A stretch of 52,473 nucleotides of DNA from Myxococcales bacterium. Lineage in GTDB: Bacteria > Myxococcota_A > Polyangia > Polyangiales > Polyangiaceae. Positions within the stretch are counted from its first letter, which is position 1. Each line of letters begins with the position of its first letter. A program made the translations under genes and the position numbers. The stretch covers positions 1-52,473 of the forward strand of contig JANXVA010000749.1 of the NCBI GenBank assembly GCA_025351875.1. The letters are read 5' to 3'. Below, in pieces: positions 1 through 52,473 of the stretch. The notes under the pieces were generated by a model. It searched no databases. It saw nothing but the letters and a program-made list of their open reading frames with translations, and was not told the DNA's origin.

Positions 1-445
1 CGCGTAGACCAGACCGCGTGGATCGTACCCGCATGCCAGCAGCATCGGCTTGCCAGAGATCGATGGCGTACCCGCGGAGCGGTGTCCGGCAATCGGGACC
101 GAGCAGGCGTCCCTCGACGAGCAGGCGCACGCCGGGCTCCGAGGGGCCTGCGATGAGCGCGCTGCGCTGCGGGGAGCCGACCTCGAAGTACGGTCCTTCG
201 GCGTCGCGCGTCGTCGCGCGGCATACGGTGACATCGGACTCGACGTCTGCGACGCCCTCCTCCGAGCCGTCCGGCGGGGGGGCCCCGGCTGCCGTGCCTG
301 CGGGTGCGGCAGCCCCGTCGTCCTGCGCGGCGCTGACGGAGCAGCCCGCGACCGCAGGTACGGCCAGGAGCCAGGCGAGGAAGTCACGACGACCGGTATC
401 GGGGCGCGCAGCCGAGAACGACAGGGGCTTCATCCGAGCCACCAT
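1..445 (-). CDS. Intradiol ring-cleavage dioxygenase-like secreted protein (3' end outside window)
   Basis: The minus-strand reading frame starts at ATG 445 (or ATG 433) and runs off the left edge. It opens with a twin-arginine-like lipoprotein signal, GRRDFLAWLLAVPAVAGC, then an Ala/Pro/Gly linker. The following stretch (TVCRATTRDAEGPYFEVG, then LLVEGRLLGPDCRTPLRGYAIDLWQADAAG) matches the start of the intradiol dioxygenase fold: the T-x-x-x-EGPYF motif and the C-x-P...A-x-D-L-W-Q-A-D-x-x-G strand pair. The Fe-binding Tyr/His residues would lie outside the window. In the last 30 nt the expected continuation YDPRGLVYA is in a neighbouring frame, so a one-base shift near position 30 is possible. 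The substrate is unknown; exported members of this family are often not classical catechol dioxygenases. Confidence 0.72.
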   Translation of the reverse strand, partial: MVARMKPLSFSAARPDTGRRDFLAWLLAVPAVAGCSVSAAQDDGAAAPAGTAAGAPPPDGSEEGVADVESDVTVCRATTRDAEGPYFEVGSPQRSALIAGPSEPGVRLLVEGRLLGPDCRTPLRGYAIDLWQADAAGMRVRSTRSGLR

Positions 446-468
446 GACGCCGCGAGCGCGCGTCGTGA

Positions 469-497
469 ATCGATATTATCGATACACGATTGTATCG
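469..497. promoter_or_regulatory. Overlapping palindromes (CGATA/TATCG half-sites), probable operator
   Basis: An AT-rich island holds two perfect dyads: ATCGATATTATCGAT at 469-483 (7-bp arms, 1-bp centre) and CGATACACGATTGTATCG at 480-497 (7-bp arms, 4-bp centre). The half-site CGATA/TATCG therefore occurs four times in 29 bp. The cluster lies 24 bp upstream of the dioxygenase-like ATG at 445, where a repressor or activator of that gene would bind. The regulator itself is not visible nearby. Confidence 0.6.
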
Positions 498-517
498 TTG
501 AGACGGATTATCGCTCG

Positions 518-756
518 ATGTGGAGTCCCCCGAACACACGGGACGCGCTGCACTCGAAGCTCGCGACGCTCTCCGCGAGCGGCGGCGGGGATTTTCCCGA
601 GTCGCCGGAGGTCGCGCTCGGCGTGGCGCACCGGCTCTCGTGGCGCCAGAAAGCCGGGACCGCGCGCCTCCTGTTCTGGAGCGGTATCGACGAGTTCACC
701 GAGCTGACGATGCGCTCGGCGGCGCAGGTCACGGGCGGTCGCTACGTCCGGTCCGA
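518..756 (+). pseudogene. Decayed von Willebrand factor A-domain fragment
   Basis: The translation from 518 contains DALHSKLATLSASGGGDFPE followed by LSWRQKAGTARLLFW and AAQVTGGRYV. This is the pattern of the second half of a VWA domain (L..L.a.GGGD.PE....AL..A..l.W, then a hydrophobic strand). No N-terminal half with the MIDAS DxSxS motif is present, and after about 756 the plausible reading moves to another frame. I see no clear start or RBS. Most likely this is a gene remnant lying between the palindrome cluster and the membrane protein gene. Confidence 0.45.
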
Positions 757-835
757 CGGCCGACCGAGGGCTGGCCGCGACCGTTCGCCGAGACGACGGT
801 GGCCTCACGACGGCCCTGGCTCACGCTGTAGAAGG

Positions 836-1462
836 ATGACGCCCTTCCTCGTGGCATATGTCTCCTCGTGGACCGCCTTCTGCCTCGTCGCCGCGGTGAT
901 CGCGTGGCGGTCGGTGCGGATCGCCTGGGCCGACGCGCGGGCGTTCCTTCTGGTGCCGTGGAAGGTGGCGGTGTTCGCGCCGGCGATCCTGTTCGTGACC
1001 TTCGCGGGGCACTTCACCGACGACGAGACCTGGGACGTCGTCTCCGGGGCGGGGATGTCGATCTTCACGGTGGGCACGGCGTGGTGGTCGGTGGGGACAG
1101 CGGTGCGCGTCGTTCGGAGGCAGCGCCCGCTCCGAGAGCTCGTCGTCGCGCTCGCGGTGACGCTGTTCTCCTCCAGCTGGTTCTACGACGGCTATCTGCT
1201 CCTGCGCGACGGCGCATACACGCCGCGATGGCTCGGCAACCTGATGCTCTCGCCGACGGTCTACCTGTGTGCGGGTCTCCTCGCAAACTTCGAGCTCGAC
1301 GCGGAGCGCAGGCTCGCGTTCGCCTTCTCGCGGAGCGACTGGCCGCGCCGGCTCCCCACGAACCAGCGCGTCGGCTGGCCGCTCGTTCTCGCGTCGTTGC
1401 CGCTCGTGGCCATCGCGGCGTACTTCCTGGTCGGCTTCGTCGGCTGGCACGCTCCGCGGTGA
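836..1462 (+). CDS. Integral membrane protein, unknown function (208 aa)
   Basis: The ATG at 836 has GAAGG immediately upstream and is chosen because the hydrophobic first helix (TPFLVAYVSSWTAFCLVAAVI) begins right there. The open frame extends further upstream only through the VWA-like remnant. About five or six transmembrane segments are visible, including VAVFAPAILFVTF, LVVALAVTLFSSSWFYDGYL and a C-terminal LVLASLPLVAIAAYFLVGFV. Charged motifs such as FTDDETWD and SRSDWPRRLP lie in the loops. I do not recognise the family. Confidence 0.7.
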   Translation: MTPFLVAYVSSWTAFCLVAAVIAWRSVRIAWADARAFLLVPWKVAVFAPAILFVTFAGHFTDDETWDVVSGAGMSIFTVGTAWWSVGTAVRVVRRQRPLRELVVALAVTLFSSSWFYDGYLLLRDGAYTPRWLGNLMLSPTVYLCAGLLANFELDAERRLAFAFSRSDWPRRLPTNQRVGWPLVLASLPLVAIAAYFLVGFVGWHAPR

Positions 1463-1504
1463 CCGAACTCGCGGTCGCGGGGCGGCGTGGGGTAGGATCT
1501 CATC

Positions 1505-1896
1505 ATGCGTCGAACGCGGGAGTTCCTTGGCGCCGCAGGCCTCGCGCCCATGGCGACCCTCGCGCTCACCGTGCCTGCAGCGTGCGTCGGTGACGACCCT
1601 GGGGTCACGTCGCAGGCGGTCGACGCGGGGAACGGGACCACCGATCGCCCGCGCGTCTCGTCCAGACCCACAAGGCGGCCATCGCGTTCGACCACACGGG
1701 CGCGCCGGTGCCCGGCTCGTACGTGTGGACCGGTACGGCCGTCGACGGAGCGCTGGACGCGATGAACTGCGACGGCTGGACGAACCCCTCCGGCATGGGC
1801 GTCGTCGGCTCGCTCGTCGAGGTCGGCGTGGCGTGGACCGCTTACAGTTCCCTCTCCTGTTCGATGCAGGGCCGCTTCTACTGCTTCGAGGACTGA
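1505..1896 (+). pseudogene. Disrupted Cys-rich lipoprotein (VWTGT...YCFE domain, centre lost)
   Basis: The ATG at 1505 gives an intact export signal, RRTREFLGAAG...LTVPAAC. After about 40 codons the frame becomes Arg-rich nonsense. The coherent continuation is one frame over, from about 1654: LVQTHKAAIAFDHTGAPVP, SYVWTGTAVDG, CDGWT, then CSMQGRFYCFED with a stop at 1896. That tail is the C-terminal half of a Cys-rich domain common in Myxococcota lipoproteins (DUF1554-like). The N-terminal half of the domain, about 80 residues, is absent. A frame change plus internal deletion fits better than a single sequencing error. Confidence 0.6.
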
Positions 1897-1899
1897 CCC

Positions 1900-2331
1900 G
1901 TGCCATTTCGTTCCGAAGGTGAGCAGGTTCGCGAGCAGATTCGCCGTCTCGAGGAGGAGGCTCGCGAGCTCCTCGAAGAGCAGTCCACCCTCGAGCGGCA
2001 GGTGAAGCTCCAGGAGGCGGCCGCGGGAGGCCGTTCGCCCGTTGCCATTCTGGTCGCCATCGTCGCCGTCGCCGCGACGACGTTCATCGGGTTCGAGACC
2101 GGCACGCTCGAGGCGGAGAAGCGCGCGGCCCGACGCATGGAGGAGGTCGAGCGCGACGAGATCGCTCGGCTCGACCTCGAGCGCGCACGCCAAGCCGCCT
2201 GCGGCCGCGAGCGCGAACGAGCGGCGACGGAGACCGCCTCGTGCCGCAGCGACGTGACCGAGCTGGAACGACGCCTCCGCCACCTCTCCTTGCCGGCGCC
2301 GCGCGACGACGCGCCGCGTGGCTTCCGATGA
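1900..2331 (+). CDS. Coiled-coil protein with one transmembrane segment (143 aa)
   Basis: The GTG start at 1900 lies 3 bp after the disrupted lipoprotein's stop. Residues 6-40 form a Glu/Arg/Leu heptad coiled coil, residues about 46-65 (PVAILVAIVAVAATTFIGF) a membrane helix, and residues 70-130 a second charged coiled coil with two cysteines. The stop overlaps the next start (ATGA at 2328-2331). The neighbour has the same coiled coil-TM-coiled coil plan, so the two products may assemble together. No enzymatic motif is seen. Confidence 0.65.
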   Translation: MPFRSEGEQVREQIRRLEEEARELLEEQSTLERQVKLQEAAAGGRSPVAILVAIVAVAATTFIGFETGTLEAEKRAARRMEEVERDEIARLDLERARQAACGRERERAATETASCRSDVTELERRLRHLSLPAPRDDAPRGFR

Positions 2332-2762
2332 GCGACGCGCCCGACGTTCGTGCCGAGCTGCGCCTCGCAGAGGAGCGCCTGGCGCAGGTGCGCGCGCGCA
2401 ATGCGCAGCTCGAACGCACGCTGCTGAAGCCGACGGCGCTGCGCAACCGCGCGATCGCGACGCTGGCGCTGGCGGCTCTCGGCGGCGCTATCGCCTACGT
2501 CGGCGCGAACCGCGCAGGCGATGTGCACGCGGCCGCGTCGCGTGCCCATCTGGAAGCAGAGTACGAGGACGTCTGCGCGGCGCAGCGGCGCGGCATCGAC
2601 GTGTGCACGGAGACCGTCCAGAAGGAGAAGAACGACACGCTCGCGTGCCAAGCACAGCTAGATCAGCTGAGGCGGAGCCAGCCGCCTGCGCCGCCGTACC
2701 GCCCTCGGGTGGTCCCGAAGTGCGATTGCCAGCTCGGCGACCCGCTCTGCTCGTGTCTCTGA
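2328..2762 (+). CDS. Coiled-coil/TM protein with Cys-rich tail, coupled to upstream gene (144 aa)
   Basis: The ATG at 2328 overlaps the preceding TGA in an ATGA junction, which implies translational coupling. A heptad segment (RAELRLAEERLAQVRARNAQ) is followed by a transmembrane helix at about residues 41-59. The rest is charged and ends in KCDCQLGDPLCSCL, a five-Cys tail suggesting disulfides or metal binding. Its layout mirrors the upstream gene, suggesting an ancient duplication. Function unknown. Confidence 0.7.
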   Translation: MSDAPDVRAELRLAEERLAQVRARNAQLERTLLKPTALRNRAIATLALAALGGAIAYVGANRAGDVHAAASRAHLEAEYEDVCAAQRRGIDVCTETVQKEKNDTLACQAQLDQLRRSQPPAPPYRPRVVPKCDCQLGDPLCSCL

Positions 2763-2778
2763 CTGGGCGACCGCGTCT

Positions 2779-3327
2779 TCAGTGAACGAGCTGGATCTCG
2801 ACCCGTCGATCGGTCTTCCACTTCTCCGGCGCTACGTTCGCCTCGTCCGCGCCGACCGTGTCCGTCTGCACGCGCCCCGTATCGACGCCGTGCGCGACGA
2901 GATAGGTCTTCACCTTCTCGGCGCGCTCGAGACCGAGCTTGTCGTTGTAGCCGACCGACCCACGCGGATCGGTGTGGCCGACCAGCTTGATGGTCTTGCC
3001 GCGGAGCGGGCCGTCAATCATGCAGTTTGCAAGCATCTGCATCGTGGGCTGGTCCTTCTTCGTATCGACCGAGTCGAACTCGAAGAACGGGGCAGGCCCC
3101 GAGCACATGTGCCCAATCGCGTCGCCCACCCAGACCGAATAGAGGGTGTCCGCCGACGCTCGCGGGGCGCCTCGACCGAGGTCGGGCATCTTCGGAGGAG
3201 CGACCGCCTTCGTGAGTCCGACCTCCGGGCTGGTGGGCTCGGGCTCGTGACAACCTGCCACGGTCGCGGCGGCAGTGAGGAGCACCAAGCCCAAGAAGCC
3301 CGAGGATCGTGAGGCGTTTCGAATCAT
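2779..3327 (-). CDS. OmpA-family peptidoglycan-binding lipoprotein (182 aa)
   Basis: The start at 3327 gives a lipoprotein signal (FLGLVLLTAAATVAGC, lipid Cys at residue 26). An open frame runs further upstream but would bury the signal peptide. The C-terminal 110 residues are an OmpA domain: FFEFDSVDTKKDQPT, IKLVGHTDPRGSVGYNDKLG, LERAEKVKTYLVAHGVDTGR and a final TDRRVEIQLVH. The Asp and Arg that bind meso-diaminopimelate are in the expected places. It is a Pal-like tether between outer membrane and peptidoglycan, but stands alone here without tol genes. Confidence 0.88.
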   Translation of the reverse strand: MIRNASRSSGFLGLVLLTAAATVAGCHEPEPTSPEVGLTKAVAPPKMPDLGRGAPRASADTLYSVWVGDAIGHMCSGPAPFFEFDSVDTKKDQPTMQMLANCMIDGPLRGKTIKLVGHTDPRGSVGYNDKLGLERAEKVKTYLVAHGVDTGRVQTDTVGADEANVAPEKWKTDRRVEIQLVH

Positions 3328-3526
3328 GACACCCACGCTGCAGCTTCCGCGCCGCAGCGATCGTCGTTCTCCATGAGCGAGCGTCGAGCGACACGCGCGC
3401 GCCGGCGAGAGCTCAGTTGGGGACGAATTCGCACTCGCGCGGTGCCGTGTCGGTGCGCGTCGTCGAAGTCGCCGTAGTCTACCAGCGACCGCGTCCCCAG
3501 CGGGCGTTGCGGTATGCTCACCGCGT

Positions 3527-5395
3527 ATGCGTGGCGTGCGCACCTCGATCGCGGTGGTCGCGGGGCTCGGGCTCGTGGCCGCCCTCCTCTACTACCAGCG
3601 CGCGCGCGCGAGGCACGACGGGCCGACCTTCGCGAAGGAGATCGCGCCGCTCGTACACGCGAAGTGTGCGCCGTGTCACCGTCCCGGGGGAGCGGGGCCG
3701 TTCAGCCTCCTCACCTACGACGAGGTCGTCGAGCACTCGCCGGAGATCCGGAAGGTCACCGCCACGCGCTTCATGCCGCCGTGGCGACCGCGTGCGGGAG
3801 TCGCCACCTACGAGAACGACCGGAGCCTCGAGCCCGCGCAGATCGAGCTCCTCGCGCGGTGGATCGATCGCGGTGCGCCGATCGGCGACGCGCGCCAGCT
3901 GCCCGCCACGCCGGTGTTCAAGGACGGGTGGCAGCTCGGTGCTCCCGATCTCGTTCTGGAGCTCCCCGAGGCCTACGATCTTTCAGGCGAGGGCACCGAC
4001 GTCTATCGCAACTTCGTGATCCCGATTCCCGTCGACCGGGAGCGGTACGTCGACGGGTGGGAGCTCCGGACGGGGTCGCGCGCGATACATCACGCGATCC
4101 TCAACGTCGACCGCCTCGGTCTCGCGCGGGAGCGCGACGCGCAGGACCCTGCGCCTGGCTTCGGTGGGATCGACGTCGGCGACGTCCAGTCCGCCGACGG
4201 TCTCTATCTCGTGTGGACGCCCGGAAAGACTCCCGCCGAGCGGTCCTTCGAGCGGGCGTGGCGTGTCGATCCAAAGACGGACCTCGTGCTCCAGCTCCAC
4301 ATGCAGCCGACGGGAAAGCCCGAGCGCGTACGCCCGACGATCGCGCTCTACTTCGGCGACCGGCCTCCGTCGCGACCGCGGATGTCGCTGCGCATCGGCG
4401 ACATGCCGATCGACATTCCCGCCGGCGTTGCGAACTGGGTCGGGCGAGCGGACTGGACTCTTCCGACGGACGTCGACATCCTCAGCTTGTTCCCGCACGC
4501 GCACTACCTCGCGCGGAGCGTGAAGACGTGGGCGCGGCTTCCGGACGGCACGACGAAGGATCTGCTCGTCATCGACGACTGGGACTTCGCGTGGCAGGAC
4601 CTCTACACGTTCGCCGAGCCCGTGCGCCTCCCCAAAGGAACCACGCTGGCGATGGAGGTCGTCTACGACAACTCGGCCGCGAACCCGCGGAACCCGAGCC
4701 GCCCGCCTCGTCGCGTTCGCAACGGCGAGGGGTCGAAGGACGAGATGGGCAACGTGACGTTTCAGGTCGTGCCCACAGGGCCGAACGGCGTCGCGCTCCT
4801 GCGCGAGAAGCGCTATCGCGGCCAGCTCGCCGCCTCGGACACCGCGCGCAACCACTACAATCTGGCCAACGCGCTCGCCGACCTGGGCCGCCCCGAAGAG
4901 GCGATCGCGGAGCAGAGGCGCGCGCTCGCGCTCGAGCCCGGCCTCGTGCCCGCGCGCTTCAACCTGAGCGTCCTCTACGCGGCGCGCGGCGAGACCGACC
5001 TCGCGATCGCCGAGCTCGAGAAGATTCTTGCAACGAAGCCCGACTTCGTCGACGCGCACGTAAACCTCGCGCTCGCGTTGAAGCAGCGCGGACGCAGCGC
5101 AGACGCGCTCGTGCACCTCGCCAAGGCGGTAGCGATCGACCCGAAGAGCGCGCTCGCACAGAACAACCTCGCGCTCGCGAGCTACGAGGCGAAGAAGCTC
5201 CCCGAAGCGGAGGCGGGGTTCCGCGCGGCGCTGGCGCTCGACCCGGCGAACTGGCTCGCGCACTACTATCTCGGCAACGTCCTTCGCGACCGTGGGACCA
5301 CGGAGGACGCGGCGAAGGAGTACCGGATCGCCATCGGCCTGCGGCCCGGCGCGAGGGAGCCGCGCGACGCGCTGGCTGGCCTCGGCCTGAATTGA
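3527..5395 (+). CDS. Cytochrome c / PHM-like monooxygenase-fold / TPR fusion protein (622 aa)
   Basis: An N-terminal membrane anchor (residues about 8-22) precedes a single heme c site, C47-A-P-C-H51, inside FAKEIAPLVHAKCAPCH. The middle (residues about 140-430) resembles the copper type II ascorbate-dependent (PHM-like) fold, with histidine motifs AIHHAILN and FPHAHYLA. The C-terminal 170 residues form four or five TPRs (NHYNLANALADLGRPEEAI and so on). This combination recurs in Myxococcota and Planctomycetes without an established reaction. It converges on a redoxin gene whose stop lies 1 bp away; related redoxins often accompany this family. Probably a periplasmic redox protein. Confidence 0.82.
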   Translation: MRGVRTSIAVVAGLGLVAALLYYQRARARHDGPTFAKEIAPLVHAKCAPCHRPGGAGPFSLLTYDEVVEHSPEIRKVTATRFMPPWRPRAGVATYENDRSLEPAQIELLARWIDRGAPIGDARQLPATPVFKDGWQLGAPDLVLELPEAYDLSGEGTDVYRNFVIPIPVDRERYVDGWELRTGSRAIHHAILNVDRLGLARERDAQDPAPGFGGIDVGDVQSADGLYLVWTPGKTPAERSFERAWRVDPKTDLVLQLHMQPTGKPERVRPTIALYFGDRPPSRPRMSLRIGDMPIDIPAGVANWVGRADWTLPTDVDILSLFPHAHYLARSVKTWARLPDGTTKDLLVIDDWDFAWQDLYTFAEPVRLPKGTTLAMEVVYDNSAANPRNPSRPPRRVRNGEGSKDEMGNVTFQVVPTGPNGVALLREKRYRGQLAASDTARNHYNLANALADLGRPEEAIAEQRRALALEPGLVPARFNLSVLYAARGETDLAIAELEKILATKPDFVDAHVNLALALKQRGRSADALVHLAKAVAIDPKSALAQNNLALASYEAKKLPEAEAGFRAALALDPANWLAHYYLGNVLRDRGTTEDAAKEYRIAIGLRPGAREPRDALAGLGLN

Positions 5396-5396
5396 G

Positions 5397-5960
5397 TCAG
5401 CGAGCGCGCGGGATCGAGCAGCCGATGGCGATCGTGGTCTTCACCGGGGCCGGCCTGCCCTCGAGCACGGCCTCCAGCGCCGATTCGAGATCGTGCGTCG
5501 TCGCCTCGGGACGCGCGACGCCGAGGTCGACTTGCCGATCGTCGACGCGTCCGCGATAGACGAGCTCGCCCTTCGCGAACACGACGGCCTCCGGCGTGAC
5601 GGAGACCCCGGTGCGCTCGACGAGCGCATGCCCCGGATCGAGGACGACACGTCCCGGCAGCTTGTGCTCGGCGACGTGCGCGCGCACGGCGGCGACGCTC
5701 TCGCCGTCGCCCGGATAGACGACGTAGAGCTCCGCGCCCCGTGCCGCGAAGCGCTCAGCGATGCGCGAGATCGCCGGCGCGTATCGATTCGACACGGGAC
5801 ACCGCGTCCCGACGAACACCAGCACGCTGACCGGTGCGGTCGTCGCCAGCGGGTCAATCGGGCGGCCCTCGAGATCCGTCGGTCCTCTCTTTCCGCAGGC
5901 GAGGACGAGCCACGCCGTGAGCACGAAGAGTACGAGAGGAACGAACCGGCGACCTCGCAT
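5397..5960 (-). CDS. Redoxin/thioredoxin-like lipoprotein (187 aa)
   Basis: A lipoprotein-type signal (FVLTAWLVLAC, Cys 22) is followed by a thioredoxin-fold redoxin: VSVLVFVGTRCPVSNRYAPAI carries a C-P-V-S site (C54, S57) in place of CxxC, as is usual in this subfamily. A TPEAVVF strand with the cis-Pro follows, then GELVYRGRVDD. The ATG lies 3 bp after the coq4 stop, so the two form an operon under the coq4 promoter. It is probably a periplasmic thiol peroxidase or oxidoreductase, possibly acting with the cytochrome c/PHM-like protein encoded convergently. Confidence 0.82.
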   Translation of the reverse strand: MRGRRFVPLVLFVLTAWLVLACGKRGPTDLEGRPIDPLATTAPVSVLVFVGTRCPVSNRYAPAISRIAERFAARGAELYVVYPGDGESVAAVRAHVAEHKLPGRVVLDPGHALVERTGVSVTPEAVVFAKGELVYRGRVDDRQVDLGVARPEATTHDLESALEAVLEGRPAPVKTTIAIGCSIPRAR

Positions 5961-5963
5961 GGG

Positions 5964-6659
5964 TCACGCGGCGGAGCGATAGACGTACGACTTTTGCTCG
6001 GGGATCTCGGCCTCGTGAAGCGCTATGTCGACGCCAAGCAGCCTCCGTACCTCTGCGATCGGTGTGCCCCAGTGCTTGGCCCACTCGAAGCCGAAGAAGG
6101 GCCTGGCCTGCTTGCCTACCGCCCAGCCGCGCATCACCTCGGTCATGATCGCGTCGCGCGCCTCGATGTTCTTCGTCGCCAGGTGGACGAAGGCCATCGC
6201 GATGAGCACGGCCGAGAGCCGTGAGGGGAGCTGAGCAAGGTAGAACGCCTGGAGGCCGATCTCTCCGGCGACGTCCGTGTGGAAGCCCGTGACGACGTGC
6301 CAGATGTCGTGCGTCTCGCGGAGGTGCGTCTTGACGTAGCGGATGTCGCCCGGCGGGTGCGACGGCACGGGGATGGAGCGCGGGTCGAGGTCGTTGTCGA
6401 CCATGTGCTCCGCGAAGACACGGCCGAGCGTTCCTTCGGGGAGCTCCTTCAGCGCGACGAGGTCGATCGGTCCGAGCCGCGTACCCTCACGGAGGGCGCG
6501 CGCGCCCTGCGCGTCCTTGGACACGAAGGCTGCGGTCTCGGCGAGGATCTCGGGCTTGGAGCCCCGGTCCGCGATCGCGAAGACCTCACCCAGCTGATTC
6601 GGGTCCTGCGACAGGCGCCAGAAGCTGCGGACCATGCGGAGCGTTTGCAACGGGTTCAT
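5964..6659 (-). CDS. Coq4-family protein, ubiquinone biosynthesis (231 aa)
   Basis: The family signature HDxxHx11E is present as H117-D-I-W-H121...E133 (ETHDIWHVVTGFHTDVAGEI), the metal-binding site of Coq4. Eukaryotic Coq4 decarboxylates and hydroxylates the C1 of the quinone ring; bacterial homologues are also linked to quinone or lipid metabolism. The size matches the family. It is the first gene of a two-gene operon with the redoxin and is divergent from a TetR regulator with matching palindromes on both sides of the shared 130-bp promoter region, so it is the likely target of that regulator. Confidence 0.85.
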   Translation of the reverse strand: MNPLQTLRMVRSFWRLSQDPNQLGEVFAIADRGSKPEILAETAAFVSKDAQGARALREGTRLGPIDLVALKELPEGTLGRVFAEHMVDNDLDPRSIPVPSHPPGDIRYVKTHLRETHDIWHVVTGFHTDVAGEIGLQAFYLAQLPSRLSAVLIAMAFVHLATKNIEARDAIMTEVMRGWAVGKQARPFFGFEWAKHWGTPIAEVRRLLGVDIALHEAEIPEQKSYVYRSAA

Positions 6660-6674
6660 CGTAGGGGTCAGTAT

Positions 6675-6690
6675 GTGAGCGAAAGCTCAC
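6675..6690. promoter_or_regulatory. Palindromic operator 1 (GTGAGC-N4-GCTCAC), coq4 side
   Basis: The sequence GTGAGCGAAAGCTCAC is a perfect dyad with 6-bp arms and a 4-bp centre, 15 bp upstream of the coq4-like start. The same motif with one mismatch recurs 90 bp away next to the TetR gene, which is the usual arrangement for an autoregulated TetR repressor controlling a divergent target. Confidence 0.72.
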
Positions 6691-6764
6691 CTTCACAACT
6701 CGCTTCCGGAGCCGGAGCGCACGGCTTGTTTTCTCGGGAGATCGGCGGTGCGCGTTGACCAAAA

Positions 6765-6780
6765 GCGAGCGAGGGCTCAC
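6765..6780. promoter_or_regulatory. Palindromic operator 2 (GCGAGC-N4-GCTCAC), tetR side
   Basis: GCGAGCGAGGGCTCAC is a second copy of the operator at 6675-6690 with one arm mismatch. It lies 9 bp upstream of the TetR ATG at 6790 and 4 bp downstream of a -35-like TTGACC at 6755-6760, so a bound repressor would block its own promoter. Confidence 0.66.
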
Positions 6781-6789
6781 ATTGTCGGG

Positions 6790-7425
6790 ATGCCTCGAGC
6801 CGCCGCTACGAAGCCCCGCAAGGAGCCGACCCAGGCGCGCGCCCAGGCGACGGTCGAGGCGATCCTCGCCGCGACCAAGACGGTCCTCGTCAAGGACGGC
6901 TACGAGGCTGCATCGACGAACCGTGTCGCCGAGGTCGCGGGCGTGAGCATCGGATCGCTCTACCAGTACTTTCCGAGCAAGGCGGCGCTCCTCGCGGAGC
7001 TGATCCAGCGACACATGAGCCGGATGTTCGAGGTCCTCGCGACGACGGCGCAGCAAGGCGAGACCTCGAGCATCGAGGAGGCGGCGCGCACCGTCATCCG
7101 TGCGGTCTTCGCGGCGCACCGCGTGAACCCCAAGCTGCATCGCGTGCTCATCGAGCAGATGGCGCGCCTCGGCACGCTCGAGGCCCTCGAGACGTTCGAG
7201 GCCCAGACGCAGGAGCTGATCGAGCAGTTTCTCCTCAGCCATCGGGCCGAGCTGCGCCCGAAGAACGTGAAGGTCGCCGCGCGCGTGGCGGTGCTCTCGG
7301 TGCGCGGCGTGACGCTCTGGACTCTCCTCCGGAGCCCCGAGCAGCTCGGCGACGAGGAGTTCATCGACGAGATCACCGACATGGTGACGCGCTACCTCGT
7401 CGAGGCCCGTCCTCGCCGGCGCTGA
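6790..7425 (+). CDS. TetR/AcrR-family transcriptional regulator (211 aa)
   Basis: The ATG at 6790 (MPRAAATKP) is preferred over the upstream start at 6748, which would place the second operator inside the coding sequence. A helix-turn-helix is clear at about residues 22-64: AILAATKTVLVKDGYEAAST, then VAEVAGVSIGSLYQYFPSKA. The rest is the all-helical ligand-binding domain (TetR_C type with HRVLIEQM). It is divergent from coq4-redoxin, with paired palindromes between, so it most likely represses both itself and that operon. The ligand is unknown. Confidence 0.9.
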   Translation: MPRAAATKPRKEPTQARAQATVEAILAATKTVLVKDGYEAASTNRVAEVAGVSIGSLYQYFPSKAALLAELIQRHMSRMFEVLATTAQQGETSSIEEAARTVIRAVFAAHRVNPKLHRVLIEQMARLGTLEALETFEAQTQELIEQFLLSHRAELRPKNVKVAARVAVLSVRGVTLWTLLRSPEQLGDEEFIDEITDMVTRYLVEARPRRR

Positions 7426-7451
7426 GCGGTCGAGCTCCGCGAAGGGCGCCG

Positions 7452-8825
7452 CTACTGTTCGACGACGAGACCCGGCCACGCCTGCCGACGATTGCCGTTC
7501 GTCGCGATGATCGTGAACGCGTGCGCGCCGCCGAGGAACGAGCCGTCCGTCACCGTCACAGTGACATGGAGCTTCTCTCCGTTGAGACCCTGCGTCCGGT
7601 CCCACGTGAACGCGAGCGACTTCGCGATGCCGTAAGCGCCGTAGGACATGTTGAGGAGATCCCCCGCCTTGACGGTGATCGGCCCGTTCGTTGGACCGTC
7701 GCTGAAGAGATCGACCTCGACCGTCGCGCTGCCGCCGACCGGGATGACGATCCCCTTCGTGGTCACGCTCCCCGTGAACGACGTCGAGAACGTGACGGTC
7801 TGCGAGAGCACCGGCGCGGCCCCGAAGTACGAGGCGCCCGCGATCACGGGAACGCACGGATCATGGCTCGCTCGCGCGGAGACGTTCGACCACGTGCGCT
7901 GCACGGCATAGCCGATCTCCGGCGGCGTGAATTCGATCGTGGGGCCTCCCGGCGCACAGATGTCCCCCGCCTCGCCGCCGCCGAGCAGCGACCACACGGC
8001 GTGGTCCTGATCGGGCGCGTAGAACGCGGCATGCGGCCCGCTCTTCACGCTGAAGGCGCCGTTTGCCGTGACCCACGGATCGGTGGCCGCCTCGACCCAC
8101 TCGTGGCTCATCACGCTGGTGAGCGAAGTGAGGTCCCCGTCACACGTGGGGATGACCGCGTAGGCGAACTCCGTGTTCGGGCCGGCGTCGTTCAGCGCGA
8201 CCGAGACGTTGTCGTGGTACCCGCTGAACCCCTTGCAGCTCGTGACCGGGCCGAACAGGTTCGTGATCGGATTGGGCTGCGTGATCGTCGTATCTGCCGG
8301 AAATACGAGCGTGTAGATCGTCTGCGTGTCGGGCACGCCGAGCTTGCCGCTCGCGAGGTGCTCGGCGAGCAGCGACCCGATCTGCGCCTGGGTGATGCTT
8401 GCCGGCGCGGTCTCTCCCGTGAGCTCGAACTTGCCCGCATACGACAGAGCACCGACGCCGTACTCGGCGGTCGTCGTCGACCAGTAGGTGGAACCTGCGA
8501 CCTTGCCTGCGAAGGCCTCGAGCTCGCTCGCGCGCGCGTCACCGGGGTAGAAGACGAAGGCGACCTTCGGCGCCGTGAGCACCGGTCCCTTCAGGGCATT
8601 CACGAGATCGGGCAGCGGGGGATGAGGAGCCGGGTAGATCGTCGAGGGCGCGCCATTGTCGAGCGCGACGGGCACCTGGCCGTCCGTCGCCGGGTCCCCG
8701 CCGTCGGTGAGGCCGCCAGGGGAGGCGTTCGCCGCAGACGAGGAGCCGCACGCGGCGAGTGCGGCAAGGGCAAGGGCCGGCGCGAGGGCCGCGAGGGGAC
8801 CGAGGAACAGGAGCACCCGCCGCAT
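7452..8825 (-). CDS. EXORDIUM-like secreted lipoprotein with HExxE site (457 aa)
   Basis: The lipoprotein signal ends at LAALAAC (Cys 26). The core carries MSHEWVEAATDPW (H241-E242...E245) and later GEAGDIC. This HE-x-x-E-x-x-T-D/N-P ... E-x-x-D-x-C arrangement is that of the plant phosphate-induced/EXORDIUM family and its bacterial relatives, thought to resemble metallopeptidases. Upstream, VAFVFYPGD and YWSTTTAEYGVG also fit the fold. The last 130 residues look like an appended beta-sandwich domain. It stands alone, convergent with tetR. Catalytic activity is not established for this family. Confidence 0.68.
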   Translation of the reverse strand: MRRVLLFLGPLAALAPALALAALAACGSSSAANASPGGLTDGGDPATDGQVPVALDNGAPSTIYPAPHPPLPDLVNALKGPVLTAPKVAFVFYPGDARASELEAFAGKVAGSTYWSTTTAEYGVGALSYAGKFELTGETAPASITQAQIGSLLAEHLASGKLGVPDTQTIYTLVFPADTTITQPNPITNLFGPVTSCKGFSGYHDNVSVALNDAGPNTEFAYAVIPTCDGDLTSLTSVMSHEWVEAATDPWVTANGAFSVKSGPHAAFYAPDQDHAVWSLLGGGEAGDICAPGGPTIEFTPPEIGYAVQRTWSNVSARASHDPCVPVIAGASYFGAAPVLSQTVTFSTSFTGSVTTKGIVIPVGGSATVEVDLFSDGPTNGPITVKAGDLLNMSYGAYGIAKSLAFTWDRTQGLNGEKLHVTVTVTDGSFLGGAHAFTIIATNGNRRQAWPGLVVEQ

Positions 8826-8918
8826 GGCCGAGTGGCTACCACGTCACGGTGGTGGAAGCGAACGCACGAACGCCTCGACGGCGGCGACACCGGCGAAGGC
8901 GATCTCGTGTGGACGGGG

Positions 8919-9653
8919 TCACATGATCTGGCTGAGATAGTGGAGTGCCTGCTTCTGCCACCACGGGTACGTGTGGCTGCTCTCGCGGCCCCAGAACGCG
9001 AGGTGATGAGGGATGTGCTTTCGCTTCAGCACGGCGCCGAGCTCGCCGGTCTCCGGGATGCAGCTCTCCTCGTGTGCGCCGCGACCGACGACCAGCGTGA
9101 GGTGGGCGTACTTCCTCACGCGTTCGAGCGCAGGCCCGCGGAGGTTGGGAACGAAGGCGAGCGGGTCGTTCATGTAGACGTCGTGGTTGCTGTTGCCGTC
9201 GAAGAACTTGCTCGTCCGGTAGCGCCCCGAGAGGCAGAGCGCGTGCGCGAAGACCTCCGGGTGCTTCAGCACGAAGATCGACGAGTAGAGCGCGCCGACG
9301 CTGCAGCCCGTGGCCACCATCCGAACGCGGGGCATGCGACAGTCCTCGCGGATGAACGGGACGAGCGTGTTCATCACGAAGCTCTCGTAGGCCGCGTGGT
9401 GCGCCATGCGCTGGGTCATGCTGCCGGTCCCGGAGAAGCTCTTCGAGACGTTCGTCTCCGGGCAGTAGATCTTGACCTTCCCGGCCGCGAGCAACGGAGC
9501 GAGCGCGTCGATCATCCCGCTCTCGCGCCACTCGTGCGCGACTCCCGCGTTCGACGGAAAGACGATCAGAGGGCGCCCGACGTCGCCGAAGGACCAGAGG
9601 TGAACGCGGCGGCCGAGGGAGGGACTGTCGAGGAGACGATGCTTCGCGCTCAT
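8919..9653 (-). CDS. Alpha/beta-hydrolase, esterase D-type (244 aa)
   Basis: An alpha/beta-hydrolase of the putative esterase (EstA/esterase D-like) family. The nucleophile elbow reads ATGCSVGA (GxSxG with S118), the oxyanion side has PLIVFPSNAG, and the C-terminal His lies in GRESSHTYPWWQK. There is no signal peptide, so it is probably cytoplasmic. Length is close to that of esterase D-like proteins. Substrate unknown; carboxylester or S-acyl substrates are typical. Confidence 0.82.
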   Translation of the reverse strand: MSAKHRLLDSPSLGRRVHLWSFGDVGRPLIVFPSNAGVAHEWRESGMIDALAPLLAAGKVKIYCPETNVSKSFSGTGSMTQRMAHHAAYESFVMNTLVPFIREDCRMPRVRMVATGCSVGALYSSIFVLKHPEVFAHALCLSGRYRTSKFFDGNSNHDVYMNDPLAFVPNLRGPALERVRKYAHLTLVVGRGAHEESCIPETGELGAVLKRKHIPHHLAFWGRESSHTYPWWQKQALHYLSQIM

Positions 9654-9717
9654 GGTGGGCCGCAGCGCGTATCACGCGCCGCGTCGGGGATCGAGAAGTG
9701 TCCCTTCGCTGCCTGCG

Positions 9718-10035
9718 CTAGGGCGTGGCGATGCGGTGGGCGCAGGCGTCGATGCCGGGAAGGTCCGTTGCAGTCGTGCATTCCTTCGCGCACCTCTGGG
9801 TGCAGAGCCCCGGGTCGTTCTCCGGGTGAACGCCGCACGCGAGCGCGCACTGCTGCGCGACGAGGGAGGCCTTTGCCGACTCGGCCGGGCCGCCTTGCGC
9901 GGACGCGAGGCCCGCGTCGACGACGCCGACGCCGGCCCCCTCGCGACTCTTGACGGTCGGACGCGGAGCGTCTTCCTCCTTCTTCGCGCAGGCAGCGAGG
10001 AGCACCAGGCTGACGAGGAGGATGCGCGCGATCAC
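9718..10035 (-). CDS. Small Cys-rich lipoprotein (105 aa)
   Basis: The signal MIARILLVSLVLLAAC has a clean lipobox (Cys 16), then a charged linker (KKEEDAPRP) and a C-terminal domain with six cysteines (QCALACG, LCTQRCAKEC, IDAC) that probably form three disulfides. No family recognised. A surface or periplasmic location is inferred from the signal. Confidence 0.66.
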   Translation of the reverse strand: MIARILLVSLVLLAACAKKEEDAPRPTVKSREGAGVGVVDAGLASAQGGPAESAKASLVAQQCALACGVHPENDPGLCTQRCAKECTTATDLPGIDACAHRIATP

Positions 10036-10170
10036 GCGAACGAGACTATCCGAGTCCGGGCCGTCGTCGACCGAGGTCAGTCGTCGGTCGCGAGGCGCGC
10101 GTCGTAACGGACCTGCGGCCCGATCTCGCTCCGGAGCCTCGGGAGGTGCCGCTGGACGCGCCCCGTCGGT

Positions 10171-10890
10171 TCACGGACAGGTCGTGGTCGAGACGCAGCC
10201 GTTGAGGCCGTTGCCGTTCGCGTTGCAGCCCCCACCGGTGCAGACGAGATCACATGTCCTGCCGCCGCTGGGGACCGTGCCGTCGGTCGCCATGCATGCT
10301 GGGTTTCCGCCGATGGCGTCGCACTTCAAGCAGAGCGACGCCGCATTCGCCGCGCTCAGGTTCACGGCGACGCACGCCGCTTCGAAGCCCGTGCAGTCGA
10401 GTCGGCACGCTCCGCTCCCGCATTCGAGGCTCACCATCTCGCAGGCATGCTCCTGGGAGCATTCGACGCGACACGAGGTGGCTTTGGCGCACGAGATGGG
10501 GCGCTGCGAACAGACGTCGGTCGCGTTGCACGTGACATGACAAGGCAAGCCCGGCGGGCAGGTGACCGGGTTCGCGCAGGGGTGCGTACCGTCGCACAAG
10601 ATGTTGCACGTCGTGCCCGTGCAGCTCGTGCAGGCCGCCGGGCACGTGAAGGCCGCGCCGTCCGGTGCGACGCTGCCGTCGTCCCCGATCACGATCTCGC
10701 CACCCTCACCGAACGCCGGGTTGCCGTCGCTCGCCGCGCTGTCGTGGCCGGAGCCTTCGGCGGTGCCCGCCTCCAGGTCGCTGACGACCGCGGCGGTGCC
10801 CGCGCCGATGAAACCGCATGCCGCCAGCACAGCGCCCACACCGACGACGACGGCCCCAGCTACGAGCCTGGAACTTCGCGACGCAGCCAT
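10171..10890 (-). CDS. Cys-rich lipoprotein (239 aa)
   Basis: The start at 10890 gives a signal with lipobox VLAAC (Cys 25). An acidic Gly/Asp linker (residues 40-80) leads to a domain with more than 20 cysteines in short C-x-x-C-type spacings (CPAACTSCTGTTCNILCDG, CHVTCNATDVC, CRVECSQEHAC). This is the style of many Myxococcota surface lipoproteins with no known function. The frame is open further upstream, but only with Arg-rich shadow sequence. Confidence 0.75.
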   Translation of the reverse strand: MAASRSSRLVAGAVVVGVGAVLAACGFIGAGTAAVVSDLEAGTAEGSGHDSAASDGNPAFGEGGEIVIGDDGSVAPDGAAFTCPAACTSCTGTTCNILCDGTHPCANPVTCPPGLPCHVTCNATDVCSQRPISCAKATSCRVECSQEHACEMVSLECGSGACRLDCTGFEAACVAVNLSAANAASLCLKCDAIGGNPACMATDGTVPSGGRTCDLVCTGGGCNANGNGLNGCVSTTTCP

Positions 10891-10942
10891 GAGTGGATTG
10901 TAGCTGGGATGTCTCCGGCGTGCCGTAGCCGCGGTCGACTCC

Positions 10943-11701
10943 CTAGACGCCCGACGTCTTGCCGGTCGGCGCGGCGCTCTTCTTCGTCGCGGGCTTCTTG
11001 ACGACGCTCTTCTTCGCGGGGCCCTTCTTCGTCGTCGGCTTCGTCGTCGCAGCAGCTTCGCTCGGTGCGCCGGTCTCCTCGGTCGTCGTCGCAGGCGGCC
11101 CATCGGTCACCGGCACCGGCGGTGCGGGGACCGGCACCGAAGCGCTTGCGACCTCGATCTTGGGGCTCGAGACGGACCCGTCATTGGTGAGCTCGGCGAC
11201 CTCGCGCGCGATGAGCTCGCCGTCGTCCTTGTTCTTGGTGGTCTCGTGGATGAAACGAACCGTCCCCTTGCCGTCGAGGATGTACGTGGACGGCATCTTC
11301 GCGACGCTCCACTTCCACATGAGCGTGTGATTTTCGTCCCAGGCGATCGGAAAGGAGACGCCCTGTGCCTTCGCGAAGTCGGCGACACCGCGCGGCGTGT
11401 CATCGACGGCGATGCCGATCACCTCGATCGCGCCTCCGCTCTGCTTGCTGAGCTGCTCGAGCTGGGTCAGGGACTTCTTGCAGGGCTCACACCAAGTCGC
11501 CCAGAACTGGACGATCGCGACCTTCCCGGACATCGCGTCGAGCGACACAGCCCCCCTTCCGTTGAGCGACTGGATCGTGAGAGCGGGGGCCAGCTTACCC
11601 ACCTCACCCGCTCCCCTGGCGGGACCGACCGCGCCACCGCACGCGGAAATCATGAGGGAAAATGCGACGAAGGCGAGGGCTCGAAGGGGGAGGGATGACA
11701 T
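10943..11701 (-). CDS. TlpA-like thioredoxin lipoprotein with Lys/Ala-rich tail (252 aa)
   Basis: After a lipobox (LMISAC, Cys 21) comes a TlpA/ResA-like domain: APALTIQSLNGRG, VAIVQFWATWCEPCKKSL with redox pair C71/C74, and a cis-Pro in AKMPSTYILD. It probably reduces disulfides or matures cytochromes outside the cytoplasm. The last 80 residues form a low-complexity tail, Pro/Val/Thr-rich and then histone H1-like (KKGPAKKSVVKKPATKKSA). That tail is unusual on a thioredoxin; it could bind polyanions at the surface or be a flexible tether. Confidence 0.85.
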   Translation of the reverse strand: MSSLPLRALAFVAFSLMISACGGAVGPARGAGEVGKLAPALTIQSLNGRGAVSLDAMSGKVAIVQFWATWCEPCKKSLTQLEQLSKQSGGAIEVIGIAVDDTPRGVADFAKAQGVSFPIAWDENHTLMWKWSVAKMPSTYILDGKGTVRFIHETTKNKDDGELIAREVAELTNDGSVSSPKIEVASASVPVPAPPVPVTDGPPATTTEETGAPSEAAATTKPTTKKGPAKKSVVKKPATKKSAAPTGKTSGV

Positions 11702-11984
11702 CGGAAGGAACCTCGGGCGTCGTGCCCGAACAGAGCCTCGCAAGAACTGTGCGCACATCCACCTTCAAGGTGGGCCCACGATTCTTCGAACAAAAACTGT
11801 GCGCGAACACTCTCCGCACGGTCCGCACGGTTTCGAGGGTTGTGCGCGCCGTCCCCGCACAAGTCCCGCACAGATCGGCAACGCAAGAAGACACGTCTTT
11901 TTGCGTTTTCGACCGATGCGCCACCTGGCCCGTCGCGTGCACCCAGGTTCCTCACGCGGCTCCCCCCGCTTGGAGGTTTTCGAC
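11702..11984. other. Divergent intergenic region with direct repeats and dyads
   Basis: A 283-bp non-coding stretch between the TlpA-like gene and a small lipoprotein gene. The 10-mer AACTGTGCGC occurs twice, at 11745-11754 and 11795-11804, exactly 50 bp apart. A dyad CCACCTT-C-AAGGTGG (11759-11773) lies between them. Further on, CGCAAGAAGAC and GTCTTTTTGCG (11882-11905) form 11-bp arms with one mismatch and a 2-bp centre. TGTGCG/CGCACA-type words recur throughout. It probably carries promoters and protein-binding sites for both genes. Confidence 0.5.
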
Positions 11985-12233
11985 ATGAACCGCACAGTGT
12001 TCGCAATGGCTCTGGGTCTCGGCATCAGTCTGATGGGTTGCGCGACCGGCGTGGACGATCCCGTCCCGCAGGCGCCCGGGCCCGAGGAGCAGCGTGATCC
12101 GCCGGCCCAGGTGCTGAGCGGCGAGCTGCGCGATCCCCAGCAGCAACTGCTGAGCGGCATCGGGACCAACAGAGGCTTCAGCGACGTGCCGTCCAAGCAG
12201 GTCAACCCCGGTCCGCTCCCGACGCCGGAGTGA
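11985..12233 (+). CDS. Small lipoprotein, 82 aa, unknown
   Basis: The ATG at 11985 sits 9 bp after GGAGG (TTGGAGGTTTTCGACATG), a good ribosome-binding site. The lipobox is LMGC (Cys 19). The mature part is short, Pro/Gln-rich, and has a near-repeat, QVLSGELRDP then QQLLSGIG. No family recognised. The long elaborate leader upstream suggests regulated expression. Confidence 0.66.
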   Translation: MNRTVFAMALGLGISLMGCATGVDDPVPQAPGPEEQRDPPAQVLSGELRDPQQQLLSGIGTNRGFSDVPSKQVNPGPLPTPE

Positions 12234-12301
12234 TCCGGAGCTAGAGATTTCTCTCGCCGCCTCCTTCGCCGTTCAGCCCGGCGCGGGGAGTGGCCTAACC
12301 C

Positions 12302-12598
12302 TCACTGCTTTTCGTACGTCTGCTCGTCCACTTGCTCGAGGAGCATGATCCGCGGAGCGCCATCGACGCCCGCCGAGAACATCGCGTCGATCAGCTCGGG
12401 TGACTGCACGTACTTCTTGGCTGCGGCCAGGTCCCTCATGTGGTTCATGACCACGATGCGGGTCGGGTCCGCGGGATCGCGGTAGATGACCGACCGCACG
12501 CATCCGCCGTTGATACGCAGGTCGACCCGCTCGTCGAAGACCTTCTTCCACTGCGCGTAGTCGGGAGCGGTCTGGATCAGCACGAGGGTCGCGGCCAT
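12302..12598 (-). CDS. Small dimeric alpha/beta-barrel-like protein (98 aa)
   Basis: The start at 12598 gives MAATLVLIQTAPDYAQWKKV. A beta-strand, then DYAQWKKVFDER, then GCVRSVIYRDPADPTRIVVM and DLAAAKKYVQSPELIDAM follow the beta-alpha-beta order of antibiotic biosynthesis monooxygenase (ABM)-like small ferredoxin-fold proteins. Catalytic residues vary in this group, so no reaction is assigned. Confidence 0.65.
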   Translation of the reverse strand: MAATLVLIQTAPDYAQWKKVFDERVDLRINGGCVRSVIYRDPADPTRIVVMNHMRDLAAAKKYVQSPELIDAMFSAGVDGAPRIMLLEQVDEQTYEKQ

Positions 12599-12657
12599 GC
12601 CCGCGATCATCGCAAAAGGGGAGGCCAACCTCCACTGTCGCAAGCCGCGGCATCGAT

Positions 12658-13011
12658 TTGTTGCGACTCCGCCAGGCTCGTCGGCTCCGGGACGTAAGCG
12701 ACCTCACGTCGCCCCCGGAGGTCGCGATGCGCGCTGGTGATGGGCACCTGAAGTGCTTCGGTGACGCTCTGCCGTATCCGCTCGTGTCCGAGATGGCGTT
12801 CCCGAGCCCCGTGAAGAAGCTCGTGCTGTCCGGAACGGGCGCGACGTACGCGATGAGCGCGCCGCACGCGTGCGCGCTCCTGGAGGACGAATCGCTCCGG
12901 TGCTGGGGGTCGAACCAGTTCGGCGCGCTCGGCGTGCCGTTCGTGATCCCGTCGCTCGCTTACGACGCCGCGATCGGCGCGGCGTCACTGCCTCCGATCG
13001 AGATTCCCTGA
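12658..13011 (+). pseudogene. RCC1-repeat protein fragment
   Basis: The frame contains AMRAGDGHLKCFGDALP and, 60 residues on, HACALLEDESLRCWGSNQFG followed by ALG. CALL.D..l.CWG.N.fGaLG is the hallmark of RCC1/BNR-type repeats found in large secreted Myxococcota proteins. Such proteins have many repeats and a signal peptide; here only about two repeats remain and there is no signal or convincing start (the frame opens at a TTG in unrelated sequence). It is probably the 3' relic of a larger gene. Confidence 0.55.
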
Positions 13012-13116
13012 GCCCACCCTTCGCCGCGTCGCTCGTCGTTCGCGATCTCCACTGGTACGATCTGACGCTCATGACTCCGTGTCTTCGCGACTTCGAGGTG
13101 AGTGCGTGAGGCACTC

Positions 13117-13986
13117 ATGAGCTGGCTTCTCGAGACGCTGCGAGGAGGCGCGGCCTACTTCGTCGACGTGATCGTCAGGAGGCTCAGCGCCACCTCGTTC
13201 GTGGCGGCGATCGCCTTCTTCGCCCTCGTCTGCCTCTTGGACTGGTTCACGGGGCGCCACATCTTCAGCTGGACGCGCAGGATGGCGCGCAGCGCGGGAG
13301 CGAGCGTCGGCATTCATCTCATCAACTACGTCGTCTTCCCCGCGCTCATCCTCTGGAGCGCCGACTTCGAGAAGCTCTACGAAGCGCTGCACATCCCCCA
13401 CGTGCCCCCGTCGACCTGGGCTGGGTGGCCTCTCTGGCTCGTGGCGATCGTCGCGACCGTGGCCTACGACTTTGCCAACTACTGGAACCATCGAGCGATG
13501 CACTCGCGGTGGATCTGGCCGATTCACGCGATTCATCATTCGGACCCGGAGGTCACCCCGCTGACCACTCTGCGCGTTCACGTCCTCGAAGCGCTCTTCA
13601 TGCGCGCGTCGTACTTCGTCCTCCTGACGTGGATGGGGCTTCCCGCAGCGGCGATTGCGGCAGGGCTCCTGCTTCGCGTGCTCCACAACCAGTACGTACA
13701 CATCAACGTCGACTGGAATCACGGTCCCCTGGAGCTGTTCCTCGCCTCGCCGCGATACCATCGCTGGCACCACGCCGACCATCCCGCGGCCCACGGGAAG
13801 AACCTTGCGAACCTCTTGCCGATCTTCGATGTCGTCTTCGGCACGTACTACAACCCGCACCCGTGCCGTGAGCGCGTGGGCGCCGAGGGGGTCCCCGAGA
13901 ACGACGTCGTCCGGTTGTTCCTCTTCCCCTTCACGGCGTGGGCGACGATGATCGTCGAGCGCATGCGCCGCGTGAAGCCCGACTAA
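13117..13986 (+). CDS. Sterol desaturase / fatty acid hydroxylase family membrane enzyme (289 aa)
   Basis: The eight-histidine diiron signature is complete: NHRAMH, then HAIHHS, a central HNQYVH, and YHRWHH. Membrane segments include SFVAAIAFFALVCLLDWF, a helix before NYWNHRAM, and the hydrophobic region VLLTWMGLPAAAIAAGLLL. Family members oxidise sterols, fatty acids or carotenoids with O2 at the membrane. I chose ATG 13117 with GTGAGG upstream; a GTG at 13102 would add five residues. A hairpin follows directly after the stop. Confidence 0.9.
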   Translation: MSWLLETLRGGAAYFVDVIVRRLSATSFVAAIAFFALVCLLDWFTGRHIFSWTRRMARSAGASVGIHLINYVVFPALILWSADFEKLYEALHIPHVPPSTWAGWPLWLVAIVATVAYDFANYWNHRAMHSRWIWPIHAIHHSDPEVTPLTTLRVHVLEALFMRASYFVLLTWMGLPAAAIAAGLLLRVLHNQYVHINVDWNHGPLELFLASPRYHRWHHADHPAAHGKNLANLLPIFDVVFGTYYNPHPCRERVGAEGVPENDVVRLFLFPFTAWATMIVERMRRVKPD

Positions 13987-13992
13987 CGTTGC

Positions 13993-14015
13993 CCCAGGAC
14001 TGTCTCGCTCCTGGG
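13993..14015 (+). terminator. Hairpin after the sterol desaturase-type gene
   Basis: CCCAGGA (13993-13999) and TCCTGGG (14009-14015) form a 7-bp stem with a 9-nt loop, starting 7 bp after the stop codon. There is no T-run, so termination by this hairpin alone is uncertain. Confidence 0.4.
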
Positions 14016-14050
14016 ACAGCGCGCGTGGAGTCGCGACACGTCCTTCCCAC

Positions 14051-14076
14051 GAACGCCCGTGAATCACGGGTCGTTC
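14051..14076. promoter_or_regulatory. Long dyad upstream of the four-repeat lipoprotein
   Basis: GAACG (14051-14055) and CCCGTGA (14056-14062) pair with TCACGGG (14064-14070) and CGTTC (14072-14076), giving 12 bp of arm with a 1-bp centre and a single-base bulge. A smaller dyad CGTGC-N7-GCACG follows at 14082-14098. The tight centre suggests a protein operator rather than an RNA hairpin. It lies 44 bp upstream of the ATG at 14120. Confidence 0.5.
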
Positions 14077-14119
14077 ACCTTCGTGCACCGCGGGCACGGC
14101 CCTCGCAGTCACCCGGATC

Positions 14120-15076
14120 ATGAACGAACGCGGCTGCTCCCTGGTGCTCGTCGTCGCCGGACTGCTCACTGCGTGCGGCGACGCGAGCCGAACGGGCTCC
14201 CCTCTCGACCGCTCCTCCCCGGGAGCTCACGGCTCCGGCGGAGACACCGCCGAGCAGGCTCCGCTCACGCCGGTGTCGTCGTCGTCGTCGTCGTCGCCCG
14301 CGGGCGCTCCGCCGGCCGCGAGCCCCTCGGCGCCGCCTCCCGCGAACGGCACGCCGCCGAAGGTCTGCACGTTCGACTCTCGCGGCTTCTTCCGCATCAA
14401 CGGCGAGACGTGGGAGTCGATCTCGGCCTACGGCCGCTACTGGAACTTCAAGCTGGACGAGACGCCCGTCGATCTCGCAGGCGATCTCGGGCAGGTCGTT
14501 CGCTACGCATCGGGGCCGTGTGCCGGGCAGGGCGCGCTCGCTTGCGTCTTCACCACGCGCGCACAGTTCCAGAACGGCCCGGAGCTCTGGGAGTCGGTGA
14601 GCGCGTACGGCAAGTACTGGAACTTCCGGATCGATGGCTCCGTGGTCGAAGGCAGCGGCTCCGATCTCACGAGCGTGACGCGCTACGCGGCAGGGCCATG
14701 CGCTGGCGCCGCTGCGGGCACGTGCACGTTCGACACGCGAACGCAGGCGCAGATCGGTCCCGAGCTCTGGGAGTCGATCACGGCGCACGGGAAATACTGG
14801 AATTTCAGGTTCGACGGCTCCGTGGTCGACGGCAGCGGCTCCGACCTCACGAGCGTCACGCGCTACGCGTCGGGGCCGTGCGCCGGTAAGGCCCCCGGCG
14901 CCTGCACGTTCGACACGCGAACGTTCGTGATGCTCAATGGCCAGTACCTCGAGTCGATCACCGCCTACGGCCGCTTCTGGAACTTCCCGTCCGGATCGGA
15001 CTCGGCGCTCGAGGGCGACGCAGGAGGCGACCTCCGGAGCGTCACGCGCTACGGCCAGATCTGCGCCTTGAAGTGA
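14120..15076 (+). CDS. Lipoprotein of four tandem 60-residue CTFD/WES/YWNF repeats (318 aa)
   Basis: After a lipobox (LLTAC, Cys 19) and a Ser/Pro-rich stalk (residues 20-80, with a run of seven Ser), the rest is four tandem units starting at C83, C142, C202 and C262. The consensus is CTFDTR...(E)LWESITAYGKYWNF...DGS.V.G..SDLTSVTRYASGPCAG. Each unit has two cysteines, an invariant WNF and a basic TRY. The first and last units are most divergent and the middle two nearly identical. I do not recognise the domain. A surface-exposed binding or structural role is inferred from stalk and repeats only. Confidence 0.8.
   Translation: MNERGCSLVLVVAGLLTACGDASRTGSPLDRSSPGAHGSGGDTAEQAPLTPVSSSSSSSPAGAPPAASPSAPPPANGTPPKVCTFDSRGFFRINGETWESISAYGRYWNFKLDETPVDLAGDLGQVVRYASGPCAGQGALACVFTTRAQFQNGPELWESVSAYGKYWNFRIDGSVVEGSGSDLTSVTRYAAGPCAGAAAGTCTFDTRTQAQIGPELWESITAHGKYWNFRFDGSVVDGSGSDLTSVTRYASGPCAGKAPGACTFDTRTFVMLNGQYLESITAYGRFWNFPSGSDSALEGDAGGDLRSVTRYGQICALK
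14366..15073 (+). repeat. Four tandem units of about 180 bp within the lipoprotein gene
   Basis: Units begin at about 14366, 14543, 14723 and 14903. Units 2 and 3 are nearly identical at DNA level over long stretches (for example around GACGGCTCCGTGGTCGA), pointing to fairly recent duplication or ongoing gene conversion. Confidence 0.75.
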
Positions 15077-15092
15077 TGCGAGCGCTGCGGGC

Positions 15093-15311
15093 TCACGACT
15101 CGACGGGCTCCACTTCGTCACCGGAAGCGGCACCGCTCTCGAGACGCTTGCCTTCGAGCACGCGCGCCGCGCGCTGACGCTCCGCGAGCTCGCGGTCCTT
15201 CTCCGCTTGCGTCCGTCCATGCCGGACGCGGTTGATCTCGGCCTGCTTCGCCTTGTCTTCCCGCTGCTTCTTCTTCCGGAATTGGTTCAGCTTGACGACG
15301 TTGCTGCTCAC
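15093..15311 (-). CDS. DUF4169-family small protein (72 aa)
   Basis: Starting at GTG 15311, the protein opens SSNVVKLNQFRKKKQREDKA, then NRVRHGRTQAEKDRELAERQ and VLEGKRL. This matches DUF4169 (VVNLR..RK......A..NR..FGRTKAE......A....LDGH.L), best known in Alphaproteobacteria. It is basic, highly charged and probably helical. Function unknown. The frame is open upstream, but the family's start lines up with the GTG. Confidence 0.68.
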   Translation of the reverse strand: MSSNVVKLNQFRKKKQREDKAKQAEINRVRHGRTQAEKDRELAERQRAARVLEGKRLESGAASGDEVEPVES

Positions 15312-15781
15312 GGGTGCACAAAATGGAGAGAGCCACGGGGAGCGAAGGGAAAACCCCCGACCACCGTGGCTCCTGATTGTCATCCGGGCGGCGATGGCCT
15401 TCCGGATGCTGGGAGAAGTTCTACACCCGTCGCGCCCGTCCGTACTCGGACGCGCGCTCGGAGCGTTACCTTCGGCCCTAGTGTACTTCGGGGGCAGGAT
15501 CTGCCCTCGCTCGAGCGCGGGCATGCGCGTTTGACACCATCGAGACTCCTTGGCGCGCGAGCGCGAGTGCGATGCGTGAACCAGGCGATGACGCCGTTGC
15601 GCTCGAGAGAGCGCCGCGTCCTCACCTGTCTCTTGAGAAATGACATGAGCTTCGACGTCGCGCCACCCGCGTCGTGCACTCGAAAAAAAATGAGTGCGAT
15701 ACGCACGCATCACCGCGTCGGCGGAACGTCATCAGCGACATGAGCGACCTTCGGGAGCATGATGCGCCGAGGAGGCGCTCG
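15312..15781. other. 470-bp stretch without a recognisable gene; one long-range inverted repeat
   Basis: GAGCCACGG (15330-15338) and CCGTGGCTC (15364-15372) form a 9-bp inverted repeat around a 25-nt purine-rich loop, upstream of the DUF4169 gene. If transcribed from the minus strand it would lie in that gene's leader. Open frames across 15380-15710 are Arg/Ser-rich and have no start site or family features. An A-run (15685-15690) near the right end may be part of the promoter of the next lipoprotein. Confidence 0.4.
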
Positions 15782-16327
15782 ATGGCTCACAGGGCTCTGG
15801 TGGTCGGCTTGCTCGCAGTGTTCACGGTTGCCGCATGCTCGAAGGAAGACACGAGCCCCGTCCCATCGAAGGCCGTCGATGCCGCCGTCGCTCCGGCCGC
15901 ACCGAAGAACCTCGACCTCGCAAGGGCCGCTCTGGTCACCGCGAAGGCGAAGTATGCCAGGCACGAGGTGGTCGACGCCGATTGCGCGCCGCTGAGGAGC
16001 CTCGCGGCCGACTTCGCCAAGGACACGTCACCCGAAGCGGTCAAGACGACCCGCGAGATCAGCGTCTTCTGCGAGATCGACGTGGCGCTGGAAGGCGCCG
16101 TCAAGACGCTCGAGCGCGATCAGGAGAAGCTGGCTGCCGCGGCGAAGAAGAAGGATCACTCGACCGAGGAGATGTACGCCGCGACCGTGAAGGACGGCTG
16201 CGCCTCGATCCGGAAGCAGCTCGAGAGTCTTGCCACGGACAAGATCGACGGAGAGCCGAAGGTGGCGGCGCTGAAGGCGCAGGTCGATCCGATCTGCACG
16301 CCCCCGAGCGCGGCGAAGAAGAAGTAG
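15782..16327 (+). CDS. Helical lipoprotein, unknown (181 aa)
   Basis: The ATG at 15782 gives MAHRALVVGLLAVFTVAAC (lipobox Cys 19); the upstream in-frame ATGs at 15674 and 15740 would hide the signal. The mature protein is Ala/Lys/Asp-rich and mainly helical, with four cysteines (CAPL, FCEID, CASIRKQLE, ICTPP) and a Lys tail. No family recognised. Confidence 0.7.
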   Translation: MAHRALVVGLLAVFTVAACSKEDTSPVPSKAVDAAVAPAAPKNLDLARAALVTAKAKYARHEVVDADCAPLRSLAADFAKDTSPEAVKTTREISVFCEIDVALEGAVKTLERDQEKLAAAAKKKDHSTEEMYAATVKDGCASIRKQLESLATDKIDGEPKVAALKAQVDPICTPPSAAKKK

Positions 16328-16343
16328 CCGATGGTCTTTCGGG

Positions 16344-16955
16344 TCAGGGCGGCGACTGAAAGAGCGTCACGCGCCAGACCTGACTCTTGCCGTTCGCGGA
16401 GCGGACCTGGACGAAATAAGGCTGCGCCTTCTTGAGGACGAGCGACGCGTCGGGACCCGTGATGTCGACCGGCGCCTGCCCGTCCGTCTCGACCTTGACC
16501 GACACGTTGCCGGCGTACTGGAGGAAGAAGCTCGTCGAGGCGTCGGCGAGCGTGAACGTGAGAAAATCGCTCTCGCCACCGTCGGTGCCACCGTCGGTCA
16601 CGAGGACCGCGCCGCAACGTGTGGGCTTGAGCTCGTTCGCCGTGAGCGTGTCGTCGTTCGGCTCGAGCTCGGGGTCGCCGCCGACGACGCACGGGATGCC
16701 TCCCTCGAACTCGTCGCCTCCGTCGATGAGGTTAGGCATCCCCGCGTCGTAGATCGGCCCGGCCTCTTGTTTGGGCAGGATTCCGCTGTCCTTCGGGGCC
16801 GAGTCCACGGGCGACGTGTCTGGCAGGCTGACCTCGGGTCCGCCGGCGTCGCCATCGACGACGGCTTGATCGTCGGAGCTACCGCAGGCGACCCACACGC
16901 TGATCGCGGCGATGGCGGTCATGCCGAAGAGGAAGCGAGCTCGGAAGATTCGCAT
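16344..16955 (-). CDS. Lipoprotein with acidic linker and beta-sandwich-like domain (203 aa)
   Basis: The lipobox is VWVAC (Cys 24). A long Asp/Pro/Gly linker (residues 25-95) follows, then ELEPNDDTLTANEL, a motif common at the start of pre-peptidase C-terminal-like (PPC) beta-sandwich domains, and strands FLTFTLADAST, VSVKVETDGQ and QPYFVQVRSA. PPC-type domains usually bind sugars or proteins. It converges on the preceding gene with 16 bp between. Confidence 0.66.
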   Translation of the reverse strand: MRIFRARFLFGMTAIAAISVWVACGSSDDQAVVDGDAGGPEVSLPDTSPVDSAPKDSGILPKQEAGPIYDAGMPNLIDGGDEFEGGIPCVVGGDPELEPNDDTLTANELKPTRCGAVLVTDGGTDGGESDFLTFTLADASTSFFLQYAGNVSVKVETDGQAPVDITGPDASLVLKKAQPYFVQVRSANGKSQVWRVTLFQSPP

Positions 16956-17042
16956 GTCCCGATGCTCGCACGAGCGCCGAGCGCGATCTACTTCGGCGGG
17001 TGCCGCTGGAGTCGGCCGCCGCGCGGTGTATGGTCGGTACCC

Positions 17043-17672
17043 ATGAACCTCGGTGGTCGTGAACGAATGGATGACGGGGCCGCGCTCGAAGCGCTCTTCG
17101 CGCAGCTACCCGTGACCGCCGACTGGACGATCGGCTTCTTGACGGCCGTCTGCACCGGACCGGGCGTGATCGCGCCGACGGCGTGGATCCCCGAGATCAT
17201 GCCGGAGGGAGCGTTCGACGAGGACGCGACCGCGCGCGCGAAGGTCGATCTGCTCGCGCGACTGTTCGGTGCGGTCACCGAGACGCTCCGAACGAACCCC
17301 GAGATCATCTGCCCCGAGCCCGAGAAGCCAGCGCAGGAGGCCGTCGACTTCTGTCGCGGTTACGTGCGCGGTGCGCGGATGCATGAGACGTGGCGGGACG
17401 ACGCGATCGCCACCAAGAAGCTCCTCCCGTTCGCGGCGCTCGCGAAGGAGGACGTGGAGGCGATCGACGAGCACGGCAGCCCGATCGCCGACACCGAGGC
17501 GTGGACGGCCACGCTGCGAGCGAGCCTCGGCAGCTACGTCGCCGGGCTCCACGCCTACTGGCAGTCGAAGCGTCAGGTCGTGAACACCACGCCGAAGGTC
17601 GGTCGGAACGCCCCGTGTCCGTGCGGAAGCGGGCGGAAGCACAAGAAATGCTGCCTCGCTAAGCAAGCGTGA
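17043..17672 (+). CDS. YecA/UPF0149-family protein with SEC-C zinc motif (209 aa)
   Basis: The N-terminal 150 residues match the helical UPF0149 (YgfB/YecA) fold: GFLTAVCTGP near the start and FCRGYVRGARMHETWRDD. The C-terminus is a SEC-C motif, NAPCPCGSGRKHKKCC, which binds one zinc ion as in SecA. Related proteins (such as E. coli YecA) are linked to SecA and ribosome-associated protein handling. The ATG at 17043 lies after a weak RBS; ATG 17067 is an alternative. Confidence 0.85.
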   Translation: MNLGGRERMDDGAALEALFAQLPVTADWTIGFLTAVCTGPGVIAPTAWIPEIMPEGAFDEDATARAKVDLLARLFGAVTETLRTNPEIICPEPEKPAQEAVDFCRGYVRGARMHETWRDDAIATKKLLPFAALAKEDVEAIDEHGSPIADTEAWTATLRASLGSYVAGLHAYWQSKRQVVNTTPKVGRNAPCPCGSGRKHKKCCLAKQA

Positions 17673-17682
17673 GCGAGTGAGG

Positions 17683-18810
17683 TCAGCGGCGCGACCGCCG
17701 GATCCCTGCGAGGGCGAGCAGGCCGAACGCGAGCGCGCCGGGCATCGTCATGTCCCGAGGCTCGGGGCTACGCACCGCGCAGCCACCGGCATTCCTCGTG
17801 CCGTCCGCCGGAGTGTTCTTGGCGGCGTCGGGGGGATCCACCATGTCGGTGGAGCCCGTTGCCGTGCTGACGGGCACGCCGGCGGCGACTACGACGGTGA
17901 CGTTCGGCGAGTCAGCGGTCCGCCCCGCCGTCTCGACCGATTCGGCATGGAAGACGTGCGAGCCGTCCGTCACACCCTCGAGCGTGAACGACCACGGGCT
18001 CGCGGTGACCTCGCTCACGATGGTCGCGCCATCGAAGAAGACGACCTTCTCGACCCTGCCATACGCCGCAGTGGGCGAGGCGGTCAGCGTGAGCCGGGCG
18101 CTGGAGCTCGCGTCGGGCCTCGCGGTGAGCGTGACGCTCGGCGTCCTGGAGATGGCGTCATACACCGCCTTCGCAAGAATCGTGGCCCCTTGATCGTTCG
18201 GGTGAACGCCGTCGAGCAGTGTGTCCATGTTCGACGTGAACACCTTGAACACGTCGATCTCGGCGGCGCCGGTCTCGGCCGCGCACTTCTCGAGCAGAGG
18301 TACGATCTGGTTGGCGACGACCGCGCCGTCGATCTCGCAGCACGCCGTAGGCGATGCAGGCGGTACGGTGCTGAGCCACACGCGCGGATGGCCGGGCGCC
18401 TGCTGGTAGTGCCGGACGAGCGCCTCGCAGTCGCCGAGGAACGCGGCTTTTTGCGCCCAGTTCGGCGCCTTCGAATCGTTCGTGCCCAGCTGAATGACGA
18501 CGTCGCCGCCCGCGGCCGCCCATGCGGTGGAGGTGTCGAACTGGATCACCTGCGTGTACGGCGTGTCCCCGGAGACCATCATCGTCGCTCCGCTGTGCCC
18601 GTCGTTCTCGACGGCGAAGCCCGCGCCGAGGAGCTTCTGGAGCACAGAAGGGTAGGCCGTCGCCGGCGGCGAGGTAGTGCCCGTACCGGCGGTGATGCTG
18701 TCTCCGACGCACGTGACGTGGGACTGGGCGGAGGCGCTTGCCGACGCGAAGAACACCGAAAGCGAGCTCGCCAGCGCGAGAGACGAAGCAAGGAGTCCAC
18801 GCGAGGTCAT
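17683..18810 (-). CDS. SGNH/GDSL hydrolase with Ig-like domain and MYXO-CTERM-like tail (375 aa)
   Basis: A signal peptide (residues 1-29) leads into an SGNH hydrolase: VGDSIT (nucleophile S38), GHSGATM, QLGTNDSK, and the Asp/His pair in DGVHPND. A beta-sandwich domain follows (ARLTLTASPTAAYGRVEKVV...), of the kind found on carbohydrate-active enzymes. The C-terminus (GGCAVRSPEPRD, hydrophobic helix, GIRRSRR) has the Cys-TM-basic layout of MYXO-CTERM surface-anchoring signals. It is probably a cell-surface acetylesterase or lipase. Confidence 0.85.
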   Translation of the reverse strand: MTSRGLLASSLALASSLSVFFASASASAQSHVTCVGDSITAGTGTTSPPATAYPSVLQKLLGAGFAVENDGHSGATMMVSGDTPYTQVIQFDTSTAWAAAGGDVVIQLGTNDSKAPNWAQKAAFLGDCEALVRHYQQAPGHPRVWLSTVPPASPTACCEIDGAVVANQIVPLLEKCAAETGAAEIDVFKVFTSNMDTLLDGVHPNDQGATILAKAVYDAISRTPSVTLTARPDASSSARLTLTASPTAAYGRVEKVVFFDGATIVSEVTASPWSFTLEGVTDGSHVFHAESVETAGRTADSPNVTVVVAAGVPVSTATGSTDMVDPPDAAKNTPADGTRNAGGCAVRSPEPRDMTMPGALAFGLLALAGIRRSRR

Positions 18811-18990
18811 GCTGGAGCTGTCGCAAGCTCCGGGCCGCGCGAGGCGCGCTCAAAGCCGCGGTATCTCCGGGCTCTTTCGCGTGGCGGTGTCGCGTTTCGC
18901 CTCGCTCGTGGCGCAGGGTGTGCGCCAAGCGCCCGGCCGACGCCTCACCCGGGAGCCAATTTCGGGCGCTAAGATGACGGGGGCTCGCCG

Positions 18991-19341
18991 ATGACGTCAC
19001 CGCTCGACACCGTTCCGCGCTCCGTCTACGCGCGCGTCATGTTCGTCGAGGTGGTGGGCCCGGATGCCGACAGGTGGCGCGAGGTCCTCGAGGCCGAGGA
19101 CGTCGTCGTGCTCGCGTTCGCGCGGGTGATCGAGGCGGCGGTGAAGATCTCCCCCGAGCTCGTCCACGTCGTCGTCGCGGCGCCGTCGATGTCGCCTGCG
19201 GCCCGCGTGGTTCTCGACGAGGCCGCCGCCGAGGTGGGCGCCGAGGTGATGACGCTCGCCCCGGGGACGGATGCCGAGCAAGCGTTCGCCGTCATCCGCG
19301 CGGCCGTCAGGCGTGTGAAGCAGCGCCGCGGCGGAGCCTGA
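18991..19341 (+). CDS. Small alpha/beta protein, unknown (116 aa)
   Basis: The protein alternates strands and helices: VYARVMFVEVVGPDADRW, EDVVVLAFARVIEAAV, VHVVVAAPSM, AEVMTLAPGTDAEQAF, then a basic C-terminal helix (RAAVRRVKQRRG). The order resembles a receiver-like Rossmann fold lacking an obvious phosphoacceptor Asp. No signal peptide. No family recognised. Confidence 0.62.
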   Translation: MTSPLDTVPRSVYARVMFVEVVGPDADRWREVLEAEDVVVLAFARVIEAAVKISPELVHVVVAAPSMSPAARVVLDEAAAEVGAEVMTLAPGTDAEQAFAVIRAAVRRVKQRRGGA

Positions 19342-19363
19342 AGAGCGGACCGTCGACGCGCGG

Positions 19364-21130
19364 TCAGTTGAGCGTGAAGCTCTTGCCGACGCGTACGGCG
19401 GCGCCGCCGAAGGCGGGGACGTGCGCCCCGCGGAACTTACCGGCGACGCACCCACCCACCGCCGTGCTCGGATACGGACCCTGATCGACGACCGCGGACG
19501 CGACGCTTCCGTCCGGCGCGAACGTCACGGTCACGTGCCCGGGCCCGGTCGGTCCGTCCGGCTTCTTGCATCCTTGAATGTCGATCCCGCCGAGCGCAGC
19601 CGACGCCGCGCCACGATCGAACTGCGCCCCCGCGCCGGCACCGCCGGCATTCTCCGGCGGCTTCTCGTCGGTTCTTCCGACGGCGCTCGCGAGGGCGGAG
19701 GCGAAGTCCTGCGGCTTGTCGGGCGCGGGTGCGGGCGCGGGTGCGGGCGCGGGCGCGCTCGTCGCCGGCGCAGGCTCGTCCGGCTTCGTCCCCGCTGCCG
19801 CGGCGCTCGCCACCGTCGCCGCACCGATGGGCCTGGTGCCCTTGTCGGGAGCAACGACGCCCGCGACCTTCGCGGGGGGCTCGCCCGTTCCCGGCGTGAC
19901 CGGCGGACTCCCTCCCATCACGTTCGTCGAGTCCGCGGCGGCGGCGCTGGCCGTCGGTGCGGTCCCTACGCTGGTCGTCGTCGTGGCGGGACCGGTGCCG
20001 ACCGGCTGCACCGCCGGGGGCCGGCTCATGACCACCCCGATGACGATGGCCGCCGCGATGAGGGCCGAGCCGCCGAGGATGGCGGGGATGAGGGACTTGT
20101 TGGGCTTCGATTCGCCTCCCGGGGAGATCGAGCTCGACGACGTCTCGGCGGCCGGAAGGCCGAGCACCGGAGCCGCGAGCGCCGCGCCGAAGGCGCCACC
20201 GCCGCTCAGGTTCATGATCTCGTCGACGCGAGCCTCCTTGCTGCCGCCGTTCTTCGTCAGGCCGCTGTCGTCCTTGTCCATGTTCGCGCTGAGCGAGCGG
20301 AGGTCGAGGACGCCGGAGGTGTCGGACGGCGGCGATGACGTCGACGAGGACGATGGGGCCGACGACAGAGGAAGGGCTCCACCGCCGCCACTACGGTCGC
20401 GTCGGCTGGCTCCGTCGGCCGGCGCAGGCGCGCCGGTCGCCTCACTCGTCAGCGTGGCGAGTGAGAAGAGAAGGCTGCTCTCGTTGCGCGCTCCGGTGAG
20501 CTTGAGGCCCTCGGCGGCATCGTTCGCCGCGGGCGCGGCACGCGCGATCGGTGCGGGGGCCGGCGCGGCCGGGGCAGGGCTCGGACCCTTCGTGACCGCG
20601 TATTCGTCCTCGCTGCCCGCCTTGTCGGCGTTCCCGAACAGATCGGTGCCTCGCCCCCGGCCGCCGTCGCGTCGCGCGGCAGCGACGAGCGGAGGGGCCT
20701 CGGAGGTCTCACGCGGCGGGGCGCCGTTACCGCCCGCGGGGGCGTCGTCCGCAGGGGCCACGAGCCGTACCGGGGGCTTCTTCGCCACCCCGTAGAGGAG
20801 CTCGATCTCGCAGATCGGGAGCCAATCGTCCATCCCGTCCTTCCAGCAGAGCGTGTCGTCGTCGACGACGCCGGCCGTGTACTCGCGAGCAATTTCTGCC
20901 GCGGTCATCGTCCGCTGATCGCCGTCAGCGACGTTGACCGTCCACTGCTCCTTCGACCCACCCGCGTAGTCGAAGCCCTTCGCGGTGGCGGTCTCGTCTT
21001 GCGACGCTGTGGTGCCGTCGATGACGATCGTCGCGCTGCATTTCTTGCAACGAAGGTGGAAGACCTTCTTTCCGATCTTCTCGTCACCGACGGTGTACTT
21101 CGCCTGGCAGGACTGGCACTGGATCCTCAT
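19364..21130 (-). CDS. GltJ/AgmX-like protein: zinc ribbon, GYF, TM, TonB-type C-terminus (588 aa)
   Basis: The start at 21130 places a zinc ribbon at the very N-terminus (C5-C8...C28-C31). A GYF-like domain follows (about residues 64-117; WTVNVADGDQRTMTAAEI, CWKDGMDDWLPI), then some 250 residues of low-complexity linker, a transmembrane helix (SLIPAILGGSALIAAAIVIG), an Ala-Pro repeat (TSAPAPAPAPAPAP) and a TonB-like domain of the AgmX/PglI type ending VRVGKSFTLN. This is the domain order of GltJ, an inner-membrane component of the myxobacterial gliding machine. No other glt genes are in the window, so it could be a paralogue. Confidence 0.8.
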   Translation of the reverse strand: MRIQCQSCQAKYTVGDEKIGKKVFHLRCKKCSATIVIDGTTASQDETATAKGFDYAGGSKEQWTVNVADGDQRTMTAAEIAREYTAGVVDDDTLCWKDGMDDWLPICEIELLYGVAKKPPVRLVAPADDAPAGGNGAPPRETSEAPPLVAAARRDGGRGRGTDLFGNADKAGSEDEYAVTKGPSPAPAAPAPAPIARAAPAANDAAEGLKLTGARNESSLLFSLATLTSEATGAPAPADGASRRDRSGGGGALPLSSAPSSSSTSSPPSDTSGVLDLRSLSANMDKDDSGLTKNGGSKEARVDEIMNLSGGGAFGAALAAPVLGLPAAETSSSSISPGGESKPNKSLIPAILGGSALIAAAIVIGVVMSRPPAVQPVGTGPATTTTSVGTAPTASAAAADSTNVMGGSPPVTPGTGEPPAKVAGVVAPDKGTRPIGAATVASAAAAGTKPDEPAPATSAPAPAPAPAPAPDKPQDFASALASAVGRTDEKPPENAGGAGAGAQFDRGAASAALGGIDIQGCKKPDGPTGPGHVTVTFAPDGSVASAVVDQGPYPSTAVGGCVAGKFRGAHVPAFGGAAVRVGKSFTLN

Positions 21131-21294
21131 CGCAGGCCCATTGTAGTTGGGGCGCGTCCAACTGACTAACGAGTAACGGACCACGCCAGGCGGCGCGCCC
21201 CCCCAGGAAGGCCCGGGGGACCGTGGCGGAGACGCGGGGGACCGGATCGCGCAGGGACCGGTTCAGCCCGCCCGCCCGCATCCCCACGTCGTTT

Positions 21295-21717
21295 TCAGGC
21301 CTTCCGCTTGCTCAGCGACTTCTCGGCCTGCGCGATCGCCTTTGCGTAGGCGGTTGCCCGGCGCTGTGCGGCCTTGAGCGCGGCCAGTTCGACGGCGTTG
21401 ATCCCCTTCGCGGCGCGCGCCTTGACCAGCTGCTTCTTCGTCGTCGCCAGCTCCTTGATCACCGACCGAAGGGCCTTGCGCGTCTCGCCGCTCGGGGCAC
21501 TCCTGGCGCGCTTCGCCGAGAGGCGCTTCCGCTTGGTGAGCGTGGCGCTCTTCTTCGACAGGCGCTTCGTCGAGGCAGCCAGGCCCTTGCCGTCCTTGCT
21601 GCGCTTCGCGACGGCGGCGTCGCCGGCGACACACGCGGTCCCGAGGGAGGCCAGCGCCGCCTCGATGTTCTTGGTGACGGCTGCGCTCTTTGCGATCGTA
21701 CGCTTCGTTTTAGCCAT
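21295..21717 (-). CDS. Lys/Arg/Ala-rich helical protein, possibly nucleic-acid binding (140 aa)
   Basis: A cytoplasmic, very basic protein without low-complexity repeats: KTKRTIAKSAAVTKN at the start, a central KRLSKKSATLTKRKRLSAKR, and a coiled-coil-like C-terminal half (RSVIKELATTKKQLVKARAA...RATAYAKAIAQAEKSL). GGAGACC upstream of the ATG is a reasonable RBS. The composition suggests a histone-like or ribosome-associated role, but no conserved domain is visible. Confidence 0.65.
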   Translation of the reverse strand: MAKTKRTIAKSAAVTKNIEAALASLGTACVAGDAAVAKRSKDGKGLAASTKRLSKKSATLTKRKRLSAKRARSAPSGETRKALRSVIKELATTKKQLVKARAAKGINAVELAALKAAQRRATAYAKAIAQAEKSLSKRKA

Positions 21718-21855
21718 TGGGGTCTCCTAGGTTTTGGACGAGGTTCGGGCTTGCCCCCGCAGGCTCGTCCTGACGAGTAAGACCCATAGGGCATTCGTGG
21801 CCCCTCGGGCGGCTAGAGTGAGGACGTGGGGGCCGGCTGGCCACGAACACGCACC

Positions 21856-23019
21856 TCAAACCGGAGCTGCGGACGACGCGCGTGCGTCGTTGGCGAGCGC
21901 CTCCACCGCGCTTGCGAACGCCTTTGCGGCGACCGCAATCGGCGAAAACGCCGTCAGCGTGTCGTCCTGCGCGATGTGCTCACAGAGAAGCGGCGAATCG
22001 ATCCGCGCCAGGACCGCCGCCTTCGGATTGTGGGTGCGGGCGATGAGCGCGATCTGGAGGTTGCTCGCGTCGCTGTCGGTGAGCGCGAGGATCCCGCGCG
22101 ACTTGTGGCCACCCGCGAGAGCGAGCGTCTCGTCGCGGGTAGCGTCTCCGATCACGACGTGGTGACCCGCGAGCCTGAGCGCGTGAAGCGTTCGTGTGTG
22201 CTCGTCGCGTTCGATGATGATGACCCGCATCTCCTTCTCCCGAAGGAGCGCCGCCACGCGGACCGCCATGTTCCCGGCCCCAGCGATGACGAAGTGACCT
22301 CGCCATTTCGTGGGGATCCGCCCCATCATGCGCTCGAGCCTGCGGGCGAACATCCAGTCGGCCGCGAGAGCGAAGAGGATCGCGAACGAGCACGTGCCGC
22401 TGACCATGAGAGCGACGCACACGACCTTCACCGAGCCAGAAGCATCCTTCGGGGTGATGTCGCCATAGCCGGTCGTCGTGATCGTCGCGACGACGAAGTA
22501 GAGGGCGTCGGCTACCCCCAGGTTCATCGCGAACTTGAAGTAGACGGTGCCGAGCGTGACGAGGAGCGCGATCAGCACGAGCATCGCCGCGAATGTCCTG
22601 TCCGGGCGCCCGCTCAAGGAGACCGTACCTGCGCTCGTGTGAAACGACCCTTCGAGGGCCCCGGCGAGGGCCTCGAGAACGAGAGGCGCCGCCACCGCGG
22701 ACATGCTCATGACGCGAATGTCCGGAGCATTCCGCTCGAGGTAGTCCTCCAGGATGGGATCGAACACGCGAACGACGATGTGGAGATCAGGCTTCATGCG
22801 CTTGGCGAGAAGCGCCGTCTCGAGGTTGTCGGCGTCCACATCCGAGACGATGACCAGCGCCTCGAGGCCGTCGAGATTCTCGATGCCCTGGACTCGACGT
22901 GGTGCGTGGCCGCGATCCGCGAGCGCCTGAATGACGGCGGTGGCCAGCGGCCCTGCGCCGAGAATCCCGATTTCCAGCGACGCCCGGTTCAAGCGTTTTG
23001 ATGTATCACAGCGGCGCAT
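21856..23019 (-). CDS. Two-TM potassium channel with N- and C-terminal RCK (TrkA-N) domains (387 aa)
   Basis: The selectivity filter TTTGYGDITP (residues 181-190) sits between two hydrophobic helices (FAAMLVLIALLVTLGTVYF and VVCVALMVSGTCSFAILFALAA). A C-terminal RCK/TrkA-N domain begins GHFVIAGAGNMAVRVAALL and has the acidic IIIERDE at strand 2. A second Rossmann-type domain precedes the pore (LEIGILGAGPLATAVIQALA). RCK-pore-RCK is a less usual order than pore-RCK. No TrkA-C domain is obvious. The ATG at 23019 overlaps the ATG of the divergent cupin gene. Confidence 0.87.
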   Translation of the reverse strand: MRRCDTSKRLNRASLEIGILGAGPLATAVIQALADRGHAPRRVQGIENLDGLEALVIVSDVDADNLETALLAKRMKPDLHIVVRVFDPILEDYLERNAPDIRVMSMSAVAAPLVLEALAGALEGSFHTSAGTVSLSGRPDRTFAAMLVLIALLVTLGTVYFKFAMNLGVADALYFVVATITTTGYGDITPKDASGSVKVVCVALMVSGTCSFAILFALAADWMFARRLERMMGRIPTKWRGHFVIAGAGNMAVRVAALLREKEMRVIIIERDEHTRTLHALRLAGHHVVIGDATRDETLALAGGHKSRGILALTDSDASNLQIALIARTHNPKAAVLARIDSPLLCEHIAQDDTLTAFSPIAVAAKAFASAVEALANDARASSAAPV

Positions 23020-23686
23020 GGTCGAACCTCTCTGGCTACGGGAGCTCTCACCGACGTTCGACTGGCAGTCCGTGGCCGCTCCGACGCGTGTTCGAGCCTG
23101 GAACCAGAGTGCCCTCGAGCTCTCGAGCGAGGGCACGCACTACGTCATCGCCCATGCAGGTACGTCGACGCTCGAGCGTTCGAGCGGCACGTTTCCGCTC
23201 GCCGCGGGCGCGTTCGCCTCCGCTCCTGGCGCGGCCGTCCTGAACGGCGCCGCGACGGATGGCGCGGGCCTCGTCATCACCCACTCCGGCTACGCCGGCG
23301 TCTTCCAGCTCGGCGGGCCGATCGAGGCGACGGGACGTCTTCGGTACATCGACGGTTGTACCGACTCGCTGCTGCTCGCGCCTCCCGTGCTCGGTGACCC
23401 CTGTCTGAACCACCTCCACATCCCTGCGGGCACCACGCAGACGAGGCACGTGCATCCTTCGATCCGCGTCGGCATGATCGTGCGGGGCGAGGGGATCTGC
23501 GTCACGCCGGACCGCGAGCTGTCCCTCCGTCCCGGTCTCGCGTTCATGATTCCGCCGGGCGAGCTCCACAGTTTTTCTACGGGTGCTTCGTCGCTCGACG
23601 TCGTCGTCTACCACCCGGACAGTGACACCGGCCCGACTCATCACGACCACCCGATGCTGAACAAGACCTTGATTCGCGGTTCATGA
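23018..23686 (+). CDS. Cupin-domain protein (222 aa)
   Basis: The C-terminal half is a cupin: LNHLHIPAGTTQTRHVHPSIRVGMI holds the H-x-H-like metal motif, and LSLRPGLAFMIPPGELHSF the second motif with its His. The tail HHDHPMLNKT is His-rich. The N-terminal half is a degenerate beta-barrel, so it is a bicupin-like protein. Metal binding is likely; the substrate is unknown. It converges on the flavin monooxygenase gene, whose stop overlaps this one by a few bases. Confidence 0.8.
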   Translation: MVEPLWLRELSPTFDWQSVAAPTRVRAWNQSALELSSEGTHYVIAHAGTSTLERSSGTFPLAAGAFASAPGAAVLNGAATDGAGLVITHSGYAGVFQLGGPIEATGRLRYIDGCTDSLLLAPPVLGDPCLNHLHIPAGTTQTRHVHPSIRVGMIVRGEGICVTPDRELSLRPGLAFMIPPGELHSFSTGASSLDVVVYHPDSDTGPTHHDHPMLNKTLIRGS

Positions 23687-24796
23687 ACCTTTGCGCATGG
23701 ACCGGAGGTAGCCCTCGCGAACCAACGGAAGGACGTGGCGGCCGACGTTTTCGCACTCTTCGAGGTGCGGATAGCCGGACAGAATGAAGCAGCCGATGCC
23801 GAGCGCGACGTACTCGAGCAGCATCGCGGCGACCGCTTCGTAGCTTCCGACGAGCGCCATGCCGGCGCCGCTGCGCACGACCGAGATCCCCGCCCAGAAC
23901 CCGGGGCTCAGGTACCAGTCTTCGTCCGCCGTTCCGCGAAACTCCCACTGCCGTCCCTGGCCGACGCTCTGCCGCCTCGTGTTCGGGAAGGAGGTGCGCC
24001 GCCCCTTCTCCAGCGCCTCCGGCGAGACCTTGCTGATCATCTCCCGAGCGACGTCGCGCGCCTCCTGCGAGGTCGTGCGTGCGATCAGGTTGATGCGGAG
24101 TCCATAGCGCACTTCGTTCGTCCGGCCCTCCGCCTCGACGAGCCTCCGCATGCTGTCGATTCGCTCGCGGATCTGCGCGAGCGGCTCACCCCACATGAGA
24201 TAGACATCGGCCCACGCGGCACAGACGTGGGTCGCCGCTTCGCTGGCGCCGCCAAAGTAGAACGCGGGACCTCCGTGCTGCCTCGGGAACATCTCGAGCC
24301 GCGTCTGCTTGAGCGAGTGAAACTCACCCTGGTAGTCGAACGCCAGCGGGGTCGACCAGAGCCGCCGACAGATCTCGAGGAACTCCCGGGTGCGCCGGTA
24401 GCGGGCATCGTGATCGAGGTAGTCGCCGTACATCGCCTGTTCGTCGGGGCGTCCGCCCGTCACGACATTGAGGGAGAGGCGCCCCTGGCTGATGTGATCG
24501 AGCGTCACCACCATCTTCGCCAGGACCGGAGCGGAGAAGAACCCGGGCCTCACCGCGACCATCGCACCGATGCGTTCCGTCGAAGCGAGCACCGCGGTGG
24601 CGAGCGTCCATGCTTCGAGATCATGGTTGTCGAAGCCCATGCCGAACAGCAGATGCACGAATCCGTGCTGCTCTGCGGTCCTTGCGATCGCGACCGCGTA
24701 GTCCAGGGTCGGCGGCCGCTCCCAGGAGGGGAGGCCGAGATGCAAGCCGTCGCCCGCGACGGGAACGCACCAATGAAACTCCAGGCGCGCGCTCAC
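23681..24796 (-). CDS. Luciferase-like (LLM/SsuD-type) flavin-dependent monooxygenase (371 aa)
   Basis: This is a TIM-barrel LLM-family enzyme of the alkanesulfonate monooxygenase type: EFHWCVPVAGDG at strand 1, GFDNHDLEAWTLATAVLAST, AVRPGFFSAPVLAKMVVTLD, GRLSLNVVTGG, and PAFYFGGASEAA. It uses FMNH2 from a partner reductase (none encoded here) to oxidise its substrate. The GTG start at 24796 shares bases with the stop of the upstream asparagine-synthetase-like gene (GTGA), so its synthesis is coupled to that operon. Homology points to C-S cleavage or N/C oxidation, but the operon suggests a dedicated substrate. Confidence 0.88.
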   Translation of the reverse strand: MSARLEFHWCVPVAGDGLHLGLPSWERPPTLDYAVAIARTAEQHGFVHLLFGMGFDNHDLEAWTLATAVLASTERIGAMVAVRPGFFSAPVLAKMVVTLDHISQGRLSLNVVTGGRPDEQAMYGDYLDHDARYRRTREFLEICRRLWSTPLAFDYQGEFHSLKQTRLEMFPRQHGGPAFYFGGASEAATHVCAAWADVYLMWGEPLAQIRERIDSMRRLVEAEGRTNEVRYGLRINLIARTTSQEARDVAREMISKVSPEALEKGRRTSFPNTRRQSVGQGRQWEFRGTADEDWYLSPGFWAGISVVRSGAGMALVGSYEAVAAMLLEYVALGIGCFILSGYPHLEECENVGRHVLPLVREGYLRSMRKGS

Positions 24797-26430
24797 GTGA
24801 ACTGCCTCAGGTACGACTCGAGGGCCACGAGGAGCCAGATCTTCACGCCGCGTCGAGGCCGGAGCCCCAGGACCTTGCCGTCGACCAGCGCCTCCACCGC
24901 GCTCTTGCGGAGGATGTCCCAGGGCAGTGCCCCGCCGAGCAAGCGTTCGCGCGCGTGCGGGAGGAGCGGACCCTGGAACCACCCTTCCACCGGCACCATC
25001 ATGCCGCTCTTCGGGCGGTCGACGATGGCCGAGGGGAGGAGGTCACGGACGGCCTCCTTGAGCGCGTACTTCTCCACGGAGCCGCGAAGCTTCAGCGAGG
25101 GCGGGAGGCGCGAGGCGAACTCGACGACGCTCTTCGTGAAGAGGGGAGAGCGCGGACGAACACCCGCAGCCTGCGAGAGCTGGTCCACCTTGGGCAGGAT
25201 GTGGTGGCCGCCCTTCCAGATGACGTTGATCTCCGAGAGCGCTCCGACGAACGAGCGGCCTCCCTCGAAGTAAGGGTTCACTTCGAGCTCGAGCGGGGCT
25301 TCCGCGACGGCCGCGAGGGCCTGCTCGGTGAGCAGCGACGAGAGCTCGTCGAAGCACTTCAAGTGCGCGCGGTAGTAGCTCCGTGCGCGAGGGCTCGACT
25401 CATCGGTGTCGTTCTCCCCGTCGCCGTAGAGCTCGGCGAGGACCATCGGCAGGTTCTTGGGACCGCCGAACAGCGGGTCGCCGCCCTCGCCATTCCAGAC
25501 GTACGGCGCGAGCTCGCGCGCCTTGCGGAAGAGAATCGCGTTCGGAACGGTCAAGGGATCGCCGATGGGAGACGCGAGGAACGCGTGCGTCTCGTCGAGG
25601 CTCGCGAGAATCGCCTCCGGAGTCAGGTGCACGATGGTGTGCTCGCTCCCGACGTGCCGCGCGACCATCGAGCTCCACTCGAGCTCGTTCTTGTACTCGG
25701 CGCCGAAGGCAATGGAGAGCGTATGCAGCGGTCGCCCGAGAGCGCGCTGCACGAGCGCGACGACGATGCTCGAGTCGATCCCGCCGGAGAGGGAGGCCGC
25801 CGCCTCTTGCTCGGGGTCGAGGTTGTCGCGGATGGTCGCTTCGAGGAGCGACCGCAGGTCCCGGATCGCCTCCTTCTCCGTCTCCTCGGACCACGTCTCG
25901 TCGTCGCACTCGGGGGGAAGCGAGAAGAACCGGCGCTCGTCGTAGCCATCCCTGGTGCAGGTCAACGTGTGACCAGGGAGGAGCTCCTTGACGTCGCGGA
26001 AGAGCGTGCCTCGGCCAGGAATGTAGGCGCAAGACAGGTAAGCCGCGAGGGCGCGCGGGTCGAGCGTCCTCGACGCGCCGCTCTGGTTCAAGAGCGTCTT
26101 GATGTCCGACGCGTACGCGAAACCGGCGGGGCTCTTCGGTGCGTAGAAGAGCGTGCGATGCCCGATGGCGTCGCGGGCGAGTTGCAGACGGTCCGGCTCA
26201 TGAACCGCGAGCTGAAACGCTCCATCCACACCGGCGAGCTCGTCTGCGGCTGCAATCTCTCGGAGCCGCGAGAGCGAGAGAATGCGCTCCGCGCCTACCC
26301 GGCACGCGTCGATCGTACCGGTGACCGCGGTCTGCCCGGCCGAGAACGTTCCGCTGAGCGCCGGCGCCACGGTCGCCGGGGGGAGCGCCCGCAGGGTGGC
26401 TTCGTCGCAAACGACGACGCTCTCAGCCAA
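24793..26430 (-). CDS. Asparagine-synthetase-like amide ligase 2, glutaminase site absent (545 aa)
   Basis: The C-terminal synthetase domain is intact: PPi-loop SLSGGIDSS (residues 213-221), WNGEGGDPLFGG, and RPKSGMMVPVEGWF. The N-terminal domain is shortened to about 155 residues, begins MAESVVVCDE and lacks the catalytic Cys at position 2 and the NGE motif, although RDAIGHRTLFYA survives. Such proteins (beta-lactam synthetases, lasso-peptide cyclases) use ATP to adenylate a carboxylate and couple an amine other than Gln-derived ammonia. It overlaps its upstream neighbour by 8 bp and its downstream one by 4 bp. It is clearly a paralogue of the first operon gene. Confidence 0.87.
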   Translation of the reverse strand: MAESVVVCDEATLRALPPATVAPALSGTFSAGQTAVTGTIDACRVGAERILSLSRLREIAAADELAGVDGAFQLAVHEPDRLQLARDAIGHRTLFYAPKSPAGFAYASDIKTLLNQSGASRTLDPRALAAYLSCAYIPGRGTLFRDVKELLPGHTLTCTRDGYDERRFFSLPPECDDETWSEETEKEAIRDLRSLLEATIRDNLDPEQEAAASLSGGIDSSIVVALVQRALGRPLHTLSIAFGAEYKNELEWSSMVARHVGSEHTIVHLTPEAILASLDETHAFLASPIGDPLTVPNAILFRKARELAPYVWNGEGGDPLFGGPKNLPMVLAELYGDGENDTDESSPRARSYYRAHLKCFDELSSLLTEQALAAVAEAPLELEVNPYFEGGRSFVGALSEINVIWKGGHHILPKVDQLSQAAGVRPRSPLFTKSVVEFASRLPPSLKLRGSVEKYALKEAVRDLLPSAIVDRPKSGMMVPVEGWFQGPLLPHARERLLGGALPWDILRKSAVEALVDGKVLGLRPRRGVKIWLLVALESYLRQFT

Positions 26431-27502
26431 AGCTGTCGCCTCCGCCGTCGGAGGTTCCGACGTCCGAGCCGCCGAAGGAGCCGCCCACGAAGAAGATGCC
26501 GCCGTCGTCCGTGGTCACCTGGGTCCCGGGCTGGGTCATCGCGCGGAAGAGGCGCTTGATGACCTGCTCCGGGCGAATCGCAGCGAGCTCCAGGGCATAA
26601 ACGGAGAGCCACGCGTTCTCCTCCGCGGTGAGATCTCCGAATGCCCTCGGCGTCGTCTGACGCGAAGCGCTCCAGAGACCTCGCAACCTGGCGGCGTGCT
26701 TCACGAGGATCCCGACGTCGGTGACGCGCCCGATGCCGCGAAACCACTCAGGCGACGTGGCGAGCTTGCGCGCGAGCTCATGGCCCTCGGCGCTCGCGTC
26801 GTGGAGCGCATAGACCTCGATCTTCGGATTGCGCCGCAGCATCTCGAGCACCGGCCCGAAGACGGCCTCCGGATATCCGGTCACCGAGAGGATCGCGCAG
26901 TTGTTCTCGAAGTGGAAATTGTTCGCGAGCAGGAGATCGACGGTCTCCGGGCGATCGCAGATGACCGCGCGATCGAACGAATACGTTGCGAGCTCCTTCG
27001 CGAGCGGCGCCTTCCGCCCCGTCGCGCTTGCGGGCGCCGCGCGCTGCACGAGCTTCGAGGGCGTTCCATGCGCCGCGCTCCACTTGTCGAGCAACGACGA
27101 GAACGTGGGCTGGGTGAGCGCGGGTGTCGGGTTCGGCTTGGCGCGGAGTCCGAGCACGATGCCACTCACCGCGACCGCAAGCGCTACGACGAGGAGCGCG
27201 ATGCTCCCCGAACCAACGGCGGCCAACGTTCCCAGCACGAGGCCCAAGAAGCCGATGGCCAGGAAGACGACCTTCTTGGCATTGGTGCGCCTCCCCGCTC
27301 GGGCGAGCTCGTAATAGAGGTTGGTGTGCGTGAACCGCACGGCGTCATGGGCCGAGACGCGGTCGATGGCGGCGGCGAAGGCCGGGTCCGTGAAGGGATC
27401 GCCCGACTTCGGCTCGAAGGCGAAACGCGCCCGGCACTTGGGACAGGTGCCGCCCGACCGCTCGCTGTACTTGGAGTCCGTCTGGCACTTGATGCACTTC
27501 AC
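26423..27502 (-). CDS. Membrane protein: zinc ribbon, two TM helices, Toprim-like domain (359 aa)
   Basis: From GTG 27502 (GTGA overlap with the gene before), a CxxC-x13-CxxC ribbon (C3, C6, C20, C23) leads into RFTHTNLYYELARAGRR (residues 56-72), then two transmembrane helices (about 77-97 and 100-119). Residues 175-250 read AVICDRPETVDLLLANN, ILSVTGYPEAVF, IEVYALHDASAEGHELARKL. This resembles the Toprim fold of topoisomerase VI A/Spo11-type proteins (acidic strand, GYP loop, DxD strand), with the second Asp replaced by Ser. The C-terminal 30 residues are Gly/Ser/Asp-rich. The Toprim reading is an inference. Its position between two amide ligases implies a role in the same pathway. Confidence 0.66.
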   Translation of the reverse strand: MKCIKCQTDSKYSERSGGTCPKCRARFAFEPKSGDPFTDPAFAAAIDRVSAHDAVRFTHTNLYYELARAGRRTNAKKVVFLAIGFLGLVLGTLAAVGSGSIALLVVALAVAVSGIVLGLRAKPNPTPALTQPTFSSLLDKWSAAHGTPSKLVQRAAPASATGRKAPLAKELATYSFDRAVICDRPETVDLLLANNFHFENNCAILSVTGYPEAVFGPVLEMLRRNPKIEVYALHDASAEGHELARKLATSPEWFRGIGRVTDVGILVKHAARLRGLWSASRQTTPRAFGDLTAEENAWLSVYALELAAIRPEQVIKRLFRAMTQPGTQVTTDDGGIFFVGGSFGGSDVGTSDGGGDSFG

Positions 27503-29259
27503 GAGGCCTTCCCTTCCACGACGTGTCGGACCCACGCCTCGAGCATGATGAGCGCCCACACCTTCTCGCCGATCCGGCGCTTTCGTGTCTCGCCGGGGCG
27601 ATCGTTCCCCTCACGCAATTTGGCGACGTGGTCCTTGCGAAACCAGCCGCGTGCGGCGACCGCGCGGTCACCCACGTACTCCTCCATGACGTCGCGAAGA
27701 GGCCCGGCAAGCCAGTCGGTCATCGGCACGCTCATGCCGGCCTTCTTCCGCCAGATGATGTCCTCCGGCAGTCGCCCTTGCATCGCGATCTTCAGAACGA
27801 ACTTCTCGCATGCTCCGTTCAGCTTCATCTCCGCCGGAAGGTGGAACGACAGCTCGGCGAGCTTGCGGTCGAAGAGCGGCACGGACACCGTGAGTCCCAA
27901 GCCCGCGGCGATGCGCTCGGCACGCGGCAAGATGTTCTGCGAGCCCTTGAGCGCGATGTCGGCGAGGCGGACCCGGCTGAGGAAGCTCTTGCCACCCTCG
28001 GCCGAGAGGTAGGGAGCCAGGTGGGCGCGGCGCTGCCCGGGCCCACCCACCGCCTCGCGGAACGAATCCGTGTAGAGTGCATCTTCCGCGCCGTAGAAGC
28101 GGTGGTAGGAGCGCAGGTAGGTCTCCTCGCGTGATTCATCGGCGTTCGAGGCGGATGCGATGCCGCCGAAGATCTCAGCCGCGATCATCGGCTTGTTGGT
28201 CCAGCCGCCGAACAGCTGATCGCCACCTTCGCCGTTCAGCACGTGCTTCAGCCCCTGCGCTCTGGCCGCGAGCCCGAGCATCATCTGGGGACCGGTGACG
28301 ATGTCGCCGAACGGAAGGTCGAGCATCCCCGCGAGCTCGGGGACCTTGGGGCCGAGGTCACCTCCGTTCATCGGGACGAGCAGATGCTTCTGGCCCACGG
28401 TCTTCGCGACGAGCTCCGCCTCCGCGCGCTCGATGCTGTGCGCGCCGAAGTCGAGGGTGAGCAGCGTCGTGTCCGTGCCGCGGGATTTGAGCCACACGGC
28501 CATGGCCGAAGAGTCGAGGCCGCCGGAGAGGTAGAGCGCGACCGGCTCGCCATGGGCGACGCGATGGGTGACGGCTGCCTTCGCGACCTCTCGCAGGGCT
28601 TCGACCGCCGTCGTTCGATCGCGGAAGGCTTCCTGCTCCTTCTCCTCGAGCACGAAGTACGCCTTCGTCTTCGGAGGACCGAGCTCCTCGAAGGTCGCGA
28701 TGTTCCCGGGCAGAACGCGCTTCACACCGCGGATCGGCACCGCCTCACCGGGGACGAACGAGAACGTCAGGTACTTGTGAATCGCGGAGAGATCGATCTC
28801 CCGAGAGCAATCCGGAACGGCCAGTAGCTGCTTCAGCTCGGACGCGAAGTACACGGCGTCCTTCCCGGTGAAGTAGTACAGCGACCGCACGCCGAAGGGA
28901 TCACGGAGCAAGCGCAGGCGCGCGCCGTCGTTGTCGACCCACGCGACCGCGAACGCGCCGTCGAGCTCCGTCGTGGCGCTGGCCGTCTCCAGCGCGAGCC
29001 GCAGTCCATGCAGACTGTTTCCGGTAGGTGAGATCACCGAGCCGGCGTGGGCGAGGAGACCGCCGCGGTCGGCGATGATCTCTCCGTCGTCTCTCGACGC
29101 CCAGTTGTGGATCCCGAGGGTCACGTTTGGCCCTTGCTTGACCTCCGACGCGTCGCCTCGATAGGCGACGCGCGTGAGCATCGAAGAGACGAGCTCGGCG
29201 TCCTCTCTCGAGGACCCTGCTGCCGCGCCCGGTCGCCAGATTCCGCAAACGGCGCTCAC
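27499..29259 (-). CDS. Asparagine-synthetase-like amide ligase 1 (586 aa), first gene of operon
   Basis: The protein starts (GTG) MSAVCGIWRPG, so the glutaminase-type Cys is at position 5 and would need removal of four residues to become N-terminal. VAYRGDAS preserves the Arg of the glutamine pocket, but the NGE(I)YN motif is replaced by HAGSVIS. RDPFGVRSLYYF and the synthetase motifs are good: YLSGGLDSS (243-251), LNGEGGDQLFGG, WRKKAGMSVPMTDW. It could make an amide using Gln, or a different amine if the glutaminase is weak. It is tandemly related to the third operon gene. Confidence 0.87.
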   Translation of the reverse strand: MSAVCGIWRPGAAAGSSREDAELVSSMLTRVAYRGDASEVKQGPNVTLGIHNWASRDDGEIIADRGGLLAHAGSVISPTGNSLHGLRLALETASATTELDGAFAVAWVDNDGARLRLLRDPFGVRSLYYFTGKDAVYFASELKQLLAVPDCSREIDLSAIHKYLTFSFVPGEAVPIRGVKRVLPGNIATFEELGPPKTKAYFVLEEKEQEAFRDRTTAVEALREVAKAAVTHRVAHGEPVALYLSGGLDSSAMAVWLKSRGTDTTLLTLDFGAHSIERAEAELVAKTVGQKHLLVPMNGGDLGPKVPELAGMLDLPFGDIVTGPQMMLGLAARAQGLKHVLNGEGGDQLFGGWTNKPMIAAEIFGGIASASNADESREETYLRSYHRFYGAEDALYTDSFREAVGGPGQRRAHLAPYLSAEGGKSFLSRVRLADIALKGSQNILPRAERIAAGLGLTVSVPLFDRKLAELSFHLPAEMKLNGACEKFVLKIAMQGRLPEDIIWRKKAGMSVPMTDWLAGPLRDVMEEYVGDRAVAARGWFRKDHVAKLREGNDRPGETRKRRIGEKVWALIMLEAWVRHVVEGKAS

Positions 29260-29308
29260 GCTGTGTTCCCCATGGTCGGACTCTACAAATCTCCAAAGCC
29301 GAGCACCA

Positions 29309-29324
29309 CGTCGAAGACTCGACG
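29309..29324. promoter_or_regulatory. Palindrome CGTCGA-N4-TCGACG in the divergent promoter region
   Basis: A perfect dyad with 6-bp arms lies in the 79-bp gap between the asparagine-synthetase-like operon and the divergent gene at 29339, 14 bp from that gene's ATG. It is positioned to control either or both promoters. Confidence 0.42.
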
Positions 29325-29338
29325 ACGTAGAATGAGGT

Positions 29339-29926
29339 ATGCCGCAAGCGCCCGATCAGCAGCGCCTCAGCGACGAGGAGCTCGAGGAGGTCGTCGAAGA
29401 AATCGCGAAGGACGAGGCGCGAGAGGGGGCCGGCGTCTCGCGGAGTGAGGCGCGCGAGGTGCTGCGCGAGCTCGATCTGCCTGCGGAAAAGCTCGACGAA
29501 GCGGCGGTGAAGGTCCGCGAGCGTCGCGAGGCGCAGGCCCTCGAGAAGAGCCGAAAGAAGCGAGCGCTGCTCCTCGGCGCAGGCGTTCTCGCGCTGGTCC
29601 TCTCGGCCGGCGTCGGTGTTGGACTCTGGACGCAAGCGAGCGCCGCCAAGGTGGCCCGAATCACGGCGGCAGAGCCGGTGCTGAGCGAAGAGGCCGGTCA
29701 GCTTCGCTTGTCGGCGAAGCTCATGAGCGCGCCGAGCGGCGAGAGCGTTCCGATGAGCTGCACGTGGCGCAGCCCAGAGGGCGCGCTCCTCCAGGAGAAT
29801 GCGTGGCAGACCAAGCCGGTGAGCCACGACGCGTGGGAGACGCACTGCGTCCTCAAGAGCGCGCCTGTGCACGTGAAGGTCGCGATGACGGCGCACGGCC
29901 GCGTCGTTGCCGAGTCCTCTCGCTGA
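29339..29926 (+). CDS. Single-TM protein with charged N-terminal domain (195 aa)
   Basis: The ATG at 29339 follows AATGAGGT. Residues 1-75 are Glu/Arg-rich and helical (LSDEELEEVVEEIAKDEARE, EAREVLRELDLPAEKLDEA). A transmembrane helix (KRALLLGAGVLALVLSAGVGVGL) crosses to an extracytoplasmic beta-type domain with a Cys pair (SCTWRSPEG, THCVLKS). No family recognised. It is divergent from the four-gene operon and shares its promoter region. Confidence 0.68.
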   Translation: MPQAPDQQRLSDEELEEVVEEIAKDEAREGAGVSRSEAREVLRELDLPAEKLDEAAVKVRERREAQALEKSRKKRALLLGAGVLALVLSAGVGVGLWTQASAAKVARITAAEPVLSEEAGQLRLSAKLMSAPSGESVPMSCTWRSPEGALLQENAWQTKPVSHDAWETHCVLKSAPVHVKVAMTAHGRVVAESSR

Positions 29927-29962
29927 AGCTGACGCGGGGAACAGTCCTGGTGGAGACGAGAG

Positions 29963-30958
29963 CTACGGCGGGCAGGTCGTGCACTTGCAGCACGGCTCGT
30001 CGCAGTCCTCGGGGAACTCGTCGCAGTCGGCGTTGACCATTCCTCCGCACGCTGCCGCGAGCGGCTTGCAGTGGGTCCCCGCGCACGCCGCTTTGCCGGC
30101 GCATACGGTCTCGCCGCAGCAGCCCAGGTCATTGCATGTCGATGCCGTGCACGGACAGCACTCCTGGAATGGCGGGAAACCGACGCCCTTCGTCACCGAG
30201 TGATCGCCGTTCGGACACTTCGCGGAGTCGCCGGAGCCGGTCGGGCAAACGCAGCCCGGATCGAGGCCCGCGGGAGCGCACGCGTTCTGGCAGCACGCGG
30301 CGGTGATGCACGCGAAGAGATCCGAGCAACCGATGAGGCCGTTGCAGTTGCTGTCGATCGCGCCGCAGCAGTCCTCCGCGACGGGAACGACCTGACCGGT
30401 GCACGTCGCCGACCACTTGCCGGCGACGCACGTCTGAAGTCCGTCCTTGCATGCGCCGCGGTTCTCGGTGCCCGCAGCGCCGTCGTAACAAGCGCGCGTC
30501 TGACCCGCGGTGCAGCCCGTGTCGCAGACCGGATCCTTCGCGCATGTGGGGTCGTCGCAGCCGACCTTGGCGTTGCAGTTGCCATCCACGGTGCCGGTGC
30601 AAGCCTGCGGCGTCGGCGTCACGTCGCCGACGCAGTTGCCCCAGCTCGAGAACTCACCGGTCCCGGTGCAGGTCTGCGTACCGTCCTTGCATGCGCCAAC
30701 GCCCCGCGTTCCGACGGCACCCGAGTAGCAGGGCTGCGTCGCCCCGCGCGCGGGGCACGGGCATCCCGCGAGGTTGGTGCTCGCGGCGCTGCAGTCCGGA
30801 GGTGCGCTTGCCGCGGCGTCGCCGAGCGAGCCGAGGGACCCGGCCGGACCAGCTTCGGCGCCCGCATCATCTGCGGTGAACGTTGCGCGGGACGAGCCAC
30901 ATCCGGCATGGAGCGCACACGCGAGCGCAATCGACAGGGCAGCGACGATTCTTCTCAA
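29963..30958 (-). CDS. Cys-rich lipoprotein with two CYxGAxGT...GACKDGxQTC units (331 aa)
   Basis: I place the start at TTG 30958: AGGAG lies 9 bp upstream and the signal RRIVAALSIALACALHAGC then begins at once. The GTG at 31006 would add 16 residues before the signal. The mature protein has two copies of a unit (PCYSGAVGTRGVGACKDGTQ and ACYDGAAGTENRGACKDGLQ) plus NCN and CDDPTC motifs, seen in myxobacterial tandem-repeat surface proteins. More than 40 cysteines. Probably a disulfide-rich outer-surface protein. Confidence 0.75.
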   Translation of the reverse strand: MRRIVAALSIALACALHAGCGSSRATFTADDAGAEAGPAGSLGSLGDAAASAPPDCSAASTNLAGCPCPARGATQPCYSGAVGTRGVGACKDGTQTCTGTGEFSSWGNCVGDVTPTPQACTGTVDGNCNAKVGCDDPTCAKDPVCDTGCTAGQTRACYDGAAGTENRGACKDGLQTCVAGKWSATCTGQVVPVAEDCCGAIDSNCNGLIGCSDLFACITAACCQNACAPAGLDPGCVCPTGSGDSAKCPNGDHSVTKGVGFPPFQECCPCTASTCNDLGCCGETVCAGKAACAGTHCKPLAAACGGMVNADCDEFPEDCDEPCCKCTTCPP

Positions 30959-31140
30959 AGTCCAATCTCCTGCTCCCGCGAGGGCGAAGCTGGCTGGACT
31001 TAGCACGCGTCGTTCTTTCCGCTCCTTACAGCTGGCGTACCGCAGCTGGCGTAGTCGCCGCGCGGCGCAGAGCCGAAAAGGCCGCGACCCTAGGAAACTT
31101 TGGCGGCCGCGGGCGGGTCGCTATCCTTCTGGGACGTGCC

Positions 31141-31908
31141 ATGACGTTTTCGAGCGAGGAGACGAAGGCGTTCCACGAACATGGGTTCGTCATCAGGCGT
31201 GCGCTCTTCGGCGAAGACGAGGTGCAGGCAGCCCGCGTTGCGCTCGAACGGCTCTACGCCACGGCGCAGACGCTGAGCGCCACCGGCGATCACGGCGGCG
31301 CGTTCTTCGCGCTCGGCAAGTCTCCGCACGGCGCGGTCGTCGTGCAGCGCGTGGTGTGGGCGGGAGGCGCGGAGCCCGTGCTCCTCCGCCTCAGCGAGGA
31401 TCCGCGGCTCGTCGCCCCTGCTCTCGAGCTCCTCGGCACCTCGCACTGCGAACAGCTCCTCTGCCAGGCGCACTACAAGATGCCGAACGACGGCGTCGCG
31501 TTCGACTGGCACCAGGACGTCCAGCATCGCGACAAGGGCGGCGACACCTGGCGCGACGTCAACGGCCGCGGCTCGTTCGTGCAGACCATCCTCCTCGTCG
31601 ATGACATGACCGACGAGAACGGTCCTCTCGAGTTTGTCCCCCTGGATGCGGTGACCGTGGACGCCTCGTGCCGACTCGTGAAGGAGAGCGTCGACGCGTC
31701 GCGCGCGGTGTCGGTGACGGGACGCGCGGGCGACGTGCTCTTCTTCGGTCCTTACGCCGTGCACGGGAGCGTCCCGAACCAGTCGCACCGGCCGCGCCGC
31801 GTGCTCATCAACGGCTACGCCGCGCCGGGCGCGAACAAGCGGTTCTATCCAGGCGACGGCGCCTGCCGCACGCTGCCGGCAGCCATGCCGATGCGCAGGA
31901 CCGGCTGA
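31141..31908 (+). CDS. Phytanoyl-CoA dioxygenase (PhyH)-like Fe(II)/2-oxoglutarate enzyme (255 aa)
   Basis: The facial triad is visible: W-H124-Q-D126 and H208 in YAVHGSVPNQS, followed by a basic stretch HRPRR that would hold 2-oxoglutarate. The N-terminus (ETKAFHEHGFVIRRALFGED) and LLCQAHYKMP also match PhyH. Family members hydroxylate or halogenate small molecules. There is no neighbouring biosynthetic gene to point to the substrate. The ATG is preceded by a plausible GGGACG. Confidence 0.87.
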   Translation: MTFSSEETKAFHEHGFVIRRALFGEDEVQAARVALERLYATAQTLSATGDHGGAFFALGKSPHGAVVVQRVVWAGGAEPVLLRLSEDPRLVAPALELLGTSHCEQLLCQAHYKMPNDGVAFDWHQDVQHRDKGGDTWRDVNGRGSFVQTILLVDDMTDENGPLEFVPLDAVTVDASCRLVKESVDASRAVSVTGRAGDVLFFGPYAVHGSVPNQSHRPRRVLINGYAAPGANKRFYPGDGACRTLPAAMPMRRTG

Positions 31909-31929
31909 GCAGCTCTCGCGCGTGCGCGG

Positions 31930-32961
31930 TCAGCGCGCCGTCGCGTGCCAGGGAGTGAAGGTCCGCGGCTGCGTCGTGCGCGCGTCGGCGTCGAGCCAGC
32001 GGAGCATGATGGCGCGCGAGATGCTCGGCGCGCCGGGGCGTCGCATCACCCGTCGAACGGCCTCCGCGCCCGCGTGATCGCCGCCCGCCTCGAGCCCGAC
32101 GACGACCAGGTAGAGATCTTCGACGTCGTCGTCCTTCGACGGATCCACGCGCCGCGCGGCGGCGACCGCGGCGTCGCGCTTGCCGTCGAGCGAAGCGAAG
32201 TACGCTTCGAGCACCGCGACCGATTCGCCGAAGCCGCGCGTGCGATAGTCGGCGAGCGCCGCCTCTGCGTACTGGATCAGCGCGCGTTTCGCCGCGCCCG
32301 TTCGGGACTCGGCGAGCATCCGCGTGAGGTAGGCGCGGTGCCAGCGGTCCTTCTGGAAGGCCAGGTCTTCGCGCTCCTCGTCGTCCCACGTGCCGCGCGC
32401 GGCGGAGAGCGTCGCCTGATCGTTCTCGGCGAGCGCGCCTGCCGGGTCGCCCTGCGCTTCGCGAATCATCATCATCGCGTTGTGCGCCCAGAACTCGTCG
32501 CGAAGCTCGGGATGTCCGGCGAGCGACGGCATCACCGCGACGAACGCTGCACTCGCGCTCTCGAGGTCACCCGCGGTAACGAACCTCGTGGCTCGCACGC
32601 GAGCGACGAGATACGCGAGGTGGGGATCATCACCCGCAGCGGTCGTGGCGGCAGCGAGGTGCTTGTCGGCGCCTGCCCAGTCGGCGGCGGCGGTCGCCTT
32701 CGTGGCGGCTTCGAGCGCCGCCTTCAGCGCGGGCGACGGTGGCGCGGGCTCCGTCGGTTGCGGCGCCGCGGGCGGCGGGGCGCTGGCGCTCGCGATGGGC
32801 GGGGGTGAGCCCGCCGCCACGGGGCAGGGGAGCGTCGGCGTGGGCGCCGGCTGCGGCGTTGCAGCTGCGGGAGCCAGGGCGCACGCGGAACCGAGCGCAG
32901 CGACTGCGACCAAGGCGAGGAGGTGAACGCGCAAGCGGTTCGCCTCGGAGCCGCCGCTCAC
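31930..32961 (-). CDS. TPR-like lipoprotein, last gene of kinase operon (343 aa)
   Basis: The GTG start at 32961 shares bases with the upstream stop (GTGA). The lipobox is LGSAC (Cys 27), then a Pro/Ala linker (residues 30-75) and some 250 residues of helical pairs rich in Ala (ATKATAAADWAGADKHLAAA, DLESASAAFVAVMPSLAGHP, AALADYRTRGFGESVAVLEA) resembling degenerate TPRs. It may receive or scaffold signals from the kinase and HD-GYP-like protein encoded just upstream. Confidence 0.74.
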   Translation of the reverse strand: MSGGSEANRLRVHLLALVAVAALGSACALAPAAATPQPAPTPTLPCPVAAGSPPPIASASAPPPAAPQPTEPAPPSPALKAALEAATKATAAADWAGADKHLAAATTAAGDDPHLAYLVARVRATRFVTAGDLESASAAFVAVMPSLAGHPELRDEFWAHNAMMMIREAQGDPAGALAENDQATLSAARGTWDDEEREDLAFQKDRWHRAYLTRMLAESRTGAAKRALIQYAEAALADYRTRGFGESVAVLEAYFASLDGKRDAAVAAARRVDPSKDDDVEDLYLVVVGLEAGGDHAGAEAVRRVMRRPGAPSISRAIMLRWLDADARTTQPRTFTPWHATAR

Positions 32962-35309
32962 TTGTCTCTCCTGACGGTGACCTTCTCGGCTCGCTTGGGA
33001 GCGGCGGCCGGAACGGGCGCCGGGGCAACGGGTACTGCGGGGGGCGGCATGCTGCCCTCGATCGGCGCGTCGGCGAGGAACGCCGCGAGCAGATCGTCAC
33101 GCGCAGAGGCCGGCGCGGCGGTCGCCAGAGCCTCCGCCTCGGCATCGACCACCTTCGGCGCACGAGCCGAAGGTGGCGGCGGCGCGGTCGCGCGGTCGTT
33201 CTTGGTGGGCGGCGCGCAGAAGCTCGCGAGGTTATCCCACGACACCTGGCGCGTCGCCTCCGTATAGGCCTCGGGCGGCTCCTCGCTCCTCGCCGTGCCC
33301 GAGACCGGCGCGGCCGCCGATGCCGCCGACGGCGGCGGAAGCACTGTTGGCGTATCGTGCGTCGCCGCCGGCGCCTTGGCCACGGGCGGCGATGGCGTGG
33401 CCACGGGCGGCAATGGCGTGGGCACGGGGGCCGCGCGCGCGACGCGGACCGGGCGGTGGATCTCGTCCATCATGGACGACGGCGGGGCCGAGTCGTTGCG
33501 CGGATCGCGGCGTAGCTGCGGCTCGCGGCGCGACGACGGCTTCACTTCGGAGCGCGGCGCAGACGGCGGCGGCTCGACACGCGGAGCGGCACCCGTGGAC
33601 GCGCTCGCGGCTGGCGCCATGAACTGCGCGGACATCGGAGTGCTCTCCCCGATCGGCGCGCGTCGCGACGCCGGCAACGGCTCCACGCGATCCGAGGCCG
33701 CGGGCTTCGGCGGCCGATGCGTGGGTATCGACTCGTCGAGCACCACCGGTGGACGCGTGACCCGTGCCGCGAGCTCGTCCGCTGCCCCTACGGTCGATTG
33801 CAGCGTCGGCTCCGCGAGCGGCCGCTCGTGGAGCGGGAGCGCCTCGGGATCGAGCGCTCCTCGTCGCTTGGCGGCCGTGGCCGCGATGACGAAGGAGCGC
33901 ATCGCCTTCATCTGCTGGTCATCGGCGTCGATGCTCTTCGTGATGAAGCGCGGCGGCTCTCCCGGCGCGGGCGCCGCAAGATCGACGTCGATCGGCGTAT
34001 CGAGCAGGTTCGTGTGCTCGTCGTAGAGGATCTTCACCGGGGGTCGCACGTAGTCGAGCGGCATGGCGGGGGTTCCCATCACGACGCCCAGCTCTCCGGT
34101 GTTGAGGGTCACCATGGTGCCCGCCGGATAGATGCCGAGCGCTCCGATGAGCAGCTTCACCAGCGCCTTTTCGGTCCCGTCCCCCGCGCGATTCCCCAGC
34201 ACCTGGAGCGCGTCGTCGATGCTGAGTCCGCCGTCGGCGCCGGCCGCGCGCAGCTCGGCGAAGGCCCGAGCGACGCCGATGATGCGGGCGAGGAGCGTGG
34301 GTGGGCGACGCCCCTTGTAGACGGGACCGAGTCGGTGCGCGCGTCGCATCGACCAGACCTCGTAGAGGAGCGCAGTGCGCGCGCGCGCTGGAGCATGCAT
34401 GCGACCGAGCGCCGTGAGCGCAAGGACGCTCCGCGTCGGCACGCGATCGAGCTCGTCGTCGTTCAGCACGCGTTGCGGACCCTCACCGCCGCCGGCAAGC
34501 ACCACACGCCCAGCGTCGTAGAGGAGCGCCGTCATCGCGGCGTTGGCGAGCACGCCGCGGTCGGTCGTGAGCTGCCGCGCCATCGCCACCGCGAGGATCG
34601 CGCTGCCGACGGCGATCGTCGCGGCATCGAGCGACACACCGCCCGTAGCGGCGAGCGCCACGAGCAGGCGCGCATCGTCGTCGGCGCGGGCGACGACCTG
34701 CTGCGCCACGCGCTTGATCCGACGCGGCAGCTCGAATTTTCCCGCGCGGAGGTCGCCGAGCACGCCCTGCACCGTGAGGACCGACGTAGCGTACGTGCGC
34801 GCCGCGCGCTGGCCAGGGGACTCCTCGCGCGCGGCGCCGCTGGCGGCAAATTTGGCCTTTCCTGCGGTGATCCCGGGGGTCTCTCCGCCGGTGATACGCG
34901 GAACGAGCGACCGGTCACGCTGGACGTCGGCGAGCAGCTTGGAGAAGGCAGAGATGGCGGCGCGATCGATCGTGCGCGCCAGGACGAGCTCGGTGACCTC
35001 GCACGTCGCGAGTAGATCGCGAAGCTCCACCGCGAGCGCATGCGTGTCGCGCGACCCCTTCAAGATCTGGCGATTGACGAAGATGGCGTCGCCGAGGAAG
35101 GAGAGCGCGACCGTGTCGGTCGCCGCGCCTGCACAGTACTCGGCGACCGCCGCAACGGCTGACGCGGTGAGCGACGTCACCGCGTCATTCGCAACATCGG
35201 CATGGAACTGACACGCCTTCACCGTGCGGTAGACAGAGTGCACGACGCCTGCGGCAAGCTCCTGGAGCGCCGCCGGGTCTACCCGCTCTCCGCCGCCCGA
35301 CTGGCTCAC
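32958..35309 (-). CDS. Degenerate HD-GYP-domain protein with Pro-rich tail (783 aa)
   Basis: Residues about 10-440 follow the HD-GYP layout: FLGDAIFVNRQILKGSRDTH, a helical core, then PPTLLARIIGVARAFAELRA, ALGIYPAGTMVTLNTGELGV and RPPVKILYDEHTN. The metal-binding HD is replaced (TALLYDAGRVVL), and no GYP loop is seen, so c-di-GMP phosphodiesterase activity is unlikely; a binding or scaffold role is more plausible. The C-terminal 330 residues are disordered Pro/Ala/Ser/Arg. Start and stop both form GTGA overlaps with the kinase and the lipoprotein. Confidence 0.76.
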   Translation of the reverse strand: MSQSGGGERVDPAALQELAAGVVHSVYRTVKACQFHADVANDAVTSLTASAVAAVAEYCAGAATDTVALSFLGDAIFVNRQILKGSRDTHALAVELRDLLATCEVTELVLARTIDRAAISAFSKLLADVQRDRSLVPRITGGETPGITAGKAKFAASGAAREESPGQRAARTYATSVLTVQGVLGDLRAGKFELPRRIKRVAQQVVARADDDARLLVALAATGGVSLDAATIAVGSAILAVAMARQLTTDRGVLANAAMTALLYDAGRVVLAGGGEGPQRVLNDDELDRVPTRSVLALTALGRMHAPARARTALLYEVWSMRRAHRLGPVYKGRRPPTLLARIIGVARAFAELRAAGADGGLSIDDALQVLGNRAGDGTEKALVKLLIGALGIYPAGTMVTLNTGELGVVMGTPAMPLDYVRPPVKILYDEHTNLLDTPIDVDLAAPAPGEPPRFITKSIDADDQQMKAMRSFVIAATAAKRRGALDPEALPLHERPLAEPTLQSTVGAADELAARVTRPPVVLDESIPTHRPPKPAASDRVEPLPASRRAPIGESTPMSAQFMAPAASASTGAAPRVEPPPSAPRSEVKPSSRREPQLRRDPRNDSAPPSSMMDEIHRPVRVARAAPVPTPLPPVATPSPPVAKAPAATHDTPTVLPPPSAASAAAPVSGTARSEEPPEAYTEATRQVSWDNLASFCAPPTKNDRATAPPPPSARAPKVVDAEAEALATAAPASARDDLLAAFLADAPIEGSMPPPAVPVAPAPVPAAAPKRAEKVTVRRDK

Positions 35310-38083
35310 GGGTCCACCTTGAGGCGCCGCGACGTCTGCATCGGCTCTTCGGCGCCGGCCGCGAGACGCTTCTGGATCTGCTCGACCGCGCGCTCCGATG
35401 CCTCACGCACGGGCGCGGTGTTCCACCACCGCTTCTTCGCGCCCTCCATGGCCGCCTCGAGGGCCTCCTTCGACGCCATACCCGCGAGGAGGTCGGCGGC
35501 CATCGCGCGCGTCGCCTCCACCGCCTCCGTAGGGATGATCTGGTGCTCCTTCACGATCTCTGCACAGACGCTCATGGCGCGTCGCGGGCTCAGCGCGTTC
35601 AGGCAGCCGAACCACTGTCGTCGCTCGTCCGCCGTGAGCGCGTGGAACGTGGGCGCCTGGATCTGCAGCACGATGGCCGGACCTGCGGCGATGAGTTGGC
35701 GCTCGGCGACGAGCGCCAGCGCCGCTTGCCGCGCGGCTGCCGACGGGTCGTCGAGCATCTTGCGCACCTCGGTGCGGACCTCGTCCTCGCGATCGCTCGA
35801 CACCTTCGTGAGCGCCTCGATCCGCACGGCGAGGTGAGGGCTCTTCCGCGCCGACTCGAGCGCCTTCGCGGCCTCCTTGGTGCCAACGCTCGCCAGGAGG
35901 TTCACGATGGTCAGGCCGAGCTCGAGCGGCGCCGTCTCGAGTACGCTGCCGATGCGCGCCTCGTTTCCGCGCGCCCATTGCGAGAGATAGCTCTTGAGCA
36001 CAGCGCGCAGAGGCTCGGAGCGCGTCGTTCCCTGAACACCGCACACGAGCTCGAGCATCGAGGAGTCTCCCACCGAGGTGAGCGCCTTCTCGATCCCGCT
36101 CACCACCGCGGGGTCGATCTCCTTCGACAGCTGCGGGTCGCGGCCTTCGCGATCCATCGTCAGGAGGATCGTCGACAGCGTGGCCGCCGGCAGCATGATC
36201 TGCGCCATCGCGTGCTCGGCCTTGCGCGCCTCGTTCGGGACGCGGAGCGCGAGCGCGGCGCAGAGCGCGTGGAAGACCTGGAAAATCTCGCCGTGGTCGT
36301 GGAGCGACAGCTCGTCTGCGGTCCACTCGCGCAGCGCGTCCTCGAGGTGGGTGTGGTCGCGGTTGATCCGCGCGTCGACATAGCCGTCGGCGAAGGCATC
36401 GACGAAGCGCTCGAGCCAGCGCTCATCGCTCACGTTGAGCTGAGCGCCGAGCGTGGCGCGCTGGAGCGGATCGAGCGCGAGCGCCGCCGCTGCCTCGCCG
36501 CTCTGGCGGAGCTGCGCGGCGAGGTTGAGGCGCATGGCGCGGCCCTCGAGCGACGCATCATGCCAGTCACGATCGAGCTGCGCGGTCTGCGCGACCTCGC
36601 GGGCGAGGTCGACGCTGCCCTTCATCACAGGGTCGGCCTCGCCGCCTCCGTCGCCTTCCGCGAACGCTTCGATCGCGACGTACGCGACGTGCTCGAAGCG
36701 GCGATCCCAGAACGCGGTCACCGCGTCGTCCTCCTTGCCGGCGCCACCGACGACGTCGCGCAAGAGGATGGCGACGAGGTCACGGAACTCGTCCTTGGTG
36801 AAACCTTCCTTGATCTGGATGTGGCGCACGCCGTCTGCGAAGAGCTGGTACGGAATGCGATCGAACGGGATGCGGTCCGGCGCCCAGACCGGCGCGCCCT
36901 GGAAGAGGAACTCGCCAGGCCCCACGTCCCACCGAACACTGTTGGGATGCGTGACGAGCGTGTCGGAGACCTGCTGCAGGCCCGCGTCGAGCGCGCGCTG
37001 CGCGTGCGGGTGGGTCCACCCGTACTGCCGAACGTCGGCGAGGCATGTGCCGATCTGCTTCCACACCGCCGCGAGACGGATCTGGACGTCCTTCGTCTCT
37101 TCCGGGGAGAGCTCGTCGGTGCTCTCGATCGCCTCGTTGCCGCGCGTCTTGAGGCCGCCCTCCTTCTTCGGGGCGACGCGAACGAGCTGACCCGCGCGGA
37201 GCGCAGCGAGCAGGCCCAGGACCTCGCTCCGCATCGACGCGGCGTCCTGGAAGCGCTTCTCACGCTCGAAGGCCAGCGCGCGATCGACACACGCGACGAC
37301 CTCCACCGGCAGATCGGGCGCGAGGTTGGCGATCGACGGCGCCGCCTGGGTCGCGGCCATGACGAACGATTCGGCCTCGCTGCGGGCGTGGTTCAGACGC
37401 TTTCCGGTGAATGCAACATACATGCATGCGCCGACGGAGAAGATGTCGGACCGGCCATCCACCTGCGAGACGAGCCCGAGCGCCTGCTCCGGCGCGATGT
37501 ACGAGGGCGTGCCGATCGCCGTGCCCATCCGCGTGGCCTCGACCCCCGACCCCGCCTCACGCATGCGCGCGACGCCGAAATCGAGGACCTTCACGCTGCC
37601 CTCGCGGGTGATGAAGATGTTCCCCGGCTTGATGTCGCGGTGGACGATGCCGACGGTATGACACTTCGCCAGCAGATCGAGGACGGTCTCGAAGATCCGC
37701 AGCGTCTCCTCGAGAGGCACCTTGCCGCCGGCGCGATGGCGGAGCTCGTTGAACGTCTCGCCCTCGAGCAGGTCCATGACGAGGAACGGCTCGCCGCGGT
37801 CGCTCACGTCGTCATCCGTGACGGGGACACGCGCGGGATGGTCGACGCTGTTGGCGATCTTCCCCTCACGCAAGAAGCGCTCCCGGATCTCGGTCTCGCG
37901 CGCGAACTCGGCGTGGAGCACCTTCACCGCGGCGCGTGTGCCGTTGCGATGTTTCGCGGCGAAGACCGCGCCCATGCCGCCGACGCCGAGGAGCCGGTCG
38001 AGCGACCATTTCGCGTTCAGCGCCGAGCCCACGCGGGCTTCGGCGACCTTCACGGGATCAGCTTGGTTCGGCGGCGCGGCCAT
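35306..38083 (-). CDS. Hanks-type Ser/Thr protein kinase with C-terminal HEAT-like repeats (925 aa)
   Basis: The kinase domain (residues 26-300) is complete: GVGGMGAVF (33-41), K54, E73, HRDIKPGN (148-155), DFG (168-170), and the activation loop ending TPSYIAPEQ. Residues 330-900 carry no TM helix; the last 250 residues look like HEAT/armadillo repeats (LELGLTIVNLLASVGTKEAAK, PHLAVRIEALTKVSS, DDPSAAARQAALALVAERQL). The protein is probably cytoplasmic and signals through partners that bind the repeats. It heads a three-gene operon joined by GTGA overlaps. Confidence 0.92.
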   Translation of the reverse strand: MAAPPNQADPVKVAEARVGSALNAKWSLDRLLGVGGMGAVFAAKHRNGTRAAVKVLHAEFARETEIRERFLREGKIANSVDHPARVPVTDDDVSDRGEPFLVMDLLEGETFNELRHRAGGKVPLEETLRIFETVLDLLAKCHTVGIVHRDIKPGNIFITREGSVKVLDFGVARMREAGSGVEATRMGTAIGTPSYIAPEQALGLVSQVDGRSDIFSVGACMYVAFTGKRLNHARSEAESFVMAATQAAPSIANLAPDLPVEVVACVDRALAFEREKRFQDAASMRSEVLGLLAALRAGQLVRVAPKKEGGLKTRGNEAIESTDELSPEETKDVQIRLAAVWKQIGTCLADVRQYGWTHPHAQRALDAGLQQVSDTLVTHPNSVRWDVGPGEFLFQGAPVWAPDRIPFDRIPYQLFADGVRHIQIKEGFTKDEFRDLVAILLRDVVGGAGKEDDAVTAFWDRRFEHVAYVAIEAFAEGDGGGEADPVMKGSVDLAREVAQTAQLDRDWHDASLEGRAMRLNLAAQLRQSGEAAAALALDPLQRATLGAQLNVSDERWLERFVDAFADGYVDARINRDHTHLEDALREWTADELSLHDHGEIFQVFHALCAALALRVPNEARKAEHAMAQIMLPAATLSTILLTMDREGRDPQLSKEIDPAVVSGIEKALTSVGDSSMLELVCGVQGTTRSEPLRAVLKSYLSQWARGNEARIGSVLETAPLELGLTIVNLLASVGTKEAAKALESARKSPHLAVRIEALTKVSSDREDEVRTEVRKMLDDPSAAARQAALALVAERQLIAAGPAIVLQIQAPTFHALTADERRQWFGCLNALSPRRAMSVCAEIVKEHQIIPTEAVEATRAMAADLLAGMASKEALEAAMEGAKKRWWNTAPVREASERAVEQIQKRLAAGAEEPMQTSRRLKVDP

Positions 38084-38197
38084 CAGTCTCCAATTCTACA
38101 TGGAGCGCCCGCGGAGAGACTCTGGCGAGCGAAGTGCGGCAACGCGGAATGCATGAGCTCGCCCGAGGAGCCCGCGATCGCGGCAGAGAGAGCGCGA

Positions 38198-40354
38198 TCA
38201 ATTGCAGAGGCCGTCGACCGGCGCGCATACCAGCGGAACGAGGCACACGACGGGGTTGGCGCCGGAGCATGCCCCTGCCTGGCAGGTGTCCGTCTGCGTA
38301 CATGCGTTGCCGTCGTTGCAAGCTGTGCCGTCGGCGCTGGTCGGGTTCGAGCAGACGCCCGTGGCCGCATTGCACGTGCCGATCGCGTGGCATTGATCCG
38401 AGGCTGCGCACGTGACGGGATTGGCGCCGGAGCACGCTCCCGCCTGGCATGTGTCGGTCTGCGTGCACGCGTCGCCGTCGCTGCAGGCCGAGCCGTTGGC
38501 CTTGGCGGGGTTCGAGCAGGCGCCCGTCGCCATGTTGCACGTGCCGATCGCGTGGCACTGATCCGAGGCTGCGCACGTGACGGGATTGGCGCCGGAGCAC
38601 GCGCCTCCCTGGCATGTGTCGGTCTGCGTGCACGCGTTGCCGTCGTTGCAGGCCGAGCCGTTGGCCGAGGCGGGGTTCGAGCACGTGCCAGTTGCCGGCT
38701 TGCACGTACCGATCGCGTGGCATTGATCCGAGGCCGCGCACACGACGGGATTGGCGCCGGTACACGCGCCTGCCTGGCACGTGTCGGTCTGCGTGCATGC
38801 GTTGCCGTCGCTGCACGCCGAGCCGTTGGGCTTGGCGGGGTTCGAGCACGCGCCGGTCGCCACGTTGCACGTACCGGCCGCGTGGCATTGATCCGAGGCC
38901 GCGCACACGACCGGGTTGCCGCCGGAGCACGCGCCTGCCTGGCACGTGTCGGTCTGCGTGCACGCATCGCCGTCGTTGCACGTCGAGCCGTTGGCCTTGG
39001 CGGGGTTCGAGCACACGCCCGTTCCCGCGTTGCACGTGCCGAGCGCGTGGCATTGATCCGACGCTGCGCAAGCGACCGGATTTTGGCCCGAGCACGTTCC
39101 GAGTTGGCACGTGTCCGTCTGGGTACAGGCATTCCCGTCCGAGCAGACGGTGCCGTCGACCTTGGGCGGATTCGAGCAGGCGCCGGTTCCGGGGTTGCAG
39201 CTGCCGGCGTCGTGGCACTGATCGGCTGCGGTGCACACGACAGGATTCGCGCCCGCGCAGGAGCCGGCCTGACATGTGTCGCTCTGCGTGCAGGCGCTCG
39301 CGTCAGAGCACGCCGACCCATTGGCGACGGCCGGATTCGAGCACGTGCCCGTGGCGGCGCTGCAGGTGCCCACTCCGTGACACTGGTCCTGCGCCGTGCA
39401 GACGACGGGATTGGCGCCCGTGCAGGCGCCGGCCTGACACGTGTCGGTCTGCGAGCACGCGTTGTTGTCCGAGCAGCTCGTGCCGTTCGGCTTGTCCTTG
39501 GTTCCGCAGACGCCTGCGTTCGAGCAAGTGGCTTGCAGGCATGCATTGCCGGGAACCGCGCAGTCGCTCGGCGCGTTGCAGCCGACGCACTGGCCCGTGG
39601 CGTTGCACTTGAGCCCTGCAGCTCCGAGACAGGCCGTCCCGATCGCGAGCGGCGTGTGCACCTTCGTGCCCGCATTGCACCTGTCCGTCGTGCACTCGAG
39701 GCCGTCGTCTTCCACATCGGCATCGAAGGTCACGCTGACGACGCTGCCGGCTCCGTCACACTCGTTGCGCTTGCAGTCACCGACCGTCTGCGCAGCGACC
39801 GGGAAGCCGCTCGGCGTCAGGGCGAATCCGCAGACCCCGACGTTGCAGGTGCGCACCTTGCACTCGCTGTCCACCCCCGGGCACTGCGCGGCGGTCGTGC
39901 ACGCCTTGCATGTTCCGGATCCGTCACAGAAGCTTGCGCCGCCGACACCACACACGGCGTTGAGAGCCCTGGGCGCATGGGAGGGAACGCCCGTCGAACA
40001 AGCGTCCGAGGTGCACTCGTTCTTGTCGTCAGGGAGGTCCGTGTCGTCGGTCTGCTGGGTGACGGTTCCGTCGACGCATGTCGTCTTCTTGCAGTCGCCG
40101 GGCAGCTGCGTGGTCGCGAGATTTCCGTTCGGCTTGGGCGCGAATCCACAGCTGCCGTCCGGAGCGCACACCGCGTCCTGGCACTCGTTGGTGGGGGCCG
40201 GGCACTTCGCGAGCTCGCACGCCGCTGCGCCCGGCTCACCGCCCGCCTCGGTGATGCCGCCCTCGGGGTGGACCGCGAAAAACTCGTCTCCCGGAACGTC
40301 GCTGCTGCAGGCGATGAGGCCGAGTACGGCCGCCGCAAGGAAGGAGAGACGCAT
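38198..40354 (-). CDS. Lipoprotein of Cys-rich tandem repeats (718 aa)
   Basis: The signal MRLSFLAAAVLGLIAC ends in a lipobox (Cys 16). Residues 17-290 hold divergent Cys-rich units (CKACTTAAQCPG, CVGCNAPSDCAVP and others). Then follow seven near-identical 55-residue units, preceded by a half unit. The unit consensus is CAASDQCHAIGTCN, ATGACSNPAKANGS, ACSDGNACTQTDTCQAGACS, GANPVV, with nine Cys each. The rigid disulfide-rich rod is expected to project from the outer membrane. Related repeats occur widely in Myxococcota; the function is unknown. Confidence 0.85.
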   Translation of the reverse strand: MRLSFLAAAVLGLIACSSDVPGDEFFAVHPEGGITEAGGEPGAAACELAKCPAPTNECQDAVCAPDGSCGFAPKPNGNLATTQLPGDCKKTTCVDGTVTQQTDDTDLPDDKNECTSDACSTGVPSHAPRALNAVCGVGGASFCDGSGTCKACTTAAQCPGVDSECKVRTCNVGVCGFALTPSGFPVAAQTVGDCKRNECDGAGSVVSVTFDADVEDDGLECTTDRCNAGTKVHTPLAIGTACLGAAGLKCNATGQCVGCNAPSDCAVPGNACLQATCSNAGVCGTKDKPNGTSCSDNNACSQTDTCQAGACTGANPVVCTAQDQCHGVGTCSAATGTCSNPAVANGSACSDASACTQSDTCQAGSCAGANPVVCTAADQCHDAGSCNPGTGACSNPPKVDGTVCSDGNACTQTDTCQLGTCSGQNPVACAASDQCHALGTCNAGTGVCSNPAKANGSTCNDGDACTQTDTCQAGACSGGNPVVCAASDQCHAAGTCNVATGACSNPAKPNGSACSDGNACTQTDTCQAGACTGANPVVCAASDQCHAIGTCKPATGTCSNPASANGSACNDGNACTQTDTCQGGACSGANPVTCAASDQCHAIGTCNMATGACSNPAKANGSACSDGDACTQTDTCQAGACSGANPVTCAASDQCHAIGTCNAATGVCSNPTSADGTACNDGNACTQTDTCQAGACSGANPVVCLVPLVCAPVDGLCN
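38246..39400 (-). repeat. Seven tandem 165-bp repeats encoding 55-residue Cys-rich units
   Basis: Exactly seven units of 165 bp, preceded by a partial unit reaching back to about 39487. Neighbouring units differ at few positions (for example GATCCGAGGC and GGATTGGCGCCGG recur in place). The 3'-terminal units are more alike than the outer ones, as expected from recent expansion or gene conversion. Copy number may vary between strains. Confidence 0.85.
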
Positions 40355-40503
40355 TGAAGGCCCCGATTGTGATCCCGGAGTGTTCCCGAGATTACTACCA
40401 TCCCACGGTTCGCGAGGGGCCTGCAAGGCGCAGGGGGCCGTGCGGCGGCGTGGCCGACCCTAGCGGCCGACAGAACGAGGAGAGCTCGAGCCGCCCGTAC
40501 CGG

Positions 40504-40992
40504 CTACTTCGCCCAGAGCTCCACCTGCGCGTTGCCGCCGCCCGGGAGATTTCCGTACTTGAACTCGACCTTCTGGATGACGCGCTTGTCGCCCGGGAGG
40601 TCGATGACCTTGCTGGTGTCGCCGTTGTGGAACACGAGGCGCGTCGGCGGCGAAAATGTGGTGCCGTCGCCGAACGTCACGAGCACGTCGAACATCTCGA
40701 GCGCGCTGTGCTCGACCTTGATCTGGATGACGCGGAAGCGCCCTTCCTTGCTGCCCACCGCGATGGTGTCGTGATCGGCCTTGCCGTTCACGGTGCGCTC
40801 GCCGAGCTTCTCCCAGCCGGTAGTGGCCTCGACGCGCCTGTCGTTCTTGTCGTCGCGGTGCTCGCCACCGGCGCCGACCGGATGCTGGCCGTGCGTCGTC
40901 TCCACCGAAGGGTCGTTGACGTGATGGGTCTCGCCGCCGCCACACCCGACGACCGCGACACCAAGAACCAAGGCAATGAGGGCAGCTCGCAT
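40504..40992 (-). CDS. DUF2541-like lipoprotein (162 aa)
   Basis: The start at 40992 gives MRAALIALVLGVAVVGC (Cys 17). After a His/Asp-rich linker, the domain reads WEKLGERTVNGKADHDTIAV, FRVIQIKVEHSALEMFDVLV, VIDLPGDKRVIQKVEFKYGN. Its order (W-x-x-LG, a DxD-x-I strand and a basic I-K-V strand) resembles DUF2541, a family of small exported beta proteins of unknown function. The family assignment is from pattern only. Confidence 0.65.
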   Translation of the reverse strand: MRAALIALVLGVAVVGCGGGETHHVNDPSVETTHGQHPVGAGGEHRDDKNDRRVEATTGWEKLGERTVNGKADHDTIAVGSKEGRFRVIQIKVEHSALEMFDVLVTFGDGTTFSPPTRLVFHNGDTSKVIDLPGDKRVIQKVEFKYGNLPGGGNAQVELWAK

Positions 40993-41075
40993 GGCCACCA
41001 AGCTACCACCGTCGAGTGCCCGAGTCGGAGTCCAATCGAGGAAAGACGTGGCCCAGCTCGCGCTGCGATCCGTGG

Positions 41076-42650
41076 CTACGGGAGCGGGACTTCAGGAGGA
41101 GAGAGCGGCGCTCCGGAGCTCGTCGCCGCGGGCGGAGCGAGCGGCGCTGCCGACGCGGAGGCTGATGGCGCCGCCGAAGCGGGCGAAGGTGAAGGTGAGG
41201 GCAGCGCAGACGGCGACGCGGATGCGGATGCGGATGCGGATGCGGACGCCGGCGCGGCGACGGACGCCGACGACAGAGCGGGCACGACGGCGACGGAACC
41301 GGACGCGCGAGGAGCGGCCGCTGCTGCAGGAAGCGCGCGCGACGCGACCGGCGCCGTGACCGACGAAGGAGCGGCGACGCCGCGCGCGACGTTCGCGCTC
41401 GGGCCGGACGAGGGCGCGCCCATGTCACTCGCCCTGTCGGTCGGTGCTCCCGCTGCGGGCACCGCCGCGCTCTCGCGCGCCGTCCAGGCGGCGAGCGTGT
41501 TCGGTCGTGCGACCACCACCACGAGCGTGGCGACGGCGGCGATGACCACGGCGCCGACGACCCATGCGCGTCTCCGCGAGCCCGTTCCTGTCTTCAGCTC
41601 GGTGGCGGCCCACGGCGCCGCGGTCTCGGCATGCGGTCCCGTGAGGACCTCGCGGCGTGACGGCGGCACCGTGACCATTTTCGTTCCGCTCGCGGCGCTC
41701 GGTCGCTCCGGCACGTCGGCGAGGCGCGCGATGCGCGCGAGCGTCGTCGCGGAGCGCTCCGGCGCGAACTCGCCCAGCGCCTTCGCGAGCTCGCCGACGT
41801 CTGCGTAGCGATTCGCCGCGTCCTTCTCGAGGCACCTTGCGATCACGGCGGCGAGCCCGGGCGCGAGATCCGCGCGTTCGATCGGCGGCGCGGGGCGGAC
41901 CAGCACCGCAGTGCAGAGCTGCGGAAGACCCTCGTCCTGGAACGGTGGATGTCCGCCGACGAGCTCGTAGAGGATGATGCCGAGCGACCAGATGTCCGAG
42001 CGGCCGTCGATGTCGTGCGAGACCGAGAGCTGCTCGGGCGACATGTAGAGAGGCGAGCCCATCAGATCTTGCGTGGTCGTGAGCTTTCCGGTCGGTATCC
42101 CGGTCGTCACTTTCGAGATGCCGAAGTCGACGACCTTCACGACGCTCGCGGTGTCCTGGCGCTCCGCGAGGAACAGGTTTGCAGGCTTGAGATCACGGTG
42201 AATGATCCCCGCGGCATGCGCCTCGGCCAGCGCCGCGCAGGCTTGCAGCACATAGTCGACGGCGTCGTCGATCGAGAGCGCGCCGCCGGTGCGAATGAGC
42301 TGCCCGAGGTCCTGGCCCTCGAGGTACTCCATGACGATGAAGGGCTCGCCGGAGTCGAACGTTCCCACGTCCGTGACGTGCACGACGTTGTCGCTCCGAA
42401 GCTTGGCCGACGCCCGCGCCTCGCGTGCGAAGCGCTCGACTGCCGTCGCGTTCTCCGCTGCAGCGGGGAGGAGGAACTTGATCGCGACCAGCTGATCGAG
42501 ATCGATGTGCGTGGCTGCGACGACCATGCCCATGCCGCCTTGGCCGAGGACACGCTCCACGCGGTACTTGCCTGCGATGACGTCGCCGACAGCGACACCG
42601 GGTGATCGCCCGGCAGGCACCTGAGAGCGGTCATCCAAGGGAGGAGTCAA
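41076..42650 (-). CDS. Hanks-type Ser/Thr protein kinase, membrane-anchored (524 aa)
   Basis: A complete kinase domain (residues 29-305): GQGGMGMVV, K58, HRDLKPAN (151-158), DFG (175-177), SPLYMSPEQ. A transmembrane helix follows (RAWVVGAVVIAAVATLVVVVA, near residue 370), then an extracytoplasmic Ala/Ser/Pro-rich tail with an Ala-Ser dipeptide run. The first possible start is TTG 42650, a later one GTG 42620; neither has a clear RBS. Unlike the other kinase in the window, this one is tethered to the membrane and has no coupled partner. Confidence 0.9.
   Translation of the reverse strand: MTPPLDDRSQVPAGRSPGVAVGDVIAGKYRVERVLGQGGMGMVVAATHIDLDQLVAIKFLLPAAAENATAVERFAREARASAKLRSDNVVHVTDVGTFDSGEPFIVMEYLEGQDLGQLIRTGGALSIDDAVDYVLQACAALAEAHAAGIIHRDLKPANLFLAERQDTASVVKVVDFGISKVTTGIPTGKLTTTQDLMGSPLYMSPEQLSVSHDIDGRSDIWSLGIILYELVGGHPPFQDEGLPQLCTAVLVRPAPPIERADLAPGLAAVIARCLEKDAANRYADVGELAKALGEFAPERSATTLARIARLADVPERPSAASGTKMVTVPPSRREVLTGPHAETAAPWAATELKTGTGSRRRAWVVGAVVIAAVATLVVVVARPNTLAAWTARESAAVPAAGAPTDRASDMGAPSSGPSANVARGVAAPSSVTAPVASRALPAAAAAPRASGSVAVVPALSSASVAAPASASASASASASPSALPSPSPSPASAAPSASASAAPLAPPAATSSGAPLSPPEVPLP
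41218..41247. repeat. Hexanucleotide microsatellite (GCGGAT)5
   Basis: Five copies, the last with one change, inside the kinase gene; on the coding strand they encode the Ala-Ser run of the extracytoplasmic tail. The run length could vary by slippage without shifting the frame. Confidence 0.7.
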
Positions 42651-42813
42651 GTGTCGGACCGCGCTCTCGTCGCGTCAAGACGCACTGGGGCCTGCGCTCT
42701 GCGATCGCAGGCGCTCATGACCGGCCACGGTCACGCGCGCGCCAGGAAACAGGGAAGATGCACGTATCGGGACTGAGCTGGTCCGTACAGTCCGCATCCA
42801 CTAAGCTCACCGG

Positions 42814-43671
42814 GTGACGCGGCGAGCCGGTGTGTGTCGGATGCTCGTCGCGGGTGCGGTGGCCGCGTCCGCGCTTGCTTCGAGCTGCTCGCTGACGACA
42901 TCGCTCGACGGGCTTGCGGGCCAGGTCGTCCCGGAGGGTGACGGAGGCACCGACGCGGGCGGGGACGCTGACGGCAGCAGCAGCGGTCCCGACGGCAGCA
43001 GCGGTGCCGACGGAGAGGCGGGAGCCCAGGGCGACGGCGGCGATTTTTGCGCCGGCGCGCTCTTCTGCGATCGCTTCGAGCGAACCACTCTCGTCGGCGA
43101 CTGGACCACCCAGGGTACGTCGGCGGGAAGCTCCCTCACGCTCGTTCCGACCACGGGCCGCGCCGGTGCTTCGGGCCTGCGGGTCTCGCTCGCGCCGGAG
43201 GAGGGAACCAGGGCAGTCCTCGCGAAGGACATCACGGTCTCCACCTCGCGCGTCCGCCTGGCGTTCTCGCTGTTCAACCCGGTGGGATCGGCGATGCGCG
43301 CGGTCAACGGTCCGGCGATCCTGGTCAACGACGGCGTGACCCAGGACGGCATCTTGCTCGTCCTCTACGGCGACCACCTCGTTCTTGCCGAGCAGCAGTT
43401 CGTCAACAGCGCGCAGGTCTTGTATGCCGAGCGCGGCATGGTGAACGTCATCGCAGACCGTTGGATCGACGTCGTGATGGAGCTCGATCGCACGAGCTCG
43501 CCTCGGAAGGTCACGGCCTCGTACGACGGCAAAATGTTCGCCGACCGTGTGACGCTGCAGGCGGCGTTCGCCAAGGCCCCGAACCTCGTCTTTTTCGGAT
43601 CGGGATTCGCGGCCGCGGGGAGCGCCGTGGCGTTCGATCTCGACGACGTGCGCATCGACGCCTTGCCCTGA
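42814..43671 (+). CDS. Lipoprotein with concanavalin-like beta-sandwich domain (285 aa)
   Basis: The signal ends in LASSC; GTG 42814 and ATG 42841 are both possible starts (the latter removes TRRAGVCR). A Gly/Asp/Ser linker (residues 40-75) leads to a domain starting FCAGALFCDRFERTTLVGDW, with strands RVRLAFSLFNPVG, GILLVLYGDHLVLAEQQF, WIDVVMELDRTS, VTASYDGKMF and AFDLDDVRIDAL. That pattern fits concanavalin A-like (laminin G/pentraxin) lectin folds. Probably a surface binding protein. Confidence 0.72.
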   Translation: MTRRAGVCRMLVAGAVAASALASSCSLTTSLDGLAGQVVPEGDGGTDAGGDADGSSSGPDGSSGADGEAGAQGDGGDFCAGALFCDRFERTTLVGDWTTQGTSAGSSLTLVPTTGRAGASGLRVSLAPEEGTRAVLAKDITVSTSRVRLAFSLFNPVGSAMRAVNGPAILVNDGVTQDGILLVLYGDHLVLAEQQFVNSAQVLYAERGMVNVIADRWIDVVMELDRTSSPRKVTASYDGKMFADRVTLQAAFAKAPNLVFFGSGFAAAGSAVAFDLDDVRIDALP

Positions 43672-43727
43672 GCGCCGGCTGACGCAGGTGCGGGACGCCC
43701 GGCGACCTTCGGCGTAGCCTCGCTCCG

Positions 43728-43925
43728 ATGAACGAGGGGCTCATCGCGGTTCGAACGTTCGCCGACTTCGTCGCGAGCCACGAGCGGCGCTGGGGCGCGA
43801 TCCGCGCGCACCGCAGGTCGATTGGTTGGGTCCTCCCTTCCGAGATCGCCTTCGCGCCGGGCACGGGCAAAGAGGAGAGGGAGCGCGTCTGCCGCGAGAT
43901 CCGTCGGATGGTCGCGGAGGGCTGA
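43728..43925 (+). CDS. Small protein, 65 aa, unknown
   Basis: The frame opens MNEGLIAVRTFADFVASHER and stays without signal or TM, with a helical basic/acidic C-terminus (KEERERVCREIRRMVAEG). Spacing from the previous stop (56 bp) and the absence of a better overlapping frame support it, but the RBS is weak. Confidence 0.45.
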   Translation: MNEGLIAVRTFADFVASHERRWGAIRAHRRSIGWVLPSEIAFAPGTGKEERERVCREIRRMVAEG

Positions 43926-43958
43926 GCGCGCCGCCGGGGCCGTGCAGCTGACGCCGGC

Positions 43959-45131
43959 TCAGGGTCGATTGCGCCCGAGCTCGTCGTGGCTCGACACCCA
44001 CTGGTCCGAGACGACCGCCGCGGCGAGCGAGAGCTCACCGCAGAGCACGGTGGCGGCGACGATCTCAGCGAGCTTCTTCACTCGCCCCTTGCCGTAGCAG
44101 CCAAGCACTTCGAGACACTCCTTTTGCGTCGGCAGGCCCGTGCCGCCGCCGTAGGTAGCGACTACCAAGGAGGGAATCGTCACTGCAAAGTAGTAATCGC
44201 CATTGTCCTTCAATTCACTGAATACGAATCCGGCGTGGGACTCGGCGACGTTCGCCACGTCCTGGCCGCACGCGATGAACATCGCGGCAATGCCATTGGC
44301 GAAATGCGCACCGTTGTTGGACGCTCCCGCCATCAGCGAGCCCGCGTTCGACAGCTGCCTCTGGCGGTGAAGCGCTGCGCCCGTCGTATGCATGACGCGC
44401 GTGATCATCTCCGCGGGTAGCGTGATCTCCGCGATTACCCGCTTGCCACGGGTATTCAGGTTGTTGATGAACGAGTGCTTCTTGTCGGTGTCGAGGTTGG
44501 CCGCGAGGCTGAAGTGCTCGAGCTCGACGAGGCCTTGCTCGAGCATCCACATGCAGGCATGGCGCGTGGCCTTGCTCACCATGTTTTGCCCGGCCGCGTC
44601 TCCGCACGTGTAGTTGAAACGAAGCCATCGCATCTTCGCCGACGCGTGCTGCTCGATCTCGATGAGCTTGCCGCTCCGGGTGGTCTCCTCGGCCTTGGCC
44701 TTGATCTGCTCGAAGTTCGCCGTCACCCAGTCGCCGAAGTCGCGCGCTGCGCGAGCGCTGCTGAACACGAACACCGGCGCGCGCTGCATCGAGTCCTTGA
44801 TGACCGTGGTCCGAACGCCTCCCGCTTCGCGCGTGAGTCGCATGCCGCGGCCGTAGCTCGCGACGAGCGTGCCTTCCGTCGTCGCCATCGGCACGAAGAA
44901 GTCGCCCTTCGCATGCTCACCGTCGACGAGGAGTGGTCCGGCAAACCCGAGCGGCACCTGTGCCACGCCGGAGAAGCTCTCGATGTTGCCGGGCAGGAAC
45001 GCCGCGGGATCGAAGGAATACGTGCCCGTGTGTGTGAGCTCGGCGCCGCTCTCCTCGGTCACCACCTGGCGACGTGCGGTCGCCATCTCACGGCTGTGGT
45101 CGTTGTCCTTGTCACGGGGCAGCTTGCGCAT
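43959..45131 (-). CDS. Hydroxymethylglutaryl-CoA reductase, class I type (390 aa)
   Basis: All catalytic elements are visible: GVAQVPLGFAGPL, TTEGTLVASYGRG (E86), the Lys in DTDKKHSFIN (K217/K218), D290 in ACGQDVANV, and H382 in SSHDELGRNRP. The usual DAMGMNM reads GDAAGQNM, a divergent variant. It reduces HMG-CoA to mevalonate with NAD(P)H and so feeds isoprenoids. The ATG at 45131 has GAGGAG 6 bp upstream. It lies 31 bp after the glutathione peroxidase-type gene, probably in one transcript. Confidence 0.88.
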   Translation of the reverse strand: MRKLPRDKDNDHSREMATARRQVVTEESGAELTHTGTYSFDPAAFLPGNIESFSGVAQVPLGFAGPLLVDGEHAKGDFFVPMATTEGTLVASYGRGMRLTREAGGVRTTVIKDSMQRAPVFVFSSARAARDFGDWVTANFEQIKAKAEETTRSGKLIEIEQHASAKMRWLRFNYTCGDAAGQNMVSKATRHACMWMLEQGLVELEHFSLAANLDTDKKHSFINNLNTRGKRVIAEITLPAEMITRVMHTTGAALHRQRQLSNAGSLMAGASNNGAHFANGIAAMFIACGQDVANVAESHAGFVFSELKDNGDYYFAVTIPSLVVATYGGGTGLPTQKECLEVLGCYGKGRVKKLAEIVAATVLCGELSLAAAVVSDQWVSSHDELGRNRP

Positions 45132-45162
45132 GAATCACTCCTCGCCTTGCTCGATGAAGGCG

Positions 45163-45639
45163 TCAGCCGTCGAGGGCCTTCTCGATCGCCTGGGTCAGCT
45201 CGGCGGCGTCGGGCTCGATGTTGGGCTCGAAGCGCGCGAGGATCTCGCCGTTCTTGCCGACCAGGAATTTGCCGAAGTTCCACTTGATGTCGCCGCCTGT
45301 CTCGCCCGCGAGCCACGCGAAGAGCGGGTGGATCTCCGCGCCCTTGACGACGACCTTGCCGAACATGTCGAACGTCACCGCGTAACGCGACTCGCAGAAC
45401 GCCTTGATCTCGCTCTCGCTGCCTGGTTCCTGGCCGCCAAACTCGTTCGCCGGGAACCCGAGGATGCGGAGCCCTCGGCCCCGGTACTCCTTGTTCAGCG
45501 CCTCGAGGCCGAAGTACTGCGGGGTGAGCCCGCACTTCGATGCGACGTTCACGATCAGGAGCACCTGCCCCTTGTAGTCTTCGAGCTTCTTGTCGGATCC
45601 CGTGATCGTCTTGGCGGTGAATTCATGGGCCGTCGTCAT
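45163..45639 (-). CDS. Glutathione peroxidase-family thiol peroxidase (158 aa)
   Basis: The signature set is clear: NVASKCG with the peroxidatic C36, FPANEFGGQEPG with Q70, and W120-N121-F-G-K-F. The Cys common in GFPCNQFGG is Ala here, but C82 (FCESRYAVTF) is in the place of the resolving Cys of thioredoxin-dependent members. It probably reduces hydroperoxides using thioredoxin. It lies first in a two-gene cluster with HMG-CoA reductase. Confidence 0.9.
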   Translation of the reverse strand: MTTAHEFTAKTITGSDKKLEDYKGQVLLIVNVASKCGLTPQYFGLEALNKEYRGRGLRILGFPANEFGGQEPGSESEIKAFCESRYAVTFDMFGKVVVKGAEIHPLFAWLAGETGGDIKWNFGKFLVGKNGEILARFEPNIEPDAAELTQAIEKALDG

Positions 45640-45743
45640 GCGATCGAACCTACAAGGTCCTCACGGCGCTAGCGAGCGGGAGTGGTCGGGGGGCCTCCTC
45701 AGCCGCGGTGGAGGCTCTCGTCGAGAGCTAGAATGGGAGGTTC

Positions 45744-46304
45744 ATGGCTCTCCCCATCGACCACGACGCGCTGTTCGACGACGTCGTCGCGGTCGCGAGG
45801 AAGGCGCATGCGGCGACGGCAGGCTGGCGCGCAATCTGCGTGCGGGCTCGACGCACGGTCGGCAAGGAGGTGGTGCAGCCGCTCTCCGAGCTCGACCTCG
45901 GCGAGGAGATTCCAGCCCTGGCTGAGCGGGTTCGAGGAATCGTGCAGAATGCACCCACCGAGATCGATACGCTGATCTTCGGGCTGTTCGACGGCATCGA
46001 GGACGAAGACGGCGCCGGCCTCGCGGGCTACCACCTCACGGGCGCGACCGGCTTCGACCCGTCCTTACGATGGCTGAAGCCGTCCTCGTGGTCGCCCCGA
46101 GACGGCTTCCTGCAGAGCCCATCGCTCGACGCGATCGCACGTGCCGGGCAGCGCACGCGCGGCGAGGCGAAGGCCGCGGTCAACCACGCGCTGCGCTTCG
46201 GTGCGGCCGCGCTCCTGAGCCGCTTCGCGACCCAGGGCTTGCCTCATCGCATCGTGGGCACGTTCGACGACGGCGACTTCGCCGAGATCCGACCGGTGCC
46301 TTGA
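45744..46304 (+). CDS. Hypothetical protein (186 aa)
   Basis: ATG 45744 follows GGGAGGTTC, a good RBS. The protein has no signal or TM; it is acidic at the start (LFDDVVAVARKAHAATAGWR), has hydrophobic strands (TLIFGLFDGIEDEDGAGLAG) and a His/Arg-containing C-terminal part. No family recognised. Confidence 0.65.
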   Translation: MALPIDHDALFDDVVAVARKAHAATAGWRAICVRARRTVGKEVVQPLSELDLGEEIPALAERVRGIVQNAPTEIDTLIFGLFDGIEDEDGAGLAGYHLTGATGFDPSLRWLKPSSWSPRDGFLQSPSLDAIARAGQRTRGEAKAAVNHALRFGAAALLSRFATQGLPHRIVGTFDDGDFAEIRPVP

Positions 46305-46334
46305 CGTGCGCGCACTCGCGTACTTCCGACACGG

Positions 46335-47066
46335 TCAGTCGCCGGTGCGCCCCTTGTCTTCGGCCACGTCCACGCGCACCCAGCGCGGAAGACGGCATCC
46401 GGCGTCGGCCGTCGCGCCGCCCGCGCACTCCTCGCGGACCGGAATGCGAAGGGTGCAGGCGGGGACGCCCGCGCCGTCGGTGTTGCAGTGGACGACCCTC
46501 TCGCGCTCTGGATAGTAAGTGATGCGGGGCGGGACGCGCTCGTCGATCGATTGGATGGCTCGGTCGCGCAAGGCGACGAGTACGCCGTCGTCGAGATCGC
46601 GAACGCGGTCGAACGGAGTGGATGATCGGTTGGGATCGGGACGCCCCGACCGCGGCTCGGCAAACCAGCCGCGCGCCGTTCGCAGCGCCAGAAATTCGTA
46701 GCGCGGGCCCGGCCCGTCGCGCGGATCGCCGGGCTCGCGGGGGGCGAACATGGCCACCTCGAGAATGGGCCCGCGCGTCGTGGTCCTCTGCCAGGCCACG
46801 ACGCAGGGAGCTTTGCAGATGCTCTCGAGCGAAGCGCTCGGACCGACGGTAGGCTCGTGGGGTTCGTCGTGGACGAGCGCGTCGACAGCCTCCTGGTCGG
46901 GGGCCGGAGCGCGGGCGGAGCTCTGCGGCGCCGCGGAGGCGATCGAGGCTGCTGGTGCCGCGTCCCTGGGGGGCGGAGGCGGTGTGCCGGACGACCTCGA
47001 ACACGCTGCCGCCCACGCCGCCACGGAAGCGAAAGCCATCGTCCGCCCCACGTTCGTCGGTCGCAT
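46335..47066 (-). CDS. Lipoprotein, unknown (243 aa)
   Basis: The lipobox is AWAAAC (Cys 22), followed by a Pro/Ala linker (residues 27-70). The domain alternates strands, with the Cys pairs ICKAPC and VHCNTDG...ACTLRI and a final CRLPRWVRVDVAED. It is convergent with the preceding gene by 30 bp. No family recognised. Confidence 0.68.
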   Translation of the reverse strand: MRPTNVGRTMAFASVAAWAAACSRSSGTPPPPPRDAAPAASIASAAPQSSARAPAPDQEAVDALVHDEPHEPTVGPSASLESICKAPCVVAWQRTTTRGPILEVAMFAPREPGDPRDGPGPRYEFLALRTARGWFAEPRSGRPDPNRSSTPFDRVRDLDDGVLVALRDRAIQSIDERVPPRITYYPERERVVHCNTDGAGVPACTLRIPVREECAGGATADAGCRLPRWVRVDVAEDKGRTGD

Positions 47067-47117
47067 GCACCGATGCTACGCGACAGTGACCCGCTCCTCA
47101 CGTGCCAGGTCGCGTGC

Positions 47118-47624
47118 TCAGCGAATCTTGCGCAGGTAGTCGGCGAGGCTGTCGATCGTCGTGTAGCCGATCTCGACCGCTCCGAAGCCGACGCCGGCCG
47201 CGCGCTGCTCCTTCGTGGGGTGCAGCTGACGCATCGTCACGACCGTCTTCTTGTCGGCCTGCTCGTCGAACGTGACGGTCACACGGAAGCGCGTCTCGTC
47301 GTCGTCCTTGTCGGAACCGTGATCGAACACGAGCAGCTCGGGCGCGCGCATCTCGAGGAACACGATTCGATTGCCGAAGATCGTGCCATTGGGCACCTTC
47401 ATCGGGTTCGTCGGTCCGGCGACCATGTCGAAGCGCCACTTCCCGCCGACGCTCACGTCGATCTCGCGCGTCGTGGTGGTGAAGCCCTTCGGACAGAACC
47501 ACTTCGTGAGGTGATCGGGCTGCGTCCACGCGTCGTAGACGAGCGCACGCGGCGCCTCGAACACGCGCGACAGGACGATCTCGCGATCCAGCGACCAGGT
47601 GGTGTCAGGGTTTTTGGCGACCAT
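47118..47624 (-). CDS. SRPBCC/AHSA1-family protein (168 aa)
   Basis: It matches activator-of-Hsp90-ATPase-1-like SRPBCC proteins: LSRVFEAPRALVYDAWTQPD, LTKWFCPKGF, GGKWRFDM, FLEMRAPELLVF and a C-terminal amphipathic helix. The hydrophobic cavity binds small ligands in this superfamily. Its start overlaps the end of the ArsR gene by 20 bp, the standard ArsR-SRPBCC pair, so the regulator probably senses or controls the same ligand. Confidence 0.87.
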   Translation of the reverse strand: MVAKNPDTTWSLDREIVLSRVFEAPRALVYDAWTQPDHLTKWFCPKGFTTTTREIDVSVGGKWRFDMVAGPTNPMKVPNGTIFGNRIVFLEMRAPELLVFDHGSDKDDDETRFRVTVTFDEQADKKTVVTMRQLHPTKEQRAAGVGFGAVEIGYTTIDSLADYLRKIR

Positions 47625-47976
47625 GGCTCTTCTTCTCTCTCTTGGGTGGGGTCGGCTGTCGCTTCTTCAAGTAAGCGTCGAGCTCGTCGAAGCGCTGCTC
47701 CCACGCGAGCTTCGTGTGCTGCGTCCATCGGTTGATCTCGTCGAGCGCGTCCGCCTCGAGCCGGCACGGCCGCTTCTGCGCGTCGCGCCCGCGTGAGATG
47801 AGCCCCGCATTCTCGAGCACCTTGAGGTGCCGCGAGATCGCCGGGAGGCTGATGTCGAACGGCGCGGCCAGCTCGAGAACGGTGGCCTCACCGCTGGCGA
47901 GCCGCGCCACGATCGCGCGACGCGTGGGATCGGCGAGTGCGCCGAAGATGTCGTCGAGCTTCGTGGACGACGTCAT
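47605..47976 (-). CDS. ArsR-family transcriptional regulator (123 aa)
   Basis: The winged helix-turn-helix is clear: DIFGALADPTRRAIVARLAS, then LELAAPFDISLPAISRHLKV and LENAGLISRGRDAQKRPCRL. There is no CVC metal site, so it belongs to the non-metal ArsR group that accompanies SRPBCC proteins. I use ATG 47976; a GTG three codons upstream is in the promoter -10. The C-terminal tail is Lys/Arg/Pro-rich. The strong promoter/operator lies immediately upstream. Confidence 0.9.
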   Translation of the reverse strand: MTSSTKLDDIFGALADPTRRAIVARLASGEATVLELAAPFDISLPAISRHLKVLENAGLISRGRDAQKRPCRLEADALDEINRWTQHTKLAWEQRFDELDAYLKKRQPTPPKREKKSHGRQKP

Positions 47977-47982
47977 TGTTAA

Positions 47983-48010
47983 CACATACGTTATTTAACT
48001 AAAACGTCAA
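47983..48010 (-). promoter_or_regulatory. ArsR promoter with -35, -10 and embedded dyad operator
   Basis: On the minus strand: -35 TTGACG (48010-48005), a 16-bp spacer, and -10 TATGTG (47988-47983). The interval contains the near-palindrome ACGTTATTTAACTAAAACGT (47988-48007) with 5-bp perfect arms, well placed to bind the ArsR dimer. Transcription would begin at about 47976-47977, at the ATG itself, so the mRNA may be leaderless. Confidence 0.7.
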
Positions 48011-48522
48011 ATACAAATCGAACGCGCCGGCCATCACGGGTCATCGTCATCCAACGCGTCCGACGTGAAGCTCGCCACGAATCGAACTCCGACTCGCCAT
48101 CGGCCGCTCGCCGGTCGATAGTGACCCCGATGGCGAGTCCGAGACCCTCGCCGGTCAAGCGAAAGCAGCGAGGAGGCCGCGCGCTCCTGGAGACCGGGGT
48201 CGCGCTGTTCTGGAAGGTGATGTTCTTCATCGGGCTGCTCAGCTGCGGCCTCGGTGCTGCTGGAGCGGTCGTCAAACGGGCGCCGAAATGGTGGTCGGCG
48301 TTGCCCAGGTGGTTCAGGAGGGCGTCTTCTGGTAGCTCGCCAGGCGAGCGACGAGGTCGGTTCGGTTCTCTCACGTGCTCGAGAGCAGTGGCTGCTGCTG
48401 AACGTGACCACCAGCGCCTTGGATCTCCGCACGTTTCTACCGAGAACGCTTCGCCATCTCGTTCTCGCGAGCGTTACGCTTCTCGCACTCGAGCTGATTC
48501 GTTCGAGGTCGGGGGAGGCGCA
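48011..48522. other. 512-bp stretch without a recognisable gene; 13-bp inverted repeat
   Basis: GACTCGCCATCGG (48091-48103) and CCGATGGCGAGTC (48127-48139) are a perfect 13-bp inverted repeat with a 23-nt loop. Related CTCGCCGGTC words recur at about 48107 and 48148. Open frames cross the region on both strands, one containing a hydrophobic stretch (LFWKVMFFIGLLSCGLGAAG), but none has a start site or family features. Possible roles are a structured RNA, a REP/MITE-like element or a terminator. Confidence 0.4.
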
Positions 48523-49548
48523 ATGGCGATGTGGAAACGTGTGCTCGCGATGCTCGTCGTTCTCGGGATGATCGGGGTGAGCCGAGCTGCACACGCCGAT
48601 TGTGGGCTCCAACCGCCGTGCGTGGTGCCCACGCTGACCACCAATATCGAGAAGACGTGGGACCACCTTTTGCGATCCCGCCTCCTCGCACAATCCGGAG
48701 CAGCGCGTCATCACGTTCAGGATGTGCTGGTGGCCACCGGCGACGTAGCGAAGCTGAGGGCGACGTTCGCGTATGGTCCGGCCAGCCAGGATCTCGAGGG
48801 CGAGAGCGTCGACGTCTACGTGCTCACGGGTTGCGGCACCCTGTGGTCTTCGAAGCGGGCGACGCTCACCACGGATGTCGCTGGCAAGGTGAACGTGGAC
48901 CTGCCCGGCCTGCCCGAAGGGCGCCACCGCGTGCGGTTCGTGGTGCGCGGCGACGGCACGTACGCCGACGCGTTCGTGCAGGTGGTCGCTAAGTCCGCCA
49001 AGGTCGTCGTGACCGACGTCGATGGCACGCTCACCGCGGTCGAGTTTTCCGTCGCCAGCACCACTGTGGGAGCCGCCGTCTCCGCGCATCCCGGCGCGGC
49101 GGCGGTGCTCAAGGCGCTCGCGGAAAAGGGCTACGTGATCGTGTATGTCGCGACACGTCCCGAGTGGATGGTCACAGCCACGCGTGAGTGGCTGAACGCG
49201 AAAGGCTTCCCGCTTGGCGTGCTGCACACGACGACGACCGCGGCGGGACTGACCGGCGCCGCCGCGGTGGCGTTCAAAGCGACAATGCTGGCGCAGATCG
49301 CCGCGGTTACGGGGCCAGCGCACTTCGGCTTCGGCAACGAGCCGAGCGACGTGCAAGCCTATCGCTCCGCCAGCATGGCCATGGCGCGCACCTACTTCAT
49401 CAACCTCACCGGCGACGCGCAGGGTGGTGTGGTGTTCACGAGCTACGCGAGCCTCTTGCCGGCGTTCAACGCGCTCCCCTCGCTATGCCTGTCGCCGTTT
49501 CACATCACCCCTGTCACCCCGCTGGTCCGAAGCGGCAGCACGCCGTGA
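48523..49548 (+). CDS. Secreted lipin/LNS2-type HAD phosphatase-like protein (341 aa)
   Basis: GGAGG precedes ATG 48523 (ATG 48529 is close by), and a signal peptide follows (VLAMLVVLGMIGVSRAAHA). Residues 90-155 form a beta-sandwich-like segment. Then comes VVVTDVDGTLT (D165-x-D167-G-T), the HAD motif I of the lipin/Smp2 type, followed by YVIVYVATRPEWMVTATREW, LNAKGFPLG and FGFGNEPSDVQAYRSASM, the metal-binding end of the fold. Eukaryotic lipins dephosphorylate phosphatidate. Here export points to an extracytoplasmic phospholipid or phosphate ester substrate. Confidence 0.82.
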   Translation: MAMWKRVLAMLVVLGMIGVSRAAHADCGLQPPCVVPTLTTNIEKTWDHLLRSRLLAQSGAARHHVQDVLVATGDVAKLRATFAYGPASQDLEGESVDVYVLTGCGTLWSSKRATLTTDVAGKVNVDLPGLPEGRHRVRFVVRGDGTYADAFVQVVAKSAKVVVTDVDGTLTAVEFSVASTTVGAAVSAHPGAAAVLKALAEKGYVIVYVATRPEWMVTATREWLNAKGFPLGVLHTTTTAAGLTGAAAVAFKATMLAQIAAVTGPAHFGFGNEPSDVQAYRSASMAMARTYFINLTGDAQGGVVFTSYASLLPAFNALPSLCLSPFHITPVTPLVRSGSTP

Positions 49549-49691
49549 CGGAGGCCGAGCGGGAACGAGGGTCAACGCGGTGGGCGTCACAAGAACACGC
49601 CAAGTAGCCTCGCGCTGACGCCGATTCGCCTACCCGCAAACCTAGACGCAACCGAGACGACCCCCGCGCGAAGGCCGCTGGATGATGAGGC

Positions 49692-51302
49692 ATGCGGTGT
49701 GCGCGGCTTCTCGTATCCATGGCGGTCGCCGCGCTCGCGCTCGGAGGAGGATGCGCGCCTGCGACCGACGCGGGTGGCAGCGCGGAACGAGGGCCGCCGG
49801 ACGCGGCGATGGCGGCGCCGCCCATGGAGGGTACCGATGCCGCGGCGCCGACTGCGACGGGCGGAGACGACGCGCCGTGGGCGTCGGGCGTCGAGGAGTG
49901 CGGCAATGGGATCGATGACGACGGCGACGGGCTGATCGACGAGGACTGCGCGCCGTCGCTCTTCGTCGGCGTGTTCCCGCCCGGCGGTGGCGCAGATCTC
50001 GCGGGCGGCGGGCACGTCGCCAGGATCGAGAAGGATCTCGGACGCCCCCTCTCCGTCGTGCAGACCTATCGCTCCACGAGCGCGCTCGGCGCAGCGCGCG
50101 CGAAGCAGGAGCTCGGGGAAATCTGGAAGCACGGCGCGGTCGCGCATCTGTACTTCGAGCCGCTCGGGTACTCGGCGGAGCAGCTCGCGAGCATCGCCAC
50201 GGATCCCGCCGTCCTCTCGGATCTCACGACGAGCGCCGACGCCGTCGCCGATGCGCTCGTAGCCAACCCCCACGGCAGGCTGCTGCTCTCGTTCGGCGCC
50301 GAGATGAACGGCACGTGGACAGAGTGGGGATGCAAGAACGTGAGCGCGACCGCCTTCGTCGCCGTCACGCGAAAGATGCACGATGCGATGACGAAGGCGC
50401 TGTCGGTTCGCGCGATCGATGCCCGGCGCCTTCGCTGGGTGTACGCGCCGAACTCGGTGTCGTCGGGCGGATGCGGGAGCGCGGCGGCGTACTATCCAGG
50501 CCACGACGCGGTCGATCTGCTCGGGATGAGCGCTTATCGGAGCGGGACCGACTCCGTCGACGCCGCGGTGATCGCCCCTTCGAAGACGCTGATGACCGAT
50601 CTCGCGTATGCCCTGGCGTGGCAGCGAGGCCGCTTCGTCGTGCTTCAGACCGGCTCGCGCACCGTCGCAGGCGACGATCGCGGCGCGTGGTTCAAGACGC
50701 TCGTCGAACGGCTCGCCTCCGAGAGTGCCTACGCCGGCGTCATCCCGTTCGATCTCTCGGACGCTGATCCGTCGCGCGACTGGGCGCTGCTCGATACCTC
50801 CAACCCTCCCGTAGCGCGCGCCGGTTACGACGCGTTCATCGGCGCCGCGCGAAAGCTCACGCCGTCGGACGCAGCTCTCGAGGGCACCTTCGACCCTTAT
50901 TTCTGGGACGTCCGTCTCGGTGATGAAGCGTACGCCGAGATCCAGGCCCTTCGCGCAGCGCACCTGACGAGCGGCTGTAGCGCCGCGCCTCCGCTGTTCT
51001 GCCCGACCGCGGCGATCACCCGCGCCGACGCCGGCGCGCTGCTCGCAGGCTCGTTCCAGGTTCCTGCCGGCGACGTTGCCGCGTTGCTCGGGGGGCCTTC
51101 GACCGCCTCGACGTCTGTGCGTCGTGACGTCCTCGCGTCATGCCTCGCGAAGCTCATGAAGGCGAAGCGGCCCGCGGCCACCAAGGACCTGGCCCGCCTC
51201 GCCACCGACGCCCTCGTCGACCCCGCACGCCCCGCCACCCGCGCCGAGGCGGCCGCATGGTGCGTGCATTATGCACGCATCAGCCCCGCCCCCCGGCCGT
51301 GA
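49692..51302 (+). CDS. GH26-like lipoprotein with Ca-binding motif and SLH-like tail (536 aa)
   Basis: Lipobox ALGGGC (Cys 21), a linker, then a metal-binding motif ECGNGIDDDGDGLIDEDC. Residues 88-385 resemble a GH26 beta-mannanase TIM barrel: SFGAEMNGTWTEWG has the acid/base E204, and VDLLGMSAYRSG is typical. The nucleophile strand reads VVLQTGSRT (Q319 where Glu is expected), so hydrolysis may be lost. The C-terminal part, FDPYFWDVRLGDEAYAEIQA, CPTAAITRADAGALLA, matches an S-layer homology domain. Probably a surface-attached glycan-binding or glycan-degrading protein. Confidence 0.75.
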   Translation: MRCARLLVSMAVAALALGGGCAPATDAGGSAERGPPDAAMAAPPMEGTDAAAPTATGGDDAPWASGVEECGNGIDDDGDGLIDEDCAPSLFVGVFPPGGGADLAGGGHVARIEKDLGRPLSVVQTYRSTSALGAARAKQELGEIWKHGAVAHLYFEPLGYSAEQLASIATDPAVLSDLTTSADAVADALVANPHGRLLLSFGAEMNGTWTEWGCKNVSATAFVAVTRKMHDAMTKALSVRAIDARRLRWVYAPNSVSSGGCGSAAAYYPGHDAVDLLGMSAYRSGTDSVDAAVIAPSKTLMTDLAYALAWQRGRFVVLQTGSRTVAGDDRGAWFKTLVERLASESAYAGVIPFDLSDADPSRDWALLDTSNPPVARAGYDAFIGAARKLTPSDAALEGTFDPYFWDVRLGDEAYAEIQALRAAHLTSGCSAAPPLFCPTAAITRADAGALLAGSFQVPAGDVAALLGGPSTASTSVRRDVLASCLAKLMKAKRPAATKDLARLATDALVDPARPATRAEAAAWCVHYARISPAPRP

Positions 51303-51317
51303 CTGCGGCGCCGGTCA

Positions 51318-52473
51318 TCACGAAGCGTTGGTTCTGGGGAGTGTGACGGTGACCGACGTGCGGTTCGCCAACGAGACGGCAGTGACGGAGCCGCCGTGGG
51401 CGTCGGCGATCTGCTTCACGATGAACAGACCGAGACCAAGACCGGTGCTCTGCTCGCCGCGACGGAACGGCTCGAAGAGGCGGCCTAGATCATCCGCCAG
51501 GATTGGGCTCGCGTGCTCATTCGATACCTCGATGACGATGGTGTCGCGCGTCTCCGTCAAGGACACGCCGACTGTCGTATTCGGGGGACTATGCTGGATC
51601 GCATTGCCGATGAGGTTCGACGCGACCTGCGCGAACCGATCGGCGTCCCATCGACCCATGGCCTCGCCGTTTTCGGAGAACTCGATGGTCCGCGTCGGAT
51701 GGATCAGATCCATCTCATCGACGACCTGGGCAACGACGCCTCGAAGAGCGACGCTCGTACGCACGATCGGAATGCCCCCCTGCCGGCTGCGCTCGAAGTC
51801 GAGCAGATCGGCGATCATGCGCGCCATCCGAAGGCTGCTCGACTTGACGCGCAGGAGGATCTTGACCTGAGCGGGCGGAAGCTCGCTGTGCTCGAGCAGC
51901 AGCGCGGTTCCCATGACGACGCTGTTGAGAGGACTGCGCAGGTCATGACCGACGATGCCGAGAAGCATCTCGTGCTCCCTCAGAAGCTCCCGCTTCGCTT
52001 GAACGACGCGCTCGAGATCGACGCGCGAGCGCTCGAGTGCTGCCGTCAGCGCGCTCGCATGACGGGCGGCTTCCTTGGACGCGTGGGCCTCCCCCGTTGC
52101 CGCGCCAGCCCGCTGCTCGGCGCGAAACAGGGCTCCGAGCAGCGGAAGTGCTAGGTCGGCGGGATCGAGCGTCGCGGAGGACGCGCCGACGAGGGCCACG
52201 ACAGTTCCGTCCTCCCCGACGTACGCAGTCGCCGGCGCGACGGTGCCCGAGGCGACGTCGAGAACGTCGGCGCGGTGCACGCCCGCCTCCTCGCACGCGG
52301 CCAGCAAGGCGTTCCACGACGGGTGGTCGGGGACGGTCTGCGGCATCCCAGGCGCCGAAAGCAGGATGCCCAGGTCGACGTCGCGAACGAACACATGAAT
52401 GGAGGTGGCGCCGACATGCTGCGCGAGTTGGGCGACCGCGTCGACGCGACCTTGCACGTTCGACAGAGCGTAT
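51318..52473 (-). CDS. Sensor histidine kinase (N-terminus outside window)
   Basis: The frame runs to the right edge with an apparently continuous N-terminal part (YALSNVQGRVDAVAQLAQHV), so the GTG at 52457 is probably not the true start. A GAF-like segment comes first, then a coiled coil, the HisKA H-box MLLGIVGHDLRSPLNSV, the N-box ASNLIGNAIQHSP, and the G2 box GLGLGLFIVKQIADAHGG. The G1 box is VSNEHASPI rather than DxGxG, which is common in this subgroup. No TM is visible in the available part. No response regulator is next to it. Confidence 0.9.
   Translation of the reverse strand, partial: YALSNVQGRVDAVAQLAQHVGATSIHVFVRDVDLGILLSAPGMPQTVPDHPSWNALLAACEEAGVHRADVLDVASGTVAPATAYVGEDGTVVALVGASSATLDPADLALPLLGALFRAEQRAGAATGEAHASKEAARHASALTAALERSRVDLERVVQAKRELLREHEMLLGIVGHDLRSPLNSVVMGTALLLEHSELPPAQVKILLRVKSSSLRMARMIADLLDFERSRQGGIPIVRTSVALRGVVAQVVDEMDLIHPTRTIEFSENGEAMGRWDADRFAQVASNLIGNAIQHSPPNTTVGVSLTETRDTIVIEVSNEHASPILADDLGRLFEPFRRGEQSTGLGLGLFIVKQIADAHGGSVTAVSLANRTSVTVTLPRTNAS

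Follow-up and report, generated by a model that had tools for sequence, protein, structure and literature searches.

The window analysed here, a 52,473-nucleotide stretch of a Myxococcales bacterium genome, contains four minus-strand genes (g1-g4) that, as read directly from the sequence, are chained by start/stop overlaps of 4, 8 and 4 bp (Table 1). The g1/g2 and g3/g4 junctions are both GTGA (27499-27502 and 24793-24796, respectively), while g2 and g3 share TTGGCTGA (26423-26430); g2 and g4 start with GTG and g3 with TTG. The original prediction gave the positions and sizes of these overlaps correctly, although its wording of a "fully overlapping" operon is loose, these being only ordinary short start/stop overlaps. 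Its four genes also stand, but not its limit of four, since a cupin gene and a small membrane protein gene are members of the set as well. Nine proteins encoded between 21856 and 31908 were compared with Pfam and NCBIfam profiles.

Table 1. Genes and features of the locus, in window coordinates.
Feature	Position	Strand	Basis or remark
g1, asparagine-synthetase-like ligase, 'GEGGDQ' clade	27499..29259	-	PF00733, clade tree, active-site residues
g2, Zn ribbon, membrane hairpin, Toprim-fold domain and disordered tail (predicted)	26423..27502	-	
g2 tail codons, residues 333-359	26426..26506	-	pLDDT<50
g3, second asparagine-synthetase-like ligase, 'GEGGDP' clade	24793..26430	-	PF00733, clade tree, active-site residues
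g4, SsuD-like luciferase-family (LLM) monooxygenase	23681..24796	-	PF00296, orthologues
Cupin	22931..23686	+	convergent with g4, 6-bp overlap
Small membrane protein	29339..29926	+	divergent from g1
K+ channel-like protein (TrkA_N - Ion_trans_2 - TrkA_N)	21856..23016	-	

The operon is the local copy of a conserved, undescribed gene system that spans several bacterial phyla. The system recurs in 98 loci (stretches that include several same-contig pairs, such as L055/L094, L058/L093 and L063/L102) under record titles of Myxococcota, Cyanobacteria, Planctomycetes, Acidobacteria, Armatimonadetes and Proteobacteria, and it is present in 30 of the 292 cyanobacterial genomes sampled, about a tenth. 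Its core consists of asparagine-synthetase-like ligases, usually paired and in some loci single, around g2, the constant part, often with a small membrane protein and a decarboxylase or cupin. The 4-bp g1/g2 overlap is kept in all 24 of the two-ligase loci listed (loci numbered below L103). Neither a strain-unique neighbourhood nor unconserved overlaps, the outcome that the original prediction had named as speaking against it, emerged from this co-occurrence search. No description of the gene set was found in the open-access literature, a search outside which most subscription papers fall, in agreement with the earlier statement that no described system has this set. A locus on another contig of the same genome with two AsnB-like genes (L015) was rejected as a second copy: by reading of the translations its neighbours are radical-SAM-like and glycosyltransferase-like, and the single g2 match in the genome also argues against a second copy there.

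Both g1 and g3 match the Asn_synthase family (PF00733) above cut-off, at 198 and 195 bits, and the best solved relative of each is 7ylz, a 'hydroxyamidotransferase'. Inspection of the active sites (counts in which L068 and L148, one contig, are both included, as they are in the clade tree) revealed that the PP-loop SGGxDS and the catalytic Glu are present in 72/72 g1 and 62/62 g3 sequences, and the catalytic Lys in 72/72 g1 and in the 60/60 g3 that reach that position (2 gaps). The glutaminase nucleophile Cys, by contrast, occurs in just one of 72 g1 sequences (absent from 71), two of 62 g3 (absent from 60, in a column that aligns poorly in g3) and none of 10 single ligases; the NGE glutaminase motif is not conserved across the ligases, GATase_7 matches in g1 and g3 are weak and confined to its C-terminal half, and the glutaminase-like domain of g3 is shortened. 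Altered glutaminase domains beside an intact ATP/PPi loop, as originally noted, are thus a property of both families, and the loss of Cys nucleophile and NGE sets them apart from glutamine-dependent asparagine synthetase (AsnB). A wrong g1 start codon does not account for this loss: the codon preceding Cys5 is GTT, no start, and NGE is also lost clade-wide. With PP-loop, Glu and Lys intact and the nucleophile gone, the acceptor should be an amine or free ammonia. Each ligase forms a monophyletic clade in the tree, g1 across phyla (25/25, support 0.987) and g3 likewise monophyletic (24/24, support 1.0).

The g2 protein carries an N-terminal Zn ribbon (C3, C6, C20, C23), a two-helix membrane hairpin at about residues 75-120, which bears out the membrane association through the second gene originally predicted, and a domain at about residues 174-275 for which a Toprim fold is supported, if not proved. 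The cut-off of TOP6A-Spo11_Toprim (PF21180; 24.1 bits) is passed by two of six g2-family proteins (L105, 27.4; L110, 24.5), with L106 and L071 below it and no match in L022 or L066, and topoisomerase VI-A (1d3y) comes first in a Foldseek search with the g2 model (probability 1.00, E 0.029), in which nothing reached E<=0.001. The earlier Toprim guess gains from these two results, but the g2 of the window itself has no Pfam or NCBIfam match; a solved-structure search with it returned one weak match, an RNA-polymerase zinc ribbon. We take positions 183 and 237 to be the sites of the Toprim E...DxD motif: the first acid is Asp in 60/70 and Glu in 6/70 members, and the second is acidic in 1/70, so that the catalytic E...DxD acids of Toprim and topoisomerase VI-A are not kept among these 70. 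Compared with topoisomerase VI-A/Spo11, with which the fold would be common, g2 has no acidic DxD pair and has gained a membrane hairpin and a Phe-Gly tail.

New here is the Phe-Gly terminus of g2, at the tip of a tail predicted to be disordered (AF2 model, mean pLDDT 89.6, residues 333-359 below 50). The protein of the window ends in GGGDSFG, its last codons TTT GGC (26426-26431) specifying Phe-Gly. This dipeptide is the exact C-terminus of 97 of 108 g2 family members, counting only sequences of 250 aa or more whose C-terminal end is not cut off by a contig end (132 were reduced to 122 by merging identical last-120-aa tails, and to 108 by dropping short or contig-cut sequences), of 93 of the 98 that have a ligase no more than 6 kb away, and of 23/23 in a further cyanobacterial sample. 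At the final two positions g2 reaches an identity of 0.90/0.90, whereas g1, g3, cupin and decarboxylase do not exceed 0.30. Because the tail is disordered in the model, packing does not explain this conservation. The dipeptide is retained in g2 without the Zn ribbon (L019, L020), in L061, where no hydrophobic segment was found, and in each of the tandem paralogues at L107, L110, L115, L121, L132 and L139. The exceptions near a ligase include the Enhygromyxa g2 ending in EELD (L068) and three plasmid-encoded g2-like proteins from Streptomyces (L022); the g2 of L152 is frameshifted. Proteins resembling g2 but lacking the Phe-Gly also occur at L064, L066, L067, L071 and L072. Outside the 108, none of the weak relatives L076, L077 and L078 ends in Phe-Gly, L076 ending in SGLQ despite its flanking ligase and cupin, and within it four Phe-Gly-ending members lack a ligase within 6 kb (L018, L121 twice, L142). 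The 'invariant F358, G359' of our g2 alignment was discounted as evidence because that alignment was drawn from Phe-Gly-ending members only. Nor is the dipeptide a by-product of the g3 start (TTG, 26428-26430, inside TTTGGC), since in cyanobacteria g3 is mostly encoded on the opposite strand and Phe-Gly persists. The original prediction made no mention of this terminus.

A decarboxylase is the commonest extra gene of the system, whose usual partner is a decarboxylase or a cupin. The two are mutually exclusive: a PLP decarboxylase is found in 56 loci, a cupin accompanies g2 and a ligase in 20, the window included, and both together occur in 0/89, with L059 scored as neither though a cut cupin sits at its contig edge. 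Most cupin homologues align only from about residue 43 onward, which makes a start codon downstream of 22931 probable; a search with the cupin gave weak matches. All three decarboxylases tested scored 245-260 bits against TIGR01048, below the 297.9 cut-off, and thus fall short of the diaminopimelate decarboxylase equivalog level. The window combines the cupin version with an LLM monooxygenase, as the original prediction had read g4: it matches Bac_luciferase (PF00296), and the closest NCBIfam model, SsuD (TIGR03565), is reached at 310 bits against an equivalog cut-off of 518, placing g4 in the LLM family and not as an SsuD alkanesulfonate monooxygenase. The LLM is an accessory member of the system, found in only three loci, the window and two cyanobacteria, where orthologues of 70% (Nostoc mirabile, L107) and 66% identity (Dulcicalothrix, L139) adjoin the same genes. 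A housekeeping SsuD was rejected, since among seven LLM matches in Nostoc mirabile the system-linked copy stands at 70% and the next at 43%; a screen of 58 relatives, own genome included, yielded only three further g4 homologues, at 38-41% (E<=1e-30). An amidase-like gene occurs at the two cyanobacterial LLM loci, two loci in all.

The small membrane protein has N-terminal helices, one TM segment and a beta-sandwich with two nearly invariant Cys, and 46/98 loci have a homologue no farther than 6 kb from g2. The TrkA_N channel, a possible optional member, is found at that distance from g2 in six loci, the window included; its recurrences next to the system come from a cyanobacterium and from records with Acidobacteria titles. 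An SDR family (11 loci, in 10 of them at most 6 kb from g2, mostly one cyanobacterial lineage) and a large kinase/regulator-like family (24 loci, 19 within 6 kb) are presumably generic. Anti-phage defence was rejected, as PADLOC on the nine proteins (E<=0.01) gave a sole weak match, QueC (4e-4), on g1.

The conserved C-terminal Phe-Gly suggests that g2 itself is the substrate or carrier of the ligases. We tentatively propose, at a little short of an even chance, that the ligases activate the C-terminal glycine of g2 and join to it an amine that the decarboxylase, cupin or LLM makes or modifies. In this scheme g2, anchored in the membrane, would act as the carrier (substrate); the Toprim fold, its catalytic acids lost, would be a platform, and the flexible, presumably cytoplasmic tail would display the Phe-Gly. 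The ligases, with the ATP/adenylation site kept, should be unable to draw ammonia from glutamine; in the order of steps that we infer, one of them, more likely g3, or the sole ligase of single-ligase loci (both of 'GEGGDP' type), would activate the glycine carboxylate and attach an amine covalently, and g1 would form a further amide bond. The putative amine, or the tethered product, would be supplied or modified by an interchangeable diaminopimelate-decarboxylase-like PLP enzyme or cupin; an LLM flavin monooxygenase would join them in the window and in two cyanobacteria, and in the latter two the amidase-like enzyme could release the presumptive final product. Consistent with this scheme, the commonest extra gene encodes a decarboxylase, which would yield an amine, and BtrK, a solved relative of that enzyme, acts on a protein-tethered amino acid; against it, LysW and pearlin scaffolds are much smaller than the approximately 360-aa g2, no release enzyme was seen to recur across lineages, and the small membrane protein also has a conserved C-terminus (FxVK), there within a stretch predicted to be a folded strand. 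More boldly, and with rather low confidence, the locus may exemplify a third, unrelated class of protein-tethered biosynthesis, in which glutaminase-dead asparagine-synthetase-like ligases load amines on a pseudo-Toprim Phe-Gly carrier, with interchangeable decarboxylase, cupin and LLM modules, in Cyanobacteria and at least five other phyla by record title, and with the K+ channel as a possible reader.

The 'asparagine synthase-related' and 'hypothetical' genes of filamentous/nitrogen-fixing cyanobacteria, myxobacteria and others thereby become one testable system, with a specific atom group to examine, the carboxylate of the last glycine of g2. Should a molecule prove to be attached there, both the class of carrier and this use of the asparagine-synthetase fold would be new; otherwise, the conserved tail nonetheless identifies a hitherto unrecognised protein family, one whose partners are conserved across phyla.

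C-terminal motifs often act as docking signals, and the conserved terminus may be one. In a somewhat unlikely alternative, the Phe-Gly tail serves for docking or regulation without a covalent bond, and g2, a membrane scaffold, gathers the ligases at the membrane to make a free small amide, such as a signal or osmolyte read by the TrkA_N domain of the linked K+ channel. Two observations agree with it, the six channel-bearing loci and the rarity of the channel gene, present in just 3/58 relatives, own genome included (E<=1e-25); a docking peptide, however, might tolerate residues beyond Gly, whereas the motif stops exactly at the carboxylate in 97/108 members, the group targeted by asparagine-synthetase-like enzymes in RiPPs. 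It is improbable that g2 is instead a modified end product without a carrier cycle, its C-terminus either converted to an amide or nitrile by free ammonia or conjugated to another protein or a lipid in the manner of ubiquitin. PesC, TsrC and ScdTA do amidate or nitrilate C-termini, and PesC can use free ammonia (PMC13060819), but this reading leaves unexplained the decarboxylase/cupin exclusion and the LLM, and among the 33 neighbour families present in at least 4/98 stretches (labelled by reading) we saw no deconjugating enzyme family across lineages.

Little credence can be given to a conventional natural-product pathway in which the ligases build a soluble metabolite, the LLM oxidises it and g2 is incidental. 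In its favour, natural-product clusters do contain such ligases, the system is accompanied by the LLM orthologue in two phyla, and the SDR genes fit as well; yet g2 is constant, the LLM is in three loci only, and no NRPS/PKS and no peptidase or exporter common to several lineages was recognised among the 33 families, which include an S66-like (by reading) peptidase-like family at seven loci of one cyanobacterial lineage and an ABC ATPase at seven loci, three within 6 kb of g2. No small-ORF family crosses lineages among 4407 ORFs (22-90 aa) from 88 loci, the largest families spanning eight loci, each inside one lineage, a search that a fast-changing precursor could escape. The beta-lactam or lasso-peptide type of pathway that was originally suggested is thus not borne out, while its "dedicated pathway" survives as a conserved unit in which both ligases retain their catalytic residues and some copies include an oxidase. 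A chance grouping in a single strain, to which the absence of g2 from 11 same-genus genomes (0/11) might point, is refuted by the 98 loci under several phylum titles and the monophyletic ligase clades, and that absence fits an island at this locus. In the genome G009, relatives of two flanking genes lie 14.8 kb apart on one contig with other genes between them, the orthology of the left one being uncertain because its family is common.

Several known systems resemble the proposed carrier scheme. LysW, with a Zn-binding globular part, is a small acidic carrier of about 54 aa that ends in EDWGE and is served by an ATP-grasp ligase. Like g2, amino-group carrier proteins (LysW, Vzb22) join a globular part to a conserved C-terminal extension, on which a building block is held as an amide; they load the gamma-carboxylate of a C-terminal Glu (PMC9303977, in part), whereas g2 terminates in Phe-Gly and its ligases are asparagine-synthetase-like (PF00733). 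Pearlins (TglA, TmoA, AmmA) receive a building block on the C-terminal carboxylate that is modified and then released, as parts of the same source describe. PEARL systems, whose ligases are truncated lantibiotic dehydratases, use aminoacyl-tRNA, a peptide carrier and an encoded protease, none of which was seen here, and no PEARL or pearlin scaffold family was found in the nine window proteins (Pfam, NCBIfam) or, by reading, among the neighbour families. In the PesC, TsrC and ScdTA pathways, as here, a member of the asparagine-synthetase family accompanies a ribosomally made protein whose C-terminus is conserved; these enzymes act on, and adenylate, the C-terminal carboxylate of ribosomal peptides, with glutamine as the nitrogen source of PesC (PMC13060819). 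Here the glutaminase nucleophile is lost, the ligases are usually paired, and they stand beside a Toprim-fold membrane protein of some 360 aa in place of a short precursor. The butirosin side-chain pathway likewise has a PLP fold-III decarboxylase (BtrK) and an LLM acting on a protein-tethered amino acid. There BtrI, an acyl carrier protein, holds its cargo as a thioester, and BtrO is the LLM monooxygenase. That pathway is without an asparagine-synthetase-like ligase, and the partner decarboxylases here, whose solved relatives include BtrK, are closer to diaminopimelate decarboxylase.

Direct reading of the sequence bore out the predicted positions of the four minus-strand genes, here g1 to g4, and the overlaps of 4, 8 and 4 bp between successive genes. 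Pfam and NCBIfam scans placed an Asn_synthase domain in both ligases, g1 and g3, and returned SsuD as the closest family match of g4, a luciferase-family (LLM) monooxygenase; g2, a membrane protein with a Zn ribbon and a probable Toprim fold, matched no model in either collection.

Coordinates of features in the window and at numbered loci (L) of relatives
Feature	Location	Positions	Strand	Remark
g1	window	27499-29259	-	ligase
g2	window	26423-27502	-	candidate carrier
g3	window	24793-26430	-	ligase
g4	window	23681-24796	-	LLM
Cupin gene	window	22931-23686	+	runs into g4 from the opposite side
Small membrane protein	window	29339-29926	+	begins beside g1 on the other strand
Cys/Gly-rich protein	window	29963-31006	-	secreted-looking
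3' end of g2 with its Phe-Gly codons (TTTGGC)	window	26423-26431		include TTG start codon of g3
Tandem g2-like proteins	L022, Streptomyces sp. NBC_01237 plasmid	5534-11212		three copies
Tandem g2 paralogues	L147, Okeania	10001-16542
SDR-like gene	L105	11693-12490		adjoins g3
SDR-like gene	L106	13478-14302		adjoins g3
Gene cluster with asparagine synthetases	L015, G000:C93:12000-28000	6793-11604		canonical MCGI type and a second, partial one

Because g2 is the unusual part of the gene set, we chose it as the query for the co-occurrence search that the original prediction had proposed. A single search found it in 5/96 relatives and a profile in 29/377 genomes of the phylum (own genome counted in both); 30 of 292 sampled cyanobacterial genomes had a match, one being a fragment, and a scan of species genomes yielded 172 encoding g2 relatives, from which 79 loci were retained. 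Record titles name Myxococcota, Planctomycetes, Acidobacteria, Armatimonadetes, Proteobacteria and many Cyanobacteria (Nostoc, Calothrix, Oscillatoria, Microcoleus, Okeania, Crocosphaera), loci beyond Cyanobacteria and Myxococcota being mostly MAGs and some titles clearly unreliable. Asparagine-synthetase-like genes lie beside g2 at almost every fetched locus under several phylum titles, and the operon is one copy of a gene system. Its two-ligase forms are usually ordered g1-g2-g3 plus cupin, or decarboxylase-g1-g2-g3; the usual cyanobacterial order is membrane protein-g1-decarboxylase-g2, with g3 mostly on the opposite strand, and a simpler type pairs a single ligase with g2, mostly with a cupin. 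Among the pairs listed (loci numbered below L103 only), g1 and g2 overlap by 4 bp in 24/24.

In a tree of 62 ligases, g1 (25 sequences, support 0.987) and g3 (24, support 1.0) are each monophyletic and 10 single-ligase proteins group with g3 (support 0.989), a topology in which g1 and g3 look like ancient paralogues that moved together. The last position of one motif splits the clades fully: GEGGDQ in 72/72 g1, GEGGDP in 62/62 g3 and 10/10 single ligases. As predicted, the ligases keep the ATP/PPi loop and have altered glutaminase domains: PP-loop, synthetase Glu and catalytic Lys are retained in every g1 or g3 reaching those alignment columns, and the glutaminase nucleophile is missing from 71/72 g1 and 60/62 g3. 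Judged from these residues, both enzymes should adenylate a carboxylate but require free ammonia or another amine. Among solved structures, 7ylz, a 'hydroxyamidotransferase', is the best relative of each; g3 also matches beta-lactam synthetase and CarA.

A Phe-Gly ending occurs in 101 of 122 distinct g2-family matches, most commonly as DSFG (45/101). In a stricter set (n=108; at least 250 aa, end not cut by a contig edge) it is present in 97, comprising 93/98 with a ligase nearby and 4/10 without. With a ligase nearby, five proteins depart from this: L068 of Enhygromyxa, three encoded on a Streptomyces plasmid (L022) and a frameshifted Crocosphaera copy (L152). A further 23/23 previously unseen cyanobacterial sequences end in Phe-Gly, a sample that is not independent because it is related to the earlier sequences. 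Identity at the final two positions of g2 is 0.90, against at most 0.30 in g1, g3, cupin and decarboxylase; the small membrane protein likewise has a conserved C-terminal end, within a predicted folded strand. In an AlphaFold2 model of g2 (mean pLDDT 89.6) residues 333-359 fall below 50, so that the dipeptide is predicted to be the tip of a floppy tail. It is kept in members lacking the Zn ribbon and in members lacking the membrane hairpin.

Five loci (L064, L066, L067, L071, L072) have g2-like proteins without Phe-Gly and no ligase match within 6 kb, and are natural negative controls. Outside the stricter set, L076 ends in SGLQ even though it has a ligase and a cupin beside it, and two weak relatives, L077 and L078, also lack the ending. 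L022, where the tandem copies without Phe-Gly adjoin a GEGGDP-type ligase, is an actinobacterial variant departing from the tail rule. Tandem paralogues also occur in L147, L107, L110, L115, L121, L132 and L139, each intact copy ending in Phe-Gly; Okeania additionally carries several broken copies.

Three features, the conserved C-terminal Gly, ligases lacking glutaminase and a decarboxylase that forms an amine, are together most simply read as signs that an amine would be joined onto g2 and then processed while on it; the main rival is that the tail serves for docking. PMC13060819 describes AS-like enzymes whose target is a ribosomal peptide's C-terminal carboxylate: PesC forms first an amide, then a nitrile; TsrC and ScdTA amidate. 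PMC9303977 likewise describes carriers whose C-terminal residue bears an amide-bound building block, pearlins on the C-terminal carboxylate and amino-group carriers on the gamma-carboxylate of a C-terminal Glu. As to the g2 domain, the Pfam topoisomerase VI-A Toprim model exceeds its cut-off in 2/6 g2 relatives tested, and the top Foldseek match is 1d3y (probability 1.00, E 0.029). The metal-binding DxD is gone (second acid in 1/70), so that g2 is probably not a nuclease.

Where a ligase lies within 6 kb of g2 (89 loci), the PLP decarboxylase is present in 56 cases and the cupin in 20 (window counted), never together, and 13 loci have neither. Titles naming Acidobacteria and Myxococcota fall in both groups, so that this exchange is more than a phylum-wide difference. 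The decarboxylase resembles diaminopimelate decarboxylase, scores below the equivalog cut-off in 3/3 tested, and has BtrK among its solved relatives. Five loci with betaproteobacterial titles (L087, L089, L090, L092, L101) are flanked by several solute-binding protein genes, presumably TctC-like, in place of the decarboxylase or usual cupin. Among fetched loci, g4 orthologues accompany the system only in Nostoc mirabile (70% identical; its remaining LLM proteins at most 43%) and Dulcicalothrix (66%), each adjoined by a gene that reads as amidase-like, the two products being 57% identical. The TrkA_N/channel protein beside the window cupin has counterparts no more than 6 kb from g2 at five further loci; such a gene is found in just 3/58 relatives, own genome counted (E<=1e-25).

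The search for an NRPS or small precursor gene nearby, also proposed originally, came back negative: no NRPS was recognised among the 33 families found in at least four loci when predicted genes of 98 fetched stretches were clustered, and among 4407 small ORFs (22-90 aa) from 88 loci, none of the ten largest families listed crosses lineages. Neighbour families besides system parts are mostly confined to one lineage. They include a peptidase-like family (7 loci, a single cyanobacterial lineage), an SDR family (11 loci, 10 within 6 kb of g2, mainly the same lineage), an ABC ATPase family (7 loci, 3 within 6 kb) and a large kinase/regulator-like family (24 loci). The SDR-like genes, those of L105 and L106 and nine other loci, are either a generic family or an optional partner.

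Within the genus, g2 is absent from 11/11 genomes examined, and LLM and channel are each found in 0/11 at the thresholds applied. In one relative (G009), relatives of two region-flanking genes lie on one contig in the same orientation, 14.8 kb apart with other genes between, the orthology of the left one being uncertain because its family is common. This distribution fits an acquired island. Relatives of the Cys/Gly-rich protein occur close to the system at seven further loci (two of these being the same contigs), and the likeness may be low-complexity similarity. Elsewhere in the window's own genome, L015 also encodes two radical-SAM-like proteins and glycosyltransferase-like genes (labels read from translations), and looks like a separate biosynthetic cluster.
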